Assembly (NCBI GenBank): GCA_030142905.1
Contig: JASJOG010000029.1
Span: 2,352,001 to 2,416,000, forward strand
DNA: 64,000 nt
Origin: Heliopora coerulea
Taxonomy: Eukaryota > Cnidaria > Anthozoa > Scleralcyonacea > Helioporidae
Reading direction: 5' to 3'
Part shown: positions 1-64,000 of the stretch, in pieces
Layout of the letters: every line of letters starts with the position of its first letter
How positions within the stretch are numbered: position 1 is the first letter of the stretch
The notes under the pieces: model-generated
Databases searched by the model: none
Told to the model about the DNA's origin: nothing
Seen by the model: only the letters and a program-made list of their open reading frames with translations
Program-made: the position numbers and the translations under genes

Positions 1-59
1 GCAATTAAAAAAAATCCACCCAGAATTCGGCCGCAAATAAACAACAATCCAAAAAGGAA

Positions 60-1860
60 ATTATTTTATATTGAAACTGCTTATAGTCATATTTACGTTT
101 AAAATTTCAGTTGTGCTTTATTAAAACAAAAAGTTTGATGAGAATAACGTTTAAGGGCTTAACTAATGGTAAGATTTCCATCCTTACAAATAAATTATGA
201 AACAACTAATGATAGGATCAATACCCTGAATTATTTGCGAGTTTATGGTAATTCGTGTCGTTTTCCAATTAGACTTCTCACTCATTTTGCCTTAATGAAA
301 GATTGTTTTATGAGATGACTAGACTTTCCGTCTTAAAAGTGGATCATTCTCATTGGTTATCAAACGGATACCAGAATTACGGACAGTTCATGATTGAATA
401 TTTTTCTAACCTTTTTTTAATTTAAAAATTGATAAATTATACGTTATCTCAAAGTTGGTTACAAATGTCTTTAAGATGTGCTATGATAAGGATTTATGCT
501 AAGTATTCATCCGGAGGTAGAAGACTTTGGAGTGGTAGATGAAACGAATTACGAAACCGACGAAGTAAACAAAGAAAACATGAACGAATTCTGCATTTTT
601 ATCGCTGACCAAAAATCGGAAAATACAAAACATAAAACAAGATACGACTAGCAAACCTTGAGCAAGTTTGTCGAAAGAAGAACGAGAAATGGGCAGTAAA
701 AGACGTACATTTTCCAAGGAAAAACATCAATAAAAAAGAAAAATGGCGTATAAACCTGCAACTCTTGCGTATTTCCAACTAAGTATTTAGTGGCACCTCA
801 ACACAAAGAGTTCCAAAGTAAATTTACTCAAAGACGACTTTAAACTTTCTTGAGAGGTTTTAAAATCCTGATGAAAGCATTACTGGACTAATACGGTAAA
901 GGTCATCATGCACAAATCACTCTCGAAGTGAGAAAGAGTGAAGCGGACAACTGTTTTGCCGAAGGATAATTTGGTGACCAAAAACAAGTAGCTTTGCAGC
1001 GAGTTACCTGGTGGCTGTTTACCTTGCATTTTTGTTTCGAGCCAAAATTACATCCTGACGTCTAAAATGGGGCGACATTTCATAGCGAAAAAATCCTAAT
1101 TGAGGCAATGAAATCTTTTTGTGGAAAGCGGAGAAAGCATCCAAAGACTGTCATGGCCTGGACAACTCTTCTGGATGACGAGTGTTCTATCCCACTTCTC
1201 AAACTATAGACCATGAACGCTGTCTGGTTAAATACTGCAAAATGTTCAAAAATAATCGTCCTAAAGAGACGAATGAACCAGAATCTTCATTCTACTTTAC
1301 CAATAAGTACCAGCAAAATCCAGGCGGTAATATTTCGTAAAAGAAGTCTCCGTTAGGAAAGAATGAAGTCGGGAAACTACTTTTGAAAGCTCTCAAAACA
1401 ATTCCGTTCGCAGAAATTCTACTTCAAAGCTACTCGACTCAGACGTACCTGTGATTGTGAAGCTAAGGTTAGTGGTTACCAGAACGTAAAAAGTCTCAAG
1501 ATTTATACTAATTGACATCTATTCAACTTTAGCGAAGAATGTCGTTTTAATACACTTAATCGCTTAGCAAATGTCCTGACAGCAAGCGAGTTCCCTTACG
1601 TCTTTTGTTCATATAGATCAGAAAGAACCAAGACAAACCGTTGCTGCAAAAAGTGAACAGTTGGCAAATGCATATTCCAAGGAACTGACTTTGAGAACTG
1701 CTCTGTCAAGTAATAAATTGTCTAGTTACTGAAGTGGCCCTCAAAAGCGAAACCAGCCGCAGGCACCAAGAATGCCATTTCCTTTGCCGGTCTTAAATCA
1801 TTTACTGGCTTCAGTGTTCAAATAATGTAAACAACTTGCGAGAGATCCATACAAGGGAAA
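60..1860 (+). pseudogene. Relic A of a tyrosine-recombinase (Crypton/DUF3504-type) transposon
   Basis: Fragments of one protein can be read in shifting plus frames from about 520 to 1800, broken by many stops. Early fragments (about 570-650) read NMNEFCIFIADQKSE. A middle fragment (about 950-1040) reads FGDQKQVALQRVTWWLF. A late fragment (about 1465-1560) contains SGYQNVKSL followed by a Tyr. These match the N-terminal region, a conserved central block and the C-terminal catalytic GH-x-N...Y region of animal DUF3504-type tyrosine recombinases related to Crypton transposons. The usual His of the GHxN box reads Tyr here. The sequence up to about 1860 is repeated downstream (relics at 17682 and 53500), so this is a dispersed element, not a host gene. 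It is dead. The family assignment comes from motif memory and is fairly secure; the element ends are not defined. Confidence 0.6.
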
Positions 1861-3027
1861 AAAGTAAGTTTAATCTATTGTTCGAATAGATTAGAATGAA
1901 ACAGACAGCTCTGATTCAACATGTATGCTTGCATGGAAATTGAGCTATGCAATTGCCAGTACGTCTGATATTAATGAAGTAGTGTAGAAGTTAAATTGAA
2001 TGGTAATATTTGTATTAAATTGAATGTAATAAAACGTTCAGATAGTAATACGGTAAGACAGCTCAAAATCCCTTTTGATTAATGGTTTGTATTTAATTCA
2101 CGTATTACCTGTAGGGTTGGGGAAGCGCCTGAATGCGTGTCCAATTAATTTCGTGTAGTTTGTGAAAGGATACAATATTCTAGCAAATTACGTTGGATAT
2201 CCCCCAGTCAAATGGCTTTACTGAGCCCCAAGTATTTTCGTATTTTGGGCTCCAAGACTGCAGTGTTGAGAAAGAGGTTTGGAGAGTAGTATCATAAAGT
2301 GACGTTTATATACTGTAGAATGGCAGGTGTTGTAAGCGTAGCGTAAAAAATGGTCACCTACACCAACCCTACACTAGAGATTAAACTCTTCTTCGAATCA
2401 CTGATATCAGTTGTGGATGAAGGGCTCCCATTTGATACCCTGCGTGCTGTGCAGTTCCAGTATGAAGAGCTCTTGTTTCAGTGACTATAGTACATTATAT
2501 CAGTTGCGAAGAACTGTTTTTCGGAGATCAAAATCCTTTTCACCAGTTAAAATAGGCTTCTATTTCATGGACCAAAATCCCCTTATCTCTTGAGAAGGGA
2601 CTCTACGTTAGTGATCAGAGTTGACGTATATCAGTCCTAAAAACAAGGCCGAGCGGATTGGATGAGATGGTGGCGCGACATTGTAGAATTGCAATATTAT
2701 ATATTAAAATTCCGAAGTTTGAATTTAAAAATTGTAAGGACTGTTTTAGCAGATTCGTGGGGGGCAACCAGGCCAGTCCACTTTCACTTGGCTTTCTGAG
2801 GAAACGCTTATACGAGTTCAAGGTTACGGAAGCCATTTTCTATAGGGGGCAAGAAGTCTTGGGCGAGCGCGGCTATTAAAACATTCTAACAAGTGCTTGG
2901 CAAGTGTTTGGCTGTTTTGTTTTATTGTAAACTAGAAAATCTGCTTTTTCCCATTCAAAACTCTTCAAATTCATAAGCAGGCTCATTTTTGAATGATGGT
3001 TTGTGAAGAGGATTTGATTACATAATC

Positions 3028-3579
3028 ATGTCGGTACTGCCTCAAAAAGAGACTTACACGTATGGCGACTTCTTTGGGATGACTGTCTTATCGTTAAAAG
3101 ATTTTTTATCTTTGCGAGGGCTAAGCCAATGCGGGAAGAAAGTTGAGCTTGTCGCTAGATCTTTTGGTGCATACGAGTTAAATGTTCCAATAAAATACAG
3201 CCAAGAGGAAATAAATACAGCCCTCAAAAAAGTATACCACGATCGGTTAAAACAACATGGTCTTGCTACTGATCCAAATTCCATACCTGACACAGCTTGG
3301 ATTGATGATGTCAGCAAATGGCCGGAAATTGATGATGGCAATCGTGTGTGTATATATAGATAGCTGAAGAAGATTCCTGGATCTGCACTTATTGCCTTAC
3401 AGATGTTGGTTTCTCACCTAAAAATGAGAATACCCCTCCATCTTGTGATGAAGAGTTACCTACAGAGCCTATTAATGTCAACATACACTTGCCTGATATA
3501 TGCACGGTTTGTCAGTGTGATGCTATTCCTGTTGGTGGAGAACACATATGCTCAAAATGCAGAAGTCCAGTGCAGTAAT
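3028..3579 (+). pseudogene. Remnant of ISL2EU second ORF: SAP-like N-terminus joined to Cys-rich tail
   Basis: An ORF starts at 3028 and runs 111 codons to a stop at 3361-3363. Residues about 20-50 (LSLKDFLSLRGLSQCGKK) resemble the SAP-like helix-turn-helix that opens the second protein of ISL2EU transposons. Past the stop, another frame (about 3366-3576) reads a Cys-rich segment with three CxxC-type pairs (CTYC, CTVCQC, CSKC) ending at a TAA; this could be a zinc ribbon. The large central part, where a YqaJ-like exonuclease domain would be expected, is missing, so the gene looks internally deleted. The alternative that these are two exons of one spliced gene cannot be excluded, but the position inside the inverted repeats favours a transposon relic. 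Confidence 0.6.
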
Positions 3580-3907
3580 CATGAGCTGATTACAGGCTCA
3601 TCTTTATTTCTATGTAACAATTGTCTATGTTGAGCTGCTTTTCCCATCAAAGGTTTCAGTGAATATACTTTTTGATCACAATTCATTTTGATCAATTAAC
3701 TTTTAAAGCAACTGCAGTCTTTGGATAAGTTCATGTTGTGAAATACTTTGATCAAAGTCTACATTAATAACAAAGAATTTCACTGTGTAAGCCTTGCCTT
3801 AGATTTTTTCACAGCATGTCACTTACTGTGCTATAATACACTTACACAAAAACAAAAGTTAGTTATTATTTACATCCTCTCAAATATACTATGTTATTTT
3901 TATAAAC

Positions 3908-5269
3908 TTACTGACAAAATGGTGGTAATAAATTATAAAGTGCACCACATACTTTAACAATATTGTCCGCTTGTGGAAGTAATGTAATGGGAAGTTCATT
4001 TTTTAGCATATTGAATGTTTTTACCCTTCGAATTGCCTGTTCGACAAAAATTCTCACATTTGCAATTGAGGATGTTTTCTTAGTATCACCAGGAAACATT
4101 TGGGACGATGCCGCACAGCTAGGAGGTATACAAAGTGTTGACATTACAATCATTAAATCTTCTTTAATTTTAAAGCCCTTATTAGCCATGACTTGATCAT
4201 ACGGCTCTGTCAGTTCTAAAAAGCCACTATTTCTCACAATGAACACATCTGAAGCACGACCTCCATATGTTGGCGACACATACGACACTGCCCCTGTTGG
4301 TGTGATACCTACCAAAACTTTGATCGTATAATGATGTTTATACTCACTCCACAGTGATGCAGCCAAGTCCAAAGCACTGGGCGTTTCTGTGAATATCTCA
4401 AAGCAATCAATAATCACCCTAACCTTTGGATACAGTTTCCTGAAGCAGTTAGGAATGGTTTTTCGAACTTGGGAGCGGGTTGGCCAAATAATTAACACCC
4501 CTAACTCTTTGGACATCAATATTATCCAGGTGGTAGATATGCATTGACACAGTGGCGGGGGTGATTTTGAAGCGGAAGGAAAGATCACGTCCAAGCAAGG
4601 CGAGCCTTAACCACATGAGTACAAGGAGAAACTCTTGCTTTAAAGTCAATGCTCTTGTCGGTCCACGTTTGTTTGGCAATAAATCTAAAGATTTGGGAGG
4701 AATTTTAGGACTTTCTTCTAGCGTTTGTTTGCTGCCGCGCCAGTACTGCATGTGTTTAGCCTTAACAGCAAGCCAATCGAACAAAAATTTAAAGGTCTCT
4801 GTGCTGGGAAGACCAGTGTAGAATCGGACATCAGATTCACGGGTTATTTGCGCAAATTGAAAAGAAGGACAAACAGTACAATCTGCAATTTGGGCATCAT
4901 CTTCAGGAACATCGTCAAAGGTTTTATCGACTTCCTCATTTCTGCTTTCTCTGACACAATAATCAAGCAAAGACGTTTTTTAGGAGAAGCGGTACACTGT
5001 TGTGATTCAGTCATGAACAACTTTGGCACTGGATTCTCATGAGTCCTTTTTCCATCTTCGAAGTGGTTGGAACATACTGTCATGGACGGACCTGGGGTGA
5101 AATCTTTGCGCCCTCTCGATACACTTTTTCTCCAGAGCTCTGATAATTCTTTGCCTTTCGGCCATCGGTGCCAAATCATCTTTGCTACGTGTGAGCATTT
5201 TACTACCGAATTTGGGTACCATTGATCGTTATTGCAGCCACCAACACAACAGCGATTCCTTTTTCCCAT
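3908..5269 (-). pseudogene. ISL2EU transposase: THAP zinc finger + HTH + DDE domain, frameshifted
   Basis: Read on the minus strand from an ATG at 5269. The N-terminus (MGKRNRCCVGGCNND) starts a C2CH THAP zinc finger that continues through a Trp-rich stretch to CSNHFEDGKR. In the next frame (down to about 4450) comes a helix-turn-helix region (TLKQEFLLVLMWLRLALLGR ending near ATVSMH), and in a third frame (from about 4590) a DDE_Tnp_4 domain with IIDCFEIF, YKHHYTIKVLVGITP, YGGRASD and FVEQAIRRVK. The protein therefore needs two frame changes (about 4844-4970 and 4449-4594). The block that normally reads MAD-x-GF reads VMANKGF (codon at 4181-4183), so one acidic active-site residue appears lost. 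Expected role: binding the terminal repeats and cutting and joining DNA in the nucleus. This copy should be inactive. Confidence 0.82.
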
Positions 5270-6059
5270 TACACCAGAGAATTCAGAAAAAAGTACGGGC
5301 GCTAACTGCAAGTTTATGCCAAACTTCGACGCAAATTTTATGTAAATGTTCTTTGTTATGAATAAAACATACTGTTTCGACCGTGCTCGCCCCAGACTTC
5401 TTGCTAACTTAAGAAAATGGCTTCCGTAACCTTGAACTCGTCTATTTAGGTAGGGGTCCAGGACTTTAATATTACACCCATCCCCCTCCCCTCCACCACA
5501 ATGATCAAACCTTTGGCAAGACACTGAAACGAGTATATTTCAAATACTAATGATATATGTTGCGAAGAAATCTAACTTAACCAATACGAGTCGATAGGTT
5601 TGCTCTTGCACTCGATAGTTTACATCATTATTTGTTCTTTCTTCCCCCGTCGTTTTTCTTTTTGGATCATTATATTTTTTATATTTTGTTATTCTGTTTT
5701 TGGGCTTTGAGTATAATTTTTTTCTCGTATATATATATATATATATAGGTAAAGAGTTTTATCATTCCTATCGAATATTCCCATTCAAGACTTTGCTCGC
5801 AATCTACGACACATTAGAAACGTTTGTTCTTGTTCTGATTATTTCCTGTCAATATAATTTTCCATTTAAAAATTTCAGCTTGACTCTAATCGAAGGATAA
5901 ATACCAAAGCTCAGAGGAATACTCGAATTAAAAGCTATAAACACGATAAAGGTTTTAAAATATTTATTAGATCTGACTTTCCGTTGTTTGAAACCTTCAA
6001 TCCTTCGATTACGGTTCTCTCTTGTCAACTTTCTAGCAGCTTTCATTGCAGTCCTTTAA

Positions 6060-7039
6060 CCCTATTTAACATGGCATATCGGTATGCCCTGATTTCATGG
6101 GGGGGGGGGGATTTTTTCGAGAACGGGAAATGGGAAATGCATGAAACTTTGGGATATGCTAGAAAAATATATTACTAGTCAAAAAACATCAAAATATCTA
6201 CAAAAAATTTTTTCAAGTGTCTTTCCTGGGGGTCCTTTCAAGTCTATATGTGGAATTTTTCAATGCATTCATTACATACGTAGCTTGCGTGCTTTGTGCA
6301 TACTGTTCTTTGACAGGATGGACAACAATTCTTAGATTTGCCAAGTTTGTTCTTTTGTTCCTTGTAATGAGGCTTTCCCTTCAACTGTTCGATGCAGTAA
6401 AAGCATCTTTTTCGATCACTTGGAGCTTCAAGTGCTGCTGGTTGTTTGACGTCCTGTCACTTGTTGTAACTTTTGGAACTTTTCACACCTTTTTCAATAC
6501 CTGAAAGTAACTTATTGTGTTTACCCCCATGACTGCATTTTCCAGTTGAAAAAGGTACACAAAGAACTAAATTGAAGATGTAGTAATAAATCAGTGTGAT
6601 AAAAAATCAAAAAAGACATCAAAGTTTGAGAAAAACATTAGAATGTTTGAGTTCAAAAAATAACAGCCGGAATTAAATTTTATCCCCTGAAAAAAAATAA
6701 AAAAGATGATTGCGCATTCAAATTTGTCTTAGACCTAAGATGTGATTGGCAGGTAAAAAAAAATCAACATTATTGTCCAAAAAATCTAATCAGACGAAAA
6801 TAAAACCAAAGATTGTAAAACCGCAAAAAGTGATTTTTCATCCCCTGGCGACCAAAGTGCAATTACCCCCGGAAAACGCAAAAATTTTTAAAACTTCTTT
6901 ATAGAAAAATAACCGCAATAAAAAATATTAAGAGTCACAAAATTTCAGCCGAATTAGACAAGCGGTTCAAATTTTATAAAACAAAGTATAGGTGGGGGGG
7001 CCATAAAAGCACACACCCGCCCCCCCATGTGAAATAGGG
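6060..7039 (-). mobile_element. piggyBac-like transposon remnant with TTAA target site
   Basis: The left end at 6060 begins CCCTATTTAACATGG and the right end at 7039 is the inverse of CCCTATTTCACATGG (14 of 15 match). The flanks are TTAA (6056-6059) and TTAG (7040-7043), the latter one base off the TTAA duplication that defines piggyBac. Copy B of the segmental duplication has a single intact TTAA at 34903-34906 and no insert, which fixes both ends. G-runs and C-runs lie just inside the ends. The interior keeps a piggyBac C-terminal zinc-binding domain on the minus strand (6213-6441) and is otherwise stop-ridden. Confidence 0.85.
6213..6441 (-). pseudogene. piggyBac transposase C-terminal cysteine-rich domain, fragment
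   Basis: Reading the minus strand from 6441 to the stop at 6213-6215 gives an uninterrupted fragment with RKRCFYCIEQLKGK, then NCCPSCQRTVCTKHA. The spacing CxxC...CCxxC...CxxxH is that of the cross-brace zinc-binding domain at the C-terminus of piggyBac transposases and PGBD proteins, which binds the transposon end. Upstream (6442-6510) the frame meets a stop. No DDD catalytic core is recognisable in the element, so this is a relic. The assignment agrees with the TTAA-flanked ends. Confidence 0.78.
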
Positions 7040-7169
7040 TTAGTTGAAGCGAATAACCCACAAGATCTATATCTAGTGCAATTATGTCTATAAAATTACT
7101 GTTCAAGGGAGTAATTTCCACAGAATTTCCTTCATTCTTAAGTCTTGAATTAGGTTGAAGCGTTTTACT

Positions 7170-8645
7170 TTATTGTACTCGTTTTGTTGCGATCAGTTTG
7201 TAAGGTAAAGGAAAGCGCACAAAACTTGGCTCGCCATCGAAGGTCGGTTTTGGCTCTTCATCTGTTGTTTTGAAACGAAACTGGTGTAAAAGCCTCGCCA
7301 CAATGACAAATACTTGTATTTTTGCCAAGGCTTGACCAACACAACCCCGACGACCTACACCAAATGGAAGAAAACTCCGAAAGGCGTTCCATCCAACGAA
7401 CTTTCCATCTGAATTGATAAATCGTTCGGGCTTGAACAAACTCGGCTCTTTCCATTCATCAGAATCGTAATGGATTCCAAAATAGTTGAAAAGCACCATG
7501 GTGTTCTCAGGTATATGATATCCATCAATGACTAAATCCCTGATTGACTTGTGTGGCGCGGAAAATGGCCCTAATGTCGAGTGGCGAATTACCTCGCAGA
7601 TGGTCGCTTGAAGAAAAGGTAGCTTTTCAGAATCGTCGAAACATGGAAACCGATCTCTTCCGACGACTAGATCGAGCTCCTGATGTATCTTATCTTGGAC
7701 TTCTTCGTACCGGATCATGTACAATAGTAACCATGTAATGACGGAAGAGCTTGAATCAGTGGAGGCAACGAACATTTCTGCCAGTATAAACCTTAAATCG
7801 TCAATGGTGCCCAATCCTTTGTTTCGGTTTTTATCCTTCTCATTCTCGTACGATTGAATGAGGGCGTCAGTGATGTCTCGAACTGTGCCCTCAGTGTACG
7901 TCTCAAGGTGATCATTGAGCTTGGACCAGAAAACGTCCTTAATAGTGGATTTGGCCACTGCAAAACGCTTCATATATTCGGTCGGTAAATATTTGAGAAA
8001 TGGGAGAATTTGATAATAACTGCCCTGACGGTTGAGGTAGAGCATATTTTCATTGAAAGTGTAAAGTTTTTCTAAAACTGGATCCCCGAACTCGTATCTT
8101 TCAGAGAAAAGCCAGTCGAGCATTATGCTGATTATCGTCATCATGACATATTTTTTCGGGAAAAAGGGTTGATTTATTCCTTCTATTTCTTCTAATAACC
8201 AACGGACTTCCCTGTTTACTCTGTCTTCGGCTGTGCGTTTTCCTTCACCGAAAATGTGTAAAGCTGAAATGACCAGTTTACGACGAAATGGAAGGTAAGG
8301 TCCATAGTCTGTGGTAATGATGGATTTACATTCGAACAGGTCGCATCCAGGGAAGAACTGAGGACGACCTGCGAAATCATCTTTTTTCGTCAGCAGTGCC
8401 TCTTGCGCTAACTTCCCGTTGTTCACAATCACGATATCTCCGACTGGAGTAACCACTGTATATGTTTCCCCGTACTGTTTGCGAAGCTTCTCCATTGAAA
8501 AAGGTGGATCTGATCCTAACTGGTAAATGTTGCCAACGAATGGAAGAGGAAAAGGACCTGGTGGCATTTTTCTACGTTTTATGTAGGTGACTGCTGACCA
8601 GAGGATCGAAGTGATCACTAACAATAGAAGGATTTCGACTAGCAT
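7170..8645 (-). CDS. Cytochrome P450 A, CYP2-clan-like, microsomal (single exon)
   Basis: A 491-codon intronless gene, complete by family length. The N-terminus has a hydrophobic anchor (residues 4-20), then basic KRRK and the proline hinge PPGPFPLP (28-35), as in ER-membrane P450s. The I-helix reads ASTDSS (294-299), ExxR is E351-R354, PERF is 406-409 and the heme loop FGVGRRGCVG has Cys435. Expected reaction: NADPH-cytochrome P450 reductase-dependent monooxygenation. The proton-relay position after D297 is Ser298 rather than the usual Thr. A pyrimidine-rich tract ending in TAG lies three bases before the ATG, a possible splice acceptor of a 5'-UTR intron. AATAAA overlaps the stop codon. It is a paralog of P450-B (about 44 differences, clustered in substrate-recognition regions). 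Given the terpene cyclase at 52 kb, a role in terpene oxidation is an inference. CYP subfamily and substrate are not identifiable. Confidence 0.95.
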   Translation of the reverse strand: MLVEILLLLVITSILWSAVTYIKRRKMPPGPFPLPFVGNIYQLGSDPPFSMEKLRKQYGETYTVVTPVGDIVIVNNGKLAQEALLTKKDDFAGRPQFFPGCDLFECKSIITTDYGPYLPFRRKLVISALHIFGEGKRTAEDRVNREVRWLLEEIEGINQPFFPKKYVMMTIISIMLDWLFSERYEFGDPVLEKLYTFNENMLYLNRQGSYYQILPFLKYLPTEYMKRFAVAKSTIKDVFWSKLNDHLETYTEGTVRDITDALIQSYENEKDKNRNKGLGTIDDLRFILAEMFVASTDSSSSVITWLLLYMIRYEEVQDKIHQELDLVVGRDRFPCFDDSEKLPFLQATICEVIRHSTLGPFSAPHKSIRDLVIDGYHIPENTMVLFNYFGIHYDSDEWKEPSLFKPERFINSDGKFVGWNAFRSFLPFGVGRRGCVGQALAKIQVFVIVARLLHQFRFKTTDEEPKPTFDGEPSFVRFPLPYKLIATKRVQ

Positions 8646-9060
8646 GGCCTAGAAGAACGGAATGAAAATTTATTTTCAAAACGTAGCACTTGAGAAGTAG
8701 CACAGTAACGGTCTTCAAAATATCATTGACACGCTTAAGGGAAAATTGAATTTGTTTGTAGATTCTATTTCTCCCCTGCTATTCTTTTCTCCATTCGTGG
8801 CCGGCTTCTGGTTTTCAGCTTGACCTTGCCATTTTCCTTGAGAATTTATGTCGGAGTGTTTTGATTATAGTGGGATGTTTTGATAACATTTGGATTTTTT
8901 ATTTGACTGTATTGCAAAATTTGGACTATATTGCAATATTTTGACTGTATTGGATTGTTTTGATTTATCGGCAGGGATGTGTAGACAATGTATGATTATT
9001 TTTACTGTACTGGGGTGTTTTGCACCGTTGATGGTGTTTTAACAACATTCAGGTATTTTG
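8646..9060 (-). promoter_or_regulatory. Conserved 5' flank of P450-A (putative UTR/intron/promoter)
   Basis: This flank is closely matched by 36509-36840 upstream of P450-B, so the duplication carried the upstream control region with the gene. Next to the ATG is a pyrimidine-rich stretch ending TTCTAG (minus strand), suggesting that a 5'-UTR exon lies further upstream. Farther out is a tract of short repeats around TGTTTTGATTATA and ATTGGA. No certain TATA box or start site can be assigned by eye. Confidence 0.4.
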
Positions 9061-9518
9061 AAAATAGACCTTATTGACAAATGATGCTTTATTTGATATT
9101 TTTTTGAAACTCATTAGTTAGCTCTTTTAGCCTCGTCTGGGGACAAAAATTCTTTTGAACTTGTTGCACGTCAACGAGGCTGAGAGAACTAATTAGTAGC
9201 GTGATAAAAGAATGTTTAGAATGGTGTGTTTGAAATACATGGTCGTGTCTTAAATTCTTAAACATTAATAGGTTAAGAACGATGACGTTTAAGTGGAAGA
9301 ATAAGTATATTAATTGCTGCCTGACTCAGACTCAAAAACGTTTGTTGTGAATGTAATAAAAGTGTCGGGGATTGCCTCCAAAAATCGCCCAACAGTTCAC
9401 GAATTTCAAGTCACGAAATCACAATTAGTTTTTTTCGAGATTTATTCACGTTCGTCCAGAGTTCACAGCACAAGAAGAAGTTCTCAAGTCATGCAATCAC
9501 CTAACTCGCACGCTATCT
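9061..9518. other. Non-coding, copy-A-specific sequence
   Basis: Absent from copy B at the equivalent position. It contains an imperfect inverted repeat around 9121-9200 (TTAGTTAGCTCT...AGCCTCG versus CGAGGCTGAGAGAACTAATTAG), possibly a small foldback element. No coding signal. Confidence 0.4.
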
Positions 9519-9990
9519 TACACCTTTTACTGTTCATTACCAGAAGATATACTATCATTAACGCCTACCTGTAACTTATTATTGCAAAAACGCACTCATT
9601 TTATTCAGTCGTCATACACTAAAGTAGATACACAACCATTTGCATCAAAGGGCATTTCTTAGCGCCAACAGACGACCAGTAACACCGTTCTCCTATACAT
9701 TAGGAATAATACAATTTCAATAACGCAAAAGAAATATCTTGCCTAACTGAAATTTTATTATCCCTAATGGGTAGTAGAATGGTGTTAATGGTCGTCTGTT
9801 GGCGGTATAGAATGCCCTTTGATGCAAATGGTTGAATAAAATAAATTTATTTTTTCGTTAATGAGTTTGAGGTTAGCGTTAATGATAGTGTATTTTCTGG
9901 TAATGAACGGCAAAAAGTGTTTTTTCGTTAATGAGTTTGAGGTTAGCGTTAATGATAGTGTATTTTCTGGTAATGAACAGGAAAAAGTGC
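9519..9990. repeat. Hairpin (foldback) MITE 1
   Basis: A near-palindrome centred around 9737. The left arm (from about 9519, containing TTCATTACCAGAAGATATAC and GCATCAAAGGGCATT) is repeated inverted on the right (AATGCCCTTTGATGC, GTATTTTCTGGTAATGAAC). The right arm carries a tandem duplication of about 70 bp (about 9850-9919 and 9920-9989). No ORF of note. It is a non-autonomous foldback element of unknown superfamily. Confidence 0.75.
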
Positions 9991-10303
9991 ATCATACCAC
10001 ACTCCCATTTCCCTTTATTTTCATTGGTTACTGCTCTATTATCACCAATGTAAGTATGAAAAACATGTAATTTGAATTTTAATCTAGTGATGGCCGACAT
10101 GTAATTTGATGTTAAAAATAATAAGGTAAATTTAACTCCGTTTGCGACAAAAGAGTTTAGGACTGTACTTGTGAGCAGTGATTTGCGATAATGCGGGATC
10201 TTCGGAACGGAATCCACTCGTTCCACACAGGCGTCTTACGACGTTGACCGATCTGTATTGGACCTCTCGTTCTGGTTAACTTTAAATCTTATGTGTTGTT
10301 GTA
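9991..10303. other. Spacer between two hairpin MITEs
   Basis: No gene, RNA or repeat signal could be recognised here. Confidence 0.4.
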
Positions 10304-10738
10304 AACTTTTTGCCGTTCATTACCAGAAAATATATTATCATTAACACCAACGTCAAACTCATTAACGCAAAAATAAATTCATTTTATTCAACCAAAATTC
10401 ACTAGCGTAGATACGCAATCGTTTGCTTCAAAAGTCATTCCATAGCGAGAATAGCCAACTATTAACACCATTCTACTATACATTAGATATAATAAAATTT
10501 CAGTTTGACAAGAAATTTCCCTTGAGTAATTGAAATTTTTTGATCGCTAATGCATAGTGGAATGATGTTAACGGTCATCAGTTCGCACTGTAGAATGTCG
10601 TTTAATGGAAATGGTTGCGTATCTACACTAATCAATATCAATTGAATAAAGTGAATGTAATTTTGCGTTAATGAGTGTGAGGCTGCCGTTAATGATAGTA
10701 TATCATCAGGCAATGAACAGCAAAAGGTGAAATTCTGG
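10304..10738. repeat. Hairpin (foldback) MITE 2, same family as the one at 9519
   Basis: A diverged second copy: left end TTTTTGCCGTTCATTACCAG and, inverted at the right end, GGCAATGAACAGCAAAAGG. The centre is near 10525. The arms share ACCATTCTACTATACATTAG with its inverse, as in element 1. Non-coding. Confidence 0.72.
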
Positions 10739-11450
10739 GATGTCTTGTTTATATGGTACCGCAATACAGTAGCAACTCTAATCGTTCTAAAATATCTCCC
10801 CTTGACAACTAAAATCGTCTGGCGTTAGCGCGGGAAAGTAAAAATTCGGACGGAGATGGAAAAAAGAATTAAGACTTAGCAACTGTTTGGGCTTGTCTAT
10901 AGAGCCGAATTCAAATTCTAGGAAGAATTTGGAGAAATGAAAAGAAGCTTTGAAAAAATGACTGAACACAGTGGGAACTCTCTAGGGACCCAACTGCTTG
11001 ATAGTGGTCCCAGAATCGCCAAGTGTTTTTATCAGGTTGTTCAAACACAGTCAGTTTCGACTTCTGTTATGGAATTAGTGATTAACACTTCCACGAGTGG
11101 AGGTCGATCCTTGACCAGTAAAAACGTGTGGCGTTAGTCACAGTAGAATGCTAGTTTGCTCGTCTTCAGTCGGCAAAGGCTTAACTGTGTTTTCAATTTC
11201 AGACTAATTCTCCTTGTAAATAGCTTATTACTCGGGTGATCCTTCTTGCGATTTTTCTCATCCTGAAACATGCGACTGAGTAAAGAACTCACCAAAGTAT
11301 TGTACCGTATAGCTTTGCACATATGATCTACAAATCAGTCCACTCAATCGCATGTGTCAGTTGGCTAAAAATTGCAGAAAAAATCAACTGTGTAAACAGC
11401 CCTTAAGGGTCTAACATATATGGTGCCATTGATAGAATGAACATATATTA
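10739..11450. other. Copy-A-specific stretch without a recognisable gene
   Basis: Two short similar segments occur here (10801-10835 and 11108-11140, both with CTTGAC...AAA..CGT.TGGCGTTAG). Small ORFs are present but show no recognisable domain. I cannot assign a function. Confidence 0.35.
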
Positions 11451-11837
11451 AGGCCCTGGCAATCATATTCAACTTTTGCTTCAACAATCGTTCGATGTTG
11501 TTGAAGTATTTTGAATGATTGGGCTGGGATATATACAATATCTCTTCAACAAATGTTGAAAAAAGCATGCCATGTTGTTTATGATAACAATCATTGCAAC
11601 GCATGCGTACGTTCAATTTTGTCAAGCAGTCTGTCGAATGATACGGTAAACTCGTTCGATATACCGAAAACAACCCGAAATGTCGAAGAAATGTTTTTAA
11701 CACGCTCAAACTTCATTCAACAAGTTTCAATACTGCTCAACATTGTTAAAAACCCATGACATACACATTCAACATCGAATTTCAACAAAGTCGAATGAAT
11801 GTTGAAACAAATGTTGCGGACGTTTACTAGGGCCTTT
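11451..11837. repeat. MITE with AAGGCCCT termini, rich in CAACA/TGTTG words
   Basis: The left end AAGGCCCTGGCAAT and the right end inverse AAGGCCCTAGTAAA form terminal inverted repeats. The interior is crowded with TTCAACA/TGTTGAA words. A related element lies at 57601-58044. Non-coding. The superfamily is not certain. Confidence 0.6.
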
Positions 11838-12384
11838 AGATAGCCGTGTTTGCATAAAATCATATAGGCAGGAAAATTTACTAACTCGTTTGTAAGACAA
11901 AACCTATTTGACAATGAACAATTAGAAAACGAACCGTGAGTTAAGTGCAAATTGACTACTACTGATAGGAATCAAGGGCGAGTTTTCTGAATGTTTTAGT
12001 ACAAATTTGCCATTTGTTTGTTTTAGCACAGGTTAACATTTGCGCAGTAAGCGGATTTCGAGTACATGTTTTTACCAGTTTCATGATGTTGTATTGTCTA
12101 GTATTGAATATTATACAGTTCATGTCAGCTGCCGAGAGAAACAATTTTGTTTTCCCTGGGAAACAACGAAACTCGAGGGAAAACAAAAATGTTTCCCGAG
12201 GGAAAAGACATTCAGTGTTTTGTCATATAGCGATATAGACAAAAAAAAAAAATGAAAACGAGTTAACTCCGATCTCGATAGTTTCTGTAGGTTTTTCGGT
12301 GGCTATTCTTCTGCTGAAACCTCCATACGAAATACAAAAGATGATGCAATATTATTTTTGGTAATTTTTTGTGTATTTGCCGAT
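11838..12384. other. Copy-A-specific spacer with a small repeat fragment
   Basis: At 12140-12215 a short dispersed-repeat-like segment contains GTTTTCCCTGGGAAACAACG and, inverted, a CGAGGGAAAAC/TTTCCCGAGGGAAAA motif. A homopolymer A run lies at 12241-12252. No gene was recognised. Confidence 0.35.
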
Positions 12385-14007
12385 TCTTTTCCCTCTATAA
12401 GATATCGTATTTCACCAAGTGAAAGATTGGATAAACGTAGTTTCTTAACTTTAGGCCTCATTCACTTCTTCATGTGAAACAAACATTCATCTGCTACTGG
12501 ACTTTGTGCTATTTATCGCTGGAGTTAGTGCGACACGCTTTAATCACTTGCGAAGGACATACTTTGTTCATGTGCTTTTGTAGCCCGCTCGGGCAACAAT
12601 TTTGAAATTCTTGTCTGAGCATGATACATTTACATTTAGATAAGGCCATGTGACAATAATTCAACAAATGACAGTTAGTGTTACTTCAAGCCAACTCCAA
12701 CTACATAACGATATACTATTTTTGTGAGGATACTAAACATCATTACACCATGATTATATATGTTACCCGGGGGTATTGAATATTGAATAAGTCTACGTTC
12801 GCTTCGCAGCGTGCTTCATCAGAGTTTGACGTTTTGATCACTTGCCCCCGATGTTAGATCCTTGCACTTTTATCAAAATTGTTCTATTTGATATTATCAT
12901 GATATTTCTTCTCTCGACGACAGCGCTTCGTTCAAACATCAGAAAAAATCCTAAAGTTTCTTCTTTTTATGTAATGACAACGTCATCCTTAAATCCAGTC
13001 CCACTTTAGTGGTTAGCCCTCCTCTTCAAACAATTGCAACTTGATCGCTGAATGATGCTGAGCAGTACCTGGTACAAAGCCTAGACTATGAACCAGTGAA
13101 CCGAGATGATAAATCTAGATTTTAACCCTTCATATTTACATTTTAGTTGGTATTTCGTAGTATATATAGGGTTGAAAAAGTGAGTGGAACACCGCTACTG
13201 AAATGTTTCTTTTCTTTTTTTATTGTTCGCCATGACATCCTGTTATTGCTGCAGCTGATTCAGAAGAATGATTTTAACCATTAACAGGTCATCATCATAA
13301 ACACTCATCTCGCTGTCGAGAAGACATAGAAATTGTACTAGAATTATTGGGGATTGGGTTGATTGGGTAGCTCTGTCCGCCTGATATGTTTAAGACAAGT
13401 TTAACTACTCCCCGAATTTTCTGCTGGAAATCAAATGAAAGTGGTCTAGCAAATTATGAGTTTAGTGAGCTAATCCTAAAAAGACTCGTTTGGCTAAGAT
13501 CTTCCAGCTCTATCGTGTGCTCTTTTGGAAATGAACTAATGAAATAATTAGCCGTGATTCACGAACATGGTCGATAGGGGTTGTGCATTGGATGAAATTA
13601 CTTTTACGATGTATTGAAACTCCGAGTTGATTCATTGGTATTTTAAGAGAAACGCTAAAATGATAATTTTTTTAATAATAAAAAAGATTGCATACCTTTG
13701 ATAGATTTCTCGAAGGTCAAAAGAATTATTTCTTGCCCTTGATTACGATGCTGAATGAAATACAATACTGCTGCCGGGGACATTTTGTATGACAAGAAAT
13801 ATTTCATCCACTTAATAGAAAGGCTATGATTGGTTGATCAGGACATGCGTACTCTCAGCATGTCAATCCGGTAAAATATCTCCTACTGAGCCAAAAGGTG
13901 CCCTGCAATATATGCTGACTTCATTTAGTGTTCTCACCAAGAGGAAAGATTTAATTGCAAGGAAGTAAAAGAAATTCCCTACAAGACGTATGCGTTTTTC
14001 GTTATTT
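12385..14007. other. Non-coding part of the segmental duplication (copy A)
   Basis: Matches 42450-43990 almost base for base, with small indels. No open frame is conserved between the copies, which argues against a hidden gene. It contains a PLE-type end with a hammerhead-like core (12791-12822). Confidence 0.6.
12791..12822 (-). ncRNA. Hammerhead-like core in an old PLE end (copy A)
   Basis: On the minus strand, CTGATGA is followed by a GC-rich stem-loop and then GCGAACGTAG. The canonical second core box GAAAC reads GAAC, so it is likely a decayed hammerhead. Shared with copy B at 42761-42792, so it predates the duplication. Confidence 0.35.
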
Positions 14008-14044
14008 TGATGATTAACACCGCAGTTTCGATTGAAACTTTATT

Positions 14045-14081
14045 TGCGACATGTTACGGAATGTGCTTATTCCTTCATCAG
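14045..14081 (-). ncRNA. Degenerate hammerhead-ribozyme-like motif of PLE
   Basis: Minus strand: CTGATGA, then the stem AGGAAT...ATTCC, then GTAAC where GAAAC is expected. The position downstream of the PLE ORF is right for such a ribozyme. The core substitution should impair cleavage. Confidence 0.45.
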
Positions 14082-14271
14082 GCAATTTACATTAAGGTCG
14101 TTGTAATGACAGTTGAATGATATTTGATGGCGCTAAATTTGGTTTGCGTCAGCTACAGCGTAATGTATTTCGAATTAATAAGGATTAAAATTGCATCAGT
14201 TGAATGTTACAAGTAAATCAAAGTTTGTATGAGATAATCGTAATTTATTAACAGAGATTATAAAGATAAGT

Positions 14272-15228
14272 TTAAGATGACATGATCCTGTTGTCTGTTG
14301 AGTTCCGCTTGTTATTTAGAATGTAGTATCCTTCTTTTGAATTAAGTTGGTATGTGTTTGAGGCGGTGTACAGAATTTCGAAACAAGTAGAGGTACAGAA
14401 ATTTCTACAATTATTCGAGGTTTTAAAATGTTTGAAAATTTGAGAGTTCCTATCTGCGGGAAGGTGCTCATTAATTCTTGTTCGGAGGTGCCTGTTGGTT
14501 TCTCCTATGTAACGTGCCTTGCAGCCCGCGCATTCAAATAAATAGATAACATGAGACTTCAAGGAATTTGGAACTTTGACCTTGTTGCTGAACAATTCGC
14601 TTATTTTAAAAGCCGAAAAGACAAGTTTTATATCGGTATTGTTGCAGTAACTGTGAATTATGTTTTTTTCTTTCTTTTGAGTTATTGACGAGTATTTTCC
14701 AATGCACGGTAACATAATATACGTTCTGTTTGCCATAGTTTCATCCTGATTAGAGGATGCACCAGATGCTTCATTAGTTTTGCTTAAATAGAATTTTTTG
14801 ATTCTGTTTATTAAATATTGTTGAAATTGGTTTTCTGTTAGCGCTGAAGTGAGTTTTGCAAGATCATTTTGAAAGCCTTGCCACATGTCGTCCAGATGAT
14901 CTGTCGATAAGAATTTTTATTAATCCTGTTTTCTACGAGAATGCAGTGAAACTGAAAAAATTCGTGAGGAGTCCCGTATATGTCATCTTGTAGTAAATGG
15001 AGGTTTCAAAAGTGGTACCAGTTCGTTTAGCAACTAAAACATCTAAAGCAGACAATTTTCCGTCAACTTCCTTTTCCATGGTGAACGTAATGCATGGATG
15101 TCGAGCGTTAAGATATTCAAAAAAGTTATTCGCATCTTGTTCAGTTTTGAATAAGGAAAATGTGTCATCGACGTATTGATAGTATTGCGGGCCGCTATGT
15201 CCCTATTGTGGAAGTCAATCTTGCTCAT
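14272..15228 (-). pseudogene. PLE polyprotein fragment: RT C-terminal part + GIY-YIG endonuclease
   Basis: Minus strand. The upstream part (15228 to about 15040) encodes, with frame changes, the region just after the RT YVDD box (segments PYSKLNKM and RSPWKRKLTEN). The downstream ORF (14886-14272, 204 codons) ends in a GIY-YIG nuclease: YLFECAGCKARYIGETNRHL followed by RTRINEHL. PLEs use this fused reverse transcriptase and GIY-YIG nuclease for target-primed insertion. The N-terminus and RT palm are missing, so it is a 5'-truncated relic. It is a different PLE lineage from the ones at 22 and 30 kb, closer to the one at 48793. Confidence 0.8.
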
Positions 15229-15240
15229 GATGACTTTGAG

Positions 15241-15819
15241 TAGGATTAGCTGACAGAACTACAGAGTTTGCTAAGACCGGTTTCATTTGATTTTCGGCAG
15301 GAAAATGAGGAATGAGGGAAAAATTTGCGGTCAATCCAGATCTCACTAATTCGTGAACAGGTTCCGCATGTCATGTCGAGAACTTAGTGAGATTATGTCA
15401 CGATGTTGTGATAAGGCTTAACAAAGGTTTAAATCTGCTGCTACAAGAACCAGATGTTTATGGCGAATAGCAACAAAAAAAGTTGACTTATAGAACAGTT
15501 CCACATTGGTGTTCCATAAAACTTTCAAAGTAATATTTGGCACGGAATACCAATTAAAACGTAAAAATAAAGAAAGAGAAGACGAAAAAACAAATAAGTC
15601 ATTTAGGTTTATCAACGGAGACCATTGGTTCATAGTTCAGCTTGAGCATCAGGTACTGCACAACATTGTCTAAGTATTACGTAACAAGTCTTTCTGGGAA
15701 GGGGAGCACCATTGTTGGTGTAAATGTGAGTTTGAGTTCGTCATTACGTAAAAGAAATACATAAACAAATTTGAAGGGATAAATGTGCAAGCATATTAAA
15801 TCAGGTGGCAGTGACGCTT
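15241..15819. other. Non-coding part of the segmental duplication (copy A)
   Basis: Matches 44180-44765 in copy B. No conserved reading frame. Confidence 0.5.
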
Positions 15820-16468
15820 TCATTAAAATATAATTAATTGTTTTGCAAACCAAATAGAAAAGTATCACAGCCTGGATAAATAGTGAAGCCGTGGATGAGG
15901 TAAATGTACATCTTTTTCAAAGGGGTTTGCAACGGCAGTGATTACAAAGTTTGTGCAGTAATTGCCCCAATCAGATTCTGCATCTTCTTATCCCTGTCCG
16001 AAGTGATCGATTGAAAACGATAACCAGTGACTCCATAACAGTTTCGTCAGCATCTTTTAACAGTACTTTACGTATTACCTCAATGCCTGTTGACTTTTTA
16101 GTATTTATGTCACCTAGTGTTTCCGATACATCACGTTTTGTACTAGAAATACGTGTACGCAACAAGTCCTCCCCCACCCTTCCAGTACATCTCTCGAGAA
16201 TCCAAGTAACATTGATAATTTTTCACAGTTGTCAAGAAGACAAATCGTCTTTGCTATAACTGGAAGTGGTAATGCTATAAAGAAAATACAATATTTGGCC
16301 ACAAATATTAACAACTCAAACGGGAAATTATTTTACATTTAAAGTGCTTGTCGTCATATTTACGTTTAAAATTTCTATTCTGTTTTATTAAAACAAAACG
16401 TTTGGTGAGAATAACCTTTAACTGTTTAATAAATGATAAGAGATCTATTCTGACGATTGTACTACTTA

Positions 16469-17387
16469 GGGTAGGGTGGGGTAAAATGGGTCGGTGGGGT
16501 AAAATGGGTCAGTTGGCAAATCTTTTGTAAACGTCCATAATATGAACTGTTTTGGAAAAATTCTTTTGCAGGTTGATAATAGACTGTCTAAATCTTCTAG
16601 CAATGATATTTTTAGATTCCAGATAAAAAATTAGCTCCTTTAATTTGAAAACATTGCATTGCACACAAAAAGTTGCTTTTCGAAGGTTGTCATTAACTTT
16701 GATGTGTGCTGCCCTGTGTAGCAGATGATATTGACGTCTTGGTATTATTTGTTAACTTAAGAACCATATTACATATTACTATTATAAGGTTTTTCATTCT
16801 GATGTCAGGTGCACTTTTATTTCTAAAATTGCTAGGTAGGGTAAAATGAGTCGCCTGTCAAAAAATAAAAAAAATCCTATTTTGGATTCCTACTATAGAT
16901 CTGTGGCTACTGCCAACCAGAGGACATTGATTTCGATGACAACTTCTACTGACAAGTTTGTGTTCCAGACTAGATGTCATTTCTATCAGACTAGTCATAA
17001 ATAACTATTACCAAGATTATTTCCAGTTGTTTAAAATGTTTTACATCATATTTTCTTTTGTTTAGACATTAAAGGGTTTTATTTAAGCTTAACTAAGATT
17101 TTGAGACAGTTGAAGTTAATTCTATGAAGCATGATCGCTTGTATTTTTGGGTGACCCATTTTACCCCACCCCGATCCATTATTCCCCACCTAAAGTGTAT
17201 GTAAGTAACGAAGTAATAATCGTACCCATGCCTGCACCAATATTGAAAACAATTATTTTACATAAACCCATTAGTCATATGTATAAACTAAATTATTTAA
17301 GTTCAATGATTTTGAATACAGGGGAAAATATAACAATTTGATTTGAAAAATACCCATATTTTGACCCATTTTACCCCCACCCTACCC
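16469..17387. mobile_element. TA-flanked non-autonomous DNA transposon with G-rich inverted repeats
   Basis: The left terminus is GGGTAGGGTGGGGTAAAATG followed by GGTC; the right terminus (17363-17387) is its inverse with one extra C. TA flanks both sides (16467-16468 and 17388-17389). Inverted copies of the terminal motif also occur inside (about 16830-16860 and 17150-17185), i.e. subterminal repeats. No transposase is recognisable. It sits in an element shared with 1-1860, where no such insert is present. It could be mariner-like on TSD grounds, but that is not established. Confidence 0.7.
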
Positions 17388-17681
17388 TATCAATGAATGT
17401 TCATAACAAGACGCTACATTAATTGCGATCTTGAGATATTTTGAGTCGTTTTGCAATCAAACTTTTCATTGATTTTGCTTTAAAGAGAGATTTTTTATTA
17501 GATAGCCAGGCTTTCCGTCTTAAAATTGGATCATTCTCAAAAGTTACCGGTAGGATATCAGCATCACGGCCACCGCATAAGTGAAAATTTTTTTGATATT
17601 TTTTGTCTTAAAAACTGATAAATTCTAAAGTATCTCAAAGTTGGTTACAAACGTCTTTAAGATGTGCTATGATAAGGATTT

Positions 17682-18384
17682 ATGCTAAGTATTCATCAGA
17701 AGGTACAACACTTTGTTGACAAAGATGAAACGAATTACCAAACCGACGAGATAAACAAAGAAAACATGAAAGAGTTCTGCATTTTTATCGCTGACCAAAA
17801 ATCGGAAAGTACAAAACATAAAATAAAATACGACAAGCAAACCTTGTGCAAGTTTTGTCGAAAGAAGAACGAGAAGAGGCAAGTAAAAGACGTACTTTTT
17901 CGACGGTAAATCAACCATAAAAAAGAAAAATGGCGTACAAATCTGCAACTCTTGCGTATTTTCAACTAATCATTCAGTGGCACCTCAATACAAAGGGTAC
18001 AACAGTAAATTTACTCAAAGACTACTTTAAACTTTTTTGAGAGGTTTTAAAATCCTGATGAAAGCATTGCTGGTCGAATACGGTAAAGGCCATCATGCAC
18101 AAATCACTCTCGAAGTGAGAAAGTGTGAAGCGGACAACTGTTTTGCCGAAGGATAATTTGGTGACCAAAAACAAGTAGCTTTGCAGCGAGTTACCTGGTG
18201 GCTGTTTACCTTGCATTTTTGTTTCGAGCGAAAAATACATCCTAACGTCTTCAGTGGGACGACATTTCATGGGGAAAAAGTCCTGATTGAGGCGATGAAA
18301 TCTTTGTGTGGAGAGCGGAGAAAACATCTAAAGGCTGTCGTGGCCTGGACAACTCTTCTGGACGATGAGTGTGCTATCCCACCT
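17682..18384 (+). pseudogene. Relic B of the tyrosine-recombinase (Crypton/DUF3504-type) transposon, 3' truncated
   Basis: Close copy of relic A (520-1200). The fragments NMKEFCIFIADQKSESTKHK (about 17765-17830) and FGDQKQVALQRVTWWLF (about 18155-18210) are conserved blocks of the recombinase, followed by a TLHFCFE-type stretch. It is broken by stops and frameshifts and cut at 18384 by a hAT terminus, so the C-terminal catalytic GHxN...Y region is lost. Upstream similarity to relic A extends back to about 16320, i.e. it includes non-coding sequence of the element. Confidence 0.6.
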
Positions 18385-18828
18385 CAGGGGCGGATCTAGA
18401 GGGGTGCAAGAGGTGCTAAAGCACTGGTCAGAATTTCCCAAAATTAATTTTTGCGAAAAATTCATGACGACATCTTCGGTCAGATCTTCGGTTCCATTGT
18501 CTGTGTCAAGCGTTGCTAAAAGTCTTGCTAGTACGCTTGCGATACTTTGTGGTCAGCTGACAGTATCACGAAGTGCGTCGCATTGCGTTGCCTCATGATT
18601 TGATCACTTGAAGTATTGCAGCCGGTCCTGAATCTGTTTCTATGGTATCACTCGAGGCACTTGCGTGGAAATGGCGGAACACCGGTGGAACTCACCAGTG
18701 CAGAACTTCCAGAGCGGTGCAGAAGGGGTGCAGACCAATCAGAAGAGCGCATTTAGCACATTCCTGCACTGGTCAGTACCGGTGAACATCTCGTATACCC
18801 TGCCGCATACCCCAACGTTTCAACGTTG
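18385..18828 (+). mobile_element. hAT element, left-end fragment
   Basis: CAGGGGCGGATCTAGAGGGG at 18385 is a classic hAT terminal inverted repeat. It interrupts the recombinase relic. No matching right terminus was found before copy-A duplication sequence resumes near 18829, so the right end is deleted. No transposase was recognised. Confidence 0.55.
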
Positions 18829-19401
18829 AGATTAACGTCATTTCGAACTGAGTTCATTCCTGTTTTTATCCCGGAATCAAATTTTATTTGGATCTAAAAT
18901 TTTATTCTAGTGTCATTTAAAGGCTGTAGGAGTTTTCATTCCAGATTGCCGAATGTGAACTGGAGTTTTATTTTCCAAGCTGTTACTTAAGATTGAATTG
19001 AACTCGAGGCTAACAGAGGACTGGAACGTTTCAGGAGTCGTAAAACAAGCCACAAGTATCAAGTACGGTGGATTATAAACCGTGGTTTCTTTAAATGTTG
19101 AAATTTTATAGGACGTTGTCGTTCTAGTTGACGTCATTGATGTCAAGATCCCTATTTACAGATGACAATATGGCGGCAAAGTCCACAAAACCAAAAGGGA
19201 TGGATTTAAAATAAATCCAACTTAGTTTAAAGGTGACTGACCATTACAAAGCTTGGATCCGAATAACTGTTTTTTTGTTTTAAAAATTTTTTCACAGAAG
19301 TACGCTAACGAAACGGAGTTTTCGAATTATAGTGAAAAAATCGGAAAGGTCTGAGTAATCCCGAAATGTAAAGAGTAGTTTTCTTAAGTTTGGTTTTCTC
19401 T

Positions 19402-19430
19402 CTGACGAAGGGCCTTCGCACGAAACGCTA
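19402..19430 (+). ncRNA. Hammerhead-ribozyme-like core
   Basis: CTGACGA, then AGGGCCTT as a possible short stem, then GCACGAAACG. Both core boxes (CUGANGA and GAAAC) are intact; stem lengths are marginal. Confidence 0.5.
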
Positions 19431-19554
19431 GAAAACTACTCTTTACATTTCGGCATTACTCAAACCTTTCAGATTATTTCACTTCGATTTCAGCAGTGGC
19501 TACGCAGTACTCTATTTTTATTTCATAGTTTGGCTTTCGAATTATATTTGGAAC

Positions 19555-19779
19555 TTGAAAAGACAAAAGAAGGATTTTACCAGCAGCTGGTCAATTTCCA
19601 AAAAAACATCAGCATTCCGTAGCGGATCAAAGAGATGCCCCCTTTGTCTTGAAGAAAAATTATGGATCATTAAAACCAACAAAGAGTGCCTCCTAAACAA
19701 AAGAACCGAGCTGGTTTCTAAATGCCGCCACACAAATAGAGTCTATTTAAGGAACCTTCCTTACAAAGCTATTACCTAA
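19555..19779 (+). pseudogene. PLE C-terminal tail (post GIY-YIG zinc segment), fragment
   Basis: The frame contains WSISKKTSAFRSGSKRCPLC, then LEEKLWIIKT, LNKRTELVSKCRH and a stop. This Cys-x2-Cys...CRH block is the recurrent C-terminal tail after the GIY-YIG domain in one group of invertebrate PLE proteins. The nuclease and RT themselves are absent. Confidence 0.65.
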
Positions 19780-19944
19780 TGACGTATTACAGGGAACATT
19801 TATAAAGACTAGTCTAAACGGAACTGTTTAGTTGCTTGATGATCGTTGTAATACGTGAATCTTAATTTACTCGCTTTCTCTATCGGATTCGAGGATACAT
19901 ATATATAAATATATACGTCTATAGATCTATATATCTATATCTAT

Positions 19945-20170
19945 ATCTACCTATCTACCTATCTACCTATCTACCTATCTACCTATCTACCTATCTACCT
20001 ATCTACCTATCTACCTATCTACCTATCTACCTATCTACCTATCTACCTATCTACCTATCTACCTATCTACCTATCTACCTATCTACCTATCTACCTATCT
20101 ACCTATCTACCTATCTACCTATCTACCTATCTACCGATCTACTTATCTACCTATCTACCTATCTACCTAC
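19945..20170. repeat. Microsatellite (CTACCTAT)n
   Basis: About 28 near-perfect 8-bp units with rare interruptions near 20134-20145. It abuts the 5'-truncated LINE that begins at about 20171. Confidence 0.97.
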
Positions 20171-21769
20171 CCGTGGAAGAAATCAGATTAATGCTGCAAT
20201 TAAAAAAGCTAAGATAAATTATCTTACAAAAGAAATAAATTATGACAGCCAAAGCAGCTGGCATACCTGGAGAACAATTAATACTCTTTTAGGTCCCAAC
20301 TCAAAGGTCACTGGGGTGATGGAACTAAATGTTGGTGAAAATATTGTCACTGATCCACATTCAATATCGAAAATATTTAATAATCATTTTTCAAAAGTAG
20401 GTAGTAAGATCAGTGATAATATCCGACACACTTCCATCTCGCCAGAGACTTGTTAAAGAAAGCAATTCATGTTTTCAATTTTCTACAATTGGCTCTAAAG
20501 TTATTCCGCATATGCTTTCTACACTGTCTGTTCGCAAAGCTTCTGGTCTCGATAAGATTTCGACCAAGATTCTGTGACTTGCTGTTCCAGTTATAAGTGG
20601 TCCTCTAAGCATTATATTTAATCAATCAATCCTAACAGGAATTTTCCCAGATAGGTGGGAAAGTGCAAAGGTCTTTCCGGCTCATAAGGGTAATGCCAAG
20701 GATAATCCAAATAACTATCGACCTATCTCTGTGCTGCCAGTTGTAGCTAAAGTTTTTGAAAAACTTATTTTCAATCAAGTATATCATTATTTGAATGAAA
20801 ATAACATTCTAAGTAAGTTTCAATCGGGGTTTAGGTCTGGGAACTCCACTGTCACTGCTCTCTTACAAACTACTGAAAATTGGTATAAAAATATTAATTG
20901 TGGCTACGTTAATGGAGTAGTTCTCTTGACTTAAGTGAAACTTTTGACACTGTTGACCATACAATTCTGTTGAAAAAATCGAGTCTGTATGGAATCAATA
21001 ACACTTCGTTAGAATGGTTCACTTCATACCTAGATGACAGGCATCAGTTTTCTATTGTCAGTGGTGTTCAGTCCGAACTCAAACCTATTACTACAGGAGT
21101 TCCTCAGGGATCCATCTTAGGTCCACTATTATTTTTATTATACATCAATGACCTTCAAAACTGTTTGACATCTACCACTCCTTGTATGTATGCAGATGAT
21201 ACACAAATTACAGCTTCTGCTGAAACTGTAGATGATCTTCAAAATATTTTAAATTATGATCTTAAAAATCTGCATACATGGCTCTGTGCAAATAAACTAT
21301 CTGCTAATTCTACAAAAACGGAGATTATTGCAATAGCTTCTAATTATCGACTTAATCAGTCCACAACGGATCCTAAAATTAAACTTGATAATGAAGCCAT
21401 TAAAAGAGTCACAAAATCTAAGTTGTTAGGTGTTATGGTAGACGACAAAGTTCTTTGGGATACCCATGTGAATGAAATAATTATTCCAAAAGTTCTAAAG
21501 GGTTTGAGGATGCTTCGTCAATTACGAGATCTCCTTCCATTAGCTAATTTGATCGAAGTATACAATGCACTCATATCCCCCTATTTTAATTACTGTTTTC
21601 TTATATGGAGAAATTGTGGTACTGTCTTAAAGAGCAAGCTTCAAAAACTCCAAAGTAGAGCTGCTTGTATCATAACTCGATCAAGCTATGATATTAGGTC
21701 AACCACCATTCTTAACTCATTAAACTGGTGTAACCTAGAATCCAGGAGTAACCAAACAAAAGCCAATAT
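20171..21769 (+). pseudogene. LINE ORF2 (reverse transcriptase), 5' part of the broken copy
   Basis: Begins inside ORF2 (no endonuclease). RT landmarks: NYRPISVLPVVAKVFEKL, a degenerate ETFDTVDH, GVPQGSILGPLL and YADDTQIT. Stops or frameshifts lie near 20456, 20577 and 20930. After YADD the thumb continues to a KAN motif exactly where the PLE is inserted. The closest relatives in the window are the LINEs at 25.3-29.6 kb and 37-42 kb, but the sequence clearly differs from both. Confidence 0.88.
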
Positions 21770-21860
21770 CTTGTTAGGAATATCAAAGCCCAGCATATAA
21801 TTTTGAATAAACCCATAATAATATAGACATGAGTTATTGAAAAATATTTTTAATTTAACT

Positions 21861-21893
21861 AACGTTTCGTTGCCAGTCCTGCAACATCTTCAG
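21861..21893 (-). ncRNA. Hammerhead ribozyme motif in the left pLTR of PLE
   Basis: Minus strand: CTGAAGA, stem TGTTGC/GCAAC, GAAAC, then GTT. Both core boxes are intact and stem II pairs. PLE hammerheads of this minimal type are known. Confidence 0.72.
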
Positions 21894-21959
21894 AGTAAGT
21901 GATAAATTTACAAGGTGTTCTCGACTATGCAATATTCTATTTACAATTTAATTACATTT

Positions 21960-22255
21960 AAAATATTTATATATTATAAATATAATATAAAATAAAATAT
22001 AATATAAATAAATATATAAATATATAAATATATGAATATATAAATAAATATATATAAATATATAAATATATAAATATATAATATATAAATATATATAAAA
22101 TATATAATATATAAATATATAAAAAATATATAAATATATAAATATATAAATATATAAATATATAAATATATAAATATATAAATATATAAATATATAATAT
22201 ATAAATATAAATATATAAATATAATTATAATATAAATAAAATATGATATAAAATA
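21960..22255. repeat. AT microsatellite (TATAAATA)n inside PLE
   Basis: Long run of ATATAAAT units with variants. It produces an artefactual minus-strand frame of alternating Tyr/Ile. Confidence 0.95.
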
Positions 22256-22359
22256 TATATTTAAAATCCCTCTCTGATTCTAAAAACACCAAAAGACTCA
22301 ACCGACATGAAAAAGTTCAACAAAAGAAACTGTTTCGACTGAGCGCGAATGCTTTAAGT

Positions 22360-24248
22360 ATGTCATCTATTGAGCCGGATAAAGTCATCTTTAACCATTC
22401 CAGCCGAACACTGACTGAGCAAGAAAAATCCGTACTCGCCAAAGGACTAAACTTCTCGAATCCTCCTAAAACCTTAAACTACTGTGAGTTCTTAATCCCG
22501 TTTGAACTTCTCCACCGACAAATACAACATGAGACTATCTACCCCGAATCTGGGTGTGACCAGGATTTCGTTAAAACTAAATTAAAAGATATAGCACTTT
22601 CTGGCTTCCGTAAATATACCCCACCTCCGTTCATTTTTTCAAACGAAGAATTTAAAATGCTAAAATGTCTTCGAAACGACGACTCTATCTTCATCATTAA
22701 ACCCGACAAAGGAAATGGCGTCGTCGTCATCGATCGAACTGAACCCATCAAGCCCACCTTGAAACGAGAAAATAAAGTCAGAACCTTTCTACGTGAATTG
22801 AAGAACTCCAACGTCATCAACGAGGAACTTTTTAAATCATTAGCACCGACTGGTTCTCGACCCGGCGTGCTATATGAATAACCTAAGATACATAAGTTAA
22901 ATATTCCACTTAGATCTATACTTTCTTCTATTGGCACCCACTCGTATAATCTCGCTAAATTTCTTTTTCCTCTTCTTCGCCCTATTTCCTTTAGTCCATA
23001 CACTATCAGTGATTCATTTTCATTTCTACAAGATTTATTTCAACTGAGCTTTGATAAGAATAATGTCACCATGGCTAGCTTTGATATTAGTTCACTTTTT
23101 ACGAACATACCGTTGGATGAAACCATTGAAATTATCCTTAACCAACTTTTCGATTACAATATTCATTTCCAAAATTTTACTCGCGAACAATTTAAAAAGC
23201 TACTAAATTTAACTGTCAAAAATTGTCACTTTATATTTAACGGAAAATTTTACGAACAACGTGATGGTGTTGCTATGGGCTCCCCTCTAGGTCCCCTTTT
23301 CGCCAACATTTTTCTTTCCTTTCATGAAACTAATTGGCTAAATGATTGTCCCCCTCAATTTAAACCGCTTTATTATCGACGCTATGTTGACGACTCTTTT
23401 ATTTTATTTCGATCCCGCAATCATATTTTACCTTTTTTACATTACCTGAATTGTAAACAACCGAATGTCCAATTTACACATGAAATCGAAAAAGATAACT
23501 CTCTTTCCTTCCTCGATATTCAAATCAAATGCTCCGATGATAAATTTTCTTCTTCCGTTTATCGTAAACCGACTTTTACTGGATTGTTTACAAATTTTGA
23601 GAGTTTTATTCCACTCATATAAGAAAGGCTTAATTTTAACTTTGCTTTTTCGTTATTTTAATCTCTGTTCTTCTTATACCATCTTTCATGAAGAACTAGA
23701 GAAATTTAAAAGTATTATGATTCGGAATGGTTATCCTATCAAATTCTTAGATAATTGTTTTCGCAATTTTTTCAATAAAATTTTCTGCCCAGCTTCTACA
23801 ACGACCTCGGTACCTAAACGCATTATTTTCTTTACTCTACCATTCATCGGTCAACATTCTCTTCAGATTCGCAAACAAGTCGCTAAACTTTTTGCTTTTG
23901 CTTTCCCTCAAATTCAGCTTCGAATCATATTTAAACCTATTCGATGTCTTTCAAGATTTTTCCGTTTTAAAGATCAAATTCCTCTTGCACTAAGATCTCG
24001 CGTGGTTTACAAATTCAAGTGTCAATGCTGTGAGTCATTCTATATAGTTGAAACTATTGCCATTTAAAGCGCGTGTTTCTGAACACATGGGAGTTTCTGT
24101 TTACACGGGAAAGCCTATCCCCGTCACCACTTTATCTGCTGTTTTAACACGCCACAAACAGACTGGCCACCCTGTTTCTATGACTGATTTTTCTATTCTA
24201 AGCTCCTGTTCTAATTTTGAACTCCTTCTCAGAGAGTCTACTTATTAA
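22360..24248 (+). pseudogene. PLE protein: N-terminal domain, RT and GIY-YIG (frame-damaged)
   Basis: Order: N-terminal region (22360-22881) with IIKPDKGNGVVVID; a stop where GLPK-type sequence should read (near 22879-22890, followed by PKIHKLNIPL); the RT core with SLFTNIPLDET, GVAMGSPLGPLFANIF and YRRYVDDSF (23071-23622); a frameshift near 23620; the RT thumb (to about 24000); then a weakened GIY-YIG with FKCQCCESFYIVE in place of the usual YVGQT-type box; and a C-terminal LLRESTY tail to 24248. About three lesions. The protein is related to the PLE at 30-31.5 kb. Confidence 0.88.
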
Positions 24249-24496
24249 TAAGATAAATCCTTCGCTCAACGCCAAGATCAGTTCCCTTCCTTTAACCTTG
24301 TTCTAACTGTTAATTTTTTCCCTGTTATATGTTTTTTTCTGACACATACACACCTGGATTCACTCACGCATACACTTTATCGCACACTTAATTATTCACC
24401 GGTTTTCACCACCACCAGTCTTTCTGTTAATTACTTCTTGTCATTGTAAATAGAATATTATATAGTCGAGAACACCTTGTAAATTTATCACTTACT

Positions 24497-24530
24497 CTGA
24501 AGATGTTGCAGGGCTGGCAACGAAACGTTA
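24497..24530 (+). ncRNA. Hammerhead ribozyme motif in the right pLTR of PLE
   Basis: CTGAAGA, TGTTGC...GGCAAC as stem II, GAAAC, GTTAG. Mirror image of the motif at 21861-21893. Confidence 0.75.
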
Positions 24531-24673
24531 GTTAAATTAAAAATATTTTTCAATAACTCATGTCTATATTATTATGGGTTTATTCAAAATTATATGCTGG
24601 GCTTTGATATTCCTAACAAGATTACGTTTTCCACCTGGTTCATCGATTGCCACTATTTTGAAAAAGCCAATAT

Positions 24674-24944
24674 GATGTATAAAATTGTAAATGGTAATGC
24701 TCCTGATCACTTAAAAGAATTGTTTTTGTTTGTCAATGGGACTCATGGTTACAATTTGAGAAATTCGGATATAAGTCTTAAAATTCCATTACCTCAAACC
24801 GAATACCCAAAACGCAGTTTAGCATACAGTGGTTCAGTATTATGGAATAATTTACCTTCATCAATAAAGTCTGCATCCGCTTTAAACATTTTCAAAAACT
24901 TTATAAAATCTTATGATTTTTATATACAGATTGCTTGTAAATAG
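24674..24944 (+). pseudogene. LINE ORF2 C-terminus (continuation after PLE insertion)
   Basis: Resumes with MMYKIVNGNAPDHLKELF and ends in NIFKNFIKSYDFYIQ before a stop at about 24942. This matches the C-terminal region of the intact LINE at 37-42 kb (MYKITHNLAPSYLSEKF...). Together with 20171-21769 it is one interrupted ORF2. Confidence 0.85.
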
Positions 24945-25089
24945 TTTGTAAGTAGTTATTAAGCAGTTATGTGTGTAAATAGACATATAAGTTTAAGTTT
25001 TTGACTTTTTCAATTCTTTTTTTTCTAAAACGGCTTCCTTGGAAAGCAATTCTGTAAAATTCAAGGAAATACCGTTTTCAAATAAAGTT

Positions 25090-25090
25090 G

Positions 25091-25124
<34 letters not shown>

Positions 25125-25155
25125 TTTAGATAGATTAGATTAAATTAGATAGATT
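25090..25155. repeat. TGTC/TATC microsatellite at a LINE tail-to-tail junction
   Basis: (TGTC)n then (TATC)n then TTAGATAGATTAGATTAA. It is the shared 3'-tail zone of the plus LINE ending at 25088 and the minus LINE ending about 25155. Confidence 0.85.
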
Positions 25156-25332
25156 TTATTTTGACATGGCAGTTCTATCAGAAGTAAAAATTACATCAAT
25201 TTCTAACTCTGTTCTACCTAGAAGCCTTGTGTAAAAACTAACTATATTTACAATTTTTTTTTAATCATGATGTATAAAGATATGCGAACAATATTTACAG
25301 AGTATTTACAATATTAGTCTTAAGAATTGTTG

Positions 25333-28078
25333 TCAATGCAAAAGTTCTCGAACTTTCTTTTCAAATTTTGTGAGGTTTTCCTCTGCTTTTAATGAGTTAC
25401 TTAAGGAGTTCCACAGCATGGCTCCTGATACTGCAAAGCTGTCATGATAGGTTTTAGTTCGAACTTTTAGTATTTGGAAATCACAGTTGGATGCTCTGAG
25501 GTTGTAGACACTTGATCCATACTGTTTTTCAAACATATCATTTGAATATGATGGAGCATGTCCATTTACAATTTTGTGTATCATGACAGCTTTTTGGTAT
25601 TTCCTGTTGTAAGCTAGTGTAGACCATCCTAGATCAGAGAAAATTTCACTAGTGTGGCGTGTATATGGCCCGCTTGTAATTATACGAGCTGCACGGCTTT
25701 GCAACTTTTGGAGTTAATCTGAAAGTGTTTGGTCTACACTATCCCACACAGCAGAGCAATACTTGAAGTGAGGCTCTACAACGGCATACTATATGTTGGT
25801 CAGTAATTGTTGGTCAACAAATGGCTTGGCTTTCTTTAAGACTCGTAAACCAGTTTTAACTTTCTTTATTACGTTTCCTACATGGTATTTCCATGTCAAA
25901 TTTTCATCAATTGGGAGACCTAGACATTTTACTTTGTCAGCTTGTTTTAGTGTTGTTCCATTAATAGATATATTTAGGGTATCATTTAGAGTTGCCAATC
26001 TTTGTCGTGATCCAATTAGTATATATTCGGTTTTAACCAAATTTAGTGAAAGCTTGTTTGCACTAAGCCATTCTACAACCCTGTTTATATCCTTCTCTAA
26101 TATTGTCTTGATTTCAGGTATACTAGATCCAGATGAGGTTAGATTTGTGTCATCTGCATACATCCTAGTAGAGCTGAAATCAACACAATTGGGTAAATCA
26201 TTGATATAAATTAAAAATAGTAATGGTCCTAGAATAGTTCCTTGTGGGATGCCACAAGTAAGCTGCTCTGGGTCTGACAGTGTGCCATTTACTAGCCACA
26301 TTTGAGCGCGGTTGGTTTGGTATGATTCAAGCCAGCTAATTGCTAATTGGTCTAGACCAAGGTATTGCAATTTCTTTAGAAGGATTGTGTGACTTACAGT
26401 ATCAAATGCTTTTTTCATGTCTAAGAATAGGACTCCATTTACAAGTTTGCGATCAATATTGAAACACCATTCGTTTGTTAAATCTAATAAGGCTGTTTCT
26501 GTGGAAAATGTTGATCGGAATCCGGATTGCCTGTAATTTAACAGCTTGTTCTTTGTTAAATAATTTTCTAATTGTTCAAACACAAGTTTTTCAAAGATAC
26601 GAGCAATAGCTGAAATCACTGATATGGGCCTATAGTTATTTGAGATCACAGCGATCACCTGTTTTGAAAACTGGAGTAACTGTAGTAGTTTTCCAGTCAT
26701 TGGGAAATGAGTTAGTTTCAAGTGATAAATTAAATATGGTACTAAGTGATTCATATATGTATGGTGTTGTTAGTTTCAAAATTTTTTTTTGAATTTTATC
26801 AATACCCACGGCTTTCTCAGTTTTAACTGTCTTAAGCTGTTTTAGGACTTGGGTAGGAAGGACTTTAGCAAAGCTGAAGGTGCAGTCAGTTTTGTTGACA
26901 TATTCCTCAAAAGTCTTCCTCTGGGATATTGGTGGTATTTGAGCAGCATGTTTTGGTCCAACATTAGTAAAATGTGTGTTGAAAGAATTTGCAATACCTT
27001 TGGAATCTGTAATAGTTTCTGATGAGCTTTTGTTTAGTTTGGTTATCTGAGTGCTTTTATTTTTTTTACCAATCATGTTATTCAGGACTTTCCATGTACC
27101 CTTAGAATTTCCAGAATTATTTGCAATCTCATTTTGATAGTAGGACTTTTTAGTCTTCCTCACCAACTGATTGACCTCATTTCGTTTATTTCTGAAAAGC
27201 AGTTTTAGATTCATCCAGGGTGATGGAATATTTCGAATCCTTTTCACTTGACATGGGGAATGTTTGTCAAGAATGGATTGCAGTTGCAATTTCCACTCTT
27301 CCCATACATCATTGATTTCATCAGAAATGTCTGGGTTTGGCCAATTGGTATTTTTGATATCTTGTATGAATTTATTTTCATTAAAATTTTTAAAACTTCT
27401 TATTTCAGTAAGTCTTGGAGGACCTCTACGACAATCAAATTTACGTACTGCATAAACTAAGTAGTGGTCACTAATTGTTGTAGCCAATACTCCATGATGA
27501 GTTAAATTTTGAGTAGAATTTGTAATGACATGATCAATTAATGTCTCAGTGGATTCAGTTACACGAGTTGGCTCATCAATTAGTTGCGAAAGTTGATAAA
27601 TATCCAAAATATCAATCAGTTTTAATGTGTAAGCTTCAAGATTTGATGCCATCAGATCACAATTTACATCACCAAGAATATAATAGTCTTTATATTTCAG
27701 ATCAGCTTTTTTAAGAAAATTTTCAAATTGATGGAATAGTTCTAGTGAGGTTTTGGGTGGTCTGTACCATGCATTGAACAGGAATGGACTACTGTTCGGT
27801 TTGGATATTTCTAATGATATCATTTCTGAACCATCTTGTTCAAAACATGGTTTTCTTATGAAATTTATGGTGTTACGTAAGTAAATACAAACACCACCTC
27901 CATCTTTATTTCTATCTTTTCTCACACAAGTATTACCATCAATGTTAATTATTGAATCAGGGTCAAATTGGTCAAGTTTGGTTTCATTGATGGCTAAAAC
28001 ATCAAAATTGGTATCTTTCATTAGAATCTGAAGCTCATCAATATGTTTTGAAAGATTATTTATATTGAAGGAGCTCAT
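25333..28078 (-). pseudogene. LINE ORF2: AP-like endonuclease + reverse transcriptase, frame-damaged
   Basis: From ATG 28078: EEP endonuclease with LAINETKLD, RKDRNKDGGGVCIYL, WYRPP, ILGDVNCDL, LIDHVIT and TISDHYLVYA (about residues 1-200), then a linker with KAVGIDKI, then the RT. A frame change near 26636-26660 leads into NNYRPISVISAIARIFEKL, KKAFDTVSH, GIPQGTILGPLL and YADDTNLTSS. A stop near 25789 separates the C-terminal piece (25704-25333, MQSRAARIITSGPYTR...). The endonuclease nicks target DNA and the RT copies the RNA there; this copy needs repair at about two points to be complete, so it is presumed inactive. Confidence 0.9.
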
Positions 28079-28177
28079 CTTAAAGTCTCGAATTTTCGAG
28101 ATGTTTGTTGTAGGATAATTTGTTGATTTTTGTGGTTTGTTTTCATCCGGGAAATTATTTGCTTTGACAACATTATA

Positions 28178-29576
28178 TCAGTAATTGATATGCCGCCTGA
28201 GATTGGCAGGCAAGGTAACTACACCTTTACGATTAAGATGCAAGCCAACAGCATTTAGACCATCATTACGAATATTGCTATTGTCAATAAAGTCTAAGTT
28301 GTTCTGCTCACAATAATCTTTCAATTGTTGGTTTACCTGGTAAACTTTATCATTGAGGGGTTTGTCCTTTCTTTGGATAATGCTCGAAATTGCAATACTT
28401 ACTGCAGAATGATCCTTCTTGATATTTTCTGTTAATTTTTCCACCTTGCTCTTAATTTTTCTCGGGCTATCATTCTGCAAGTTGTTTGTCCCAGCGTGAA
28501 GGATGATGCTGTCTGGCTTTCTTCGTAGAACGGGTTTCACATGGTCTTCTAGGTCTTCAGTGGTAGCACCAGAGAAAGAGTGAGACTTCACAAGCACGGA
28601 CTTTGAGAGCTTCCTTGGGTCGATATGTTTTGTCATGGATTCTCCTACGATCACAACTTTCCTCTTATCCTCTTGGCTATTTCCATTAGACCTGCTGTCT
28701 GATGTCTTACGATTTGGCTGGTTAGATCTTGTTGGGCTCGATGTCCTTCTTTTGGTCCTGTTGTCCTTACTGCCAGTGCCATGTTGTTTGGTAGGGCTTG
28801 ATTTTCTTCCTTTTCTGGTCACTTTAACCCATGTTTCTTCATCGTTGTTAGGGGTGTTATTGACTGGGGTTGTCACTTCATGGTCTTGACTTAGCAATTT
28901 TATGGTCGCCACCAAGCTGGTACGTTCTTCCTCGAGTTCTTTTTCTCTGGATGATAGCGCTTCGCATGAAGTGCAGGCTTGGTGGGACTTTGAACTTTGG
29001 CAACTGCGTTCAAGTATTTCCAATTTCGCCCAAATTTTATGGATTTCTTGCAAATTTCTTGCACACCCGGAGCAAGGAGTATTGCGTTTGCCGTCTGTAG
29101 TTTCGACATTACCATGAGCATCAACTCGGTCATTCAAAATTACGACGTCCTCGTCGTCTTTCCCATCGGAATTATGGCGCTCGCCATTTTCTCCTGTCAC
29201 GTGGTCGTCAGGGATTTCGCTAGAATTTTCGTTTGATTGAGACAGGAACATCTTCCTGGTGGTCTCTTCCTAGGTTCCTTTAAGAGCAATTGTTTTTGTG
29301 CCAGGATAGAACAGAAGAGTGACAGAGTCAGCTTTGAAAACATGAATTCCTCCGTTACTCGTGGTAAAACTCCACGAATTAGGTCAAGCTCAGCTTCTCA
29401 TCCACGAAGTGTTTTAAGCTATGTAGGTCGTCCAGCCACTTAATCTTTAATCTGAGGCCAACCTTTTCAACTAAGAAAAGTTTCTCAAAACTTTTTTCGT
29501 TGTTATCAATCGAATTATCTTTCCCAGTTAGTGACATTGTTGATAGCGACTCAGAACCTTCCTGACACGACGCCAT
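28178..29576 (-). pseudogene. LINE ORF1 with SGNH esterase-like domain, one frame lesion
   Basis: Starts at ATG 29576 (MASCQEGSE), directly next to the (GATA)n array. A stop at about 29379 and a frame change lead into a 357-codon frame (29251-28178). This has an acidic stretch, a Cys-rich CSGC...CTSC segment, a short coiled coil (SSREKELEEERTSL), a basic Ser/Lys-rich linker and a C-terminal SGNH hydrolase fold: VIVGESMTKH (nucleophile Ser block), ILHAGTNNL and GLHLN. Esterase-bearing ORF1 proteins are typical of CR1-group LINEs. They bind the LINE RNA; the role of the esterase is unsettled. Confidence 0.85.
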
Positions 29577-29593
29577 GGATAGATCAACGACAT

Positions 29594-29628
<35 letters not shown>

Positions 29629-29690
29629 TGATCGATCGATCGATCGATAGATATAGATATAGATATAGACATAGATATAGATATAAGGTT
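29594..29690. repeat. Microsatellite (GATA)n with GATC and GATATA variants
   Basis: GATA units, then GATC units, then AGATAT units. It lies immediately 5' of the minus-strand LINE. Confidence 0.95.
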
Positions 29691-29774
29691 TTGATTCTCT
29701 AACACAATTAGAATCATAGAAAAAAGTATATATTGTGGTAACGACAGAGACTATAAATATGTTAACCACTCATT

Positions 29775-29811
29775 TCGCTCAAACTTTTTCGCTTTTATTA
29801 AAGCTCTTCAG
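29775..29811 (-). ncRNA. Hammerhead-ribozyme-like motif
   Basis: Minus strand: CTGAAGA, stem GCTTTAATAAAAGC, GAAAAAGTT. Core boxes are present with a clean 5-bp stem II. The sequence differs from the other PLE motifs here. Confidence 0.55.
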
Positions 29812-30084
29812 GTGCTAACTAAATATTGAGTGGTTATGCTATTTACATTTATAGGTTTGGTGTATTTGGTTTTACGTCAGAACATGCGTTGTCATGTTGC
29901 TGTTATGTAAATTATGCTAATTTTATAAATTCCATTGCTACGATGTCATTTGATACATTGTCTAATCTAAGTATATTTATATTTATATTCGAGATTTAAA
30001 TCGAACGGATCTATCACGGATGCAACCTACCATGAAATTTTCCCGACCGGCTCACGACTTGGATTACTCTATGGACTTCCTAAG

Positions 30085-31512
30085 GTGCATAAATTTGTTA
30101 TACCTTTAGGACCTATAATTTCTTCGATTGGCACTCACTCTTACAGACTCGCCAAATTCCTTGTCCCATTGCTTCGCCCGATCTCTTCTAGTATATATGT
30201 AGTTAAGGATTCTTTTTCTTTCATTACTGAACTCTCAAGTCTTAAAACCAACCCTAAGGAAGTCACTATTGCCAGTTTCGACATCAAATCTTTATTTACC
30301 AACATCCCATTTAAGGAAACCATAAATATCATACTCTGTTTACTTTTCCATAACCAAAATTGTTTTCAAGGATTTTCCCGTAATGAATTTAAGAAACTTT
30401 TAGAATTTGCTGTTAAGAACAACCATTTCCTTTTCAACAACCAACTTTACGAACAGGTTGATGGTGTTGCTATGGGTTCCCCTCTGGGACCTCTCTTTGC
30501 CAATATCTTTCTCTCCTTTTATGAAACCAGCTGGCTTAACAACTGTCATTCACAATTCAAACCCATCTTCTACCGACGTTATGTTGATGACTGTTTCCTT
30601 CTATTTCGATCTTCGACTCATATTCTACCATTTCTTAACTATCTAAACTCACAGCACGCTAATATCAAATTTACGCACGAACCCGAGAATAACAGCGCCT
30701 TATCTTTCCTTGACATCAAAATTAACCGCTCTGAAATTAATTTCACCACCAGTATCTACCGAAAATCCACTTACACCGGTTTACTAACTAACTTTAATAG
30801 TTTTATTCCGGACTGCTATAAAAAAGGCCTTATCTTTTCCCTTCTATTTCGATATTTTAATTTATGCTCTAGCTACTCCATCTTGCACTCTGAACTCCAG
30901 AAACTCAAACAAATTTTCATTAAGAATGAATTCCCAGCTACCCTGTTTGACAAATGTGTAAGTTCATTTTTAGATAAATCCTTTTCGTCAGCTCCCAAGA
31001 TTTCTATTGCTCCTAGGTTTTTAATTTATTTTTTTCTACCGTATACTGGTTCACATGGTCTTCAAATTCGCACTCAACTCATCAAACTATTATCGTTCGC
31101 CTTTCCTCAAGTTTCATTACGCTTCGTCTTTCGCCCTTCCGTTCGCCTTGGCTCTTTTTTCCCTGTCAAGGACAGGATCCCTGATGGCCTGAAATCGCAT
31201 GTGGTGTATTTATTTACGTGTCAATGCTGTAAAGCATTGTATGTTGGCCAAACTAGCCGAGAGTGACACACACGCATTTCAGATCATATGGGGATCTCAT
31301 CCTTGACAGGTAACAGAAGAGTTAATCCCTCTCCCACTAGTATCCTTTCCCACCACATTGAAACTGGCCATCCCATTTCTTTTTCCGACTTCAAAATATT
31401 ATCCTCGTCGCCTTCTGCTTCTGAACTACTCCTTAAAGAAAGTCTTCTAATTAATAAATTAAAACCCATTCTTAACGGGAATATTGGTTCTATGCCTCTT
31501 TCCCTTTTCTGA
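30085..31512 (+). pseudogene. PLE reverse transcriptase + GIY-YIG endonuclease, one internal stop
   Basis: An open frame of 393 codons to 31266 holds SLFTNIPFKET, GVAMGSPLGPLFANIF and YRRYVDDCF of the PLE RT, the thumb, and a CQCC-type Cys motif leading into the GIY-YIG box ALYVGQTSRE. A TGA at 31264-31266 then interrupts the nuclease, after which the same frame continues (HTRISDHMGISS ... LLKESLLINKLKP) to 31511. The rest looks uncorrupted, so this is the best preserved PLE in the window. The frame is open upstream of 30085 to about 30010 with GLPKVHK, so the listed ATG is internal and the protein is N-terminally truncated. Confidence 0.88.
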
Positions 31513-31632
31513 TAATACCTTACTGCTGTCTCCCGTCAATTTCAGTTACTGTTGTAAATATATCATCTTAATTGTCATTCGATTCTGTTTGTTTAATATA
31601 AATATATCTCGTTGTAATCCTTGATCTCCACT

Positions 31633-31664
31633 CTGAAGATGTTGCTTGTAGCGACGAAACGTCA
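31633..31664 (+). ncRNA. Hammerhead ribozyme motif in the 3' pLTR of PLE
   Basis: CTGAAGA, stem GTTGC/GCGAC, GAAAC, GTC. All core boxes are canonical, including a GUC cleavage triplet: the most convincing hammerhead in the window. Confidence 0.8.
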
Positions 31665-31690
31665 GTCAATAAATACGTTTTAAACTCTTC

Positions 31691-32117
31691 TAGCCTTCTT
31701 TGTTTAAGCAATTGTTAATGTTTACATATGGCGATACTTCGCACAATCTGTTGGGCATTGTTATTTATATTAAAGTTACGATTTTTGCCTGGACAATTAC
31801 TCGTAGATATTAGGAAGACTTAAAGAATACGAATTTCCACATAAATAGTCCTATTCATTTATAACTTTATTTTATTATTGTAACCTTAGTGTTTTTAATT
31901 TTTATTGGTAGTCGTGTTCAATGGGGGTTTCACCCTGTTTGACCACCAGTCGTTGAACTTTTGTATTTTTAAGTGACAAAGTGATTAAGTTAATGAAAAC
32001 ATTGAAGTAAATGTAAAGAAAGCAGTTTTCAGAACATAAGGGAAAAAATCTTAAGAGAAAAAGAGACGAAAGTTTAGTTGTATAGTAATAAAGAATGTAT
32101 CTTGCCGTTCTTTATCA
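31691..32117. other. Intergenic, nothing recognised
   Basis: AT-rich sequence without a gene, RNA or clear repeat. Confidence 0.4.
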
Positions 32118-32430
32118 TGGAAGGGCTGGTGGCACAGTGGTACCGCCAGTGCCATAGTAAGAAGAGTTCGATTCTATCGCCAATGTGACAAGAGTTCCAT
32201 TCCGGCTCTTTGCAGTCATCTGATTACAGTTATCTTGGTCCCATGGGGCAAGAGTGTCGTCCAGTTTGCCTCCACCAAGCATCACAAATTTTCTCCGGGT
32301 ACTCCGGTTTTCTCCTACAGTGATACTGGGCCCATGAGGGTTGACCCTTACTGGACCTCTTGGGAGAACAGCTTTGGTAGCTAATTGAGTTATCCAGTAT
32401 AAATAAAGGTACTTTACTTTTACCTTTACC
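32118..32430 (+). mobile_element. tRNA-derived SINE, copy 1
   Basis: The head GCTGGTGGCACAGTGGTA fits a pol III A box and AGAGTTCGATTCTATC fits a B box, followed by a body (TCTGATTACAGTTA.CTTGGTC, TTTTCTCCTACAGTGATACTG) shared with the SINEs at 32895, 45705 and 62233. The end is near AATAAAGGTACTTTACTTTT. Confidence 0.78.
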
Positions 32431-32894
32431 CTTCCACCTAGAGATTTTTAGATATTTTGATATATTGAACCGATAATCTGTTGGGATAACTCATGAACTT
32501 TACAGTGCAACTAAGAAATTTAATAAATCTTGTAAGAATTTCATAAAATTCTGCTTCTAGATGCAGCTCGCGGTGTTATAGATTACAAGACCCAAACGTC
32601 ATTGCTCTTTGGACGTGAAAGCACCCAAACTCTCATCCTAAGAGCGGGATAGTTTCTGTCACTTTAAAATGTGGTATTTTCTACTTACATTTTTATGGCA
32701 TATAAAATTTGAATGAAAATATGTTTGACCCATCTTAAAGAAAAAATTAACACGAATGAGCAAAAAGGAAACGCTTGGTGCTTTAACGTTAATAGGTCCC
32801 TATAATAAAGCAATTTTTATGCTTGTTAAATGCATTTCCATGAAAAAGTTTCAAGAGGCTTAGTTAAATAATTCCAAAGATACACGGAATTTCT
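32431..32894. other. Intergenic, nothing recognised
   Basis: AT-rich with no coding or structural signal. Confidence 0.4.
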
Positions 32895-33118
32895 CAGTGG
32901 AGAGATGGTGGCATAGGAATGGTTTATGTGTCTTATTTAAGTAACTCGGGTTTGATTCCGGCTCCGTGCACTTCTCTGATTGAAGTTACCTTGATCACAT
33001 GTGAGAAGAGTGTTTTCGAGTTTGACTCTACCAAACATCGTTGGTTTTCTCCTGGTACGTCGGTTTCCCCCTGTAGTACTACTGGGTCCACGAGGAGTGG
33101 TCCTTACTAAACTTCTTG
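32895..33118 (+). mobile_element. tRNA-derived SINE, copy 2 (diverged)
   Basis: Same body as copy 1 (CTCTGATTGAAGTTACCTTG, GGTTTTCTCCTGGTACG, TACTACTGGGTCCACGAGGA) with a degraded A box and a B-box-like GGTTTGATTCCGG. It ends exactly where copy B of the duplication begins. Confidence 0.75.
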
Positions 33119-33119
33119 T

Positions 33120-35032
33120 TGGAATAGATTAGAATGCAACTGACAGCTCTGACTCAACATGTATGCCTGCATGCAAACTGAACTATGCAATTGCCCGTCC
33201 GTCTGATATTAATGAAGTAGTGTAGAAGTTAAATTGAATGGTAATATTTGTATTAAATTGAATGAAATAAAAACGTTCAGATAGTAATACGGTCATATAG
33301 CTCAAAATCCCTTATGATTACTGGTATGTATTTAGTTTACGTATTGTCGCTAGGGTTCGGGAAACACGTGCTTGTGTGTCCAATTAATTTCGTTCAGTTT
33401 TTGAAAGGATACAATATTCTAGCAAATTACGTTGGATATCCCTTAATCAAAATGACTTAACTGAGCCCCAAGTTTTTTCGTATTTAGAGCTTCAAGGCGA
33501 CATTGATGAGTAAGAGGTGTTGAGAGTAGTATGATAAACTGAAGATTATATATTGTAGAATGGCAGGTGGTCTAAACGTAGCGTAAGAAAATGTTTGGTA
33601 GTGTTTGCAGTCCATGATCTAAAACATCTTAAGAAACAAGAAGACACATGCGCTAATAACGAGAGAAAGCGAGCCCGTGTGTGTGTGTGTGTGTGTGTGT
33701 GTAAATGTGTTGGCTGTTTCGCGTTCCTCCAACCATTGAAATGATGAAGTGGTCCTATTTCGGACTTTCAATGAAAAAATCCGAATATTGGTTATGAAAG
33801 GCTCCTATTTCAATCACTAAACTCCCCATATCAGCTATGTAGGGGCCCTACACCAGTGTCCAAACTCTTCTTCGACTCCCTAGTATCAGTTGTGGGTGGT
33901 GGATTACTATTTGATTGCCTGCGTGCTGTGCAGTTCCAGTATGAAGAGCCCTTGTTTCAGTTACTATAGTACACTATATCAGAGATCAAACTTTCTGATA
34001 TCAAAATCCCTTTCAAAATTAAAAAAGGCTCCTACTTCATGGACCAAAATCCCCATATCTCTTAAGAAGGGCCTCTACTTCAATGATCAAAGTTCACGTA
34101 TATCAGTCCTAAAGACAAGGCCGCGCCGACTGGATGAGATGGTGGTGCAACAGTGTAGAATTGCAATATTCTATATTAATATCCCGAAGTTTGAAACTAA
34201 AAATTGTAAGGACTGTTTTAGTAGATTTGTTGTGGGCAACTGGGCCAGTCCACGTACATTTAGCTTTGTGAAGAAACGCATCTAGGTAGGGGTCCAAGAC
34301 CTTAATATTCCACCCACCCTCTCCCCTCCACCACAATGATCAAACCTTTGGCAAGACACTGAAACGAGTATGTTTCAAATACTAATGATATATGTTGCGA
34401 AGAAATCTAACTTAACCAATACGTGTCGCTAGGTTTGCTCTTGCACTCGATAGTTTAAGTGCTCATGTGTTTGTTCTTCCCCCTTTTTTGTCTTTTCGTA
34501 TCTTTACATTCTAATATTTTATTATTCTGCTTTAGAGCTTTGGGTATAATTTTTTCCTCATATGTATATATAGGTAAAGAGTTTTATCATTTCTATCGAA
34601 TATTCCCAGTCAAGACCATGCTCGCAATCTACGACACGTTAGCAATTTTTTGTTCTAGTTCTGATTGTCTCCTGTCAATATAATTTTCCATTTAAAAGTT
34701 TTAGCTTGACTCTAGTCGAAGAAGAAATACCAAAGCCAGGAGGAATACTCTAATTTAAAGCGATAAACACGATAAAGGTTTTAAAATATTTAATAGATCT
34801 AACTTTCCGTTGTTTGAAAGCTTCAATCCTTCCATTACGGTTCCTGCCTGATTCCTGCCTTGACTCCCTTGTTTACTTTCTAGCACCTTTCATTGCAGTC
34901 CTTTAATTGAATCGAATAACCCACAAGATCTATATCTAAAGCAATTATGTCTATAATCTTACTGTTCAAGAGAGGCATTTCCACAGAATTTCCTTTATTC
35001 TTAAGTTTTGAATTAGGTTGAAACGTTTTACG
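33120..35032. other. Non-coding downstream flank of P450-B
   Basis: Collinear with 1881-2800 and 5445-7170 minus their insertions. It includes a B-specific segment (about 33600-33790) with a GT microsatellite. The unfilled ISL2EU site is near 34278-34286 and the unfilled piggyBac TTAA is at 34903-34906. No conserved reading frame. Confidence 0.6.
33677..33702. repeat. Microsatellite (GT)n
   Basis: Thirteen GT units in copy-B-specific sequence. Confidence 0.95.
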
Positions 35033-36508
35033 TTATTGTACTCGCTTTGTTGCGATCAGTTTGTAAGGTAATGGAAAGCGTACCGCACTTGTCTCGCCAT
35101 CAAAGGTCGGTTTTGGCTCTTCATCTGTTGTTTTGAAACGAAACTGGTGTAAAAGCCTCGCGACAATGACGAATACTTGTATTTTTGCCAAAGCTTGACC
35201 AACACAAGCCCGACGACCTGCACCAAATGGAAGAAAACTCTGAAAGGCGTTCCATCCAACGAACTTTCCATCTGAATTGATAAATCGTTCAGGCTTGAAC
35301 AAGCTCGGCTCTTTCCATTCATCAGGATCGTAATGGATCCTCCAGTAGTTGAAAAGCACCATGGTGTTCTCAGGTACATGATAACCAGCAATGACTGAAT
35401 CCCTGATTGACTTGTGTGGCCCAGAAAATGGTGCAAATGTCGAGTGGCGCATCACCTCGCAGATGGTCGCTTGAAGGAAAGGTAGCTTTTCAGAATCGTG
35501 GAAACATGGAAACCGATCTCTTCCGACGACTAGATCGAGCTCCTGGTGTATCTTATCTTGGACTTCTTCGTGCCGGATCATGTAAAGTAGTAACCATGTA
35601 ATAATGGAAGAGCTTGTATCACTGGAGCCAATGAACATGTCTACCAGTATAAACCTTAAGTCGTCAATGGTGCCCAATCCTTTGTTTCGGTTTTTATCCT
35701 TCTCATTCTCGTACGACTGAATGAGGGCGTCAGTGATGTCTCGAACTGTGCCTTCAGTGTACGTCTCAAAGTGATCATTGAGCTTGGACCAGAAAACGTC
35801 TTTAATGATGGATTTGGCCAGCGCAAAACGCTTCATGTATTCGGTCGGTAAATATTTGAGAAATGGGAGAATTTGATAATAACTGCCCTGACGGTTGAGG
35901 TAGAGCATATTTTTATTGAAAGTGTAAAGTTTTTCTAAAACTGGATCCCCGAACTCGTATCTTTCAGAGAAAAGCCAGTCGAGGATTATGCTGATCATCG
36001 TCATCATGACATATTTTTTCGGAAAAAACGGTTGATTTATTCCTTCTATTTCTTCTAATAACCAACGGACTTCCCTGTTTACTCTGTCTTCGGCTGTGCG
36101 TTTTCCTTCACCGAAAATGTGTAAAGCTGAAATGACCAGTTTACGACGAAATGGAAGAAAAGGTCCATAGTCTCCGACCAGGAGGTCTTTACTTTCGAGC
36201 AGGTCGTACGCTGGGAAGAACTGAGGACGACCTGCGAAATCATCTTTTTTCGTCACCAGTGCCTCTTGCGCCAACTTCCCGTTGTTCACAATCACGATAT
36301 CTCCGACTGGAGTAACCACTGTATATGTTTCCCCGTACTGTTTGCGAAGCTTCTCCATTGAAAAAGGTGGATCTGATCCTAACTGGTAAATGTTGCCAAC
36401 GAAAGGAAGAGGAAAAGGACCTGGTGGCATTTTTCTACGTTTTATGTAAGTGACCGCTGACCAGAGGATCGAAGTGATCACTGACAATAGAATAACTTCG
36501 ACTAGCAT
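35033..36508 (-). CDS. Cytochrome P450 B, CYP2-clan-like, microsomal (single exon)
   Basis: 491 codons, no intron, same architecture as P450-A: N-terminal anchor, PPGP hinge (28-31), ExxR (351-354), PERF (406-409) and heme loop FGAGRRACVG with Cys435. The I-helix reads GSSDTS (294-299), with the canonical Thr298 after D297 where P450-A has Ser. By eye about 44 of 491 residues differ from P450-A, in blocks: ten between 100 and 117 (B-C loop, SRS1), seven between 289 and 302 (I-helix, SRS4), ten between 353 and 395 (SRS5 region), two at 473-475 (SRS6). Long stretches between are identical. A TTCTAG acceptor-like tract also precedes this ATG by three bases. It lies 15.5 kb from the terpene cyclase, on the opposite strand. 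Role in terpene oxidation is inferred; the substrate is unknown. Confidence 0.95.
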   Translation of the reverse strand: MLVEVILLSVITSILWSAVTYIKRRKMPPGPFPLPFVGNIYQLGSDPPFSMEKLRKQYGETYTVVTPVGDIVIVNNGKLAQEALVTKKDDFAGRPQFFPAYDLLESKDLLVGDYGPFLPFRRKLVISALHIFGEGKRTAEDRVNREVRWLLEEIEGINQPFFPKKYVMMTMISIILDWLFSERYEFGDPVLEKLYTFNKNMLYLNRQGSYYQILPFLKYLPTEYMKRFALAKSIIKDVFWSKLNDHFETYTEGTVRDITDALIQSYENEKDKNRNKGLGTIDDLRFILVDMFIGSSDTSSSIITWLLLYMIRHEEVQDKIHQELDLVVGRDRFPCFHDSEKLPFLQATICEVMRHSTFAPFSGPHKSIRDSVIAGYHVPENTMVLFNYWRIHYDPDEWKEPSLFKPERFINSDGKFVGWNAFQSFLPFGAGRRACVGQALAKIQVFVIVARLLHQFRFKTTDEEPKPTFDGETSAVRFPLPYKLIATKRVQ

Positions 36509-36840
36509 GGCCTAGAACATCGGAATGAAAATTTATTTTCAAAACGTACCGCTTGAGAGGTGGTACACTGACGGTGTTCAAAGTATCATTGACACACTTA
36601 AGGGAAAATTGAATTTGTTTGTAGATTACATTCACGTCCGGCTATTCTTTTGTCCATTCGTGCCCGCGTCTGTTTTTGAGCTTGACCTTGGCATTTTCCT
36701 TGAGAGTTTATGTCGGAGTGTTTTGATTATAGTGGGATGTTTTGATAACATTTGGATTTTTATTTAATTATATTGGAATATTTTGATCATTCTAGGATGT
36801 GTAGACAATGCATGATTATTTTTACTATATTGGAGTGTTT
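36509..36840 (-). promoter_or_regulatory. Conserved 5' flank of P450-B (putative UTR/intron/promoter)
   Basis: Collinear with the flank of P450-A. It keeps the pyrimidine tract and AG before the ATG and the TGTTTTGATTATAGTGGGAT region. No core promoter element can be fixed by eye. Confidence 0.4.
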
Positions 36841-37039
36841 TGAACAGTCGAAGGTGTTTTGATAGACAGTTTTAACTGCATTGAGTCTTTTCCTTCTATA
36901 AGATATCGTATTTGACGGTGTAAAAGATTGGATAACGTCGTTCCTTAACTTTTTTAACTTTCTTGACGTATTTTCATTCATGTGTTGATATGAAACAAAC
37001 ATTCATCTTCGCAATGAACCTACGCTGCGGAAGTCAACG

Positions 37040-37125
37040 GAAAAGTTAACTCGAGCGGGATTTGAACTCGCACCATGAGGATACCGGTGTGACGCCCTAC
37101 CTGTTGAGCTATCGAGTCCCCAAAG
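37040..37125 (-). mobile_element. tRNA-derived SINE piece at the LINE 5' side
   Basis: The minus strand reads GGGGACTCGATAGCTCAACAGG (a good A box in TAGCTCAACAGG) and then GAGTTCAAATCCCGCTCGAG (B box). Acceptor-stem pairing is poor, so it is a SINE head and not a functional tRNA. Same family as 42275-42375. Confidence 0.65.
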
Positions 37126-37344
37126 ACCGGAGGTGAGTTTTATCCAATTTAATTGCACGAGATATTCTCGCGACAACTTAACGCTATCCATGAGGACGGA
37201 TATACAGTGCTTCAATTCTATTTCAGAATCATCCTCAGGGTATTATGAAACGAAAACTTCACAATTAATCTACACTGCCATTGGCATTCTTCATAACGAC
37301 TCTGAAGCACACAACAAGACAGGCATCGACGAAGTTCTGTAAAG

Positions 37345-39195
37345 ATGGCGGATGGGAGTCCAAATATTTGTACAACAAACGAAGCAAATTGTGCTCTTAG
37401 TGAGACATTGTTTGATAAAGCAAGCGAGTGCTTAACAGCAAAGTGTCCTAACCTTGTCTTTGACGGAATGATATATCGCTGGAAAGGAAATTTATCGGAA
37501 TTAAAGTCCTATTTCGAAATCGATCTGAAACTACATGGCACATGGAGCTCGCCTGGGGGCGAAGCAAAAGTATTTAAGTCATGTGAAGACTTGAGTGTGA
37601 AATGGCATGGTCGAAAATCTAAAAAGATTGTTATAGTGAAGGACAACGATGAAGGACAGCTGTCGAAGTTATTTCGGGAACATGCCCACAACATCTTGTT
37701 GGATTGTCACGATAAATGCAGCGATAAGCAAGAGCTGGCGAAGGATATGCAGATATCGTTAAATAACACAAGTGATAAAACCGATGCTTGTGTTAAAACA
37801 GTTAACGATAGACTTACAGAACTACATTTGAGGATACAGAATATTGAAGAGAAGTTGATGTGTAAAGTGAATCTCGTTATGGATGAGCTCTATGAATTAA
37901 AAAGCCGAACTATAAATTCTATTTATGAGCAACGAATAGATATGCTAGAAGAAAGAAATCGTAAACTCGAGAAAGAAAATGAGACACTGAATGATAAATT
38001 TATGGCTAGTTCATGTATAATTTCTGACTTAAATACCAAAATCAAAGATCTCGAGACCGATAAAATGAGCCTAGTGGCATCAATTAAACTAATACAAATT
38101 CATGATGATTATTATGTAGAGTCATGTACAAGCAACAAGACAACACAAATAGGTGACGATCCTGGATCAAGTAAACCGGACTTGTGCACAATTAATAATG
38201 AAAATAATAATAGACAATGTAGTCTAAAGCGTAAATATAAACCGAAGAAGTATCAAACAGAAGAATCATCTATGGATCAAACTATCAATAGCAGGTCGAT
38301 GCCACCAGAAGGTGATGTATTGACAGTAAACAATCGTTTCTCGATATTGAGTGATATAGACAACCAAGAGGACTTATTAGTTGTTAACCAAGCGAGACCC
38401 TCTGGGAATGAGGATGATCAAATTCAAGATAGTCGTGTCCAAACCGATAACAATGAAGATAAACAAATGAAAGATAATAGTTCCCATGGAAGTGGTGCAA
38501 CTGCTGGTGGTCGGTTTGTTGATAATACAAGTGAACAAGTGTCACCCGACACCTTCAGGAGAAAGTCCAGATCAATAGAGAAGCCTTGTGTCGTTGTGGT
38601 AGGTGATTCAATGATTAAGCATGTGGATCCAAAGAAACTGTCTAAGAAGAAGGTATATAAATACACCTATCCAGGAGAGACAGCTGAAAGTATTTCAACT
38701 AAAGTGTCCACTCTCAACCCTCAGATTCACCCATCACACGTAATTATTCATGTTGGAACTAACAACATTCCAATAGATTCTCCAGAAGAGTGTGCCCAGG
38801 AAATTGGGAACCTTGCTGCAAACGTGAAGCAGAAATTTCCCCACGCGGAGATTGCTTTATCGGGCATAATTCAAAGGCAAGACATGCAAGTAGCAGGTAA
38901 AATTGAAGAAGTTAACAAAATCCTGAAGCAGAAATGCTTGAGTGACGGTATGTCTTTTATTGATAATTCTAGTATTGATAATACATGCCTTAACGGCAGT
39001 AATATTCATCTGAATGCAAAGGGAACAGCCTTTTTAGCTACAAAGTTTATTAAATTCTTAAGAGGTAATCAACACTGGATGTCAAGTTCTCGAAATGAGG
39101 ATTTTCACATGTCAACATTACATCAATTAGGGAACCTACTGAGGATGATAACTACCTCTCCGGTGCACAAGCACAGGAAAAGAAAGCAAGTGTAG
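37345..39195 (+). CDS. LINE ORF1 protein: coiled coil + SGNH esterase-like domain (intact)
   Basis: 616 codons from ATG 37345. The N-terminal about 100 residues (VFDGMIYRWKGNLSELKSYF) form a conserved module also seen, degraded, in the minus-strand LINE. Then comes a heptad-rich region (about 140-250; ERNRKLEKENETLNDKF) predicted as a coiled coil for trimerisation, a long polar linker with Asn/Asp/Gln runs, and a C-terminal SGNH hydrolase domain: VVVVGDSMIKHVD (Ser nucleophile), IIHVGTNNIP and NIHLNAKG with the catalytic His. Esterase-type ORF1 is characteristic of CR1-clade LINEs; it coats LINE RNA in the cytoplasmic particle. There is no lesion, so the copy may be young. The 3' end overlaps the open ORF2 frame by about 95 nt. 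Confidence 0.93.
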   Translation: MADGSPNICTTNEANCALSETLFDKASECLTAKCPNLVFDGMIYRWKGNLSELKSYFEIDLKLHGTWSSPGGEAKVFKSCEDLSVKWHGRKSKKIVIVKDNDEGQLSKLFREHAHNILLDCHDKCSDKQELAKDMQISLNNTSDKTDACVKTVNDRLTELHLRIQNIEEKLMCKVNLVMDELYELKSRTINSIYEQRIDMLEERNRKLEKENETLNDKFMASSCIISDLNTKIKDLETDKMSLVASIKLIQIHDDYYVESCTSNKTTQIGDDPGSSKPDLCTINNENNNRQCSLKRKYKPKKYQTEESSMDQTINSRSMPPEGDVLTVNNRFSILSDIDNQEDLLVVNQARPSGNEDDQIQDSRVQTDNNEDKQMKDNSSHGSGATAGGRFVDNTSEQVSPDTFRRKSRSIEKPCVVVVGDSMIKHVDPKKLSKKKVYKYTYPGETAESISTKVSTLNPQIHPSHVIIHVGTNNIPIDSPEECAQEIGNLAANVKQKFPHAEIALSGIIQRQDMQVAGKIEEVNKILKQKCLSDGMSFIDNSSIDNTCLNGSNIHLNAKGTAFLATKFIKFLRGNQHWMSSSRNEDFHMSTLHQLGNLLRMITTSPVHKHRKRKQV

Positions 39196-39359
39196 ATTCG
39201 TATCATAATTTATTAACTACTAAAGATGAAAATATTTTATTAGGGAGTGAATTCCATCATGAAAGCTTACCCGTGGGCAGCAGTCCAATTATAAATCAAG
39301 GTGCCTTTTTAAATTCAATTGATGAGATTTCTAGTGTTAAGGCTATTAAAGGTTTCAAA

Positions 39360-42218
39360 ATGGCAGCGTTAAACATCACAAGTTTGATCAAGCATTTCGA
39401 TGAGCTAACTGCAATGATGTCTAATCAACCCTTTGACATCCTTGCAGTTAACGAAACACGACTTAGTGATGATATTCCAAATTATGAGATTTCTCTACCT
39501 GGTTATAATACTGTGCGTAAAGATCGAAATAGACATGGTGGTGGGGTTTTGATGTATATTAAAGACATTTGGAATTATTCAATTAAAAATTTTGGTAGCG
39601 ATCTTGAAATTCTAACTATTGAAATAATTGGAAAATTTATTAAACCCTTTTGTGTTACAACATGGTATAGACCTCCTGGTAGCGATAGTAATAGTTTGGA
39701 GCAATTCGAGGAGTACCTTGCCAAACTTGATATATTGGATAATAATGAATCGATAATCTTAGGTGACTTTAACTGCAACTTATTGGATGAACACTCGACA
39801 TCACATATTTCTAAACTGACTGCTTTATATGATGAGTATCAATACAAACAATTAATTAAAGAGCCCACACGTATTACAAGTGACACACAGTCTCTAATTG
39901 ATCACATAATTACTACCGTCCCACATCGTATTCGGGAAAGTGGCGTCTGCACTTTATCAATTAGTGATCATAATTTAGTCTATGCTGTTCGACGCTTGAT
40001 TGCTCCCAAAGAAAAACCCAGGATAATAGAGGTCCGTAATTATAGAAATTTTAATGCTAATCAATTTATAAATGACCTTAGTAAAGTGCCCTGGGACATG
40101 ATAGAACTTTCTGATGATCCCAATGAAATGTGGCTTGTGTGGAAAACTTTGTTTATTAAGATTTTGGATATTCATGCTCCTCTTAAAACTAAACGTGTAA
40201 GAAACTTAGAAGCTCCATGGTTAACTTCTGACCTAAAAGCACTAATGTTTCGTAGAGATCAATTAAAAAGACGTGCAGCCAAAAATCGGTCCCAAATAAG
40301 TTGGCACTTATATCAGTCCGCTAGAAATGAAGTGAATAATAAAATCAAGATCGCGAAATCTAATTATTTCACTAGTAATTTAGAAGCGAATAAAAGTGAT
40401 ATTAAAAAGACTTGGAAGCTACTTAACAGTCTATTAAAAAAGCCCACAAAATCAACAAATGTCAATTTGCTGAAGGTAGACGGCAATATTATTACTGATT
40501 GTATAACTATTGCAGAAAATTTTAACAATCATTTTGTTGATATTGGCCCAAAACTAGCCGATCAGATTCCGCATATCACATGTGATTCCACGGATTGTTT
40601 ACAACTAACGAGCAATATTTTCAAGTTTAAACATATTAGTCCAGGTTATGTAGCAAATCTAATTCACAAAATGCCGTCAAATAAAGCAACAGGTCTGGAT
40701 AAAATTCCATGCCAAATATTGAAAACTTCTGTGACTATTATTTCAGAACCATTATCCAAAATTTTCAACAAGTCTATTTCCTCGGGAATTTTTGTTGATG
40801 ACTGGAAAAAAGCTAAAGTTACGCCAATTTATAAAGAAGGCGATAAATGTGACCTGAATAATTACAGACCTATTTCAGTTTTGTCCGTGGTCTCCAAAAT
40901 TTTTGAGAAGATTGTTTTTTCACAGTTTTACAGTTATCTTAATACAAACAATCTTTTGACAGTTCATCAATCAGGTTTTCGCCCATTTCATTCCACGTTA
41001 ACTGCCTTGCTCAAGGATACTATGTACTGGCTAAACAACATGGATAATGGTAAAATTAATATCGCAGTGTTTGTAGATTTAAAAAAAGCTTTTGACACTG
41101 TCGATCACCACATTTTATTGGGTAAACTGAAATTTTACGGTGTTTTCGAAAATGAACTTAACTGGTTTCAATCCTATCTTCATAACAGGACCCAGCAAAG
41201 TTTTGTCAATGGAGCAGTTTCTACAACACGAACATTAAAATGTGGTGTTCCCCAAGGCTCTATTTTGGGCCCATTATTATTATTTCTAATCTTCATAAAC
41301 GACTTGCCCGGGTGCCTATCATTTACTCTCCCTAGTATGTATGCTGACGATACCAGTCTTACATCAGGAGACACTGATGTTAGGTATCTTGAAAGCAAAT
41401 TCAATGCTGACCTAGCAAATCTTAATGACTGGTTGACAGCTAATCGTCTTAGCCTAAACAGTATTAAGAGTGAATATATGATTATCGGCTCGGCTAAAAG
41501 AATTGCTAAATTAGAATCTGATCCCAATCTTTTCTTGGGTCAAGTTACTTTAAAGAGAGTAAGATACAAAAAGATCCTCGGGGTAATTGTTGATGAAAAT
41601 CTGAAATGGCATGAACATGTTGAAAATGTATGTAAAAAAGTTAAAAAGGGTCTAGGAATCTTGAGAAGAATACGCGATTATGTGCTACGTGACTCCCTTA
41701 TTAAGATTTACAATGCCATTGTGCAGCCCCATTTTGATTATTACTCATCATTATGGGACACATGTGGTAAGGGCCTTAAAGACAAACTTCAAAAATTACA
41801 AAACAGAGCGAGCCGGATAATTACCCGCTCAGGCTATGAGATCAGATCCGAGGACACGTTAGCGCAATTAGGATGGCAAAAACTTGAAGATCGTTGGTTG
41901 GCAAACAAAGCCACCCTAATGTATAAAATAACTCACAATTTGGCTCCTTCGTATCTCTCAGAAAAATTCTCAACAAGAGATACAGTACATGACTACAACA
42001 CTAGAGGTAATTTGATTAATCTTTCTATCCCCAAACCTAACACCAATTTCCTTAAGTCCAGTCTAGTCTACGGGGGAGCAATATGCTGGAATTCGCTCCC
42101 TGAAGATCTTAAGTCTAGTTCTAATATAGATGTCTTTAAGAAAAATATTAAGTCAAAATGTGTAAATTTTTACTTTTTAAACCTCACGGCTCTCCAGAAG
42201 AGCATTTTTTTTGGATAA
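39360..42218 (+). CDS. LINE ORF2: endonuclease + reverse transcriptase (intact)
   Basis: The frame is open from 39101 to 42218. The first ATG is at 39360 in good context (AAAATGG), just before the endonuclease starts (ALNITSLIKHFDEL); 39273 has only a GTG. EEP endonuclease landmarks: VNETRL, RKDRNRHGGGV, WYRPPGS, GDFNCNL, LIDHIIT and SISDHNLVYA. The RT has NNYRPISVLSVVSKIFEK, KKAFDTVDHH, GVPQGSILGPLL and YADDTSLTSG, then a thumb and a C-terminal region ending FFG. All catalytic motifs are present and no stop or frameshift occurs over more than 2.8 kb, so the copy could be competent. The enzyme nicks target DNA and reverse-transcribes the LINE RNA there. The ORF1-ORF2 overlap without an ATG suggests reinitiation or frameshifting for expression. 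Confidence 0.94.
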   Translation: MAALNITSLIKHFDELTAMMSNQPFDILAVNETRLSDDIPNYEISLPGYNTVRKDRNRHGGGVLMYIKDIWNYSIKNFGSDLEILTIEIIGKFIKPFCVTTWYRPPGSDSNSLEQFEEYLAKLDILDNNESIILGDFNCNLLDEHSTSHISKLTALYDEYQYKQLIKEPTRITSDTQSLIDHIITTVPHRIRESGVCTLSISDHNLVYAVRRLIAPKEKPRIIEVRNYRNFNANQFINDLSKVPWDMIELSDDPNEMWLVWKTLFIKILDIHAPLKTKRVRNLEAPWLTSDLKALMFRRDQLKRRAAKNRSQISWHLYQSARNEVNNKIKIAKSNYFTSNLEANKSDIKKTWKLLNSLLKKPTKSTNVNLLKVDGNIITDCITIAENFNNHFVDIGPKLADQIPHITCDSTDCLQLTSNIFKFKHISPGYVANLIHKMPSNKATGLDKIPCQILKTSVTIISEPLSKIFNKSISSGIFVDDWKKAKVTPIYKEGDKCDLNNYRPISVLSVVSKIFEKIVFSQFYSYLNTNNLLTVHQSGFRPFHSTLTALLKDTMYWLNNMDNGKINIAVFVDLKKAFDTVDHHILLGKLKFYGVFENELNWFQSYLHNRTQQSFVNGAVSTTRTLKCGVPQGSILGPLLLFLIFINDLPGCLSFTLPSMYADDTSLTSGDTDVRYLESKFNADLANLNDWLTANRLSLNSIKSEYMIIGSAKRIAKLESDPNLFLGQVTLKRVRYKKILGVIVDENLKWHEHVENVCKKVKKGLGILRRIRDYVLRDSLIKIYNAIVQPHFDYYSSLWDTCGKGLKDKLQKLQNRASRIITRSGYEIRSEDTLAQLGWQKLEDRWLANKATLMYKITHNLAPSYLSEKFSTRDTVHDYNTRGNLINLSIPKPNTNFLKSSLVYGGAICWNSLPEDLKSSSNIDVFKKNIKSKCVNFYFLNLTALQKSIFFG

Positions 42219-42274
42219 TGAGTGAGATGTTCCGTGATTAAATAAAGTTCGTAGTAGTAGTAGTACTGCCGAAG

Positions 42275-42375
42275 GCAACTGAAAAGTTGACTCTAGCGGA
42301 ATTTCAACTCGCACCTTCGGGATACCGGTCAGCCGCTCTACCTGTTGAGTTGAGAATCCCGCTCCAGACAACTTT
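42275..42375 (-). mobile_element. tRNA-derived SINE piece at the LINE 3' side
   Basis: The minus strand carries GGGATTCTCAACTCAACAGG, GTAGAGCGGCTGACCGGTAT and GGTGCGAGTTGAAATTCC: A-box and B-box remnants of the family at 37040. It follows the LINE's (GTA)n tail directly. Confidence 0.6.
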
Positions 42376-42446
42376 TCAGTTCACTTTGGCAGTGTAGGTT
42401 AATAGTGATTGTTTCGTTTCATAATACTCTGAGGATGATTTTGGAA

Positions 42447-45400
42447 TGAAAACATTTATCTGATCCTGGACTTTGTACTATTTATCTTTGGACTTAATGC
42501 GACATGCTTTAATCACGTGCTAAGGACATACTTTGTTCATGTGATGTTGTAGTCCACTCAGGCAACAATTTTGAAATTGTTGTCGGAGCATGATACATTT
42601 ACTTTTAGATAAGGCTATGTTACAGTAATTCAACAAATGACAGTCAGTGTTACCTCAAGCCAACTCCAAATACATAACGAAGTACTATTTTTGTGAGGAT
42701 ACTAAACATCATTACACCACGATTATATATAGTTACTCGGGGGTATTAAGTATTGAGAAAGTCTACGTTCGGTTCGCAGCGTGCTTCATCAGACTTTGAT
42801 GTTTTGATCACTTGCCCCCCGAAGTTATATCCTTGCACATTTATCAAAATTGTTTTATTTGATATTATCATGATATTTCTTCTCTCGACAACAGCGTTTC
42901 ATTAAAACATTAGAAAAAATCCTAGTTTCGTCTTGTTATATAATGACAACGTCATCCTTAAATCCAGTTCCATTTTACTGGTTATTCCTACCCTTCAAAC
43001 AATTGCAACTTGATCGCTGAATGATGCTGAGCAGTACCTGGTACAAAGCCTAGACTATGAACCAGTGAACTGATATGATAAATCTAGATTTTGACCCTTC
43101 ATATTTACATTTTAGTTGGTATTTCGTAGTATATATTGCGTTGAAAAAGTGAGTCGAACACCGCTACTGAAATATTTCTTTTCTTTTATTGTTGTTCGCC
43201 ATGACATCCTGTTATTGCTGCGGCAGATTTAGAAGAACGATTTTAACCATTAACCGATCATCATCACAGACACTCATCTCGCTGTCGAGAAGACATAGAA
43301 ACTGTACTAGAATTATTGGGGACTGGATTGATTGGGTAGCTCTGTCCGCCTGATATGTTTAAGACAAATTTAACTACTCGCTGAATTTTCTGCTGGAAAT
43401 CAAATGAAAGTGGTCTAGCAAAGTTTTGAGTTTAGTGAGCTAATCTTAAAAAGGCTCGTTTGGCTAAGATCTTCCGGCTCTATAGTGTGCCCTTTTGAAA
43501 AGGAACTTATAAAATATTTAACCGTGAAACACGAACATGGTCTATAGTGGTTGTGCATTGGATGAAATTACTTTTACGATGTATTGAAACTCCGAGTTGA
43601 TTCATTGGTATCTTAAGAAAAACGATAAAATGATAATTTTTTTAATAATAAAGAAGATTGCATACCTTTAATGAATTTCTCGAAGGTCCAAACAATTATT
43701 TCTTGTCCTTGATTAGGATGCTGAATGAAGTACAATACTGCAGCAGGGGACGTTTTGTATGACAAGAAATGTTCCATCCACTTAATGGAAAGGCTATGAT
43801 TGGTTGATGAGGACAGGGCTACTCTCAGCATGTCAATCCGGTAAAACATCTCCTATTTATCCAAAAGGTGCACTGCGATATTGACAGACTTCATTTAGTG
43901 TTCTGACCAAGAAGAAAGATATAATTGCAAGGAAGTACCAGAAATTCCCTTCAAAAAGTATGTGTTCTTTGTTATTTTGTTGCTATTTTAAAAATAGGAA
44001 TGAATCCACTTTTAACTATGGCATTCTCTTAGCACACAGAAAAACCGTGGTGGAAATAATTGCATCAAATGCACAACACCTTCGACCATGCTCATAATTC
44101 ATAGTAAAATATATGACGAGTTCATTTCCAAAAGATAGAATATGGAGCCTTAAGGCATTAGCAAAATGTATCTTTTGAAGATTAGCTGACAGAACTAACA
44201 AGTTTGCTCAGACCGTTTCCGTTTGATTTTCGGCAGGAAAATGAGGAATGAGGCAAAACTTTGCGGTCAATCGAAATTTCACTAATTCGTGAGCAGTTGC
44301 CGCATGTCGTGTGGGGAAGTTGATGAGTTCAGGTCATGATACCATGATAAGGCTTAAGAAATGTTTAAATCTGCAGCTACAAGAACCAGATGTTTATGGC
44401 GAATAGCAACAAAAACAAAGTTGACTTATAGAACAGTTCCGCATTGGTGTTCCATAAAACGTTCAACGTAATATTTGCCACGGAATACCAATTAAAATGT
44501 AAAATTGAGGGAAGAGAAGTCGAAAAAACAAATAAGCCATTTAGATTTATCATCAGAGGCCATTGGTCCATAGTCCGACTTGAGTATCTGGTACCGCACA
44601 ACAATGTCTAAGTATTACGTAATAAGTCTTTCTGGGAAGGGGAGCACCATTGTAGGTGTAAATGTGAGTTTGAGTTGGTCATTACGTAAAAGAAGTACAT
44701 AAACAAATTTGAAGAGATAAATACGCAAGCATCTTAAATCGGGTGGGAGCGACGCGTTCATTCAGGATTTCATGCATGATGAATCTAATCTGTCTATGCT
44801 CTAAAGTCCTACTTTAATTATGTCAAGCCACGTACACTGATGTATGCCACATAAGCGAAAAACGCCATATAATATAAAGTCATTCATCTTTTCAAATCTG
44901 GAACACGGAGGTCATTAAAATGGAGTGCGAAAATGATCATATTGTCTTATTATCAAATTGTATCCTTCCCTACATATTAGTATAATAATAGGAGTTGTCT
45001 ACATGATTCCCTAGAAGGCTTCATTCAGGATTGAAGTCATACCGAATCTGCTAAAATTCCTTTAGTTGTTTACATGATTCCTGAGTGAGATTAACCTCAT
45101 TTCGAACTGGGTTCATTCCTGGTGTTATCCCGGAATTAAATTTTATTTGGATCTAAAATTTCATTCTGATGCCATGTAAAGGCTGTAGGAGTTTTCATTC
45201 CAGATTGCCGAATGTGAATTGGAGTTTTATTTTCCAAGCTGTTACATACGATTGAATTGAACCCGAAGCTAACAGAGGACTGGAACGTTTCAGGAGTCAT
45301 AAAACAAGTCACAAGTACCAAATACGGTGGATTATAAACCGTGGTTTTTTAAATGCTGAAATTTTATAGGACGTTGTCGTTCTAGTTGACGTCATTGATG

Positions 45401-45453
45401 TCAAAATCCCTATTTACAGATGACAATATGGCGGCAAAGTCCATAAAACCCTC
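42447..45453. other. Non-coding part of the segmental duplication (copy B)
   Basis: Collinear with 12490-14000, 15240-15820 and 18830-19195. Frames are not conserved between the copies. A 67-codon minus frame at 45136-45336 is partly shared with 18913-19086 but ends differently and has no recognisable domain. Confidence 0.55.
42761..42792 (-). ncRNA. Hammerhead-like core in an old PLE end (copy B)
   Basis: Same as 12791-12822, with CTGATGA and a short GAAC second box; likely decayed. Confidence 0.35.
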
Positions 45454-45704
45454 TGTGGACGAGACATTAAGCAATGGAAATGTAACGACAAAAAAAACCA
45501 AAAGGTTTTCAGCAGACAACAAAATTTTTAAAAGGTAAAAGCTGGGAGAAGGAATTGAATGGGGCTGCAATAAAATTTCTATGCTATAACATATGGGAAT
45601 CAAGTGCAAATTGCAAAATGAAACAAATGAAACATTTTATTTCACTTTATTTGTGTCTTTATTTATACTGGATAAACGTATCAGCTACAAGATCTGATTT
45701 CTTC

Positions 45705-45925
45705 AGAGGTCAAGTAAGGGCCACCCCTCATGGGTGCAGTGTTACTGCAGGAGGAAACAGGAGAATCCCAAAAAAACCTGCGGTGCTTAGTACAGTGAAA
45801 CAGGACAACACTATTCTCACATGTGATAAAGGTATCTTTAACCAGATAAGACCACGAGGATGGAATCGAACACTGGTCAAAGTAGTGAGAGACACGTGCA
45901 CTACCACTGTGCCACCAGAAGAGGG
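45705..45925 (-). mobile_element. tRNA-derived SINE, copy 3
   Basis: Minus strand: TGGCACAGTGGTAGTGC (A box), GTTCGATTCCATCC (B box), then the shared body to the CATGAGGGGTGGCCCTTACT end. An apparent 146-codon plus frame here is antisense to the SINE and is not a gene. Confidence 0.78.
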
Positions 45926-46914
45926 GATACGGAGAATATATAGAGTCGGAGAGTTTCTATATGACAACTTTGAAATCATCGTGGCAAACTTATAATTTCA
46001 AACACTTTTTGAAAGTTTTCTTTTGATATTACAGTATCTTCAAAACGTAATTTGAGGTTCCACTTGCCTCACGAGGACAAATTTCTGGTTGTTTTAGCAG
46101 CCGAAGGCTAAAAAAATTTGGTTTTCAAAATCCCAGTCGATCATACAGCTACAGCAGGCAATCATACCGTAGCAATGACAAATACCTTTCGTGAGGAGTG
46201 GTTACTTTGAACAATTAAGGGAGATGTTTGCAGGAAGAAACAGTGAATCCCGTAAACAATAATTTTATCGGTGACCTTTCACTAAAGCCAAATTTCACTA
46301 AAGCAGTAAGTATTTTCAAGTTATTCGCTTGTATTGAAATTGAAGTCACTAGTCATTGATTTTGTTTCGGAGTTACACATGATATTTAATAAATATCTGT
46401 CCAACAACTCGCTAATTAGTGATTGCTCAATGTTATTTTTAAACTTTGTATTCCGAATGAAAAATTTTAAGAACCTGGTGGCATTCCTACGGAGAATTAA
46501 CCTTGAAATACCATGAAGTTGAAAAAAAACATCCGGTCAAGTCTAATGAGGATATATGTTGAATATTTGCTATGTCTACCCGATTGTCTCCGCTCCGTCG
46601 TCAACCACATTTTTACAATATCCAGCAACGAAAGTAGACCAAATGATTGGCTGAAGGAATGCATCACTCGAAGACTGACACGTCGCATGAAAGTGAAGTT
46701 CGCCTGGTTAAAATATGCCTCCCTGAAGTACTTTGTTGATTGGAGTAACCATATGAACCATTTCCTGCATGCATTAATATTTTTTCGCTATAAATTTTAT
46801 TCCTTGGTTTCATTTGGTCTTTGTTCACAGCATGACCTTCGAAAGGCCTGTGCATACTGTGCTGGCCACATCTTGTGGTTGGCTGGCGCCGGCTGGCACC
46901 GGCTGGCGAGGACT
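45926..46914. other. Intergenic, no recognised gene
   Basis: A 169-codon plus frame begins at 46513, has no recognisable domain and runs into the hAT terminus. The segment just before the hAT has three tandem units of GGCTGGCGCC type (46880-46910). I would not call a gene. Confidence 0.4.
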
Positions 46915-47987
46915 CAGGGGCGTGCTCGGTCTTCAAAAAAAACAACGAATAAGGAACATTGGAGGGGGCGCAGGGGCAGATTCACGAATGCAAGATGTGT
47001 CTTTGGGAGAAGCAATATTTGAGCAAATTTTACGTGGCGAGAAATAAACACTTCACCTAACATTGAGATTTTTATTACAAGTTTGAATCATACGGAATGG
47101 CTATTCCAGTTTTCCAAAATATAATCTTCAATGTGCACTATAATGGCTAATGACTGGCACCATGCCCATGGAAGGCAGTAGGGGTGTATGATAACCTACA
47201 GGCTGTGACAATCGCTTGTCCCCTCTATCGTATATGCCTATGTGCGTTATACGCTGGTCCTACTCGAAGTTAAAGTAGAAGTCTGTGTCTGTCGTGCAAT
47301 ACAAGAAGAGACTGACTGTTCTTGAATTTGTAATAGTTGGTGGTACTGAATTAACTAAAGTTGTTGAAGGTTTGACATTAGTTGACGTAGCCACTGCTGG
47401 AGTTGTGCCTATTGGTAGTTTTACTAATGCTGAAGTAGAAGCAATCGTATTTGTGAATGAAGTTATTTTCTTTGACTTCTTTGCATCTATAGCCAGTAGA
47501 GGTTTCTCCCTTTCCTTCCTTTTTTGAGCTCCTGACTTCATAGTTGATAATATAGCATATATCAGGGGTTCGTTACTACATACTTCGTTCAATTCAACCG
47601 ATCAAAATGAATACAATACACGGAAATACTAAATAACTCCTTTGTAGTATTTGGTGCTCCTGCGCATGTTTTCTGTCAATGCAAAGGTTGCAGAAAAGCG
47701 AGTACTTAAAGTAACCTTCCACGGCAAACCAAACGCGATTCGGTACCGGTACGCAAATGTTCAACATACTTGAAAAGCAAATAAAATTGCTCTTAGAAAT
47801 AATTTGCTTTTGAATATCGTAGCTCTAGTACATCATGAATTAGCTAGCACATAACGCTTCTAGAGGTTTCTTTTATTGATCGTTATGCATTTTAATTTTT
47901 TTTAATTTTTAACTTTTTAACGGGCCCATGAATCCCAGGGGATCACAACGAGTTCTCTTTGTCTCTTCCCTGGCCAGCACGCCCCTG
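46915..47987. mobile_element. hAT transposon, complete ends, non-autonomous
   Basis: The left terminus CAGGGGCGTGCT and right terminus AGCACGCCCCTG are perfect 12-bp inverted repeats. Flanking 8-bp duplications CGAGGACT (46907-46914) and CGTGGACT (47988-47995) match at 7 of 8. CAGGG termini with 8-bp duplications define hAT. The interior (1073 bp total) keeps a transposase N-terminal remnant on the minus strand but no catalytic domain. Confidence 0.85.
47260..47592 (-). pseudogene. hAT transposase N-terminal remnant (ZMYM/TTF-type leader)
   Basis: From Met18 (47541) the frame reads MKSGAQKRKEREKPLLAIDA and KKSKKITSF, resembling the N-terminal leader (SGA.KRK...KK..K...K...F) of hAT transposases with TTF-type zinc fingers and of ZMYM-like host proteins. 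No zinc finger, dimerisation region or DDE residues follow; the rest is Thr/Ser/Val-rich and unrecognised. A 110-codon open frame, interpreted as the leftover first part of a transposase in an internally deleted hAT. Confidence 0.5.
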
Positions 47988-48055
47988 CGTGGACTGGCTG
48001 CTTGGATAACTTTCTGACAATGTCCTGACAACGGAATAAGTTACGGAATAAGTTA

Positions 48056-48330
48056 AGCGACGACGTTTTGGAATGTATATTTCTTGGGGTTTAGAGTTGG
48101 TAATTGGAACCACACTGGTGTTATAGGTATGTAAATGTGATTGTGTAACGATTGGGCGAGAAAATGGTTGAAACGGAATGCACTTTTAACCTTGGGTTTA
48201 AACGCTCGTGAGATAGCTACGCATAAGGGTATGCCATGTAAAATTGAATACGTACGAATTTTTAGTCTCAGAGTAGATAAAGGTGTCCATGTGAGCGTTG
48301 TAAACAAGTAATGATGAATGTTAACCGAGT
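48056..48330 (-). repeat. PLE-associated direct repeat (pLTR-like), left copy
   Basis: Shares GGTAATTGGAACCACACTGGTGTTA-type sequence (two mismatches), a ...GTATACCATGTAGA-type block and a run-on with 50930-51180 in the same orientation. Two same-sense copies flanking a PLE ORF fit pLTRs. Confidence 0.55.
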
Positions 48331-48792
48331 TGGATCATGAAATTGCAAACACTTGGTCTAAAATTTTACCAAGTGTTATATAGCTACGTTGTTTGACATA
48401 CAAAGTAGAATTGAGTAAGAAAGTATGCATAAATCAAGAGTAAAAAATTCAAAAGACGAGTAACATTATCCTGCGCCAGCCGACGATTTGAAGAAATATA
48501 AAACAATCTCCGAATATCAAAGTCATCTTGAAAACTCAAGATTTGAGTAAAATCAAGACAATTATGGTGTATTTGCGTGATATTTCGTTTTAATTTCAGA
48601 GACATCGTCAAACAGACTGATACATAAACATTGCCTAGGTCTATTTATGCAGGTGTGGATGCTGTTGACGTCATCGTTAAGAAGAGCTAGATCTATTTAC
48701 AGCAAAAAGACGCTTATTAATTATTTATTTGACACAGTGAGAAAGTTATCAGTGTGTGTGTGCTGAAAGATCTAAGTAAAAAGAGATAGTTC
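48331..48792. other. 3' region of the PLE, non-coding
   Basis: No ORF. A weak hammerhead-like arrangement (TTGACGATGTCTCTGAAA on the minus strand near 48590-48612) is too degraded to call. Confidence 0.35.
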
Positions 48793-49626
48793 TTAGGAAG
48801 CCTTGAGTCCAGAATTTAATTCTGGTTTATTGAATTTGATGCAGAGTGCTTCGATTAGGAGAAGTTTGTTTGTAGTTGTTGAGTTGCTGGAAAAGAGGAT
48901 TTTGTAGTTATTAAAAATTAGGTTTCTCAGAGAAGAGGATAAGCTTTGCGAGAGGGGAACGTTGTTAAGTCGGTCATATTGTGTGTGTAAGTCGGCAAGA
49001 AATTGTGCGGGTTCGCAGTTGAGAAAATGTCGTGCAATAGCGCTGTTGTTATGTTGTGTAGCGTGCTCGGAAAGTCGCGTTTTAAGGCAGCGATTGGTTT
49101 TTCCGATATAAGATTTATTGCAGCCGGGGCATGTAACTTGGTAAACGACTTTATTGCGGGATAGTTCTGGAGTTTTATCTTTGGTTGACGTGAAATACGA
49201 GAGCTTTTTAGTGTTGTAAATGACAATAAATTTCGCGGGTTGCCTAATTTCACCTTGTTTACCAAGATAAGGTATTCGAATCCAAACTTTAAGAACATTA
49301 TCATCAGTAGATGATGTTTGAGAGGAAGGAGAAGCAGCAGAGTTACATTTGCGTTTAAGCTTTTTGATGAGTAAGTTTCTTACATGTTTTGGGTAGCCAT
49401 TCCATGACATAAAGGACTTAAGTTGGTTAATTTGTTTGTTTGGAAGTTTCTTGGAGCTGCAGATTTTAACTGCGCGATGGAAAAGTGATTTTATCCAAGC
49501 AGTTTTTCGAGAAGGTTCGAAACTAGAAAAATGTGTATACTGTCCGGTGTGGGTATTTTTAAAATAAACATCCGTACCTGCAGGAGAAATTTTTATGTCT
49601 AAGACATAAAAATTCTTCTTTTGCAA
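48793..49626 (-). pseudogene. PLE C-terminal region: RT thumb + GIY-YIG endonuclease, 5' truncated
   Basis: 277 open codons. Begins after the RT catalytic core (NFYVLDIKIS is the LDI/V-type region following YVDD). It continues through the thumb (LKSFMSWNGYPKHVRNLL), a conserved IPYLGKQGE block and then VTCPGCNKSYIGKTNRCLKT, the CxxC-linked GIY-YIG nuclease with Arg and downstream SEH. It ends in LLLIEALCIKFNKPELNSG. The domain itself looks intact, but RT palm and N-terminus are missing, so no active protein is expected. Related to 14272-15228. Confidence 0.85.
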
Positions 49627-49631
49627 AGTAG

Positions 49632-49705
49632 TGGTTTAGTTTATTTCTGTTTTTAACTGTGGCATTGAGTATTTTTGTGCCTGTTCACCTAGTTTTGGTT
49701 AACCT
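49632..49705. repeat. 75-bp direct repeat, copy 1
   Basis: AGTAGTGGTTTAGTTTATTT ... TTTTTGTGCCTGTTCA recurs at 50091-50160 with few changes. Purpose unknown; the pair brackets about 380 bp of unrecognised sequence. Confidence 0.7.
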
Positions 49706-50090
49706 TAGTGCTCATTTCTTCCAGCAAACTTGACTAAGCAAATTACGTGCGGCTAGTAAATAAGGAAATGAAGACGCAACTTTTAATATTAACGAACAAG
49801 AATTACATGGAGGAAATACGTTAGAGACAAAGAATGCCTTCCTTGTTTTACCAATAAAGATAGTTTGCAAATTTAGGCTTAGGGGCACCTTTTTTGTAGA
49901 GTCGTAGCTAATTTTGTAATGTTGAGAGCAAGATTCAATAAACGCAGAAAAGAGAATACAGTCCCAAGTGTCCCAAATGACGGGCCAGCTCGAGTGCAAT
50001 GTCTGAACGCAAGTAGGTTGCGAGACAAAGGAATTATTGTACGGCTTCTCACTCCTTCATCAATTTTAACGGTACATTTCTTTTGCGAAG
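49706..50090. other. Unrecognised sequence between direct repeats
   Basis: A 95-codon minus frame (49999-49712) lacks recognisable domains. Confidence 0.35.
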
Positions 50091-50160
50091 TAGTGGTTTA
50101 GTTTATTTCCTGGTTTCTACCTGTGACATTGAGTATTTTTGTGCCTGTTCATCTAGTTTT
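50091..50160. repeat. 75-bp direct repeat, copy 2
   Basis: Second copy of the segment at 49632-49705. Confidence 0.7.
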
Positions 50161-50929
50161 CTATTAGAAATCATCGTTCATAGGATTTAAAGACGTCGTA
50201 AGAATTTTGTTGTTGCTGCTAATATTTTGTGAAAGGTACCTAGGGGGCTGATTGTGTGGGAAAAATTACAGCCAGGCAGACTGGGTTGAAAATAGTCTCG
50301 ATTACATAAAATACTTAAGTCCGAGCTGAAACTAAAATTGGAAGTGAACCGAGACAGGAACTTGTTGGTAGCCTTTGTTGTTCTGGCAATCTGTATTTTC
50401 CCACGCCTGTCAATCATCTTTTTAGCCCGGGATGAAATTTTTTCGTGCGATGACTTGGAATTTTTCAGCCTGAGCTTAAAATCTGCATGTAATCAGCCTC
50501 TGAATCTGGTTTGTTTGTCTTCAAATCAGCAATGAAATTTTCCCGCCAAAACTCGCCAGTCTGTACGAAAGACTTTAGGCTGTTTTCCACCAAACGAATT
50601 TTATACCCTGAATCGACATTTCTTTTGTGCAAATTCACTAGGTTACTCATTAGTAACAGTGAAAAGCCAACGAGGCCAAAGAAAAAGTCGCCTCGCGCAA
50701 TAATATACTTCAAGTGAAAAACTGCGCTTATTGCACTTCCAAACAGCTAATCAGCGGGCGTCATTTTTGCGCACCGACCGGATAACGAGCGAAGGGTAAT
50801 AATAATACAATTTACTTTTGGTGTTACACTTTTGTTCTCGGTGTGGGCGAACAAAAAGGATATAGATATATTAACAAGGAGGTATTTGGACTGGTTGAGC
50901 TATGTTTATAGTGATATTTTATTTTATTT
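50161..50929. other. Intergenic, no recognised gene
   Basis: Small frames only, none with a domain I can name. Confidence 0.35.
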
Positions 50930-51180
50930 GTTTGGTTTTAGAGTAGGTAATTCGAACCACACTGGTGTTACAGTTGTGTAGTTGTGATTGGAATTTAAAC
51001 TGTTAATGATTAAACGCGCTTTTAGCTGTGCGCTATAGTGAGCGTAACATGGCAACGCTAATGGTATACCATGTAGAGTTGAGTGAATGAGTATGAGTTT
51101 TTAGTTCCAGAGTAAATCATGGGGTATACACTTGTGTTGTGAAAGTGTATTAGTAATTACCACGAGTGCGATACGGAAAT
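50930..51180 (-). repeat. PLE-associated direct repeat (pLTR-like), right copy
   Basis: Same-sense partner of 48056-48330. Confidence 0.55.
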
Positions 51181-52011
51181 TCAAAACCGACCACACGGCC
51201 TTGCGGTTTTACCGACAGTTTTACAAACGGCTACGCAGTTGGCCCTTCCCAGCTCGGAAATAATTTTTCACATGGCCTATACTGACCACTGAATCGGGAC
51301 TTTATTGTACGTTTTTCATAGTAGTGTTTTGTGATAAACTGCTGCAGTGAAACTCATAATTTGTCATAGGGAAACACGTAAATAAGAGTCTCATAAACAT
51401 TCAAATAAGAGAGTTTAAGCAAATATTGCCGCGACGTCTCCAGCAACTTATTCTCACAACAGAAATGGTCATTCAATACGAAAGGAATGAATAATTTGTA
51501 GTCCCGAGAGTATTTTCAACGCCACCATGTCCCTACTTCTACTCAGAGTGTCGTCGAGAACATTTCCAGGGTTCCACGATTACGTTGACGCACAATAGAG
51601 AAGAGTTTCAGAGGCGTAAACAACATTCGTAATTCATTACAAAGTCGCTGGAATGTCATTCCAGACTATTCAAGTAAAGTTGAGTAAAGTTACTTTCTTA
51701 AATGCCGTCGCCGAACTAACTTGCTTAATCTCCCTATTGTCCTCGGGATCATAACGTTCCACTATTAACTCAGAATTTGATTCCATCATGTCCATTATTT
51801 TCAAATTATTTATGGCAGATAACCAGAAATAATTTAACCACGTAAAATTGACCTGTTGCGAAATAGCAAATCAAAGCTTTGGAAATTCATAAAATTGCCA
51901 TACGAAAACAAATAGACAAGCGCACGCAATGTATTAGATGGATTGGCATTGATTCTATAGCTAAGCTTTCGTCTTGATTGAAAATATAGATACCTTCATT
52001 GAAGTCCAACA
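51181..52011 (+). promoter_or_regulatory. 5' flank of the terpene cyclase gene
   Basis: About 830 bp without a gene or obvious transposon directly upstream of the cyclase ATG, so the promoter and 5' UTR probably lie here. The ATG context is CAACAATGT (A at -3). Unlike the P450s, there is no acceptor-like tract right before the start. No TATA box can be assigned with confidence. Confidence 0.35.
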
Positions 52012-53244
52012 ATGTCGTGTTCTAAGGAGGTCCGAGCTCCACGCAAGTGGGTACAACGCCAAAGGGGAATGCAAAAGGTGAAAGTCGATGATAACCTTAT
52101 ATCCATGGACGAGCTGATTGAATTAGTTGTTGAGTGCGGTTTGTGCGATGAAGCGAGCGTTCAAAAGATGTATGAGCGGACGAACACATATCAATTCATG
52201 TGGACTCTTATTCCCACCGTTCCATCTGATCAATGGCAGTTTGAGATTTTTAAAACTAGCCTGCACTTTCTCTGTGCTCTGTTTCTCGTCGATGATGCCG
52301 TTGAAAGTTACAGTGAAAAGCAGATGAAGGAAATGAGCGATGCTTACGACATGCTGGAGAAACAAGTATGTGAAAAATTCCCATGCTTCCCATCCATCAA
52401 CGAAATGAAGCAGTCACTGAAGCATTTGAAGAACCCGTTTGATATAGCCTCCATCACTTTTTGTATGCACTACGTCAACAAGATAGCTTCTGTCCTTGTA
52501 AATGAAGGAAGTACTCCTCAGAATGTAGTGTATAACTTTAGACGTAGAAGGTCTAATGCAATATCAATCAGCTTCCAGGCCGTCCTGATTAAAGCAAAAC
52601 TGGGGAGCAATGTCACTGGCGACGAAATGTTATGGAGACGAGTTTATGATGGTCTTGTTATTCTGTTTTATCAATTCGGGGAATTGGTATTAGGTTTGAC
52701 GAAAAACACTGAAAAATATATGACAGTCATTACCGAGCTACGTTTGCTAGGCTGTTTATATTGCATCGTGATCAATGATTTGTACTCATACCATCGAGAC
52801 AAGCTAGTTTCGTCGGACAATATTATCAAAACATGGTTACTCGGAAAGGTTGTATCTAATTTGTCCGAGGCCTCCTCAAGATGTTGTGAAATCCTCGATG
52901 CTGTCATGCAGTATATGCATGAAAGAGTGGAGCGGATCCGACAAAGTTATCCAGGCTGCCCAGAGCTTGAAGCTTTGTTAGAAACAACAGTTTACACAAC
53001 CGTTGGTTGGATTTTTGCTCATACAGCTGTTGTTCCAAGATATTCCGAATCACCTCTCAAAGTTCATCTGGTCGAAGTGGAAGAAAGTGAGTTACATACT
53101 TGGTTTTGTGAAAAGAATCATTATGGACGGAGTGTTATCCAAAAGTTCTTGAAAGCTGTAAATGACGAAAAGCACCAAGGAATTCTCGATGCCTTATCAG
53201 GGTTTGTCGATGGACGTGGACAGCTTCTTAAAACTCAATTGTAA
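52012..53244 (+). CDS. Class I terpene cyclase (octocoral-type terpene synthase), single exon
   Basis: 410 codons, no intron, no signal or transit peptide. All class I landmarks are in the right order: aspartate-rich DDAVE (D94, D95, E98), a diphosphate-sensor Arg candidate R209 exactly 46 residues before the NSE box, the metal-binding triad NDLYSYHRD (N255, S259, D263), and a C-terminal RY pair (R343, Y344) about 80 residues after the triad. This spacing fits microbial-type and coral terpene cyclases, which bind three Mg2+ and ionise FPP or GGPP in the cytosol. Length about 400 fits octocoral cyclases. The product cannot be told from sequence; a diterpene or sesquiterpene scaffold is expected. 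Neighbours are transposons, with P450-B 15.5 kb away. No AATAAA is seen within 300 bp after the stop. An N-terminal basic stretch (RAPRKWVQRQRG) is unexplained. Confidence 0.93.
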   Translation: MSCSKEVRAPRKWVQRQRGMQKVKVDDNLISMDELIELVVECGLCDEASVQKMYERTNTYQFMWTLIPTVPSDQWQFEIFKTSLHFLCALFLVDDAVESYSEKQMKEMSDAYDMLEKQVCEKFPCFPSINEMKQSLKHLKNPFDIASITFCMHYVNKIASVLVNEGSTPQNVVYNFRRRRSNAISISFQAVLIKAKLGSNVTGDEMLWRRVYDGLVILFYQFGELVLGLTKNTEKYMTVITELRLLGCLYCIVINDLYSYHRDKLVSSDNIIKTWLLGKVVSNLSEASSRCCEILDAVMQYMHERVERIRQSYPGCPELEALLETTVYTTVGWIFAHTAVVPRYSESPLKVHLVEVEESELHTWFCEKNHYGRSVIQKFLKAVNDEKHQGILDALSGFVDGRGQLLKTQL

Positions 53245-53500
53245 GCATAACGAGTCTTCAAAACTTTCGAAGGGTACTAAATAATTAAAGTAGAACATAA
53301 ACAGTAAAATTTCTGTGAGGATGCCTATCAGGAATAAGAGGATTTAATTTTTCGGTAAAAATTAAGCACGAACTTTGAATAAGAATACTGATAACAATTG
53401 CATGAGGGTTTTTTGTCAGGGGATATTGAGTTCTAACAATCGGCTGTATTATGTATGCTTGAAAATTCAATTTAAAATCCATATAAATTTGAAGATTTAA
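53245..53500. other. 3' flank of the terpene cyclase
   Basis: AT-rich, no clear polyadenylation signal (AATAAG and ATTAAA-like words only), no other gene. Confidence 0.4.
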
Positions 53501-53649
53501 CTTTCAAGGACAACAAAATACGACAAGCAAACCTTCTTCAAAATACGGGCGACAGAGGTACCAGGCGGGAATCGCAGACGGAGAAGAAATAATAAAGCCC
53601 AGCAAAAAACACGCAAAATAGGCATATTAAAGGTTTAAAATGTATTTCT

Positions 53650-53680
53650 AACGTTTCGTTGCTACACGCAACATCCTCAG
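53650..53680 (-). ncRNA. Hammerhead ribozyme motif, left arm
   Basis: Minus strand: CTGAGGA, TGTTGC...GCAAC stem, GAAAC, GTTAG. Core intact. Confidence 0.72.
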
Positions 53681-54130
53681 AGAATGAATGAAAAACTATA
53701 TTACAAGGTGATGATATATTACATGATAAGTAAACGAGATATTGGCGTAGGAGCGGATGTGGGGAGGGCACAAGGAAACAGCGAACTGAGATGTAATGGA
53801 AGGATCGAGAAACGAAAGGTCTTAAAATAAAAAGAGTGGAGAAGAGCCCATGTTGGCATTAAGTAATGGATTGAGTTTGCGGATAAGCAGACTTTCTCTG
53901 ACGAGAAGTTCAGAGAAAGTCTGCTTATCCGCAAACTCAATCCATCACTTAATGCCAACATGGGCTCTTCTCCACTCTTTTTATTTTAAGACCTTTCGTT
54001 TCCCGACCCTTCCATTACATCTCAGTCTGCTGTTTCCTTGTGCCCTCCCCACATCCGCTCCTACGCCAATATCTCGTTTACTTATCATGTAATATATCAT
54101 CACCTTGTAATATAGTTTTTCATTCATTCT

Positions 54131-54161
54131 CTGAGGATGTTGCGTGTAGCAACGAAACGTT
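54131..54161 (+). ncRNA. Hammerhead ribozyme motif, right arm
   Basis: CTGAGGA, TGTTGCGTGTAGCAAC, GAAAC, GTTAG; inverted twin of the motif at 53650-53680. Confidence 0.74.
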
Positions 54162-54578
54162 AGAAATACATTTTAAACCTTTAATATGCCTATTTTGCGT
54201 GTTTTTTGCTGGGCTTTATTATTTCTTCTCCGTAAGCAAACCTTCTGTAAATTCTGTAGAAAGAAGACGGAGTAGAGGGAAGTAAAAGACGTACTTTTTC
54301 CCACTGTAAAACATTCGTAAACAGGAAAATGGCGTAGCATACGAACCTTCAACTTTTACGTATTTTCAACGAAGCGTTCATCGTCACGTCAACACAAAGA
54401 GTTCGACGGTGAATTTACAGAAAGAATACGGCTTTATACTTTCAAAATTTCTTGTGAGGTGTTAAAATCCTGATTAAAGCATTACTGGTCAAACAAGGTA
54501 AAGGTAATCATCCACAATCCACCCGAACAGTGAGAAAGACTGAAGCAGACAACATTTTCGCCAAAGGATAGTTTGATC

Positions 54579-55309
54579 CAGGGCGTATATGACAATTTCT
54601 GGAGGGGGGACGAGATTTGAAAAGTTTCCGACAAGAGTTAGCCTAAATCGGGTTACCTGAACAAACGGCAAATGCATTTTTAGTAGTCATTTAGAGTTGA
54701 GAATTAGTAACAGCAGTCTAGCCTCGGCTGTAGTACGCTGACACAGCGGCGCCAACCAACTAACATTGACTGGTTTCTTTTCAGAACGCAAAATGTTACC
54801 AACAATTTTATTGGCTATTTTGATTACACGATTTTCCAATGCTTGTACTACCGCATTTGCAATTGACTGTGCACTGTGCGTTAATTAACGCGTTGTTTCA
54901 AAATTAAAACGTTGAAGTTTATTGGACGAAACTTTGACTTTGCTATGGGCGGACTTCGCGTTGCTAGGCGCCTGTCAACACGAACCGCGAGGAATGAATT
55001 TTCTCACGCCAATTTGTAAGCGGACAGTTGCCATATTTCAAAGAAAACCGTTCGGTTTTCTGGATTTGGTTTAGGTAAAAGATGTTTAAATTTGTTTCAA
55101 ATTTTCATTTAACGTAATATTGTATTATTTCTATCATCTACAAATCAGTCCAATTTTTGACGTTTCTAGTCCTGAAGGTTTTTGACTTCTCAGCAAAAGA
55201 AATATAGTAAGGTATCCTCCCTCAAATTTTCCGACAAGCTCTCAATTTTTCGACAGAAATGTTCGGGGGGGGCGGTCGCCCCCTCTGTTCCCCTATATAT
55301 ACGCCACTG
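54579..55309. mobile_element. hAT MITE
   Basis: Left end CAGGGCGTATAT, right end inverse CAGTGGCGTATATAT, with flanks GTTTGATC (54571-54578) and GCATGATC (55310-55317) matching at 6 of 8. Internal inverted blocks (TTTCCGACAAG type) lie near both ends, with C/G-runs just inside. 731 bp, no transposase. It interrupts relic C. Confidence 0.72.
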
Positions 55310-55799
55310 GCATGATCTCCAAATAGAAGTAGTTTTTCAGCGTGTTTCAGCTATTCGATTCAGACGTACCTGTGATTGTGCTGCTGAGCTAAGTGATTAC
55401 CAGAACGTAAAAAGTCTCGGTTCATACAAATCAACATCGATTCAACTGCAGCGAAGAATATCGTTTACACTCAGTCGCTTAGCAAATGTCCCGGCAACGA
55501 GCGAGTTCCCGTAACGTCTTTGTTCATATTCATGAGAAAGAACCAAATCAAATCGTTGCTCCAGAATGTGAACAGTTGGCCAATGCATATTCCAAAGAGC
55601 TAAGTTTTAGAACTGTTCTTTCAAGTCATAAATTGTCCAGTTATTAAGATATCCTGCAAAAATGAAACCAGCCACAAGCAGCAAGAAAGTCATTTCATTT
55701 GCCGGTCTTAAATCATTTACTGGCTTCAATGTTCAAATAATGTAAACAACTTGCGAGAGATCCATACAAGGGAAAAAGTAACGAGACCAAATAGATTTG

Positions 55800-57600
55800 C
55801 TTCGATACAGATCTAAGCAACCTAAGTAAGGTTTGGTCAACAATATACCAGTCCTCATGCTGGCACACAGCATTCGTGAGTGACCGGAATCCATGGATAG
55901 AAACCTATATACCGATAAATAGAATTTTTCACCCTAGTCACCACGCGTGTTAAAGGACTCCACGCACGTCGAGATTAGTATCCTCGCACCGTGCTTCGCG
56001 TGGTGGGCGAGGGGATTAGAAAATATAATTTTAAAAATCTGTCCGGTGCTTCAGCACCGGCTGTACCCCAGAAATGGCGTCAGATGGGGCAGAGGGTGCT
56101 GCAACTCACGTCGGGGAACCTTAGCTCCCCTGTTGGGGAAAAAATTAACTATCCATCAAGGAACTGTCACTGATGAACACATTTATATATAATACAAACT
56201 ACGAATACTTATTATTGATTTAGCCAACCAAGATAATAGACTCTTCTCTTCATGTCAAATCTAAAAGCAAACTGTTTCTAATCAGAAGTTGAGATTATTC
56301 TTGCGAAAAATGATGTTTTCGACCTTCAAATAGCAAATATTTCAAGGGGCGTGGTCATGGCCCTTTTGGTTGAGCCCCCTGTCAGGGACGTTATCCCCTG
56401 TGTCGGGGAATTCCTGGCGCCACCACTGTTGCATCCCCCTCCATCCACCCCTGCTATTTACTCGAACAGTTCAATCATAGGTATGATACTAGTATGAAAG
56501 CATACGTTAGATCCCATTCTAAATAACCTACCCATATTATTACCTATAACCTTTTCAATACAGTAGTTATATAGTTGCGGTCACTAAATTAGATTAGGAC
56601 GCTTCACTTATCTGAAATGTCAGCTACATTTCCCCAAATATGAAATTCAAATCAGTTAACAATTGGTGAGTCAATGATTTGGAAAATAATAATAATCACT
56701 TACACTTCACTCCGATAAGCATTTGACAGAAGAGCTGACAAAAGTTCCGTCGAAAGCAGCATATCCAGGTAGGTTTTTAGATGCTAGAATGACATAGTAC
56801 GTTTAAGAAAATTCTCTTAAACAGTGTATTATATATAAAATTGAATTTAAGAAAGCCATCCCGTGTTGGTTTCCTCTCTTCACAGTTCATCTCCTTAAGT
56901 CAAACGGCATTGGACTCAAACTGCATATATATTCCTTTCTTAAAAATGGTGTAAATACAAAAGGATGAACGCAATTTAAGTTAGTCTACATGCAAGCAAA
57001 GCTTGTTTCGGAAACAAATGACTGCATATTGAGTAATCTAATAAATAAACCCAAACCTCTCTGTTTTAAGCGAAAGTTTACGAAAAGCCAGTAATGTGAG
57101 GAGTCGACGAGTGCTTTTGCCCTCCGTCACAGAGAGAGGCACCACTGCCTTCTTACGAAAATTAAAACTTTTTTTTTATGTAATAAATGAATATCTATCA
57201 ACTGGTCCGTTTGCGGCAGATATTGTTGATGTTTGGATTTGGCGCCAAAATATTTCTATCTCTTGTAATGGGTGTTCTTAGGTCATCGATAAATGCATGG
57301 CCAGAGGGCATTGAAGTGCATGTTAGGAGGATATTTCAAAAACTATTGAGCAGGAAATCCAGAATCTGACATCAAATGTCACTAATAACAAGGGGGAACT
57401 GCCATGACAGGAGGGGAAATATTGTTGGATTTAATTTATTTCAAATAATTTAAGCTTGAATTAACCTAAGCGGAAGTGTACTTATTAGTATATTGATTGA
57501 AAATGTTAATTGAGTTGAGACCACTCACTTAAGATCCGTTTATTGAAGATTATTGAAGATTTCTGAGGTATACGATTCTTTCATGAGAGTTTTCTACATG
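55800..57600. other. Intergenic, only repeat fragments recognised
   Basis: At 56035-56075 a perfect hairpin CCGGTGC-TTCA-GCACCGG. At 56340-56453 a probable hAT right terminus. Otherwise no gene could be supported; frames are short and lack domains. Confidence 0.4.
56340..56453 (-). mobile_element. hAT right-end remnant
   Basis: The segment ends CCCTCCATCCACCCCTG, the inverse of a CAGGGGTGGATGGAGGG-type hAT terminus. No left partner found. Confidence 0.4.
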
Positions 57601-58044
57601 TAAAGCCCTGGCCAAACGAATGCAACATCACAATTCAACATCGTTCAACGTTATTGAATGCAACATGTTGAACTCGTGTTTTCACCATGTTGTATCATGT
57701 TGTATGATGTTGAACAAAGTTTGCTTTCCATCAAACATTTCATGCAACATCGTTCAACATTTCTTTTCATCTCATGTGTGAACAAGAAAGTTGCACTAGT
57801 TTGGCCGCGCACTTCAACACTGTTGCACTCACGCACATGCAACGAGTTCTCTTTCAGGCAAGGGCAACGGGTAGTTTGGCCTAAAATTCGGGATCATTAT
57901 TTGTCTCAGATCTTTGATCTCCACAGTTCCGGTCAGCACTGCACAACATGTTGCATTCGTTTGGCCACGCAGTATAACACCATCCAACAAAGTTGAATTC
58001 AACAATATTGAATGATATTGCATTCTTTTGCCCAAGACTTCATA
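57601..58044. repeat. MITE rich in CAACATGTTG words
   Basis: The left end AAGCCCTGGCCAAACGAATG and right end inverse AAGTCTTGGGCAAAAGAATG are imperfect terminal inverted repeats. The interior has more than a dozen CAACAT/ATGTTG words. Related to the element at 11451-11837. Confidence 0.6.
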
Positions 58045-59720
58045 CAACATTTGCTAATGGAATAGCAATTTTACTCATATAAACAATATTAATCAGTATC
58101 TCATTTCCATTTCTGGCTAATAAGTTCTTATGCTCTTAAACAGAAGAGATACTGCACGTCACAAAACAACCCTATCAATCTTTAAAATCTGAGTTTACCA
58201 ATGATACAAATCGTCAATGTATAGAACTTTCTCACCTAATTCAAATATGCATAAATTTTCTGTGTTCGCGAACCATGCAACGAGTGGCTAATGAAATGCA
58301 ATGATCGGCATTCATTTTATTAGCTTTGTAAATACTTTTTTGCCTAACCTAAGATGCGAATATTCTTTTTGGCGCTTATAGCAATACGAAATAAAATTTG
58401 ATTTATTTTGTAGAAGCCAAGTGATTGTACGTGATTTACAATACAAGTGAGAATTCGTTGTCTAAAACATAATAAACAATTAAAGCAGGATCATTTCAAT
58501 ATTTCATAAGTGGCAGAAAGTGCGCCAGGTAAACAATATTACACGACGGTTTGGCATTGTTCTTTCGTGTGAAGATGTACTTTAAATAGAAATAAATGAT
58601 CGCAGAAAAGAAGCATTATCTTATCATTAAACAGACCAAACCCTACCAGAAAGTTCCTTAAGTCAGATTTTTATTTCAAGTCAACAATCTTCAGAATCTG
58701 AACAAAAAATAAATAATTATGGCATATTACCTTAACCTAAATAGAATTTCATTTGATGTCTTGGACCTTTATTTTTAACAGATATAACGGTAGACTGTTG
58801 CTCATCGTTTATTATTACCGATATCAATTTACGTATGGTAGCCTAAGGTCAAACGCTTGTCCATTTAGTGATTATCAGATGCCAATTTGAACTCATTCAA
58901 AATGCCGGAAAACGATCACGACGGATGCTGTTGGAACAGGAATGGGGCCTAAACAAACGCTTTGTTTTATGACTCCTAAAACGGTCCAATCCTCCTAAAA
59001 CGACTCTAGTCTAAGGTTGAATTCAATTTTAAGTAACAGCTTTTTTCACTCCGAGAGCCGACGTCGTGTTGAAAATGCCCTGGAAAATAAAAATTATTCA
59101 TTCTCTTTGTTTTGCATTAGGAATTTTTTTGTTTCAAAAGACTCGTTGTTGAGGTTGACGTCGTAGATGTCAAGGCCGCTATTGTCCCTAAACAACACGT
59201 GCTCATTAATATCAAGAAATAAAGTTTCGCCAGAATTAAGTAGAATGTTCTCAAGAGCAAAAATGTAGAGAAGAGTTTTAGTTGACGCCACCCTAGGATG
59301 CTCTATACTGGAGTTCATAACAACAGCTCAGTCCTTGAGAATAAGCAAGAGTGATAAGGTTAGAGATGTGGAAAGTAAAATTTAAATAGAAAAAAATGAA
59401 CTTTATAAATTAATATTACCTTCAGGATACGATAAAGCGGAAACAAGGTGCGATGTTTATTCGATTTTATTTCAAGTGAGAAAAACATCCTCGTTTTGTT
59501 CACGATGAAGGAGTTTGTAAGGGAAATAACAGTTATAGGCCGACAAAACATCTTGTGTGATAATTTACATCGATTGGCTAATGATAAAATGCATAATCAA
59601 ATGCACCATCAAACAAGCATCCTCTTTCAGTGCCATGCAAACTATCTGTCTGATTAAATATGATGACCCATCGAATGGCTTTAAGAAAAGACATAATGTA
59701 CACATAACCAGACGCATAAT
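58045..59720. other. Intergenic, no recognised gene
   Basis: A 74-codon minus frame (59318-59094) has no recognisable domain. The rest is AT-rich without signals I can support. Confidence 0.4.
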
Positions 59721-59725
59721 TATAT

Positions 59726-59772
59726 TGTATGTATGTATGTATGTATGTATATATATATATATATGTATGTAT
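59726..59772. repeat. Microsatellite (GTAT)n(AT)n
   Basis: GTAT units followed by AT units. Confidence 0.95.
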
Positions 59773-59867
59773 AGGTAAATTTCATCTTACTAAGTGTAGA
59801 TGTTTGTAAGCTTGGATATATGTATGTTGAAAAGTTTGTTCTCAAGCTTTTATCTCAGAAAATTTCT

Positions 59868-59935
59868 GAGCTCCCCAATGGGAATCGAACCCGTGTCTCC
59901 CGATTGCCGGTACGGTCTCAGACGGCAAGCATGAT
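59868..59935 (-). other. tRNA-like/SINE fragment
   Basis: The minus strand has GGTTCGATTCCCATTGGGGA, a pol III B box in a T-arm-like context, with no convincing A box or acceptor stem. Likely a truncated tRNA-derived SINE. Confidence 0.35.
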
Positions 59936-60075
59936 GTTAATTAGAGACCTGGTTCGTAATGTTGATATGTCTCTTTCGTACTTGAAAGCTGAACATACCT
60001 GTAATGTAGAGCTCATGATGATCGCCAAAAGCGCGTGAAACTCGGAGTAGCGACAGCTAAAAATTTGTCTCCATT

Positions 60076-60119
<44 letters not shown>
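60076..60119. repeat. Microsatellite (GT)n(AT)n
   Basis: GT then AT dinucleotide run. Confidence 0.95.
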
Positions 60120-60121
<2 letters not shown>

Positions 60122-60211
60122 CTATTTTACTTCTTTATTCGCTCTACTGGTATGGTATTGAGCGCTCTTCATTTTCAAACCAACATTGCAACCTTTCTGG
60201 TCCTCACCTTT

Positions 60212-60215
<4 letters not shown>

Positions 60216-60259
<44 letters not shown>
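60216..60259. repeat. Microsatellite (AT)n
   Basis: AT dinucleotide run ending ACACATG. Confidence 0.95.
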
Positions 60260-60262
<3 letters not shown>

Positions 60263-60389
60263 GGGTGTTGATTTCTTGGCAAAAAAGTGCAAAAAGTGCT
60301 CAATGCAGGTAGTAGAGCAATATTCATTATATATATATTCATTATATTCATTATATATATAATATTTATTATATATATATAAACTTTAA

Positions 60390-60422
60390 TGCCAACGCAT
60401 CGCTACTTAGTAACATCTTCAG
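60390..60422 (-). ncRNA. Decayed hammerhead-like motif
   Basis: Minus strand CTGAAGATGTTACTAAGTAG then GCGATGCG where GCGAAACG is expected. First core box intact, second lost. Confidence 0.35.
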
Positions 60423-60598
60423 AGTGAATATTTACAACGTAGAAGTGGCTTAAAAAGCTTGACTGTTACAAAATTAGATAGTGACAGGATGGGATAAAGC
60501 AAGGTGAGAGGAGTCGTAGACGCGTAACGAGATGGGAACGGAAATTAACAGATGGTGATGAAAGGGGGGAAAAACATTAAGAAAAAAAGAAAAAATTA

Positions 60599-61440
60599 TC
60601 ACAACAGTGTCAACAGAAAGGATCGAATGTTAGCATTGAGAGAATGTTGGAGTTTAGAAATGAGTAGGCTTTCTCGGATTAAAACGTCAAGGTTGATAGG
60701 CATTGGAAAACTAAACAGAAAAATTGTCAAAAGAAACATTGTGACCGGTTTGTTTCTAGTGTGACAAGACACTGGAGAGTGTGCTTGTTGAAACTGTTTT
60801 GCCTGTGTAGGCCGAACTGCCCATGTGTTCTGAGATCTTAGTGTGTAAGAGTCGGCAAGTTTCGCCAACATATGATACCTGCCAGTCTCGGTACGTAAAG
60901 TTATAAACAACATGAGATCTCATTTTTAGTGGTAATCGGTCCTTGAAGTGAAAAATATTCTTTTAGGCGGCAAAATGATCGAAAGACAACACGTGGATTA
61001 GCATATGGAAAGGCAGACGAGATTATGTTTTTTTCACTTCAAATTTGGAGACTATGCTTGCCTGTGTAAGGCAGAACCAGAGAAAGTGTAAGCTTTGGAC
61101 CAGTAAGCATTTTGACTGGGGATTGAAGTCTAAAAATCGGCCCAGATATCATTTCTGTTTCAGCAAACTTTTGAGTTTCTCCAGTTCATCAAGAGAAGTA
61201 AAATAGGAAGAGCAGAGATTAAAATAACGAAAAAGTAGAGTGTAGATAAGATCTTTTTAAAATACGATTGGCAAGAAACTCTCAGAATTCATAAACAGTC
61301 CGGTGAAGGTTGGTTTTTGGTAACTCGAAGTAACGAAAGAACCATTGCTGCGTTGAATTTTTATATCGAGGAAAGGAAGTATCTTATCAGTTTCGACCTC
61401 ATGCATAAATTTAATACAATCATGTTGGGAGTTAAGGTAT
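60599..61440 (-). pseudogene. PLE RT-thumb/GIY-YIG coding remnant, heavily frameshifted
   Basis: The minus frame 60913-60599 contains SHTRNKPVTMF and LIRESLLISKLQHSLNANI, the C-terminal GIY-YIG tail also seen at 24.2 and 31.4 kb. Upstream on the minus strand, RT-thumb-like pieces occur in several frames up to about 61440. Dead copy. Confidence 0.7.
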
Positions 61441-61605
61441 TCTTTTAATCTGAGAAATCCTACTCATTTCTAAACTCCAACCTTCTCTCAATGCTAACAT
61501 TCAATCCTTTCGTTCAGATTGTTTTGATAAGTTTCTTTTCTTTTCTTAATGTTTCCCCCCTCTTATCACCATCTGTTAATTTCCATTCCCACCTCGTTGC
61601 GTTTG

Positions 61606-62232
61606 ATTTGAGAACAAAGAAACCAGATTCAGGTACATTTTACACGAGATTAACAATAGGAAACTGCTAAACTAAAGATTAAATTAATAAGTCTTCTCAA
61701 CTTCATTTTAAGCAGAAAATTCAGTGAATAGATGAAAAACAAACGAATAAAGCTAAGCCGCTACCTTGCGAAATAAAAAGTTTGTTATATAAGATGAAAG
61801 CAGGAACCAAGAATACATGAATTTTCAATAATGTTTTATGTATCTAAATGATTAATTTTAAAATGTCTTTGTATTTACTGGGTAACTCTATCCAAGAGTG
61901 GAGAAGGGAGGGGGAGCTAATGGCAGTAGGATGTAAACCAGAAAAGAAGGCAGAAAACAAGCAGGAGGGTTTTGCACGACATCTTTCCAAAAAATCTTGT
62001 AAGTGCGAATATTTCATGACTTGTCCTCGTTACCTCACTTCAACTTTAGTTTTCTTCATAAATTATTACAGTTTCTTCTGTCACGCAAAATTTCCTCCAG
62101 ATGTTAATATTCAACAAACAATTAACGTACAAATGTTGCATTTTTCGAGAGAAATAGGGGACTAAAACTTCCTTGTCCCCTATATCTCTACCTCTGCAAT
62201 CAGCTGATAACCCTATTAGCTACCGTAACATT
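61606..62232. other. Intergenic, no recognised gene
   Basis: A 105-codon plus frame (61848-62162) has no recognisable domain; support for coding is weak. Confidence 0.35.
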
Positions 62233-62477
62233 GGAACCATGAGGGGTGGCTCTTACTGAATCTCAAAGGGGAGAAGCTTATACAGGAGGAAATCTTAGTA
62301 TCCGGAGAAAACCTGCGATGTTAGATAGAATCAAACTGGACAACACTCTTTATATGTGACCAAAGTAACTTTAATCAGATAATTGCACGGTGCCGGAATG
62401 GAACCCTAATCACAGTGGTGAGAGACACATGCACTACCACTGTGCAACCAGTATCTCCTGCCACTGTGCCATGACCA
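62233..62477 (-). mobile_element. tRNA-derived SINE, copy 4, with duplicated head
   Basis: Minus strand: two successive A-box heads (TGGCACAGTGGCAGGAG and TTGCACAGTGGTAGTGC), the B-box-like GGGTTCCATTCCGG, and the shared body ending in AGCCACCCCTCATGG. Same family as 32118, 32895 and 45705. Confidence 0.75.
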
Positions 62478-63109
62478 TTTAATTTTATTGATGATGGGTT
62501 TATCATTTAACACTTCTTTACAAAGAGAAGACCTTGATAAGGATAACCTTGGTCATCCCTGTATTCTTTTCCGATATATTAATGAATAATTATGAAACTT
62601 GCGAACTATGAACAGGACCTGATGAGTCTTTAGAGTGAATCACATACTTCAGGATGACCAGTTGTATGCAACCATTATACAGTGTACATCAGCGTTTTGA
62701 AGCCGTTACGTCGTTACTGAGGTATGGGGAAGGGATAATTGCCCCACCACTAACAAGTTTTTAAAAGGCAAAGTTTGTCGGCAAAGTATCCTTCTCGGTT
62801 TTTCAGTTTTTTTTCGTTTTCGATCTTATTCTCCATTACCAATGAACAAAATGTTTGCACGATCAAAGCTGTCAGGCATGAGTCAACGGGGAATTTTTTC
62901 CGGCAAATGGTAATCTCGTCGACAAACTTCCAGGCATTGCTTCCGCTATCGAGTCAGTCTAACTAGGCCACTGGATAGAAGCTATACCAAGAATAAATAG
63001 TTGTCAAAAGACCATAGTTTCATCTATATTTTTATGTAATATTTAAAAACCGAGCATGCGTGCTTTATCGGGATTTAAAACACGAGGCGATAGCCGAAAA
63101 TCACAATTC
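62478..63109. other. Intergenic, no recognised gene
   Basis: No feature could be supported. Confidence 0.35.
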
Positions 63110-63826
63110 AGATCACCAATTTTAAATTATTCTAGTTGGTGATCTGAATTGTGACTTTTTAAATAAGGATCTCCCACAGACTAAAGCTCTGGATGAGTTT
63201 TTACTTCCAAACCAACTGGTACAACTTATTTCGGAACCTACTTGGCAAACGAACTTTTCGCAAGCCCTAATAGATGTACTGATTACCTCTACTCCTGAGT
63301 TATTTACTGATAACGGAATAACCATTTTCGGAATTAGTGATCATTTCCCTATTTACGGTGTGTTATCGCAAAAACTAGAGGTGACTAAACATCGATTTCT
63401 ATCAAGCCGACGATTGGATGAAAAATGTGGTCAAGCCTCTATTTAGTCTGTTAATCAAATTTCCTGGAGTCTTATGGACATCTCAAATGATTCATCCGTT
63501 AAATCAATTTTTTGGGAAAAAGCTGTTTGCGCCGGTAAATTTTTCCATATAAAAAGAAAGAGAATAATAAAGATAACTTATCCGTGGATTAACTAAGTAT
63601 TGATATTAATGCGTAAACGGGATCGTGGAAAGAAAAATTCGTTAAAAAGTAAACTTGATGTTCATTATAACAACTACAAGCATCTTAGAAACGATGTCAC
63701 CAGTACCATTCGTAACGGTCGAATCCAATACTTCAAAGTAAAGCTGGCTAACATCTCGGGGAAATCCAAGCGCGTTTTGGAAGCTTGTGAAATTAATGTT
63801 ACCCTCAAAGCGTGCGACGGGTGATG
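63110..63826 (+). pseudogene. CR1-group LINE ORF2 endonuclease fragment
   Basis: From about 63130 the frame reads LVGDLNCDFL, KALDEFLLPNQLVQLISEPT, ALIDVLITSTPE and FGISDHFPIYGVLS: the second half of the LINE EEP endonuclease (GDxNCD, ID, SDH). Stops follow near 63446. A later frame (63600-63824) gives the linker (YNNYKHLRNDV, RIQYFKVKLAN). No RT. A 20-bp inverted repeat (63101-63120 against 63136-63155) sits at the 5' break, suggesting a snap-back junction. Confidence 0.78.
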
Positions 63827-64000
63827 TTGAAAAATTTATTGTTATTAAGAAAGAAATATCTTAAACACTTCAGGAAAACGACAAATTTTTTCAAAGTAAA
63901 CATGTTTCGGCAAACTTATGCCATCTTCAGTACAATATAAAACTAACAAACTATTTACAGGCTATATATGTGATTGCGATATGCTAATTAAGATACCAGA
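63827..64000 (-). mobile_element. PLE terminal fragment (pLTR), runs off the window
   Basis: Contains a hammerhead core at 63901-63930 and no coding sequence. It abuts the LINE fragment. Confidence 0.55.
63901..63930 (-). ncRNA. Hammerhead ribozyme motif
   Basis: Minus strand: CTGAAGA, TGGCA...TGCC stem, GAAAC, ATG. Both core boxes are intact with a 4-bp GGCA/TGCC stem. Confidence 0.62.

Follow-up and report, generated by a model that had tools for sequence, protein, structure and literature searches.

A tandem array of diterpene cyclase and cytochrome P450 genes with differing P450 substrate pockets in the octocoral Heliopora coerulea

The closest described system is the helioporin locus of Heliopora coerulea itself, in which one elisabethatriene synthase gene, HcTC3, adjoins a tandem-duplicated cytochrome P450, HcCYP (Scesa and Schmidt, JACS 2025; PMC11784711). 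P450s of the HcCYP/AeCYP class turn elisabethatriene into dihydroxyerogorgiaene (PMC11784711). Among cyclases of known structure, PcTS1 of Paramuricea clavata (PDB 8ZWZ) forms a product with the biflorane skeleton and the absolute configuration of elisabethatriene (PMC11864185), and ErTC-2 (PDB 7S5L) is a cembrene A synthase. The elisabethatriene synthases make up subclade 1-I (Burkhardt et al. 2025; PMC12685057), and many diterpene cyclases give sesquiterpenes as well, from FPP in vitro (PMC12685057).

The DNA analysed here, the window, is a stretch of 64,000 nucleotides (C212:2352001-2416000, GC 36.9%) from a 2.42-Mb contig of the H. coerulea draft genome, a HiFi assembly of 429.9 Mb in 769 contigs with a GC content of 37.4% (PMC10267220). 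Searches of the coral's own genome covered 769 contigs and 429,824,877 bases. The initial annotation had read one open reading frame (ORF) of the window as an animal-encoded class I terpene cyclase in a single exon, and it is confirmed as a genuine octocoral-type cyclase encoded by the animal (Table 1). The ORF begins with ATG and, as the single-exon reading required, no intron interrupts its alignment with full-length homologues from one end to the other; nothing relevant was found in the literature on introns of octocoral terpene genes. The DDAVE motif, the NDxxSxxxD triad and the C-terminal RY pair (R343-Y344) named at that stage all align to the catalytic motif residues of PcTS1, and DDxxE, NDxxSxxxD and RY are invariant at conserved positions in 11/11 aligned octocoral cyclase sequences. 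The sensor arginine described as lying 46 residues before the triad corresponds to R209; the adjacent R210, 45 residues before N255, aligns with PcTS1 R212, which is critical by mutagenesis (PMC11864185), and both arginines are invariant across the 11-sequence alignment.

Table 1. Features of the window discussed in the text (positions are those of the window).
Feature	Position	Strand	Remarks
Intact intronless cytochrome P450, copy a, type A, 491 aa	7170..8645	-	substrate-recognition sites rewritten
Intact intronless cytochrome P450, copy b, type B, 491 aa	35033..36508	-	pocket like that of nearest relatives
Tandem segmental duplication, first copy, carries P450	1878..19192		from self-comparison
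Tandem segmental duplication, second copy	33116..45450		interrupted by LINE-type retrotransposon at about 36953-42449
Class I diterpene cyclase gene, highly probable HcTC3-type elisabethatriene synthase	52012..53244	+	intact, single exon, 410 aa
DDAVE metal-binding motif, residues 94-98	52291..52305	+	counted from ORF start
NDLYSYHRD metal-binding triad, residues 255-263 (N255/S259/D263)	52774..52800	+	counted from ORF start

A sequence search of the PDB returned PcTS1 as the closest solved structure (E 1.1e-191, residues 7-409), followed by the cembrene A synthase (E 2.6e-93); a match at the former value to a solved coral diterpene synthase rules out chance. In the profile search suggested at the outset, Pfam PF19086 scored 19.2, under its cut-off of 23.7, and a thresholded profile scan would therefore miss the gene. 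AlphaFold2 models were built on the 11-sequence alignment and the best of five was taken (pLDDT 85.6, pTM 0.88; the other four had pLDDT 80.8, 79.7, 62.6 and 58.7). In Foldseek the best model matched 8ZWZ with a TM of 0.94 and 7S5L with 0.85; the next matches, at about 0.5, were class I terpene synthases of microbes. The model thus has the all-alpha class I terpene synthase fold that the initial annotation had anticipated.

Bacteria commonly have class I terpene synthases, and the weak Pfam match is to a general terpene synthase family, as might be seen if the cyclase were bacterial or symbiont contamination. Against this, the gene lies on a 2.42-Mb coral contig among LINE, THAP/DDE and GIY-YIG elements, with flanks that are not bacterial, and the neighbouring P450s have animal CYP17, CYP2 and CYP1 as their closest PDB matches. 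Bacterial and archaeal genomes (84,980 in all) were also scanned by pattern, a method limited to close relatives, and none was confirmed. Given the animal-type flanks and the lack of a confirmed close relative among these genomes, contamination was rejected as extremely improbable, in agreement with the earlier placing of the gene among animal-type transposons.

In a tree of 17 coral cyclases, a check proposed beforehand, the window ORF fell with P0001, PcTS1, P0003, P0004 and P0005 in one clade with 100/100 support. Judging from PcTS1 and HcTC3, this clade would correspond to subclade 1-I. ErTC-2 has the same motifs and fold but is 39-40% identical and falls apart from this clade, on a separate fully supported branch. 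PcTS1 is 68% identical over the full length with the same motifs, and 25/28 of its named motif, diphosphate and pocket residues are identical in the window cyclase. The pocket residues agree at 11/14 positions; the window cyclase has T57 for I59, S187 for A189 and A336 for S338. P0001 is identical to the window ORF at 405/410 positions and to PcTS1 at 283/412. Because the latter value, 68.69%, equals the identity printed for HcTC-3 and PcTS1 (Chen et al., Sci. Adv. 2025; PMC11864185), P0001 is very probably HcTC-3 or its allele, the basis being the matching percentage and not a sequence record.

The three pocket substitutions might lead the window cyclase to another diterpene, either an isomer of elisabethatriene or a different scaffold, as changed products were obtained with the I59L and S338I mutants of PcTS1 (PMC11864185) and a clade member from Antillogorgia acerosa makes the isomer isoelisabethatriene C (PMC11784711). 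The same three residues are, however, common to P0001, probably HcTC-3, and to all four intact cyclase copies of the genome, and the subclade 1-I enzymes tested, together with the reconstructed ancestor, made elisabethatriene (PMC12685057). We consider a different product very unlikely, and a new cyclase product was discarded as the leading reading since the substitutions are shared with P0001. The suggestion that the product was not known and might represent a new activity is therefore not upheld, given the well-supported clade with PcTS1 and the near-identity to what is very probably HcTC-3. As the kind of enzyme, the species and the locus are all published (HcTC3, PcTS1), a new cyclase activity is unlikely and the cyclase adds little by itself.

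We infer the product of the window copy, and the P450 copies that would act on it, as follows. The cyclase would bind GGPP by way of Mg2+ coordinated by DDAVE and NDLYSYHRD. GGPP would then be ionised and enter a PcTS1-type cascade of 1,10- and then 1,6-closure with hydride shifts, and the released pyrophosphate would finally remove a proton, leaving elisabethatriene. Clade membership and the constancy of the pocket suggest that the cyclase copies supply one scaffold. The adjoining type-B P450s would oxidise elisabethatriene towards dihydroxyerogorgiaene, the helioporin precursor. We hold it highly likely that the window ORF is one copy of the HcTC3-type elisabethatriene synthase. The type-A P450s, with their rewritten pockets, probably accept another substrate, or might act at another position, plausibly on a later helioporin intermediate.

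The cyclase is present in six copies on C212, from 2049916 to 2405241, over 355 kb. Four are intact, 94.6-100% identical to the window ORF and identical to each other at 28/28 residues checked; of the two broken copies one has a stop and an E-to-K change in DDxxE, and the other is in pieces with a stop. Pairwise dN/dS among three intact copies (L001, L002 and L003) is 0.09-0.15, indicating purifying selection on these sequences. The fourth, L004 (C212:2171928-2173151), is an intact 408-aa copy with a two-residue deletion. Its dN/dS against the other intact copies is 0.20-0.64, the highest value being that against L002 (12 replacement and 5 synonymous changes), and it is possibly diverging or decaying. 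Seven more distant cyclase loci (27-35%), some of them broken, lie on C357, C93, C754, C326 and C343 (19/19 candidates scored).

All close P450 copies found are also on C212, between 2005200 and 2388508. At least six are intact (2039961, 2161969, 2205614, 2256364, 2359173 and 2387036) and at least five disrupted (2110906, 2209133, 2310736, 2075013/2076308, and pieces at 2005200-2010786); these counts are lower bounds, as 87 of the 103 candidates were scored (E cut-off 1e-60). The six intact paralogues are about 90-97% identical, and the best P450 outside the array is 54% identical, among the 87 of 103 candidates scored. Each of the six cyclases, all on the plus strand, is preceded at a distance of 8.5-15.5 kb by a minus-strand P450 copy in divergent orientation, which is intact in some cases and broken in others. 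Outside the window, the array DNA covered was 2030001-2230000, 2300001-2320000, 2340001-2350000, the gene at 2256361 and the cyclase loci.

This locus resembles the published helioporin locus in species, in having a cyclase beside a tandem-duplicated P450 and in the probable elisabethatriene product, but the published one comprises one HcTC3 and a tandem-duplicated HcCYP (PMC11784711). Here there are six cyclases and at least 11 P450 copies or remnants in a 0.4-Mb array, with differing P450 pockets. Such a cyclase-P450 array is not mentioned in the titles and abstract openings of the relevant literature found, and a large repeated array with differing, reshuffled P450 active sites looks new.

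The two window P450s, tandem-duplicated and co-localised with the probable elisabethatriene synthase gene, are 91% identical. They belong to segmental duplications which in a self-comparison of the window appear as colinear blocks of 83-94% identity. A P450 tree of 42 rows (copies a and b with 40/41 of the database proteins P0011-P0051, P0039 being left out for length) placed both in a 100/100 clade with P0011, P0012, P0013 and P0015, and the Dendronephthya P450s outside it; the tree contains no characterised oxidase as a marker.

The differences between copies a and b are concentrated in the substrate-recognition sites (SRS). SRS 1, 4, 5 and 6 were considered, without SRS2 and SRS3, and amount to 60/491 positions. 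The conserved Arg, Thr, ExxR Arg and haem Cys served as anchors for their placement, with limits which we take to be the CYP2C9 bounds of Gotoh. The clustering was first noticed in the list of a-b differences and tested afterwards. The copies differ at 20/60 SRS and 24/431 other sites (odds ratio 8.5, p 5e-9), and dN/dS is 1.06 inside the SRS and 0.23 outside (dN 0.026, dS 0.115). The enrichment persists with narrower or wider bounds and with any single SRS dropped (p <= 2e-4), and when the SRS mask is shifted along the P450, 6/490 shifts reach the observed value.

Control comparisons of 14 P450 pairs included five distant pairs with the reverse pattern, in which the SRS are depleted of differences: b vs P0011 (7/60 SRS, 156/429 other), b vs P0013 (16/60, 180/430), P0011 vs P0013 (14/60, 174/429), P0013 vs P0015 (3/60, 63/347) and P0014 vs P0016 (5/60, 107/430). 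Neither depletion nor enrichment was significant for a-P0011, a-P0013, b-P0014, a-P0014, b-P0018 and P0018-P0020. The fragment P0012 is SRS-enriched against copy a (10/41 vs 13/294) and not significantly so against copy b (5/41 vs 14/294, p 0.068). When the 44 a-b differences were polarised with P0011, P0013 and P0015 as outgroups, 25 were derived in a and 6 in b, with 13 unresolved; a first count that had P0014 as an additional outgroup gave 22 and 6. Inside the SRS 17 changes fall on copy a and none on copy b, and outside 8 and 6. These counts suggest that a duplicated oxidase of the copy-a type may have been acquiring a new specificity. Type-B P450s such as copy b, which have the same kind of pocket as their nearest relatives, appear better candidates than type A for the published elisabethatriene oxidase.

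The other intact copies fall largely into the same two pocket types. Copies b, d and e (type B) have 0/60 SRS amino-acid differences in all three pairs, with 8 synonymous SRS changes between b and d, 8 between b and e and none between d and e; the three pairs are not independent. Copies a and c (type A) have 12 derived SRS residues in common that set them apart from b, d and e (17 diagnostic sites in all), including a Thr-to-Ser change in the I helix, and both are intact and keep the haem-binding Cys motif. The pair counts exclude the broken copy f; the informative-site counts exclude copy f and the 2209 fragment and were made before copy i was known. In a wider pocket set (SRS bounds extended, plus codons 371, 389 and 390, chosen after seeing the data), two-state informative sites among five intact copies separate a and c from b, d and e at 19 positions and d and e from the rest at 5. 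Outside the pocket, 5 informative sites support a+c, 5 support a+b, and every other split has at most 3. The pocket tree has the A/B split at 100/100, and trees of the rest of the gene lack a well-supported A/B split; the gene bodies therefore do not clearly follow the pocket type.

An array of two clean P450 types did not accommodate the sixth intact copy, copy i (2256361-2257836), in which 13 of the 17 diagnostic sites resemble type B and 4 resemble type A, and the copies are better described as a mosaic series. Its SRS4 and SRS5 are B-like, SRS6 is A-like and SRS1 is its own; against b, d and e it differs at 6/60 SRS and 16-17/431 other sites (p 0.04-0.05). In a broken P450 at 2310482-2311953 the sequence up to residue 337 is largely A-like and that from residue 353 largely B-like. 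In all, three intact copies of the array share one pocket, two carry a rewritten pocket, and two more, of which one is intact and the other broken, mix both. P0012, a 335-aa database fragment, has a B-like SRS1 and a mostly A-like I helix. Its mosaic could be explained by short-read chimerism; that explanation does not hold for the mosaic copies in the contig, which come from a HiFi assembly (PMC10267220), unless the assembly is wrong there. A distant paralogue as the source of the copy-a pocket was rejected, as none matched the B-C loop clearly better than the sister copies: among the 120 P450 homologues listed, the best was P0052 (10/19), with copy b and P0012 at 9/19.

The type-A pockets might instead have diverged through relaxed constraint and decay in surplus P450 copies, with no new function. 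Several copies of both the cyclase and the P450 in the array are plainly broken, the numbers of substitutions are low, and a and c compared with each other have no significant SRS enrichment (9/60 vs 36/431, p 0.098). Decay does not readily account for copy a having changed about as much as copy b outside the SRS and so much more inside them, for the low dN relative to dS between a and b outside the SRS, or for two intact genes with the haem-binding Cys motif having the 12 derived pocket residues in common. We regard decay as rather unlikely. The pattern is more suggestive of an exchange of pocket segments between array copies combined with selection on the pocket. Our tentative reading, which we put forward as a possibility, is that the cyclase of the helioporin locus, a tandem array, has been held constant while combinatorial shuffling of substrate-recognition segments has diversified its partner P450s.

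If this is true, an animal would be diversifying its defensive chemistry through gene conversion and selection on oxidase pockets in a metabolic gene array. The array provides six intact P450 paralogues as a natural series, in two forms that are distinguished chiefly by the substrate pocket, next to cyclases that are unchanged at the active-site residues checked. It would allow a direct test of the diversification of an animal terpenoid pathway downstream of a fixed scaffold. It may also supply oxidases for later steps of helioporin and pseudopterosin formation, for which the published account, in the parts available, gives no genes (PMC11784711).

A second cyclase-P450 neighbourhood, also a duplicated pair, lies at C343:91702-119364 (L011, L012). 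Its P450s (91702-93180 and 113831-115306, plus strand) are 53-54% identical to window copy b, and its cyclases (95556-96719 and 118198-119364, minus strand), each 2-3 kb from a P450, are 27% identical to the window cyclase.

Besides the cyclase, 29 window ORFs, hand-picked from the ORF lists, were scanned against Pfam. They include the two P450s, retrotransposon and transposase domains, a SAP domain (3007-3360) and two GDSL-lipase matches; 11 have no Pfam match at threshold, and 14936-15202 and 63126-63443 have a sub-cut-off match only. No further tailoring enzyme was recognised among these 29 ORFs, and multi-exon genes could escape such a scan. The GDSL-lipase matches, at 28181-29251 and 37345-39192 (the latter at 31.6 bits, under the cut-off of 32.9), both adjoin endonuclease/reverse-transcriptase ORFs, and we take them to be LINE ORF1. 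GIY-YIG ORFs at 14275-14916 and 48796-49635 (both minus strand) and a reverse-transcriptase ORF at 22882-23619 (plus strand) are, in our view, reminiscent of Penelope-like elements. THAP, HTH_Tnp_4 and DDE_Tnp_4 domains in separate overlapping ORFs at 3911-5539 (minus strand) are probably a decayed transposon. A 656-bp palindrome at 53578-54233, 97% identical to its own reverse complement and beginning 333 bp past the cyclase stop codon, is probably a fold-back transposable element. An Rfam tRNA match (37047-37118, minus strand, 40.2 bits) is found at the 5' edge of the LINE that interrupts the second duplication copy, and an 84-bp stretch near the 3' end of this LINE (42266-42349) is 83% similar to the tRNA-match region.
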